A DNA stretch of 23,068 nucleotides from a virus: the IMG/VR virus record IMGVR_UViG_3300044535_002967, positions 1-23,068 of that record; one strand, given 5' to 3'. The translations under genes and the position numbers were made by a program. Position 1 is the stretch's first letter, and each line of letters opens with the position of its first letter. Positions 1 through 23,068 of this stretch are shown piece by piece. Below the pieces are notes generated by a model that saw only the letters and a list, made by a program, of their open reading frames with translations, ran no database searches and was not told where the DNA came from.

Positions 1-262
1 AATTAATAAATTCATTATCGTTAAACCCGCTAGTCCTAAAGAAACCAACAGACGCTGTTTGTCCAAAAACAGGTGTTGGCTGGCTATTGTCAGGAACTGA
101 TTTTGCAATAACATAACCCAATTCTTCGTCAGGTCCATTCCACCATACTAAACCTGTTGATGAAAATCCTGAGGTTGGGAATCCAACCGCTAAATTACCT
201 ACTTGGACTGTGCCTGCAATTGTAGATCCTGTATTATATGCGAAAGGTCTTGCTGTTGACAT
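1..262 (-). CDS. Probable phage structural protein, C-terminus cut off by window edge
   Basis: The reading frame opens at an ATG (260-262) and stays open for 87 codons to the window edge. The start reads MSTARPFAYNTGSTIAGT and continues with a Gly/Ser/Thr-rich, beta-type composition and a 'GLVWWNGPDEELGYVIA' segment. I recall this N-terminal style from fibre- or particle-associated proteins of uncultured aquatic phages, but cannot confirm it by search. There is no signal peptide or membrane segment. It follows the 136-residue orphan on the same strand after a 2-bp gap and probably shares its transcript. A structural (tail or fibre) role is inferred from composition and neighbourhood only. Confidence 0.6.
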   Translation of the reverse strand, partial: MSTARPFAYNTGSTIAGTVQVGNLAVGFPTSGFSSTGLVWWNGPDEELGYVIAKSVPDNSQPTPVFGQTASVGFFRTSGFNDNEFIN

Positions 263-264
263 AA

Positions 265-675
265 TTATGGTTTTATGTTGAGAGGATATTCTCCTACAAA
301 ATTTAAGTTTATTGTAACATTGACTCCTTTTTTCTTAAAACTATGTAGATTCTCTAAGTCATCCCCATTTCTAAAATTTTGGATGATATTTTGTTTAGAT
401 TCGTTATTAATAACTTCAGTCTCTTCTTTTTTAGTATCAGGGTCAATATATGTCATTGTACCAGTGTTAAGATCAATTGACTTAACCATAATGTCAAAAG
501 ATCGATTCAATGCTTTGGCAACCAATTTATATCTATAAACTTTTTTAGCCTCAAGATCATAAAAGTTTACTATTCCGTCTTTTGAAACAGTAATATTACT
601 TGGTGGGGTTGTATCTTCGTTAATTCCCATCAACTCTTTATTTCTGTATAATTCCTCAATTAATTTTCTTTCCAT
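265..675 (-). CDS. Small phage protein with amphipathic N-terminal leader, function unknown
   Basis: This 136-residue protein is not recognised. Residues 1-21 (MERKLIEELYRNKELMGINE) form a charged, amphipathic helix of the same style as the N-termini of the nuclease-like protein (16635-17483) and the DHH/SGNH fusion (1080-3908). The rest is soluble and lysine-rich, with beta-prone stretches ('GIVNFYDLEAKKVYRYKL', 'TMTYIDPDTKKEE'). There is no cysteine, signal peptide or membrane segment. A TATTTAT element lies 18 bp before the ATG, so it probably starts a transcript that continues into the structural-type gene at the left edge. A virion-associated role is inferred from the leader and that neighbour. 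Confidence 0.7.
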   Translation of the reverse strand: MERKLIEELYRNKELMGINEDTTPPSNITVSKDGIVNFYDLEAKKVYRYKLVAKALNRSFDIMVKSIDLNTGTMTYIDPDTKKEETEVINNESKQNIIQNFRNGDDLENLHSFKKKGVNVTINLNFVGEYPLNIKP

Positions 676-693
676 AATACAATCCTATTAATG

Positions 694-700
694 ATAAATA
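694..700 (-). promoter_or_regulatory. TATTTAT element before 265-675
   Basis: The coding strand reads AATATTTATC, 18 bp before the ATG of the 136-residue gene. It is one of nine exact TATTTAT sites placed just upstream of starts in this window. The promoter role is inferred from position. Confidence 0.5.
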
Positions 701-716
701 TTCATTTATTTTTTTG

Positions 717-724
717 TATCTTTG
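717..724 (+). promoter_or_regulatory. Bacteroidota-type -7 box (TATCTTTG)
   Basis: TATCTTTG fits the Bacteroidota -7 consensus TAnnTTTG and lies 7 bp before the ATG at 732, so the leader would be almost absent. No good -33 TTTG is visible. A near-match of the phage element (CATTTATT, 703-710) also lies upstream in the same orientation and overlaps nothing else coding; either could drive the gene. Confidence 0.45.
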
Positions 725-731
725 TTTTTAT

Positions 732-1079
732 ATGAAAACACTAAGATTTTTACTTATTAATCTATTTGTGAGGGATCACAATAAGACTTTGGAGATAATT
801 AACGGATTAGATAGACCGCCCTATGGTCAATCTTCTAATTCAAAATACGCAGATCACATTGGTAATTATTTACTATCTGATGATTCAGAAGATGAAATTC
901 CTGTGGTAAAACCCAAAAAGAAAATCAGTAAGATTGAGGTTAAAGAATCTCCTCGAGTAAAAACAAAAAAGGATGAGTTACTTGACGCTTTGAATTATTT
1001 AAAATCAAAGTCTGACAAGTCAAAACAAGACAAAGATTCAATCTACACTTTAGAAGTTCTATTGAAGAATATGTCCTAA
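732..1079 (+). CDS. Small lysine/aspartate-rich protein, function unknown
   Basis: This 115-residue protein begins MKTLRFLLINLFVRDHNKT. The ATG at 732 is preferred over an in-frame TTG at 714 because the TTG precedes and overlaps the -7 box at 717-724. The N-terminus is mildly hydrophobic but too short and charged for a convincing signal peptide. The centre (about 50-90) alternates acidic and lysine-rich stretches and looks disordered; the C-terminus (DELLDALNYLKSKSDK) is helical. It is one of three plus-strand genes and lies head-to-head with the 136-residue gene. Its stop codon directly abuts the stop of the DHH/SGNH fusion gene at 1080. No family is recognised. Confidence 0.65.
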   Translation: MKTLRFLLINLFVRDHNKTLEIINGLDRPPYGQSSNSKYADHIGNYLLSDDSEDEIPVVKPKKKISKIEVKESPRVKTKKDELLDALNYLKSKSDKSKQDKDSIYTLEVLLKNMS

Positions 1080-3908
1080 TTAAACTTTGCCGTCCAAACT
1101 TGCACCTATCTTTTTGTATACAGGTTTGTTTCCGTGTGGTTCTATATCACCAATAGGTGGTTCAATTACTGTTACTCCAAGATCTTTGAATTTTTGGTAG
1201 TACTTTCTAACCTTTTGTTCTGTTGTGTTTTTAAGTCCACCCCAACCCCAAGAACCTTGTACAACATAAAGTTTTGCATTTGGAAATTTAGATTCTAATT
1301 CAGTGATTAACCCACTTATGTCATCGTTAGTGTTAAAGTTTCCGTTTGTACCAATTACAATTGCAATGTTTTTAACATTTGAAGATCCTTTGTGTTTTTT
1401 AACTGCTGATAATAACCAACTTAATGTTTTACCACCTAACCAAAGGGAATCTTCAGATCCTTTAGATGAGATTAATTTGAATTCAGTGCTACCGTTTGCA
1501 ACATAAGGTGATTGTGAATCTCCAATTACGAGGTTAGATGGGATTGTATCGTCATCATCAACTATAGATTTAGATCTAGACTTTTGTATTTTACTCATGT
1601 CTTCATCCTCAAAATTCTCTTCGTCAACTTTTTCAATTATTTTTGCAATTGTTTCTTGATCTGCAATACCTGTTGGTTCTATTGAATTCTTCTTTTGGAA
1701 ATCTATTACGGCCTTTTCAGTTTCAGGTCCAAACTTTCCATCCACTCCCCATTCAGGAAGAGAAAAACCTAAGAATTGTAATGCCGTTTGTACTAACTCA
1801 ACGCCTTCTTCATATGAATATGGTTGTTGTTGTTTCTCAAAAGTTTCTTTTTTGTCAAATACTTTTTCTAAATTATTAATTAAATCACTATCAGTTTCTT
1901 CACCTTCTTTTTTAGGTTTTCTAGTATAAGAAACAAAATGTTCAGTAATTGATCCCGCTTTAACTGTGTAAACCTTTTTACATCCTGAGTATTGATTACA
2001 TTTTTCCTCCATTAAACTTTTACCTTTTGTTGCAGGATGACCCATACCACCTCTTCTATCCATTCTTGTAATGGCATTTTCTTTATCAACTTTATTAAAT
2101 TGAACTTTAATTTCGAAGTACTTAGGTTTTTTTATCATCTCAATACTCTCCATGTCAGGTTGCACATAAACACCTCTTTGATAAAGATCTTTAAGATGTT
2201 TATTTACTTCGTATGTGAAAACATTTGATAATTGATGAATTGAGTCACCAGGATTAAGGATAGCACTTTCAATGTTAAATCCTGTTTCAGGACCTTCATA
2301 TTTTACATCAAAAAAATTGGCACCTTTATTAATGGAAATTTTTGGTGTGTTAACACCATCACCATTATCGAACACCCCTTTAGACCAAGCTCTTTTTTCG
2401 GCTTCGGTTATTAGTTTTTTTAAATCACTTACTCTGTAAGATTCTACTAATTTTTTTTTTAATCTGAAATAATTTTCAGAAACAGGTTCTTTTTGTTGTT
2501 CTATTTTTAATTTAAGAGTATCAACAAACTCTTGTTGGATCGCCTTTAATAAATCAACATAAGATACTCTTTTTCTTTTTTCGGGATCATCAAATTTACT
2601 TTTTGGGTATAAGAAGTTTATACCTGAAATATTTGTAATACACTTATGACCGCCTGAGTTTGCCTTTATAACATCATATCCATTTACATAAACTCTATTG
2701 AATAGTTTTTTATCTTCATAAGGAATGTCTTTATATAAAGTCTGAGACATCTGTTGTAGTTGTCTTTCTAAATCTTTTCCTCCTTTAACCGTGAAAGAAG
2801 GTGCGTTACCATAAATTGCTAACATGTCTTTATATGTAAAACCTACAGACTTTTCACTTGTGTCCATTTCAGAAATTCTTTTAAGAGTTCCAAATGTAAC
2901 TCTTTGATTATTTAACTCATCTCCAAACTTATCTAAGATCTCATCTTTAATTTGACCAAGATCAACACCTTTGAGAGCTCTTTCTTTTTTGTATGGATTG
3001 CATGACGCTTGAACCATACCCATTGGTAATCCTGTTACTAAGAACTCAGCGTTAGGATGATTAATGAACGGTGTATATCTATCATATCCTCCAGGTTTCA
3101 TTGATCCAAGACCATACTGTGAAATAATTCCATCTTCGTAAGTAACACCTTTGTCTTTTCTTGATTGGATGTATGTCTCTTGATTCTTCATCAACTGTTC
3201 AATAGGTGCATAACCTTCCTTCTCCATTTGATCTTTAATGTTCAAAAGAATATTTTGTAGTGATGGTTTTGAATTCATTACCAAGTTTCTTAAAAACTCA
3301 GGTTTGTTTTTAAATGCCAATAATAATTTATTAGCAACTAACCCCATCATTTTTTTGTTTTCTTTAACACCTTTTGTTCTATCTATTTTGAATAGGTATT
3401 GAACAACTTGTTCAGGTGTAATATCATATTTGGCATAATCAGCAGAATCGATCATTGATATGGTTTCAATGTCGTCTTGAGAGAATATATCTTTTGGTGA
3501 TACAGATTGTGAAATTGTTTCAACATTAGATCTTGAAGATTTAAAATTTGTTGAGGTTCCTTGTTCTACACCAGCTTGACTGTCGTGGTGATCCGTGTGA
3601 ATAACAAACATTGGTTTACCATGAGCAAAGTCTACTAACACTGGCATTATTTCTCCTTCACCTTCTACTTTCTTTATTGCAAATTCTTTAGAACCGTATT
3701 GAATAATCTCAGCATCAACAACTTTGATACCGTTTTGTTCAAGGTAATTCTTCATTGCCAAAGCAGTGGTTACACCATCTAAATCTTGGTGGAAATATAT
3801 TTTTGCCATTGGGTATCTTTTTGCGAGAGCTCTGATATCTCTAATACCACTTTCATTAAGGATTCTTTTGTTTTCCTCCTCAATAATTTGTCTAATCAAA
3901 TTTTTCAT
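1080..3908 (-). CDS. DHH/DHHA1 phosphoesterase - peptidoglycan-binding - SGNH hydrolase fusion
   Basis: This 942-residue multidomain protein starts with an amphipathic leader (MKNLIRQIIEEENKRILNES). Residues about 30-460 are a DHH-family phosphoesterase: motif I FHQDLDGVTTA (near 38), a conserved Asp in VLVDFAHG, the DHH signature HTDHHDSQ (near 105), and a DHHA1-type SGGHKCITNISG (near 418). Residues about 690-760 fit a PG_binding_1 domain (LVQTALQFLGF, GVDGKFGPETEKAVIDFQKK). Residues about 790-942 fit an SGNH hydrolase: VIGDSQS (block I), VIGTNGNF (block III) and a C-terminal DIEPHGNKP. The 480-690 region is unassigned and begins with a second leader-like helix (SDLKKLITEAEKRAWSKG) just after a run of ten A. 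The start at 3908 is chosen over a GTG at 3944 because that codon lies inside the upstream terminator. A virion or lysis-associated wall enzyme is plausible; the DHH substrate is unknown. Confidence 0.8.
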   Translation of the reverse strand: MKNLIRQIIEEENKRILNESGIRDIRALAKRYPMAKIYFHQDLDGVTTALAMKNYLEQNGIKVVDAEIIQYGSKEFAIKKVEGEGEIMPVLVDFAHGKPMFVIHTDHHDSQAGVEQGTSTNFKSSRSNVETISQSVSPKDIFSQDDIETISMIDSADYAKYDITPEQVVQYLFKIDRTKGVKENKKMMGLVANKLLLAFKNKPEFLRNLVMNSKPSLQNILLNIKDQMEKEGYAPIEQLMKNQETYIQSRKDKGVTYEDGIISQYGLGSMKPGGYDRYTPFINHPNAEFLVTGLPMGMVQASCNPYKKERALKGVDLGQIKDEILDKFGDELNNQRVTFGTLKRISEMDTSEKSVGFTYKDMLAIYGNAPSFTVKGGKDLERQLQQMSQTLYKDIPYEDKKLFNRVYVNGYDVIKANSGGHKCITNISGINFLYPKSKFDDPEKRKRVSYVDLLKAIQQEFVDTLKLKIEQQKEPVSENYFRLKKKLVESYRVSDLKKLITEAEKRAWSKGVFDNGDGVNTPKISINKGANFFDVKYEGPETGFNIESAILNPGDSIHQLSNVFTYEVNKHLKDLYQRGVYVQPDMESIEMIKKPKYFEIKVQFNKVDKENAITRMDRRGGMGHPATKGKSLMEEKCNQYSGCKKVYTVKAGSITEHFVSYTRKPKKEGEETDSDLINNLEKVFDKKETFEKQQQPYSYEEGVELVQTALQFLGFSLPEWGVDGKFGPETEKAVIDFQKKNSIEPTGIADQETIAKIIEKVDEENFEDEDMSKIQKSRSKSIVDDDDTIPSNLVIGDSQSPYVANGSTEFKLISSKGSEDSLWLGGKTLSWLLSAVKKHKGSSNVKNIAIVIGTNGNFNTNDDISGLITELESKFPNAKLYVVQGSWGWGGLKNTTEQKVRKYYQKFKDLGVTVIEPPIGDIEPHGNKPVYKKIGASLDGKV
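2451..2460 (-). other. A10 homopolymer at a domain junction (possible slippage site)
   Basis: Ten consecutive A on the coding strand encode Leu-Lys-Lys-Lys near residue 484 of the fusion protein, between the DHHA1 region and the C-terminal half. One extra A leads to a stop after about eight codons; one fewer gives an immediate TAG. Slippage here would therefore yield a DHH/DHHA1-only product. Function is inferred. Confidence 0.4.
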
Positions 3909-3913
3909 CCTAT

Positions 3914-3920
3914 ATAAATA
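3914..3920 (-). promoter_or_regulatory. TATTTAT element before the DHH/SGNH fusion gene
   Basis: The coding strand reads GTATTTATATAGG directly before the ATG at 3908, with only 5 bp between the TATTTAT and the start. It follows the terminator at 3933-3960, so the fusion gene should have its own transcript with almost no leader. Confidence 0.5.
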
Positions 3921-3932
3921 CTTTATTAATAG

Positions 3933-3960
3933 AAAAATCCCCACCTTTAAAGTAGGGATT
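3933..3960 (-). terminator. Intrinsic terminator after the YceI-family gene
   Basis: On the minus strand AATCCC pairs with GGGATT; the stem extends through G-U wobble and A-U/G-C pairs around a small TTTAAA-centred loop and is followed by TTTTT. It lies about 30 bp after the YceI stop codon and before the fusion gene, marking the end of the 6369->3990 transcript. Confidence 0.75.
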
Positions 3961-3989
3961 CTATATTTTAGTGTAGTAAAAGAATTATA

Positions 3990-4541
3990 TTATTCTACAA
4001 TGTCCGACTGTGGTTCCATTTCACCAACCAACTCCATCATTTGAACATCCAAATTCAATTTAACCTCATCACTTAATAACACACCGCCTGTCTCAAGTGC
4101 TGCGTTCCAAGTAAGTTCAAAATCAGATCGGTTAATAGTTCCTGAGATCTCAAATCCGTGTTTTGTATTTCCCCATGGATCAACTGACTTACCATTATAC
4201 TCAACCACCAAATCAATAGTTTTAGTTGTATCTTTGATAGTCATTTCACCTTTCATCTTACCATCAGTAAGATTCAAATATGTTGATTCAAAATACATTC
4301 TTGGGAATCTTTCCGTGTTGAAGAAATCTTCTCCGTTAAGGTGAGCGTCTCTATCACTATTTCCTGTTGAGATTGAGTTAACTTCAGCCTCAAAACGAAT
4401 CTGAGCGTCACCCATATCTTCCATTGTATATGATAATCCTCCTGAGTAGTTTGTTAATGTTCCTTTTACATTTGACACCATCAAGTGTCTGATTTTAAAT
4501 CCCAAGTCAGAGTGAGATGGGTCAATTACTAATTGCTTCAT
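3990..4541 (-). CDS. YceI-family lipocalin-like protein
   Basis: This 183-residue protein matches the YceI family, whose beta-barrel binds polyisoprenoid or similar lipids. Visible signatures are the N-terminal DPSHSDLGFKIRHLMVSNVKG, the HLNGEDFFNTERFPRMYFES segment, and the C-terminal INRSDFELTWNAALETGGVL with LSDEVKLNLDVQ. The length is normal for the fold. Unlike many bacterial YceI proteins it has no signal peptide, so it should be cytoplasmic. It is the last gene of a group with an exported small protein, an LpxH-like phosphoesterase and a GT2, ending at the terminator at 3933-3960. A lipid or envelope-precursor link is inferred from the family and these neighbours. The family call is firm, the role in a phage is not known. 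Confidence 0.88.
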   Translation of the reverse strand: MKQLVIDPSHSDLGFKIRHLMVSNVKGTLTNYSGGLSYTMEDMGDAQIRFEAEVNSISTGNSDRDAHLNGEDFFNTERFPRMYFESTYLNLTDGKMKGEMTIKDTTKTIDLVVEYNGKSVDPWGNTKHGFEISGTINRSDFELTWNAALETGGVLLSDEVKLNLDVQMMELVGEMEPQSDIVE

Positions 4542-4546
4542 TTTTT

Positions 4547-4882
4547 TTATTTTGTAAGTTTATATATGTTAGTATCTAATTCAGATTCTAAAATCATGTG
4601 ATAAAACCCTAAAGGTAATTCTTCCGAATAAAATGATATTAAATTGGTATTATTTGAAGACTTAACAATTTCACCTTCTGAATTAACTAAATAAAAGTTA
4701 ACAGGGTTTGACAATGAAAAAACAACGGTACCTGTCAATGTAATTTCTAGTGGTATAACCTTTGATTCATCAATTTTAATAAAACCATTAGGATTTATTA
4801 AGTAAGAATCAGAATTTGTTTGTGAAACACATACAAAAGATAATAAAAGGACAGAAATAAAAGATAAAATTGTTTTTTTCAT
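4547..4882 (-). CDS. Small exported protein with signal peptide, function unknown
   Basis: This 111-residue protein has a clear N-terminal signal: MKKT, a hydrophobic core (about 5-19) and a likely cleavage near Ser20-Gln21 ('VCVSQ'), an ending common in flavobacterial signal peptides. The Cys is not in a proper lipobox. The mature part (about 90 residues) is beta-rich ('IPLEITLTGTVVFSL', 'VNFYLVNSEGEIVK', 'LPLGFYHMIL') and resembles a single small beta-sandwich; the layout is reminiscent of Por-type sorting domains but lacks clear signatures. It has its own TATATTTG box 14 bp upstream and sits 5 bp before the YceI-family gene. It probably acts in the host periplasm or cell envelope. Confidence 0.7.
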   Translation of the reverse strand: MKKTILSFISVLLLSFVCVSQTNSDSYLINPNGFIKIDESKVIPLEITLTGTVVFSLSNPVNFYLVNSEGEIVKSSNNTNLISFYSEELPLGFYHMILESELDTNIYKLTK

Positions 4883-4896
4883 AAAGGGTTTTTTTA

Positions 4897-4904
4897 CAAA
4901 TATA
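4897..4904 (-). promoter_or_regulatory. Bacteroidota-type -7 box (TATATTTG)
   Basis: A perfect TAnnTTTG on the minus strand lies 14 bp before the ATG of the exported protein, in the 54-bp gap after the LpxH-like gene. No strong -33 TTTG is visible. It should drive the exported-protein and YceI-family genes. Confidence 0.5.
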
Positions 4905-4936
4905 TAGAAATCTTTTAATTAAAGAAAGGTATATAA

Positions 4937-5650
4937 TTAAATTTCTAATATTTTCCAATTTCCTTTTTTGTCCTCAACAAGGCATGTTGAGTTTTCACAA
5001 AAATCTCCTGAATTCATATAGTCGATCTCAATTTTTGGTTGGTGGATATGTCCGCATACCGCAACATCATAACCTTTTTCTTGTGTTAGTCCTTTTGCTC
5101 CCATTTCAAAATCAGAAACAAAATTGATGGCACCTTTTACAGATTGTTTAATGTTGTTTGCCAATGAATGGTATTTTAAATTAAATATTTTTCTGATTCT
5201 ATTGTAGATTGTGTTTAATTTAATAACAAAATCATAAGACCAACCACCAACAACCGCTAACCATCTAGCTTTCATAATAACAAAATCCAATACATCACCA
5301 TGGAAACAATAATAATTTCTACCATCAATTCCAATATGATTATACATTCTAACAATCTCAATATTATTTAGTTTGAATGGTATGAAGTCTTTTAAAAAGT
5401 CGTCGTGATTTCCTCTGATGTATATTACCTTTGTTTTACCTTCAGATAGTTTTATTATCTTTCTTATTATTTTGGTGCAATCGTTAGTCCATTTACCGTT
5501 AGTTTTGATTGCCCAACCATCAATAATATCTCCGTTCAATATTAAAGTTTCCATTTCATTTTCTTCTAAGAACTTTAATATCTTATCTGTTTGTGATTGT
5601 CTTGCACCTAAATGAAGATCACTCATTATCACAGTTTTCCACTTTTTCAT
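4937..5650 (-). CDS. LpxH-like metallophosphoesterase
   Basis: This 237-residue calcineurin-fold phosphoesterase carries all five metal-binding blocks in order: SDLHLG (D11, H13), NGDIIDGW (near 40), RGNHDD (near 80), FHGD (near 116) and CGHIHQP (near 202). The layout, with a helical insert between FHGD and GHIH and the ending DYMNSGDFCENSTCLVED, resembles the LpxH/UDP-2,3-diacylglucosamine pyrophosphatase-like group, which acts on a lipid A precursor. The exact substrate cannot be read from sequence. Its ATG overlaps the stop of the upstream GT2 gene (ATGA), so the two are translationally coupled. The pairing suggests envelope-polysaccharide or lipid modification during infection. Confidence 0.85.
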   Translation of the reverse strand: MKKWKTVIMSDLHLGARQSQTDKILKFLEENEMETLILNGDIIDGWAIKTNGKWTNDCTKIIRKIIKLSEGKTKVIYIRGNHDDFLKDFIPFKLNNIEIVRMYNHIGIDGRNYYCFHGDVLDFVIMKARWLAVVGGWSYDFVIKLNTIYNRIRKIFNLKYHSLANNIKQSVKGAINFVSDFEMGAKGLTQEKGYDVAVCGHIHQPKIEIDYMNSGDFCENSTCLVEDKKGNWKILEI

Positions 5651-6369
5651 TTCCAGTAATTTTGATCTTTAGTGAAGTAGTCTTTATTCTTATGGTTGAA
5701 GAATGATCCCAAGAATAGTTTTGCCATGTAAACTAAACCTTTGTGTTCAAATCGTCTTGGTGGTGTAAAAACTACATTGTTTATTCTACCAAATTTCTTT
5801 GGTTTGATTTGTTTGGAGAAGTGATAGTCTTCAGCTACTTTAATTTCTTCGTCAAATCCTTTTAAGTTTTTGAATGTTTCTGTTCTAATCATCATAAATC
5901 CACCCAAACAAAATGGTGTGGACCACTTTGACACTAACTGTAGGAAATCGAACAAACGGTAAATATAGTTGTATTTACCGTTATCACTTCTGAATTTAGT
6001 GGTGACCAAATCAAGATTGTTTTTGTGTATTCTAAGAAATGCCCGTTTAATTATTTTAGGGTCCAATAAAAATACATCGGCATCCATAAATAAAACATAG
6101 GGTGTTGTTACAAGTTTAAATCCGTTGTTTCTTGCTCTTGCAGGAAGACCTCCTTCCATTATGTGTAGGTCGAATCTGTCTCTTCCTGAATCATACTCTA
6201 ATCTATCCCAAAGATATGGTTTTGTAACTCCATCATTAGATGAATCGCAAACAACAACTTTTACATTCAAAATGTCTGACTGATAATTTAAAAGATCTAA
6301 TGTTTTTTCGATAATTCTCTTTTCGTTTTTACAAGGAATTACTATAGTTACTAGTTCATTTAATTTCAT
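5647..6369 (-). CDS. Family 2 glycosyltransferase
   Basis: This 240-residue GT-A fold enzyme begins LVTIVIPCKNEKRIIEKTL, the typical GT2 nucleotide-binding start, followed by VVVCDSSNDG, GLPARARNNG, and the metal-binding FMDADVFL (DxD near residue 96). An acceptor-side EDYHFSKQI follows GGFMMIRTETF. It should transfer a sugar from a nucleotide donor; donor and acceptor are unknown. It is short for a membrane GT2 and lacks strong transmembrane helices, though the C-terminal segment LVYMAKLFLGSFF is hydrophobic. It is the first gene of the group running to the terminator at 3933-3960 and is divergent from the uvrC-like gene. A TATATTGA sequence just upstream is an imperfect -7 box. Confidence 0.88.
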   Translation of the reverse strand: MKLNELVTIVIPCKNEKRIIEKTLDLLNYQSDILNVKVVVCDSSNDGVTKPYLWDRLEYDSGRDRFDLHIMEGGLPARARNNGFKLVTTPYVLFMDADVFLLDPKIIKRAFLRIHKNNLDLVTTKFRSDNGKYNYIYRLFDFLQLVSKWSTPFCLGGFMMIRTETFKNLKGFDEEIKVAEDYHFSKQIKPKKFGRINNVVFTPPRRFEHKGLVYMAKLFLGSFFNHKNKDYFTKDQNYWK

Positions 6370-6428
6370 ATTTTTATCAATATATAGTTTTAAATTTACC
6401 TATAAACAGTTTCAAAGTAAAACTTAAT

Positions 6429-6458
6429 TTTGCCTTAACAAAAAAAACACTATATTTG
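6429..6458 (+). promoter_or_regulatory. Bacteroidota-type promoter of the uvrC-like gene
   Basis: TTTG (6429-6432), an 18-bp spacer and TATATTTG (6451-6458) match the Bacteroidota -33/-7 consensus in both boxes. Only 4 bp separate the -7 box from the GTG start at 6463, so transcription should begin at or next to the start codon. This is the strongest host-sigma promoter in the window. Confidence 0.75.
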
Positions 6459-6462
6459 TATT

Positions 6463-7737
6463 GTGATTACAGAGAAACTTTCAAATATCCCCCAATCTAG
6501 CGGCTGCTACCTTTTCAAAAACAAGAAGGGTCAGATCATCTATGTTGGTAAGTCAAAGTTTCTCCCAAAACGAGTGAAGTCTTACTTTCAAAAAAACCAC
6601 AAAGATCAGAAGACTTTGTCTTTGGTAAATGAGATTACAGATGTTGAGTTCATGACTACTAATGATGAGAGTCAGGCTTTGTTATTGGAGGATGAACTTA
6701 TCAAATCACACAAACCAAAATACAACATAAAAGCAAAAGATGATCGTTCTCGTCGTTGGTTTATTACTTTGAGTGAAGATGAGTTCCCAAGACTTTTGGT
6801 TTGTAATCCTTCTAACTTTACTGGTGAGGTTCTTTTGGAATCTACAAGTTCCAATTCTTGTTATGAGATCTATGAAATGGTTCACGACATTTTCAATCTT
6901 AGATCTTGTTCTTACAACTTGACTGAAGAAAATATCCAAAACGAAAAGTTCAAAACTTGTTTGGAGTTTCATCTTGGTCGTTGTAATGCCCCTTGCGTTT
7001 CCTCTATTCTAAAGTTCTCTTACTTGAAGATTGTAAGTGAGATGAAAGATGTATTTTCTTTTCAGTTCGACAAAGTTCGAAATCGTTTGAAAAAGTACAT
7101 GAAGTACCACTCTGATCAAATGGAGTTTGAGCTTGCTCAGAACTTCAAAAACAGAATGGATGTTGTTGATTTGTTGGAGAAAAAACTTGAGTCGTTTCGT
7201 GTTCGAAAGTATAGTGATATTGCAAGATCTTTCAAAGAACAATTTGGTTTATTGAATGTCCCTACCCTTATCGAAGCTTTTGACAACTCTCATACTGCTG
7301 GTGATTGTCAGGTATCTGCTCTTGTTCGTTACAAGAATGGTAAAACCGATAAGTCAAACTATCGTAAGTTCAACATCAAAACTGTTGAGGGACCTGATGA
7401 CTATGCTTCTTTCGATGAGGTGTTAAATCGTCGATTCAATAGACTTTTAAATGAGAAACAAGAGTTACCCTCACTTGTTATTATTGATGGTGGTAAAGGT
7501 CAGTTGGGTGTTGCCAAAAAAGTATTTGAGGATCTTGGTTTATTGAATCGAGTTGACTTGATCTCCATTTCAAAAGACGACAAACACAGATCATCTACAA
7601 TTCACAAGATTGATGGATCAAGTTTTGATATTCCAAGAAGTGAGTTTGGGTTTTTGTTAGCGGAGATTCAAAATGAAGTTCACCGATTTGTTATTACTTT
7701 CCATCGTAAAAAACGAAGTAAATCTATTATCGGATAA
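6463..7737 (+). CDS. uvrC: Short UvrC-like excision nuclease lacking the C-terminal helix-hairpin-helix domain
   Basis: This 424-residue UvrC homologue retains both nuclease modules. The GIY-YIG domain (1-95) has Y16, Y27-V-G29, R37 and E76. A CLEFHLGRCNAPC cluster follows (166-178), then a UVR-like helix pair (about 215-250). The RNase H-like domain (270-420) has AFDNSH, VIIDGGKGQLG and NEVHRF, which supply the conserved Asp, Asp and His, and the hallmark VEGPDDYASFDEV. It ends right after HRKKRSKS, where cellular UvrC (about 600 residues) continues into tandem helix-hairpin-helix DNA-binding motifs. It should make dual incisions with host UvrA/UvrB or act more freely. The GTG start fits the family's N-terminus. 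Arginine codons are mostly CGN, unlike the AGA-rich neighbours, hinting at separate origin or expression. It overlaps the convergent gene by 11 bp. Confidence 0.92.
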   Translation: MITEKLSNIPQSSGCYLFKNKKGQIIYVGKSKFLPKRVKSYFQKNHKDQKTLSLVNEITDVEFMTTNDESQALLLEDELIKSHKPKYNIKAKDDRSRRWFITLSEDEFPRLLVCNPSNFTGEVLLESTSSNSCYEIYEMVHDIFNLRSCSYNLTEENIQNEKFKTCLEFHLGRCNAPCVSSILKFSYLKIVSEMKDVFSFQFDKVRNRLKKYMKYHSDQMEFELAQNFKNRMDVVDLLEKKLESFRVRKYSDIARSFKEQFGLLNVPTLIEAFDNSHTAGDCQVSALVRYKNGKTDKSNYRKFNIKTVEGPDDYASFDEVLNRRFNRLLNEKQELPSLVIIDGGKGQLGVAKKVFEDLGLLNRVDLISISKDDKHRSSTIHKIDGSSFDIPRSEFGFLLAEIQNEVHRFVITFHRKKRSKSIIG

Positions 7738-8392
7738 ACTTGGTGTCGTAATAAGTTGCAACATAATCAGCGTTAAGTAATGGGTGTTGATTGATTACTT
7801 GATCAACACCTTTATAATATTCTTCTGTTTCGTAGTATGTTTCAACATGTGGTAAGAACTCATCGATATACTCATTTATAGCTTCATTAACATCGACATT
7901 TTCACCATTTTTTGTTGCGGATAATGGAACAACGGTATTATCAATAGAATATGAGTCAAGATCAAAATTTTTGGTTTTTAAACCAACAGATTCTATATTG
8001 ATTACATATCTTCTATACCCAACAAATGGGGTTCCTGTGGTGAATTTAATTTCTCTTACAGAGTCGAAAACTTTTTGAATTTGATCCCTTGTTTTGTCGT
8101 TAAGATAAAATTCTGGCTGTTCATTCCATAATACTTTAGTAGTTAACTTAAGACCAACATATTCTTCAAACTCCATTACTATATCTAAAAGTTCCTCGTC
8201 TACTATTGAATAGAAATAAGAAACATCATTTGGATTTTCTATTTTAAATTCAATCGGATAATAAGGTTTATTATGTCTTTTTGATATTATTTCTTCCCCG
8301 ACTCTAACAGGAATGCATTTTAACCCGTGAAGATCAATTTCATCCCCCGCAAATCTTTTGAATAGTTTTAATAGTTTATCTCTGTCCATCAT
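7727..8392 (-). CDS. Phage protein of unknown function
   Basis: This 221-residue soluble protein is not recognised. It starts MMDRDKLLKLFKRFAGDEID, with a basic amphipathic helix, followed by mixed alpha/beta sequence and an acidic, tyrosine-rich end (ETYYETEEYYKGVDQ). It has one cysteine (in GLKCIPV) and no membrane segment. Its first ATG overlaps the stop of the lysozyme gene (ATGA), so it is translated with the lysozyme and may work with it, for example as a virion partner. Its 3' end overlaps the convergent uvrC-like gene by 11 bp. Confidence 0.7.
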   Translation of the reverse strand: MMDRDKLLKLFKRFAGDEIDLHGLKCIPVRVGEEIISKRHNKPYYPIEFKIENPNDVSYFYSIVDEELLDIVMEFEEYVGLKLTTKVLWNEQPEFYLNDKTRDQIQKVFDSVREIKFTTGTPFVGYRRYVINIESVGLKTKNFDLDSYSIDNTVVPLSATKNGENVDVNEAINEYIDEFLPHVETYYETEEYYKGVDQVINQHPLLNADYVATYYDTKFIR

Positions 8393-9300
8393 ACAAACAT
8401 TTCAGATTCTTTTTTCCTTCTTGCTTCAAGACCAGGAAAGTCATCAAACAAGTTTTCACTTGTTGTTAAAATTAATTTTCTTGCTAAATCAAAATCACCT
8501 CGTTTAACTGCTTGTATAAAATCAGAAGTTCTAATACCTCTACCCATGTTGAATGACATGGAAACCATTGCATCATACATTCCTTGTGTGATTGGTGGTT
8601 TGATTCCCTTTTCTTCCCACTGATCCAAAATTCTATTAACAATACTTTCAGCTTCTCTTAAATCATCTTTCAATAATGATTCAGCATTTTCTTTTGTGAT
8701 TGTTGTTCTACCTGGTCTTATCTTTGAGTATCTTGGAAGAAAATCAAAACCCTCTTTTTCATTAGGGAATATTGCATGACCATATCCAATGGTGTATGCA
8801 CCATCTTCAAGGTCATATGCGACCAAATTAGGTTCACCTTTATTAACAACGGAACCTTCTTCGTATTTTAAATGATCTATTAAACCAGGTGATGATTTTC
8901 TAATTCTTGGTGGTATGATTTTTTTGATGGTTTCTTTCTCGAACTGACTGGCTTTCTCTAATGCAGGTTCAACTTTTTTGTTGAGTTGTTTGATTGTTAA
9001 AAGACCTATGAAACTATAAAAAACATATTTAATAATTTTCTTTCTTAAATCAGGAGGAAGGTTTTTAATTTTTTCAACTAAAGTTTCCACATATTGAAGT
9101 GCGTCTTCCTTGGTTTTAACCCATAATTTTGATCTATCGATATCCTTTTTGATATTGGTAAAATCCCACTCCATGTCAGGTTCGGTTTTACCGTCCTCTA
9201 CAATTAAAGATATTTTGAAGACCATGTCGTCCAAAATACCTTCGTATATGATTCTATTATTAAATGATCTGAGTTGCTCTTCTGTTAATGAAACTTTCAT
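8389..9300 (-). CDS. Membrane-anchored GH24 (T4-type) lysozyme
   Basis: This 303-residue protein has three parts. Residues 1-21 are a leader (MKVSLTEEQLRSFNNRIIYE) like that of the zinc-ribbon protein. A single hydrophobic segment (about 90-104, IKYVFYSFIGLLTI) follows a helical region. Residues about 138-303 are a GH24 muramidase: KYEEG (E147 or E148, acid catalyst), an Asp in AYDLEDGA, T170 in the hallmark TIGYGHA, and QGMYDAMVSMSFNMG. It should cleave N-acetylmuramic acid-N-acetylglucosamine bonds in peptidoglycan. It is about twice the length of a simple T4 lysozyme. The internal membrane segment could be a signal-arrest anchor for lysis, while the leader suggests a virion-carried enzyme; both remain open. 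A TATTTAT lies 4 bp before the ATG. Confidence 0.87.
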   Translation of the reverse strand: MKVSLTEEQLRSFNNRIIYEGILDDMVFKISLIVEDGKTEPDMEWDFTNIKKDIDRSKLWVKTKEDALQYVETLVEKIKNLPPDLRKKIIKYVFYSFIGLLTIKQLNKKVEPALEKASQFEKETIKKIIPPRIRKSSPGLIDHLKYEEGSVVNKGEPNLVAYDLEDGAYTIGYGHAIFPNEKEGFDFLPRYSKIRPGRTTITKENAESLLKDDLREAESIVNRILDQWEEKGIKPPITQGMYDAMVSMSFNMGRGIRTSDFIQAVKRGDFDLARKLILTTSENLFDDFPGLEARRKKESEMFV

Positions 9301-9304
9301 ATTA

Positions 9305-9311
9305 ATAAATA
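9305..9311 (-). promoter_or_regulatory. TATTTAT element before the lysozyme gene
   Basis: The coding strand reads ATATTTATTAATATG, leaving 4 bp between the element and the ATG at 9300. It fills the 21-bp gap after the previous gene and has no ribosome-binding site behind it. Confidence 0.5.
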
Positions 9312-9321
9312 TAAAAGAACT

Positions 9322-9690
9322 CTAAACATATTGAACTTTTGACACACAAATATCTTCAATTCCAAAAAACTGTAACTCTTCTAATAACAATTTTTCATTA
9401 GCCCAACTTCTAAGTCGATTATTTAATCTTCTTTTATTGTTACTAACCCACCATCTTTGATTTTCAGAAATTTTTACTTTAACATCTAACTCATAACAAT
9501 AAGTTTTAATCTTTTTGTTGAAGATGTAAGAATAATGTTGCTCGTATTTTCTGATATTAACAATCTCTAGTTCAACATTTTCACTCCAAATTTTACAATC
9601 TAATTTGATTGGATTTTTCTTAAAAAGTTTTTTAACTCTTTTGATGTGATCGTCCTTGATTACTTGTCCTGCTTTGTTTCTGTTGTTCAT
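9322..9690 (-). CDS. Small basic protein, function unknown
   Basis: This 122-residue protein begins MNNRNKAGQVIKDDHIKRVK. The ATG at 9690 is preferred to an upstream in-frame TTG at 9705, because the -7 box at 9695-9702 lies between them. It is lysine/arginine-rich with alternating charged and aromatic strands (NVELEIVNIRKYEQHYSYIF, TYCYELDVKVKI) and an RWWVSNNKRRLNNRLRSW segment that could bind nucleic acid. No family is recognised and no signal peptide is present. It has its own host-type -7 box, unlike the phage-motif genes on either side, which suggests a different expression time. Confidence 0.65.
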   Translation of the reverse strand: MNNRNKAGQVIKDDHIKRVKKLFKKNPIKLDCKIWSENVELEIVNIRKYEQHYSYIFNKKIKTYCYELDVKVKISENQRWWVSNNKRRLNNRLRSWANEKLLLEELQFFGIEDICVSKVQYV

Positions 9691-9694
9691 AGAA

Positions 9695-9702
9695 CAAATA
9701 TA
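9695..9702 (-). promoter_or_regulatory. Bacteroidota-type -7 box (TATATTTG)
   Basis: A perfect TAnnTTTG on the minus strand ends 4 bp before the ATG at 9690, in the 24-bp gap after the glycosyltransferase gene. The spacing is the same as in the uvrC-like gene and implies a leaderless mRNA. No clear -33 box is visible. Confidence 0.5.
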
Positions 9703-9714
9703 CAAAAAAAAACT

Positions 9715-10677
9715 CTAACGCCTTGAACTTCTTTGAATATTTTTGAGTTTTGCTTTTTTTAACGCATTTGTCATATTAGTCAAGGTCTGTCTGTTGTTCA
9801 GAGTATTCACTTGTTGATAATCTATGGTTTTTGGTTTGGTATTATCGGCCATTTTTTTAGGAAGTTTTTCAAATAAACCTAAAAGTTTTTTGGATCTTTC
9901 TTCTTTTCTTATAAGGTCTTGTAATATCTCATCAGTATTAACATCATCAGAATTAGGTATTTCTAAGTCTTTATCGTAAAAAACTTCTTCATATTCTCCT
10001 GTCTTCAGTTCTTCTAAAACAATATCTTCATGAGTTTTTTTCTTACTAATCAAATAATATCTAGTTCTAATTTGTGAAGAATAGTTTGTTTCAGGATTTA
10101 CTGTTAAACTTTTTGGGTGTAATCTCCTATCAAATAAAATATCTTGAGTATGATTTAATCTAACATTAGTTTTATATAACCTACCCATAAAATCCGAATC
10201 AGCAGCAACTCTCCAACCTTCAAACCCATTCAAAGACATAAATTTATCTTTTAGAATACCAAAAACACCTTCACCATAAGCGAGTTTTTCGAAGTTAAAT
10301 ATTCTACCTTCACTTGTTTCTTGAAAATTAATGTACTTTGGTTTTACTAATTGGAAGTGGTCAAGTTTGTTACTAATTTCTTGGATCGCATTTTCTCTCA
10401 TGATGTCATCGGAATCAAAAAAGAAAAGTTTATCGTACTTACTTAGTTTTGCTAAGGTATTTTTGATCACATATGGACCATAATTTTGATGAAAGAAAAA
10501 GAATCTAACTTTAGTTGGGAATTTGTTTTTAATAACAAATTCTAAAGTTTTAATACAATTGTCAATTCCGACAAGGACTTCAAAATCAAAGGTAGAGTTG
10601 TTCTTTTCAATCGAATCGAACAACTCTACCAAGAATTCTGTATTATTATAAGTTGGAATTATAACACTTAAACTCAT
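9715..10677 (-). CDS. Family 2 glycosyltransferase coupled to the Thr/Pro-repeat protein
   Basis: This 320-residue GT-A enzyme begins [20 protein letters not shown], with VGIDNC and the metal-binding FFFDSDD (near residue 88). WRVAADSDFMGRL and RRLHPKSLTVNPETN lie on the acceptor side. The first 215 residues align well by eye with residues 207-420 of the two-domain glycosyltransferase at 13659-15281, so the two are paralogues. The C-terminus (about 260-320) is a lysine-rich tail with a DYQQVNTLNNRQ segment, matched by DYEKINSIFNKS in the paralogue. Its ATG shares a base with the TAA of the Thr/Pro-repeat gene (TAATG), so the two are translationally coupled. The repeat protein is the obvious candidate acceptor; this is inference. 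Confidence 0.88.
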   Translation of the reverse strand: MSLSVIIPTYNNTEFLVELFDSIEKNNSTFDFEVLVGIDNCIKTLEFVIKNKFPTKVRFFFFHQNYGPYVIKNTLAKLSKYDKLFFFDSDDIMRENAIQEISNKLDHFQLVKPKYINFQETSEGRIFNFEKLAYGEGVFGILKDKFMSLNGFEGWRVAADSDFMGRLYKTNVRLNHTQDILFDRRLHPKSLTVNPETNYSSQIRTRYYLISKKKTHEDIVLEELKTGEYEEVFYDKDLEIPNSDDVNTDEILQDLIRKEERSKKLLGLFEKLPKKMADNTKPKTIDYQQVNTLNNRQTLTNMTNALKKAKLKNIQRSSRR

Positions 10678-13607
10678 TATCTAAATGCACAACAGTTAGG
10701 TTGAGTAGGTGTAACTGTTGGGTAAGGAGTAACGCTAGGTGTAAGACTAATCGTTGGTGTAACCGATGCTGTAACAGTTGGTGTTGGTGTTTCTGTTGGT
10801 GTTGGTGTGTTAGTAGGTGTTTCAGTTGGTGTAGGTGTATTTGTTGGGGTTTCGGTAACCGTAGGTGTTGGGGTGTTTGTTTGAGTTGTTGTTACAGTTG
10901 GTGTGTTTGTCGGAGTTTCAGTAACTGTTGGTGTTGGGGTCTCAGTTGGTGTATTTGTAATTGCTGGTGTCTGTGTAGGTGTTTCAGTTGGCGTAACTGA
11001 TGGGGTATTTGTAGGAGTCTCTGTAACCGTAGGTGTATTTGTTGGAGTCTCTGTAACCGTAGGTGTGTTAGTTGGTGTCTCCGTTGGGGTTTCAGTAACA
11101 GTAGGTGTATTAGTTGGGGTTTCCGTTGGTGTTACAGAAGGTGTATTTGTAGGAGTCTCAGTAACGGTAGGTGTGTTAGTTGGTGTCTCAGTAGGAGTTT
11201 CCGTTGGCGTATTTGTAGGGGTTTCCGTAACAGTAGGTGTATTTGTAGGAGTCTCAGTAGGAGTCTCAGTAGGAGTTTCCGTTGGTGTATTAGTTGGAGT
11301 TTCAGTAACAGTAGGTGTATTTGTAGGGGTCTCGGTAGGAGTTTCCGTTGGTGTATTAGTTGGAGTTTCAGTAACAGTAGGAGTAACTGTAACTGTAGGA
11401 GTTTGAGTTGGTGTTTCTGTTGGTGTAGGAGTTTGAGTTTCAGTAGGCGTTGGTGTTAGCCCTGATGTTACAGTAGGCGTTGGTGTCATTGTATTTGTTG
11501 GTGTGACACTAGGAGTATTTGTTGGAGTTTCAGTCACTGTTGGTGTGTTTGTTGGGGTTTCAGTAACAGTAGGTGTAGGAGTCTCGGTTGGGGTTTCAGT
11601 AACAGTAGGCGTATTTGTAGGAGTTTCCGTAACAGTTGGTGTTGGTGTATTAGTTGGAGTTTCAGTAACAGTAGGTGTTGGTGTATTAGTTGGAGTTTCA
11701 GTAACAGTAGGTGTTGGGGTACTTGTAGGAGTCTCTGTAACCGTAGGTGTATTTGTTGGTGTTTCAGTAACTGTAACTGTAGGTGTGTTTGTCGGAGTTT
11801 TAGTAACTGTTGGTGTATTAGTTGGTGTTTCAGTTGGTGTTTCAGTAACCGTTGGGGTTGGTGTTTGAGTAAGTGTAGGTGTTGGTGTTGGTGTTGGTAT
11901 AAACTCTGTTAACTGACAACATTGGATTCCTGTACCACCTGGATCTCCTGCCCCTGTAAATGTAAGAGTCGTAAATGGACTTGTAGTTACAATTTCAAAG
12001 TACCCAGCACCTGCGGCTAAATTACAAGCTGTTGATGTTATCACATTTCCCGCAACACTCATACATCCTGTAAGACATTCATTAATAGAAACAGTTCCAC
12101 CATTTGAGGTAATTGTAACCGATCCTCCTGTATTCATACCATAAAGAAGTATTCTAGCACTTGCAACTGTAGTTGAGAAGTTAAGTGTGTAAGCAAATGA
12201 TCCTAAACCACCTAAAATTGGGTCATTTAACATATTAAATGTTCCAATATATTGGTAATAAAAATTATTAATTCCAGTAGGTCCTGTTTGTACTGATCCA
12301 CTACCTGATCCTACAACATTAATTCCCGAAATAGTTCTTGATGTTCCTATCTGTGGTAATTGTGATCTCGTATTACAACATGTTGAATCAATATTTGGTG
12401 TTACAGTTGGTGTAATAGTTTGAGTTGGGGTTTTAGTTATTGTAACGGTTGGGGTTTGTGTTTGTGTAACAGTTGGGGTTTGTGTTTGTGTTTGTGTAAC
12501 ACTTGGTGTAGGTGTTTGTGTTGGTGTTTTTGTAACTGTTGGTGTATTTGTTGGGGTCTCTGTTGGAGTAGCTGTATTTGTTGGTGTATTTGTTGGAGTC
12601 TCTGTTGGAGTTGCGGTAACTGTTGCAGTTGGTGTTGGTGTTGGTTCTTCACCTAAAACATTTACAACTATATTGTTATTTACCGCAGAAAAAGGATAAC
12701 TTCCTGGAATTAAGCCCAAAGAAGCGTAAGTTCCCGTAAAGTTTACACTTGTCGTAGTTAGTGAATTTGTCCAATATCCATTCGCAGGAGAGAAAGTAGT
12801 TTTAAGGTATATCCCTGCATTGATGCCAGCCCCCACTAATTTTATAGGATTTACAGGGTTTATATTGAACAATTGACTAAATTGACCTGTAGCAAATTGA
12901 AAAGGTCCAGGAGACAAAAGCTCAAATTTATTCGTGCTGACAGGCTGTATTACTGAGGGTATAATCTCTCTAAGTGGACCATTCACAACCACAGTTCCAT
13001 TTGCAGGGATTTGTCCTCCTCCTCCTATTGCAAAAGGTCCACTGTAAACCCTACCTGAGGTAGTCATAGTTACAGTATTGTTTAAATTTTGAGTAAAATT
13101 GATAGTCGCATTCTGAGTTGATGGGTCTACATTACCGACTCTAAAACTTATGTATTCACCATTTCCGTTAGAAAAAGTCCCCCAAGATGATCCATATATA
13201 CCTGTTGCCAACCCTAAAATCGCAAGTGTTGTTGATTGGAATATCATTGATCCTTGTAAAACTTGACCTGATTGATAACCAGGAGGAAGAAGAACTCTAT
13301 ATGGGTTGACATTTCCACCTACACTTACAATACCAAAAGGCAAAGTGTAAGTAGTATTTAATGGAACGGAAGTTCCAAAAGAACCACTCCACTTATAACT
13401 TTGTGGGATCACATAACTATCGTAAAGTACGGTTGAAGTTGGTCTAAATTGTATAGTTGGGCTTGTTGGTGAAAAAACTTGTGAATTGCTATAGTTCGAA
13501 GTTTGATTATTGAAAAACCCATATATAAATGAATTCAAATTTAATTGTAAGGTTGCATCGATTCTAACATCGTTACCCTGTTGAGTTGCTGTTATTATAA
13601 TTGGCAT
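10677..13607 (-). CDS. Mucin-like Thr/Pro-repeat virion-type protein
   Basis: This 976-residue protein has a beta-type N-terminal domain (1-318, rich in N, G, T, S), a short Thr/Pro block (about 320-407), a second globular domain (about 408-566), a long Thr/Pro block (about 567-968) and a six-residue end NCCAFR. The blocks are built from T-x-T-P units such as [12 protein letters not shown], so nearly every second residue is Thr. Vicinal cysteine pairs sit at three block boundaries: STCCN, IQCCQ and NCCAFR. It has no signal peptide. Long Thr/Pro stretches form extended stalks and are classical O-glycosylation substrates. Glycosyltransferase genes lie on both sides, the downstream one coupled. 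A tail fibre, head fibre or surface decoration protein is inferred; no adsorption domain is recognised. Confidence 0.82.
10699..11899 (-). repeat. Long Thr/Pro-coding repeat array
   Basis: About 400 codons of degenerate T-x-T-P units. All four Thr codons and several Pro and Glu codons alternate irregularly, so the repeat is much clearer in protein than in DNA. The reverse frame produces Val/Gly-rich open frames that are artefacts. Confidence 0.9.
12394..12645 (-). repeat. Short Thr/Pro-coding repeat array
   Basis: About 84 codons with the same T-x-T-P style but richer in Gln and Lys ([18 protein letters not shown]). It separates the N-terminal and middle domains of the mucin-like protein. 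Confidence 0.88.
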
Positions 13608-13622
13608 GGTTCTTTTTTTATA

Positions 13623-13629
13623 ATAAATA
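13623..13629 (-). promoter_or_regulatory. TATTTAT element before the Thr/Pro-repeat gene
   Basis: The coding strand reads ATATTTATTATA, 15 bp before the ATG, followed by an A-rich AAAAAAAGAACC stretch. It lies in the 51-bp gap after the two-domain glycosyltransferase gene and would start the repeat-protein/glycosyltransferase transcript. Confidence 0.55.
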
Positions 13630-13658
13630 TATTGATTCGAAAATAAGTTGGTGTTTCT

Positions 13659-15281
13659 CTATAAAAATTTTCTTTTATTCTTAGGTAACATCTTTTGAAT
13701 TAAATCAGTATTTTTTTTCAAATCAAGTTGTGGTTTATTGTTTTGGGTATTATTGTTTGTTTTATATCCAACACTTTTATTAAAAATTGAATTAATTTTT
13801 TCGTAATCCATTTTTTTATGAGATAATTCAATGATATGATTATCAGATACAATTGATTGTTGAGGTTTTTTTATTTCTAAAACATCTGTTTTTAATTTTT
13901 CAATTTTATTCTTACTAATAAAGACTTCAGACAAATTTTTTCTATCTATTATTCTATCAAAATTTGTGGTTGTTATTTCACTATACTTTGTGAACTGTTG
14001 TTTTCTTTTTCTTTGTAAAATTTCAAAATTATAAGATTGTCTTACCTTTGACTTATGGTTTGTTTCAGGTTTTATGGTAAGATTTTTATCATGTCTTCTT
14101 CTATAATATAAAATCTGATCAGTTTTTTTTGTTTTTAATTTGTTTCCCTCTTCTCTCATTTTAAATTCAGAATCCGCACCACATGACCACGGTTCAAAAC
14201 CATTATATTGATTAAATAGTTTTTTAGATATTCCCAATTGTCCAATGGAATGGAATGGGTTTATGTTTTCTTTTTTTATGTTATCTAAATCTATTTGGTT
14301 TGAAAAGTTATAAAATTTAAATCTTACAACATCGTGTGATTGGAGGTTGTTTAATGTTTCAGTAATGATATTTTCATGAAGAAGATCATCAGAATCTACA
14401 AATAATAATTTATCGGACATTGATATTTGTGAAAGAGAATTTCTAATAATGTATGGTCCTAAACTTTCATTAAATAAAAAGAATTTAACATAAGGTGGGA
14501 ATTCATCAAATTTACTTCGTAAAAATAATTTTGTTGTTTCGCAATTATCAACACCAATTAAAACTTCGATATTGTAATTTTTTTTAGCTCTTTTTACAGA
14601 ATTTATAAAATCTTCAATATATTCAACATTATCATATGTTGGTACAACTATTGATAAATCTAAAATATCTATCTCAGTTAGTTTTTTATCTTTATCACTA
14701 ATTTTTGATAGTTTATTTTTTCCGTGAATCACTAATCTTGTGTATCCATCATCAAGTAAAGTGATATTTTTTGTAATCTCACCCATGAATCTGTGATTCT
14801 TATCATAAACAAAATTTTCATAATTTTTTTGACATAAAGTCAAAAACATTGATATAAAATTATTGTTTGCGTAACTTGTTGCGTGATCATGGATTTCGCC
14901 AGTATCAAAGTTTAACTTTTGAACTTTGGAGTGTACTATAAATTTGTCTTGACCACTAATGTTTTTATGATATAGCTCTTGTATTTTTTCAATGTAATCA
15001 TTTCTCATCCAATCATCACAATCGTGTCTTGTTTGTATTTCTACATTGTTTTCTCTACAGTAATTTTTTATTTCGTCAAAACTTGAGAAGTATAACGCAT
15101 CTACAGTAAAGTGCGGTTTAAGTAATTCAACATGTTTTGGGTTAACGGTAAAAACTAAAGTAAAGTTTTTGTTTTTTTGACTGTTAACTGAGGGTGCGAA
15201 TGTTTTTTTCATTACTTGGAAATAATGATCAAATAGTTGGTCGTCCTCAAAATTCATTCTTGTAATTACCAAATGTTTCAT
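13659..15281 (-). CDS. Two-domain glycosyltransferase
   Basis: This 540-residue protein joins two putative glycosyltransferase domains. Residues 1-200 (MKHLVITRMNFEDDQLFDHY, with TRHDCDDWMRNDYIEKIQ near 86-100) resemble the putative rhamnosyltransferase-like group, in which an aspartate cluster precedes the acceptor side. Residues 207-430 are a family 2 domain: LDLSIVVPTYDN, IGVDNC, LLFVDSDD (near 296), and RRHDKNLTIKPETN, clearly paralogous to the enzyme at 9715-10677. The remaining 110 residues are lysine/asparagine-rich and end in a basic tail. It overlaps the RgpF-like gene by ATGA and precedes the Thr/Pro-repeat gene by 51 bp. Two successive transfers onto one acceptor would explain the fusion; donor sugars are unknown, and the rhamnosyl assignment of domain one is tentative. 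Confidence 0.82.
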   Translation of the reverse strand: MKHLVITRMNFEDDQLFDHYFQVMKKTFAPSVNSQKNKNFTLVFTVNPKHVELLKPHFTVDALYFSSFDEIKNYCRENNVEIQTRHDCDDWMRNDYIEKIQELYHKNISGQDKFIVHSKVQKLNFDTGEIHDHATSYANNNFISMFLTLCQKNYENFVYDKNHRFMGEITKNITLLDDGYTRLVIHGKNKLSKISDKDKKLTEIDILDLSIVVPTYDNVEYIEDFINSVKRAKKNYNIEVLIGVDNCETTKLFLRSKFDEFPPYVKFFLFNESLGPYIIRNSLSQISMSDKLLFVDSDDLLHENIITETLNNLQSHDVVRFKFYNFSNQIDLDNIKKENINPFHSIGQLGISKKLFNQYNGFEPWSCGADSEFKMREEGNKLKTKKTDQILYYRRRHDKNLTIKPETNHKSKVRQSYNFEILQRKRKQQFTKYSEITTTNFDRIIDRKNLSEVFISKNKIEKLKTDVLEIKKPQQSIVSDNHIIELSHKKMDYEKINSIFNKSVGYKTNNNTQNNKPQLDLKKNTDLIQKMLPKNKRKFL

Positions 15282-16006
15282 AGTACTATCAGTTTTTTGT
15301 TTTCAAGACTCACTAAAGACCCAAAGATTCTTTCCATGGCGTGGTTAATTGATGGTTCATGAACATAACCTTCAGGTGAATTGGTTAATATTTTATTGAT
15401 CACACTCTGTGTTAAATATTTTTTTAAAATGTCATTTCTAACCCAAAAAATAGTCCCACCAACAAATTGATGACCTTTCAAATCCGTTTTGACTTTCATC
15501 CAAGAAAATACCTTTTGCATTTGAGTTAAATTGACATGGAAATTGGTGTTATATTTTGCACCAATCATTCCGCAGTTTTGGTCTTCTTCAAATTTTCTTA
15601 TTACTTCATTAACATGGTTAGGATTGTTCAAGACTCCTCTCATTAAACCATGAAACCATTTTCTACCTCTTTCTTCAGCACTTTGAGCTCCGTGTCTCTG
15701 TAAATGTAAAGAAGGTGTTTTAGTTGATCCCAACCCTTTTTTTGTGTGGATCTTTAAAATGAGATCGTAAGATGGGTCTAAGTTTTTATAAACCTGTAAA
15801 AATCCACCAATATCCATTCCTTTGTTTTCTACAAAAATGATCTCAGTTTTTGGATTTGTTTTTTTGATGTTGTTTAAAAAACTTTGAGGGTAATTCTTTG
15901 TTAGACTAACATAAAGATCGTATTCTCTTTGTATGTTATTTAAATACAATCTGATTTCATCCAACATATCTATGTGATACAAATGAACGCATACAGCAAT
16001 TTTCAT
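15278..16006 (-). CDS. RgpF-like (rhamnan synthesis F family) glycosyltransferase
   Basis: This 242-residue protein resembles the RgpF family of glycosyltransferases involved in rhamnose-containing polysaccharides. Visible signatures are KIAVCVHLYHIDMLDEI at the start, VENKGMDIGGFLQVYKNL followed by YDLILKIHTKKGL (about 60-95), NCGMIGAKYN, and HQFVGGTIFWVRNDIL. RgpF proteins are usually longer, so this is a single compact catalytic module. There is no signal peptide or membrane helix. It overlaps the two-domain glycosyltransferase by 4 bp and starts 3 bp after the zinc-ribbon gene, placing it in the cassette that feeds the Thr/Pro-repeat protein. With the RmlC-like epimerase at 20046-20543 it hints at a 6-deoxyhexose such as rhamnose, which is inference. 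Confidence 0.82.
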   Translation of the reverse strand: MKIAVCVHLYHIDMLDEIRLYLNNIQREYDLYVSLTKNYPQSFLNNIKKTNPKTEIIFVENKGMDIGGFLQVYKNLDPSYDLILKIHTKKGLGSTKTPSLHLQRHGAQSAEERGRKWFHGLMRGVLNNPNHVNEVIRKFEEDQNCGMIGAKYNTNFHVNLTQMQKVFSWMKVKTDLKGHQFVGGTIFWVRNDILKKYLTQSVINKILTNSPEGYVHEPSINHAMERIFGSLVSLENKKLIVL

Positions 16007-16009
16007 TCA

Positions 16010-16321
16010 CTACCCCCCTCTTTTTTTTCTGCCCTGACAGTGTGCTTTTTGACTAAACCCTTTTGGGTTGTTACAGTTAATTGATTTTTTATATTTTTGA
16101 GACCACTTTTCATCTATTGGTTCTTTGGATAGTTTGGTTTTCCAAAACTTAAATAAGTTTTCTTTATCGTAAACCTTTTTTTCTTGGTCCCATCCACAGT
16201 CATGACAAAGATATGGGTGTGAGTCGTCACTTTCTTTTTTCCAAGAGTGTTCACACTTTTCACATTCAATCTTTTCGTTGAATATTCTATCTGCCTGTTT
16301 TTCTGATATTAGTATTTTCAT
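16010..16321 (-). CDS. Zinc-ribbon phage protein with NPKGFSQKAHC-type tail
   Basis: This 103-residue protein starts at an ATG at 16321; an upstream in-frame TTG is less likely. It has a leader MKILISEKQADRIFNEKIEC resembling the lysozyme's, a zinc ribbon with C20-x2-C23 and C39-x2-C42 (CEKCEHSW ... LCHDCGW), a lysine-rich middle (LFKFWKTKL), and a C-terminal module NCNNPKGFSQKAHCQGRKKR. I recall that last module as recurrent at the ends of proteins in uncultured aquatic phages, without a known function. The basic, metal-binding make-up suggests nucleic-acid or virion binding. It precedes the glycosyltransferase cassette by 3 bp and has a TATTTAT element 20 bp upstream. Confidence 0.78.
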   Translation of the reverse strand: MKILISEKQADRIFNEKIECEKCEHSWKKESDDSHPYLCHDCGWDQEKKVYDKENLFKFWKTKLSKEPIDEKWSQKYKKSINCNNPKGFSQKAHCQGRKKRGG

Positions 16322-16323
16322 TA

Positions 16324-16638
16324 TTAACAATCTGAATCATTATAAATACCAACTAAATAGTTATAGTATTTGTCATATATATATTGTTCAACCTCATCTC
16401 TTATTTCTATCATTGATTCGGGTGGTCCTTCATAATCTTCATCCTCATCATCTGGATCACAATATCCCTCATCACAATAATAAAAATGAATTCCCTGTAA
16501 AATACAAAAGTCGGCGTAGTCGTCTTCATCCTCAAAATCACAAGGATCCTGTATTTCTGTTTGATACTCTATTATATCTCCAATCTTTTCTATCTCTACT
16601 CCTCGTCTAAGTAATCTAATAGGTATTTCTTGATTCAT
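16324..16638 (-). CDS. Highly acidic small protein next to a nuclease-like gene
   Basis: This 104-residue protein is roughly one third Asp/Glu, concentrated in FEDEDDYADF and CDPDDEDEDYEG, with five cysteines and many tyrosines. No family is recognised. The start ATG overlaps the stop of the PD-(D/E)XK-like gene (ATGA), so both are translated together. The charge and coupling would fit a DNA-mimic inhibitor or immunity partner of that nuclease, but no structural evidence is visible. The C-terminus (EVEQYIYDKYYNYLVG) is helical. Confidence 0.65.
   Translation of the reverse strand: MNQEIPIRLLRRGVEIEKIGDIIEYQTEIQDPCDFEDEDDYADFCILQGIHFYYCDEGYCDPDDEDEDYEGPPESMIEIRDEVEQYIYDKYYNYLVGIYNDSDC
16342..16348 (-). 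promoter_or_regulatory. TATTTAT element before the zinc-ribbon gene
   Basis: The coding strand reads GGTATTTATAATG, 20 bp before the ATG at 16321 and inside the 3' end of the acidic-protein gene. The location inside another gene's coding sequence argues for selection on the motif. Confidence 0.5.
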
Positions 16639-17483
16639 AACTGAATTTTTTCTTTGGTTTTATTATCATAAATATTGAAGGGCGTTGCTATTATTACCCA
16701 ATCAACAAACTTATAATCTTGGTCGTAAGCTTTTGGATTTGCTTTAACTTGAATTGTTTTGGTTCCAAAGTCAGGATGAGACATAATAAGATCGGTTCCG
16801 TATACCATATCAATTAAATCACCATTACCGCCTTCGTACTCAACTTTAAATCCTTTGTCTTGTAAGTATTCTTTGACTCTTTGTTCAGCACTTTCGCCTT
16901 GCTGAGTTGTTCTTTGGATATTTTTGGTATAATCATATAACATGTTCGGATCTTCGAAGTACTCCTTAACCATATCTTCTATTTGGGATTTAATCCTCAT
17001 TAGAGTATTTGTAGGGTCTTTTATAACACCTTGAATTATGTCGTTGTTTTTTTTCTTATAAAGAAGTTCTGTTATAAGTTCGGCCAAATCATAATAATTT
17101 GTATTTAATTTATTTATCGGTTGCCATTCACCATTCAAATAAACCAACTTATTGTTTTCTATTTTATTTTTAATAAAATCTTCTTTTTCGGTTTCCGTTA
17201 TTTTTCCAAGTGATTCTAAAAAATTGGCACCATCAATAAACTTATTCTTTTGATCTTGGGGTATTTCAGTTTTTAAATCTTTAATCTTTTCATCAATAAT
17301 AGATCTTAAATTAAGACCATTACTTTTTGAAAGAAGACTTTTAAGTGATCCAATTTTACTACAAACAAACATTTTTTGTTTATTACCTGAGAACCTGTCG
17401 CAAAATCTATACTCAGGTTGATCTTCAGATTCAACCATTAAACTTTTAATTCTTTCAATATCTTCTTTAAGTATTTTATTCAT
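16635..17483 (-). CDS. PD-(D/E)XK-like nuclease with virion-type leader
   Basis: This 282-residue protein has an N-terminal helix (MNKILKEDIERIKSLMVESE) of the same style as the 136-residue protein at the left end. The middle (about 25-190) is helical and unassigned. Residues about 195-270 look like a restriction-endonuclease-fold core: GESAEQRVKEYLQDKGFKV (E200 on a first helix), D231 in VYGTDLIM, and TIQVKANP, giving D-x13-Q245-V-K247. Q in place of the usual D/E is known in Mrr-like members. It should cut DNA if active. The next gene, strongly acidic, overlaps its stop. The leader suggests packaging in the virion and delivery on infection; this is inference. Confidence 0.65.
   Translation of the reverse strand: MNKILKEDIERIKSLMVESEDQPEYRFCDRFSGNKQKMFVCSKIGSLKSLLSKSNGLNLRSIIDEKIKDLKTEIPQDQKNKFIDGANFLESLGKITETEKEDFIKNKIENNKLVYLNGEWQPINKLNTNYYDLAELITELLYKKKNNDIIQGVIKDPTNTLMRIKSQIEDMVKEYFEDPNMLYDYTKNIQRTTQQGESAEQRVKEYLQDKGFKVEYEGGNGDLIDMVYGTDLIMSHPDFGTKTIQVKANPKAYDQDYKFVDWVIIATPFNIYDNKTKEKIQL
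16668..16674 (-). promoter_or_regulatory. TATTTAT element before the acidic-protein gene
   Basis: The coding strand reads CAATATTTATGATAA, 29 bp before the ATG at 16638 and inside the 3' end of the nuclease-like gene. The spacing is the longest of the set, so this is the least certain exact match. Confidence 0.35.
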
Positions 17484-17485
17484 TA

Positions 17486-18217
17486 TTAAAATTTTAAAGT
17501 CATATAATGTTCATCTTCATTTTCTTCCACATTTTGGTTGTGGGTCAATTCTACAGTTTGATTTTCAAAATTGAACTCTATTGATCCGTTGGATCCTTCG
17601 TTTATTTCCCATCCCCCATAAAATACTTCCAACAAGTCGTAACAAATATATTCTAATTGTTGATTTAAACCTTTTGATCCCTTTGAAGAATCTACCATAT
17701 CTTGAACCCACCCGCTATCTCCGCTTCCGTCATAACTACATCTACAAGACTCACCATAAACAGATTTTAATTGTTCAACAATTGCAGGATCTGATAATTT
17801 TTTTGCTTCCCTATCATCTCCTCTCCATCCTGTTGCCATATTGGAAAAAAAGGAAAAATCTTTTTCAATACGACTTTCTTCGGTATTAACCACATAATAA
17901 TCATACATCACATCAAGTTCATTTCTTTCAACATTTATGGTGAAAGTTAAACTACCGTTTTCATTATCATAATAATCATTATAGAAATTACCTGTATCAA
18001 AATTATCTCTAATGGTTTCAAAGAGCTCTTCAATTGATCCAGGTAAAAATGATAATTCATCACTAACATTTCTTCCTCCATGAACAGGACCATACAAACT
18101 TTCAAATTCACTGTCGTAACATTGGTAGTACCAAGTCACACCATCCTCCATGTTTAAGGAGTTCAGTAACTTTGAATACTTTTTTAAATCTTGTATTTGT
18201 TTTTCTGTAAGTTCCAT
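17486..18217 (-). CDS. DUF6878-like acidic protein
   Basis: This 243-residue protein begins MELTEKQIQDLKKYSKLLNS. Its C-terminal part (161-240: YDGSGDSGWVQDM, LEYICYDLLEVFYGGWEINE, GSIEFNFENQTVELTHN) matches my memory of the DUF6878 pattern, a family of unknown function seen in bacteria and phages. The N-terminal half is acidic and aromatic-rich (FYNDYYDNENG). No catalytic signature or membrane segment is visible. It starts 13 bp after a TATTTAT element and is followed after 2 bp by the nuclease-like gene, so those two and the acidic gene form one unit. Confidence 0.68.
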   Translation of the reverse strand: MELTEKQIQDLKKYSKLLNSLNMEDGVTWYYQCYDSEFESLYGPVHGGRNVSDELSFLPGSIEELFETIRDNFDTGNFYNDYYDNENGSLTFTINVERNELDVMYDYYVVNTEESRIEKDFSFFSNMATGWRGDDREAKKLSDPAIVEQLKSVYGESCRCSYDGSGDSGWVQDMVDSSKGSKGLNQQLEYICYDLLEVFYGGWEINEGSNGSIEFNFENQTVELTHNQNVEENEDEHYMTLKF

Positions 18218-18230
18218 ATGATATTTTCTA

Positions 18231-18237
18231 ATAAATA
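18231..18237 (-). promoter_or_regulatory. TATTTAT element before the DUF6878-like gene
   Basis: The coding strand reads GTATTTATTAG, 13 bp before the ATG at 18217, in the 23-bp gap after the DUF6915-like gene. Confidence 0.5.
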
Positions 18238-18240
18238 CTT

Positions 18241-18594
18241 TTAATCTTCAAACTCTAACTTTTTTGTTCGAGTTGCCCATGTTGGTCTTTCACCAGATAT
18301 TAATATCTTCATCCATTCAGAAGCTGAAGGAATATGACCATCACAATCTTCTTTGACATGTTGTTCTCCAACATATCTAGTGTATACTGTTTTTCCATCG
18401 CTATTTTTAAACTCAGGACCGAACTTTTCTTGAAGTTCGAATATACCCTCTGAGTGATGTCTAAAAGCCCTATGTAAAGAATGTCCATACCATCCTTTGG
18501 TCTCATCTAACCAATTGTGAATATGAATATAATCTTCCCATTTTCCACCAAACTTTTTGGCCGAACTCTTCGCGTGTAATATTGGGTGTGCCAT
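18241..18594 (-). CDS. DUF6915-like protein
   Basis: This 117-residue protein matches my memory of the DUF6915 family found in phages and bacteria: MAHPILHAKSSAKKFGGKWE, DYIHIHNWLDETKGW, HRAFRHHSEGIFELQEKFG and VGEQHVKEDCDGHIPSASEW. The many conserved histidines suggest metal or nucleic-acid binding, but the function is unknown. There is no signal peptide. It is divergent from the zinc-finger repeat gene across a 75-bp gap; no clear promoter for this gene is visible there. Confidence 0.78.
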   Translation of the reverse strand: MAHPILHAKSSAKKFGGKWEDYIHIHNWLDETKGWYGHSLHRAFRHHSEGIFELQEKFGPEFKNSDGKTVYTRYVGEQHVKEDCDGHIPSASEWMKILISGERPTWATRTKKLEFED

Positions 18595-18643
18595 ACTATT
18601 GTTTAATTGATGTTTTTTTGTTGTATCATTACTAAAAATAAAC

Positions 18644-18650
18644 TATTTAT
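18644..18650 (+). promoter_or_regulatory. TATTTAT element before the CxxCDGxG repeat gene
   Basis: CTATTTATTTGAAAAAAG lies 19 bp before the ATG at 18670. This is the plus-strand instance of the element, which shows that its orientation follows the gene rather than the strand. The 75-bp divergent gap holds nothing else I can name. Confidence 0.55.
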
Positions 18651-18669
18651 TTGAAAAAAGAAATTCATA

Positions 18670-19503
18670 ATGGATCCAAATAAAATTCTTTTACTCGTAA
18701 AATTCACCAAACAAATTCATAATTCCTTGGAGGGTTCTTCTAATCCCAAAATTTTTAATACTGTTGAGGATATTAAAGAAGAAATCAATGGAGACGATTT
18801 TTTAAGTCTATACCTTTCCAAGTTAAATGGTTCTGAAACAATATATTTATTTTTTTCAATTTTTTATTACCACATATCAGGTGATGCTGCAAAATCAGTA
18901 AAGTATGTTTTAGAAAATCTTAAAGGTTACCAGTTCTTTGTATATGAAGAAAGTGGTTATATATCTGAGGATTGTGAAAATTGTGATGGGAGTGGTAAAG
19001 AATATTGTGATAATTGTGACGGCCAAGGTAATATAATTTGTAGATCATGTGACGGTGATGGTAAAGAAGATTGTTCTACTTGTGATGGATCAGGCCAAGA
19101 TGATGAAGGAGATGCTTGTGGTGAATGTGATGGAAGTGGCAATGAAATTTGTAATGAATGTGATGGAAATGGTGATGAGATGTGTTACAGTTGTGATGGC
19201 GATGGATATAACGATTGTTATAAATGCGATGGTAGTGGAAATATAGAAACAGATATCATGGGTTATGATGAATTCTTTGATAAAGTATATACCACAAATA
19301 AACTTGGTGATATGAATGACGATATTCCTTTTGAGGAGCGTTATTATAATTCAGTTGTACTCAAACAACCTTTCTTAAGACAAAGAAATTACAGAGAAAC
19401 CTACACCATGGAAGATATCCAACACGATTGGAATATAGGTGATGAAATATACGATCTAAACGATAATAACTTTGTTTTCTTTGGTGGTAAATTATTACTG
19501 TAA
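18670..19503 (+). CDS. Protein with eight DnaJ-type CxxCDGxG zinc-finger repeats
   Basis: This 277-residue protein has three parts. The N-terminal 95 residues are helical and unassigned (MDPNKILLLVKFTKQIHNSL). Residues about 101-193 carry eight CxxCxGxG motifs in tandem (CENCDGSG, CDNCDGQG, CRSCDGDG, CSTCDGSG, CGECDGSG, CNECDGNG, CYSCDGDG, CYKCDGSG). DnaJ/Hsp40 has four, binding two zinc ions; eight could bind four. The C-terminal 80 residues are unassigned (TMEDIQHDWNIGDEIYDLND). There is no J domain, so it is not a complete co-chaperone. The finger type binds unfolded polypeptide in DnaJ, so an assembly chaperone or metal-binding scaffold is possible. It stands alone on the plus strand with its own TATTTAT element and overlaps the convergent ferritin-like gene by 9 bp. 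Confidence 0.82.
   Translation: MDPNKILLLVKFTKQIHNSLEGSSNPKIFNTVEDIKEEINGDDFLSLYLSKLNGSETIYLFFSIFYYHISGDAAKSVKYVLENLKGYQFFVYEESGYISEDCENCDGSGKEYCDNCDGQGNIICRSCDGDGKEDCSTCDGSGQDDEGDACGECDGSGNEICNECDGNGDEMCYSCDGDGYNDCYKCDGSGNIETDIMGYDEFFDKVYTTNKLGDMNDDIPFEERYYNSVVLKQPFLRQRNYRETYTMEDIQHDWNIGDEIYDLNDNNFVFFGGKLLL
18970..19244 (+). repeat. Tandem array coding eight CxxCDGxG units
   Basis: Units recur every 10-18 codons with divergent DNA (TGT/TGC, GGT/GGA/GGG/GGC all used). The fifth unit follows a longer acidic linker (QDDEGDA), suggesting a duplicated four-finger block. Confidence 0.75.
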
Positions 19504-20010
19504 GAATTTCAACTTATACATAGTTGAGTAAGCCAACTCCTGTACTGTATCAATTTGATTTTGGATGTATGAATCATCACAACAATCTCTTTTTTCTTCA
19601 ATTGTGTTTAATAAACCTGTAAAGTATTTCAATACTTGGTTTTTGTTTTTATAAGACTGATTCTTGTATGATTTGTAATTTGTTAAAAGACCGTATTTAC
19701 CTTGATAAGATTCAATAATACCATCAACAAGTGCATCAATTCCTTCATAATACTTTTGCAGTGCTTTGTGTTCAGCGTAAGATTTTGTCCCTAAATGGAA
19801 TATGTGTACTTGAGTTTGTGAATGTAATAATTGACAAACCATTTCACAGAAATCTTCATTATTATTTGATGAAGAGTCATCATCTTCTTGTTCATCGTTT
19901 TCTTCTTGATCATCATTTTCCTCTTGATCATCTTCGTCATCTTCTTGTTCCCAAAGATTTCTTCTTTTCAATTCTTCTTTTAATTTTTCTGTTAAATCAA
20001 ACTTGTTCAT
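19495..20010 (-). CDS. Ferritin/Dps-like protein with acidic N-terminal spacer (DUF5856-like)
   Basis: This 171-residue protein starts with a leader helix (MNKFDLTEKLKEELKRRNLW), then an acidic Asp/Glu/Gln/Asn/Ser spacer (21-52), then a four-helix-type domain (53-171). Its first helix carries H63, H69, H72, E80 and H81 (VHIFHLGTKSYAEHKALQKY), a layout that recalls Dps/ferritin folds and the phage family DUF5856; YEGIDALVDGIIESYQGKYG follows. Cysteine pair C-C lies in KRDCCDDSY. Metal binding or oxidant protection is possible but the diiron ligands cannot be assigned with certainty. A TATTTAT lies 17 bp upstream. Its end overlaps the zinc-finger repeat gene by 9 bp tail to tail. Confidence 0.7.
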   Translation of the reverse strand: MNKFDLTEKLKEELKRRNLWEQEDDEDDQEENDDQEENDEQEDDDSSSNNNEDFCEMVCQLLHSQTQVHIFHLGTKSYAEHKALQKYYEGIDALVDGIIESYQGKYGLLTNYKSYKNQSYKNKNQVLKYFTGLLNTIEEKRDCCDDSYIQNQIDTVQELAYSTMYKLKFLQ

Positions 20011-20027
20011 AGTATTACAATTTTATT

Positions 20028-20034
20028 ATAAATA
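20028..20034 (-). promoter_or_regulatory. TATTTAT element before the ferritin-like gene
   Basis: The coding strand reads GATATTTATAATAAAA, 17 bp before the ATG at 20010, in the 35-bp gap after the RmlC-like gene. Confidence 0.5.
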
Positions 20035-20045
20035 TCATCAAGTTT

Positions 20046-20543
20046 CTATTTCTCCACCAAATCTTTATCATGTATGATCACAAGTTCTTTTCCAAAGAAC
20101 GAATCTAACTCTTTAATTTTTCTCTCAATCTCAGGATAATCAGTCCAAACTTTAACTCCTTCGTTCTCAGGACTGTAATCATTATCAACCAAATATTGAA
20201 CTACCGAGTTTTCTTCGGTCGTTATAAATCCGTGAGCAAAATATCTTGGGACATACACTTCATCACCTTCATCCATTTCAAAGAAAAATACTTTATTGTA
20301 ATCTTCAGATACTGGTCTCATATCAATAACGAAATCCAATATCTTACCTGAAATAATTTTAATTAGTTTGGCTTGAGCATATTCGTTCTTTTGGAAATGT
20401 AACCCCCGAAGTGTGTATTTACGGGGGTTTACACTAATATTACTCTGTAACCAATTCTTATCTAACTTGGCAAGATCTAATGGACTGAATGTTCCTCGTT
20501 TATCTCTGAAAACTCTGTTCTCAATAAAATGCGCTTTCTCCAT
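20046..20543 (-). CDS. rfbC: RmlC-like dTDP-4-dehydro-6-deoxysugar 3,5-epimerase
   Basis: This 165-residue cupin matches the RmlC/RfbC family, which epimerises C3 and/or C5 of dTDP-4-keto-6-deoxyglucose on the way to dTDP-L-rhamnose and related sugars. Signatures in order are FRDKRGTF, TLRGLHFQ (H49, catalytic base), KLIKIISGKILDFVIDMR, VYVPRYFAHGF and YLVDNDYSPENEGVKVW. It is slightly shorter than typical bacterial RmlC (about 180). No other Rml enzyme is in the window, so it would use a host or phage intermediate. Its ATG overlaps the stop of the metallophosphoesterase gene (TAATG). It could supply a deoxysugar to the glycosyltransferases at 9715-16006. A GC-rich hairpin lies within the catalytic-site codons. 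Confidence 0.88.
   Translation of the reverse strand: MEKAHFIENRVFRDKRGTFSPLDLAKLDKNWLQSNISVNPRKYTLRGLHFQKNEYAQAKLIKIISGKILDFVIDMRPVSEDYNKVFFFEMDEGDEVYVPRYFAHGFITTEENSVVQYLVDNDYSPENEGVKVWTDYPEIERKIKELDSFFGKELVIIHDKDLVEK
20401..20429. repeat. Perfect 8-bp GC-rich inverted repeat inside the RmlC-like gene
   Basis: AACCCCCG (20401-20408) and CGGGGGTT (20422-20429) are perfect inverse complements around a 13-base loop. The hairpin spans the codons for NPRKYTLRG next to the catalytic His. It has no U-tract, so it is not a normal terminator. Confidence 0.7.
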
Positions 20544-21253
20544 TATAAAAATTGTATTTCATTTGTTATTGGGTTCCAATCAATATGCCAAGGCAAATGA
20601 GCATATAGGTATCGCTCATTCAACATAGCGGCATTGAAGTAGTGTGTATGTCCATCGTAATAGTGACCATAACCAGTGTGGATGTGTCCGCAGATGTGGA
20701 TCTTTGGTTTGATTTGTTTGATTCGCTCCGCAAGTAATTCACAACCCAAGTGAACATTGCGGTTACCTTCAACATCATCTAAGAATCCCCAAGCCGGACC
20801 GTGAGTAATCACGATGTCCACATCTTCAGGTATCATATCCCATACCGCTTTCAACTCTTCGCCATTTCGTGGTAAGTTAAATGCCCAATTATAGAACTCA
20901 GGTTGCCATGGGCTACCCCAAATTTTCACAGTTTGTACATTAGGATCGTGTGGATCACTATCTCCAACTGTAATCCAATCATCTTGTAAATAATCAATCG
21001 TTTTATACCCAGTTAATATACCTAGTGCTTCTTCAGGTTTATCTTGCATCCAACGATCATGATTACCAGCAATGAATACTTTATGATCGTAATTATCAAT
21101 CGCATCAAACCAATTGAAAAATTCCATTGCTTCCATTGGGTTATAACCTGAGTTCATGAAATCGCCGGCATGTAATAGTAAATCACCACCCTTCAAATCA
21201 CCTGTAATGTGTTTGTGTTTGGTGTGTGTGTCAGAAATTATTGTTAGTATCAT
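20543..21253 (-). CDS. MPPED-type metallophosphoesterase
   Basis: This 236-residue calcineurin-like phosphoesterase has the motifs SDTH (D8, H10), LHAGDF, AGNHD, ITHGPAWG and CGHIHTGYG in order. The WGSPWQPEFYNWAFNLPR block is typical of the MPPED1/2-like family, so it is only distantly related to the LpxH-like enzyme at 4937-5650. Family members act on cyclic nucleotide or other phosphodiester substrates in vitro; the natural substrate is unknown. It overlaps the RmlC-like gene by 1 bp and the upstream 70-residue gene by ATGA, in the middle of the right-end operon. Arginine codons include several CGN, as in the uvrC-like gene. Confidence 0.88.
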   Translation of the reverse strand: MILTIISDTHTKHKHITGDLKGGDLLLHAGDFMNSGYNPMEAMEFFNWFDAIDNYDHKVFIAGNHDRWMQDKPEEALGILTGYKTIDYLQDDWITVGDSDPHDPNVQTVKIWGSPWQPEFYNWAFNLPRNGEELKAVWDMIPEDVDIVITHGPAWGFLDDVEGNRNVHLGCELLAERIKQIKPKIHICGHIHTGYGHYYDGHTHYFNAAMLNERYLYAHLPWHIDWNPITNEIQFL

Positions 21254-21462
21254 ATTGTGTTTCTTATTTTTCCAAAATCTGATTCAAATTTATACATAAG
21301 TTCTAACATGTCAAAACAATCTAAATGGTTTTTCCATTTGTTTTTGAAATTTTCGAACATTCTTCTTGTGACCTTCATTTGATCCTCAGTCTTACAAGAT
21401 TTCATAACTGTTTTGATGAAATCGTATTCATCAACCAAATTCAATTTTAGATTTTTTCCCAT
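21250..21462 (-). CDS. Small helical protein, function unknown
   Basis: This 70-residue basic protein (MGKNLKLNLVDEYDFIKTVM) looks all-helical and has two cysteines (KSCKTEDQ, LDCFDML). It is not recognised. It overlaps the DUF2452-like gene by 16 bp and the metallophosphoesterase gene by 4 bp, which supports real translation despite its size. Confidence 0.6.
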   Translation of the reverse strand: MGKNLKLNLVDEYDFIKTVMKSCKTEDQMKVTRRMFENFKNKWKNHLDCFDMLELMYKFESDFGKIRNTI

Positions 21463-21821
21463 TTGTTATCGTGATTATATTTAAAACTTCCTATGTGTTC
21501 TCTCTTCCATTCGTTTGGAGATATCAAAGATAGGAATATTTTCCCATCATTCGCATAATATAGGTGATAAATTTTTCCAATCACTGGTTCAAAACTAAAT
21601 TTTGATTTATAGACCAAGTCATTCCATTTATATTCGTCAATAAGTTTTTGATATTCTTTTTTTAATTGTTCGAACCTATCTTCAAATTGTTTGTTAACAT
21701 TTAAAACTCTTGGTTCTTTCCAGTGTTCTATATTTACAACTTGAATTGCGGGTGCCCCAACATTACTACCATAAGGAAGTAAACCAGGGTTTTCGGAAAT
21801 ATTATCAGGTTTGTTTGACAT
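21447..21821 (-). CDS. DUF2452-like protein
   Basis: This 124-residue protein matches my memory of the DUF2452 family, common in Bacteroidota and their phages: ISENPGLLPYGSNVGAPAIQ at the start, a central coiled-coil-like helix (FEDRFEQLKKEYQKLIDEYK), and SFEPVIGKIYHLYYANDGKI with LISPNEW near the end. The function is unknown. It lacks a signal peptide. It sits in the right-end operon, overlapping the stop of the upstream gene by one base (TAATG). Confidence 0.82.
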   Translation of the reverse strand: MSNKPDNISENPGLLPYGSNVGAPAIQVVNIEHWKEPRVLNVNKQFEDRFEQLKKEYQKLIDEYKWNDLVYKSKFSFEPVIGKIYHLYYANDGKIFLSLISPNEWKREHIGSFKYNHDNKWEKI

Positions 21822-22144
21822 TATAAAGTTTCAAGTTTATCTTTAATTTTATTAATTAGAATTTCATCTGTAATACTTTCAGTTGCCAAAATTTCTTTTA
21901 GTAAATTTTCTGTTTCTAATTTTCCTTTGACTTTAACTCTGTGTGTTGCGTTTAACTCAACTTCATATAGTTTATATGCAACCTCATCAACTTTCTTTAA
22001 CTTAGTAATATATTTTTCAATTCGTTGGTCAAGTTTTCGTCTTCGTTCCATATTGGTTACGGTTGGAATCGCCTTATATAGTTCATCCAATCTACCTTTA
22101 AGGTATTGAATTTCTCCAAACTTTAGTATTTCTTGTTCTGTCAT
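21821..22144 (-). CDS. Small helical protein, function unknown
   Basis: This 107-residue protein starts at the ATG at 22144 (MTEQEILKFGEIQYLKGRLD), which overlaps the upstream stop as ATGA; an in-frame TTG at 22168 would overlap the neighbour further and is rejected. The sequence is charged and helical, with MERRRKLDQRIEKYITKL likely forming a coiled coil. It has no cysteines. No family is recognised. Confidence 0.65.
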   Translation of the reverse strand: MTEQEILKFGEIQYLKGRLDELYKAIPTVTNMERRRKLDQRIEKYITKLKKVDEVAYKLYEVELNATHRVKVKGKLETENLLKEILATESITDEILINKIKDKLETL

Positions 22145-22458
22145 TTTTTGTGGATTGGGTTTGTACAATTACCTTTATGTGAACCCCAAGCGCTTTGCCC
22201 ATAACCCACTCTAATGTATTCACAACCTCCATATGTGAATTCTGTTACATTTTTGTGACGATCATCAGATTTCTGTCTTAACCCTATGGGTTCTTCTATT
22301 TGTGGTTTTTGTTCTTCACAAGATACAAGAGTCATAAGAACCATACCAAGTAAAAATCCAATTATCATAGCAAATAATGGGCCAACATCGACACCTTCTT
22401 TCACCATTCTTGGTTTTACTTTAATAATTTTGTTTGGATCTATTTTAGGTTTTTTCAT
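22141..22458 (-). CDS. Predicted lipoprotein or membrane-anchored small protein
   Basis: This 105-residue protein has a long basic N-terminus (MKKPKIDPNKIIKVKPRMVK), one hydrophobic segment (about 26-45, VGPLFAMIIGFLLGMVLMTL) and LVSC (44-47), a good lipobox with C47 as the lipidated residue. The 58-residue mature part includes FTYGGCEYIRVGYGQSAWGS and GNCTNPIHKK, a Cys/Gly/His module I recall from small phage proteins of unknown role. The n-region is longer than usual for a lipoprotein signal, so plain membrane anchoring is possible. An outer-spanin role has been considered, but the lysozyme gene is 13 kb away. Confidence 0.65.
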   Translation of the reverse strand: MKKPKIDPNKIIKVKPRMVKEGVDVGPLFAMIIGFLLGMVLMTLVSCEEQKPQIEEPIGLRQKSDDRHKNVTEFTYGGCEYIRVGYGQSAWGSHKGNCTNPIHKK

Positions 22459-22466
22459 ACCTAAAA

Positions 22467-22473
22467 AATAAAT
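22467..22473 (-). promoter_or_regulatory. Near-match TATTTAT element (CATTTAT)
   Basis: The coding strand reads CATTTATTTTTTAGGTATG, 8 bp before the ATG at 22458. One base differs from the nine exact sites. It is the only promoter candidate seen inside the right-end operon. Confidence 0.3.
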
Positions 22474-22493
22474 GATTTGTGTTGTTAAATCAA

Positions 22494-22946
22494 CTATGGT
22501 TTTGAATAAAATTTGATTTTGTTTTTAGCATTTTCTATTAACCAATCATCAACACAAGGTATTTTTTCTAAAAACTCCAATTCATGTTGATAACATACCA
22601 CTTCTTCAAGATTTGGTTTCAGATTGAAGTTAGTTCTTTTGAAGAATAAATGTAGGGATTCATGAACAAGTATTGCGGAAATATTATAGATGTTTCCATC
22701 TTTCATTTCTCTTGTTGGGATGGTAATTGTACTATCCCCTTCTGTTGTTGAGAATCCTCCGTTCCAATATGCAACATTAGAGCAGTTCTCCATAATCAGA
22801 TAATACTTCTGAACATCATATTTCTTTATGGTGTCTAAAGCCTGTTCTACTTTATTTTTCCAACCATCCCCAACATCTGCAATACGGACCTGTGAGAAAG
22901 AGGACGACCAAAACATTAACAATATCAAAAGTTGCCATATTTTCAT
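22494..22946 (-). CDS. Secreted HExxH zinc metalloprotease-like protein
   Basis: This 150-residue protein has a signal peptide (MKIWQLLILLMFWSSSFSQ, cleavage near 18-19) and the zinc-protease motif LVHESLHLFF, giving H95, E96 and H99. A likely third ligand is E114 or E115 in PNLEEVVCYQHELEFL, the spacing of gluzincin-type enzymes. Four cysteines could form disulphides in the periplasm. It should cleave a peptide or protein in the host envelope, though the small size leaves little substrate-binding domain. Its ATG overlaps the stop of the upstream gene (ATGA). Carrying an exported protease makes envelope modification or defence against other phages possible; this is inference. Confidence 0.78.
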   Translation of the reverse strand: MKIWQLLILLMFWSSSFSQVRIADVGDGWKNKVEQALDTIKKYDVQKYYLIMENCSNVAYWNGGFSTTEGDSTITIPTREMKDGNIYNISAILVHESLHLFFKRTNFNLKPNLEEVVCYQHELEFLEKIPCVDDWLIENAKNKIKFYSKP

Positions 22947-23068
22947 ATTTTGATAACGGCTTCATGAATAGCCTTTTTTAGTGCCGATGATACTGTCATC
23001 TTTTCAAAAGGTAACATACCTTCTTTTACTTCAATCTTGATTGCTCTGATCTCAGTTTCAGATTCCCC
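22943..23068 (-). CDS. C-terminal fragment of an unidentified protein, start beyond the window
   Basis: The last 41 codons of an open frame enter from the right edge and stop at a TGA overlapping the ATG of the metalloprotease gene. The visible part is soluble and charged (EVKEGMLPFEKMTVSSALKK, then IHEAVIKI). The overlap shows that the right-end operon continues outside the window. No family can be assigned. Confidence 0.6.
   Translation of the reverse strand, partial: GESETEIRAIKIEVKEGMLPFEKMTVSSALKKAIHEAVIKI

Follow-up and report, generated by a model that had tools for sequence, protein, structure and literature searches.

In this phage DNA a Thr/Pro-rich stalk protein lies among genes for glycosyltransferases (GTs). 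Among relatives of the virus the stalk and the GTs come and go separately, hence they are not one dedicated unit. In our opinion two independent cargoes have met in a variable island. The stalk would be a probable fibre, and the GTs would build or extend glycans on virion proteins and not on the stalk alone; we give this reading a probability of roughly 60%. An earlier note on this DNA had suggested that an acceptor and its enzymes form a system worth naming; since relatives show the four genes to be separable, they should not be named one system. The more general idea, that phages glycosylate Thr/Pro proteins, fares better, because stalks with the same repeat are coupled to a glycosyltransferase of family GT60 in many other phages.

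The window, that is, the whole stretch of DNA analysed here, is an entire IMG/VR fragment record of 23 kb from an uncultured phage with jumbo phage relatives. The same virus is represented by a longer record (G001, 28.9 kb; 99.9% identity). A sibling (G002, 28.8 kb) shares about 77-93% identity by segment, with blocks of identity to the window ranging from 56% up to 100%. The host is probably a member of the Bacteroidota. According to the available part of Perez-Hernandez et al. 2025 (PMC12619734), moraphages are aquatic jumbo phages of up to 307 kb with predicted Bacteroidota hosts, four core GT orthogroups and variable genomic islands, and some encode DnaK. The group of the window is like them in size, GT content and variable island, with DnaK in one relative (G054); the likeness consists of these traits, and the marker genes TerL, MCP and PolB fall outside the 23-kb window. 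Unlike the moraphages as that part of the article describes them, the present group has an island of this type, a stalk and tails on the GTs.

Genes of the island

The earlier note's four genes, their coordinates and both overlaps were recovered exactly from the ORFs and the DNA, all on the minus strand (Table 1). The junction reads TAATG where the stalk overlaps the GT2 gene and ATGA where the RgpF-like gene overlaps that of the 540-aa GT.

Table 1. Features of the island, its flanks and one further sugar gene (positions in the window)
Feature	Position	Strand	Evidence or remark
Phage lysozyme, conserved island flank	8389..9300	-	PF00959 4e-18; comparison anchor
Small conserved gene, lysozyme side of island	9322..9705	-	present in most relatives
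GT2 glycosyltransferase, 320 aa	9715..10677	-	PF00535 4e-12, 46.8 bits vs cut-off 23.3
C-terminal tail of 320-aa GT2	9718..9840	-	INYxxVN ... ALKKAKL ... basic end
Stalk protein, 976 aa	10677..13607	-	ORF
Stalk C-terminal end, NCC motif (NCCAFR) and stop	10677..10700	-	conserved in stalk family
Stalk Thr/Pro block 2, aa 571-969, repeats	10701..11897	-	composition, repeat motif
Stalk middle domain, aa 409-570, non-repetitive	11898..12383	-	AlphaFold2 pLDDT 92, predicted jelly-roll beta-sandwich
Stalk Thr/Pro block 1, aa 322-408	12384..12644	-	composition
Stalk N-domain, aa 1-321	12645..13607	-	common to all stalk-family members (iterated profile search, alignment)
Two-domain glycosyltransferase, 540 aa	13659..15281	-	Pfam: weak rhamnosyltransferase-like N half, GT2 C half
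C-terminal tail of 540-aa GT	13662..13829	-	[IVM][DN]Yxx[IV]N motif
RgpF-like glycosyltransferase, 242 aa	15278..16006	-	PF05045 E 4e-30; exchanged or missing in relatives
Small Cys-rich protein (CEKCEHSW...CHDCGW), other conserved island flank	16010..16330	-	alignment; comparison anchor
RmlC-like dTDP-4-dehydrorhamnose 3,5-epimerase, possible sugar-donor gene	20046..20543	-	PF00908 4e-35

The note had also counted four enzyme domains. The Pfam matches to RgpF and GT2 stand, but the domains are not four independent types, since the 320-aa GT2 is paralogous (31% identity) to the C-terminal half of the 540-aa protein. That half matches PF00535 at 9e-11 (42.4 bits against a curated cut-off of 23.3), and the protein's match to PF11316 (Rhamno_transf, 5e-5) is weak, barely above the cut-off. 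Between window and sibling the 540-aa GT is 95% identical with a dN/dS of 0.10, and the 320-aa GT2 has a dN/dS of 0.13; a tblastn search of INPHARED with the 540-aa GT returned no match. The 242-aa protein resembles the GTs of rhamnan synthesis significantly (105 bits against a PF05045 cut-off of 25). Unlike those systems, however, it corresponds to the C-terminal half of RgpF only (model positions 271-498 of 503), and no lipid-linked rhamnan pathway adjoins it. The RmlC-like gene has no match in the sibling. No polypeptide-GT family appears among the Pfam matches of the island GTs.

The stalk had been credited with about 490 residues of Thr/Pro repeats. Indeed we count 486, of which 47.5% are Thr and 22.4% Pro, with 106 TP dipeptides and no Cys, far beyond chance; they are not continuous, because the non-repetitive middle domain separates two blocks. 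In the stalk family the repeats vary widely in length, and the N-domain and the C-terminal NCC motif are constant. Solved structures that best match the middle domain are mostly carbohydrate-binding modules (CBMs) and related domains, at a level near noise (best E 6e-3, Z 7-9); among viral models the closest are those for proteins of Virus NIOZ-UU157 (E 7e-8). The model of the N-domain was too poor for a structure search. The stalk's only family match is to phrog_15511, a family of unknown function, and is driven by the repeats; tblastn of INPHARED with the stalk, the N-domain and the middle domain gave no match, the whole-stalk search being uninformative through low-complexity filtering.

Comparison with relatives indicates that the stalk is a mosaic. 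Its middle domain, compared over window 11892-12395, is only 44% identical to that of the sibling and 59% identical to that of a GT-less phage (L188), which suggests that middle domains are exchanged through the Thr/Pro repeats. Block 2, on the other hand, is nearly identical to the sibling's even at synonymous sites (dS 0.017). One could read the 98% amino-acid identity of the long stalk as strong constraint, but we rejected this reading, as synonymous sites are near-identical too; the low dS points to recent exchange instead. Given the block identities, the contrast between 44% and 59% and the near-identical long stalk, the protein looks like a mosaic, fibre-like protein with a CBM-like middle domain, and judging by this architecture it is probably part of the virion. 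It is like phage tail fibres with carbohydrate-binding modules in being modular with an exchangeable domain, predicted as a beta-sandwich and weakly resembling CBMs, and unlike them in its Thr/Pro spacers.

Stalk and glycosyltransferases in relatives

Relatives were collected with separate baits (the downstream GT2, the UvrC-like neighbour, gene 16010 and the lysozyme), and the interval from lysozyme to gene 16010 was compared in 31 sequence clusters, which became 30 genotypes after near-duplicates were merged and L207 and L183, both scored from partial intervals, were added. GTs alone were found in 19 genotypes, GTs with a stalk in 5, a stalk alone in 2 and neither in 4. There is no association between stalk and GTs (Fisher odds ratio 0.53, p=0.60), a p-value that is descriptive only, as the rows are related by descent and most records are fragments, in which GTs or stalks elsewhere in the same genome often go unseen. 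On the lysozyme tree the state with both requires five changes.

L150 and L158 form a close pair. A 5.2-kb segment with two stalk genes is present in L150 and missing from L158, and the sequences flanking it are 92% identical on one side and 87% on the other. The GT genes that border the segment in L150 overlap each other by 4 bp in L158; the pair differs by a clean insertion that placed two stalk genes between GT genes. Conversely, L188 and L274 (the latter a long branch) have a stalk homologue alone, without GTs, between genes 9322 and 16010. Close to the island there is one more GT2 (window 5647-6369), also in the stalk-only L188. Linkage of stalk and GTs is retained in the sibling and, with other GTs, in G028/L150, L207 and L183. 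The earlier note had proposed to look for conserved linkage in related phages and would have given up a dedicated unit if homologues of the repeat protein regularly lacked neighbouring glycosyltransferases. With stalks lacking GTs in two lineages, GTs lacking a stalk in most genotypes and no association between them, the claim of such a unit at this locus fails by the note's own measure.

A GT at the 9715 position is nearly constant in GT-bearing relatives (24 of the 31 clusters have one), and the other island GTs are swapped among GT2, GT7, GT25, GT9-like and RgpF-like types. The 9715-type GTs and the upstream GTs share a C-terminal tail with the motif [IVM][DN]Y-x-x-[IV]-N and a basic end, present in 23 of 24 downstream GTs and in 23 upstream GTs of different architecture. 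The profile of one tail aligns with that of the other across 23 columns (E 1e-7); a 272-kb relative has no protein with such a tail besides these two GTs. The sharing may partly be plain paralogy, given that the GT2 domains in the window are related. Tails are retained with or without a stalk and whatever the architecture of the upstream GT. We had considered them as a signal for docking to the stalk and discarded this idea, since stalk-less islands keep the tails; for the same reason we infer that they may dock onto one another or onto some shared partner.

Of the genes around the island, that for a UvrC-like GIY-YIG protein with a UvrC RNase H endonuclease domain (window 6463-7737) is more than 90% identical among relatives whose other genes are 50-70% identical.

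GT60 beside Thr/Pro proteins in other phages

The repeat motif of the stalk occurs in many viral contigs, in at least 120 stretches. A (GlcNAc) glycosyltransferase of Pfam family PF11397, which we take to be GT60 of CAZy, is encoded in 20 of 50 records with the stalk repeat and in none of 14 control genomes. An adjacency test confined to PF00535 in 50 records with TP stalks had shown little GT2 beside stalks; with PF11397 in view we judged it too narrow and dropped it. For a sample not selected on the stalk we used the enzyme as bait and took the best 80 of 503 GT60 loci, which are the closest relatives of the query. Among these best 80, a Thr/Pro-rich ORF lies immediately upstream of GT60 in 62 of 75 loci and no more than two ORFs upstream in 66 of 75 (27 of 30 sequence clusters), with a median gap of 77 bp between GT60 and the upstream ORF. 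Immediately downstream such an ORF was found in 0 of 79 cases, against 76 of 1035 for other ORFs. GT25, a 293-aa protein and HtrL/YibB come after GT60 in about 58-66% of the same best 80 loci. Examples of this cassette in large phages are L142:12206-14751 and loci L384-L463, and the TP-bearing protein of one GT60 cluster matches the virion structural family phrog_8510 (3e-16). At the L142 locus, which belongs to G042, the TP protein has 402 aa (12206-13414) and the GT60 beside it 415 aa (13504-14751).

Coupling of GT60 with these stalks in other phages is thus a matter of observation, and it also reaches the lineage of the window. In large related records GT60 occurs at a different locus. The next ORF upstream of it is a TP ORF in G067/G075 and G069, and in G053 TP ORFs lie beyond the neighbouring GTs. 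PF11397 was absent from G001 and G002, the records with the window region and its sibling, both of them fragments of the 23-29 kb class. Upstream TP-rich ORFs accompany GT60 in only 4 of 34 bacterial contigs, and its annotated neighbours in the jumbo phages XacN1 and RAS14 include no fibre gene. A search of PDB sequences with the GT60 profile gave no relative, and our literature search found no link of PF11397 or GT60 with phages.

GT60 polypeptide alpha-GlcNAc-transferases initiate mucin-type O-glycosylation in Dictyostelium and T. cruzi, and a related form acts in hydroxyproline glycosylation of Skp1 (PMC8724618). What ties the phages to the protist systems is the enzyme family, which in other phages adjoins Thr/Pro stalks of the same repeat type; the 23-29 kb records of the window's virus contain no GT60. 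We also considered a route through prolyl hydroxylation (PF13640) and gave it up; the domain was found in only 3 of 16 tested records, so Thr is the likelier acceptor.

The cultured Bacteroidota strain Jiulongibacter sediminis JN14-9 (L466:3945-8809) has a Thr/Pro-rich protein encoded with one of two divergent GT60 genes on each side; a carbamoyltransferase-like gene and an HtrL/YibB-type protein come next.

Possible roles of the stalk and the enzymes

As we see it, the first cargo would be an operon whose GTs lack membrane anchors; the 9715 GT2 and the adjoining GT bear tails, and the other GTs are exchanged. The second would be a modular Thr/Pro stalk, probably a virion fibre, placed between two GT genes of the first. 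Its parts would be the N-domain, the Thr/Pro blocks as extended spacers, a middle domain that resembles carbohydrate-binding ones and can be exchanged, and the Cys-Cys motif at the C-terminus. Most likely such a fibre would present its middle domain to a glycan of the host or the environment. The spacers may serve simply as extended linkers, or they may accept O-glycans. In the latter case the best candidate for starting the glycan would be a GT60 encoded elsewhere in such genomes, not an island GT. The island GTs, whose task would be to build or extend virion-protein glycans in general, could modify the stalk in trans or jointly with GT60. A functional link between stalk and GTs is possible, as five lineages keep both and the stop/start overlaps in the window suggest co-translation. 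The nearest precedent is found in mycobacteriophages, where phage GTs act on virion proteins and glycans sit on the C-termini of capsid and tail-tube proteins (Freeman et al. 2023, as cited in the available part of PMC12619734); unlike there, the candidate acceptor in the window is a Thr/Pro stalk.

A bolder version, which we hold tentatively and at less than even odds, is that many jumbo and large phages run their own mucin-type O-glycosylation. A cytoplasmic GT60 would act on Thr/Pro fibres, GT25, HtrL/YibB and other GTs would extend the glycan, and the stalk of the window would be one acceptor through a GT60 encoded elsewhere, with the island GTs adding lineage-specific outer sugars.

Low-complexity PT linkers commonly connect domains of extracellular proteins. 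The Thr/Pro blocks might likewise be bare, unglycosylated extended linkers between fibre domains, with the GTs unrelated to them, and the separability of stalk and GTs agrees with this. We nevertheless regard it as doubtful, given that the same repeat motif adjoins a mucin-type initiating GT in many phages.

Two further alternatives concern the GTs alone. Glycosylation of modified DNA bases is known for other large phages, and the island GTs might serve this purpose. GTs are core genes in moraphages, for which the available part of PMC12619734 names DNA glucosylation as one option, and the relative G028 has a thymidylate-synthase-like ORF (38407-39453, named by sequence recognition only). However, the island contains no identified DNA-modification gene, and free exchange of GTs between close relatives fits surface antigens better, hence we find this unlikely. 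Alteration of the host surface glycan, for superinfection exclusion or serotype change, would agree with the RgpF-like and rhamnosyltransferase-like matches and with the RmlC gene in the window. Against this, the island GTs of the window have no hydrophobic segments (maximum 19-residue hydropathy <=1.02, by hydropathy only) and no multi-span or flippase-like protein lies beside them, whereas Gtr-type serotype-conversion clusters combine membrane-anchored GTs with a flippase; in our opinion this makes the proposal quite improbable. That the island GTs build a short O-linked glycan on this particular stalk, as adjacency, the overlaps and the linkage kept in a few relatives would have it, is very unlikely in view of the many GT operons without a stalk, the two stalk lineages without GTs, the lack of association and the lack of a polypeptide-GT family in the island.

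If phage enzymes do O-glycosylate Thr/Pro fibres, this would be a phage counterpart of mucin-type glycosylation in which fibre parts and sugar enzymes are exchanged through recombination, and it would bear on host recognition and on the production of such fibres for study. The GT60-stalk cassette makes the question of phage O-glycosylation testable, and a related gene set is at hand in the cultured J. sediminis.

Some observations on other proteins of the window deserve mention. A protein at 18670-19503 has many CxxCxGxG-like repeats and looks like a DnaJ-type zinc finger, with no NCBIfam match. Another, at 2-262 (G001:433-1443), begins with MSTARPFAYNTGSTIAGT, its C-terminal part matches the virion structural family phrog_8510, and related proteins in other members bear Thr/Pro blocks. 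A similar short N-terminal peptide, of the type MKxLIRxILKEE or MKRIIKLTESDLxRIVKRVIxEE, stands on many unrelated proteins of these phages, among them those at window 1080-3944 and 16635-17483, G002:1-2857, G028:5002-9803 and ORFs of G053; perhaps it is a head-targeting leader that is cut off by a prohead protease.
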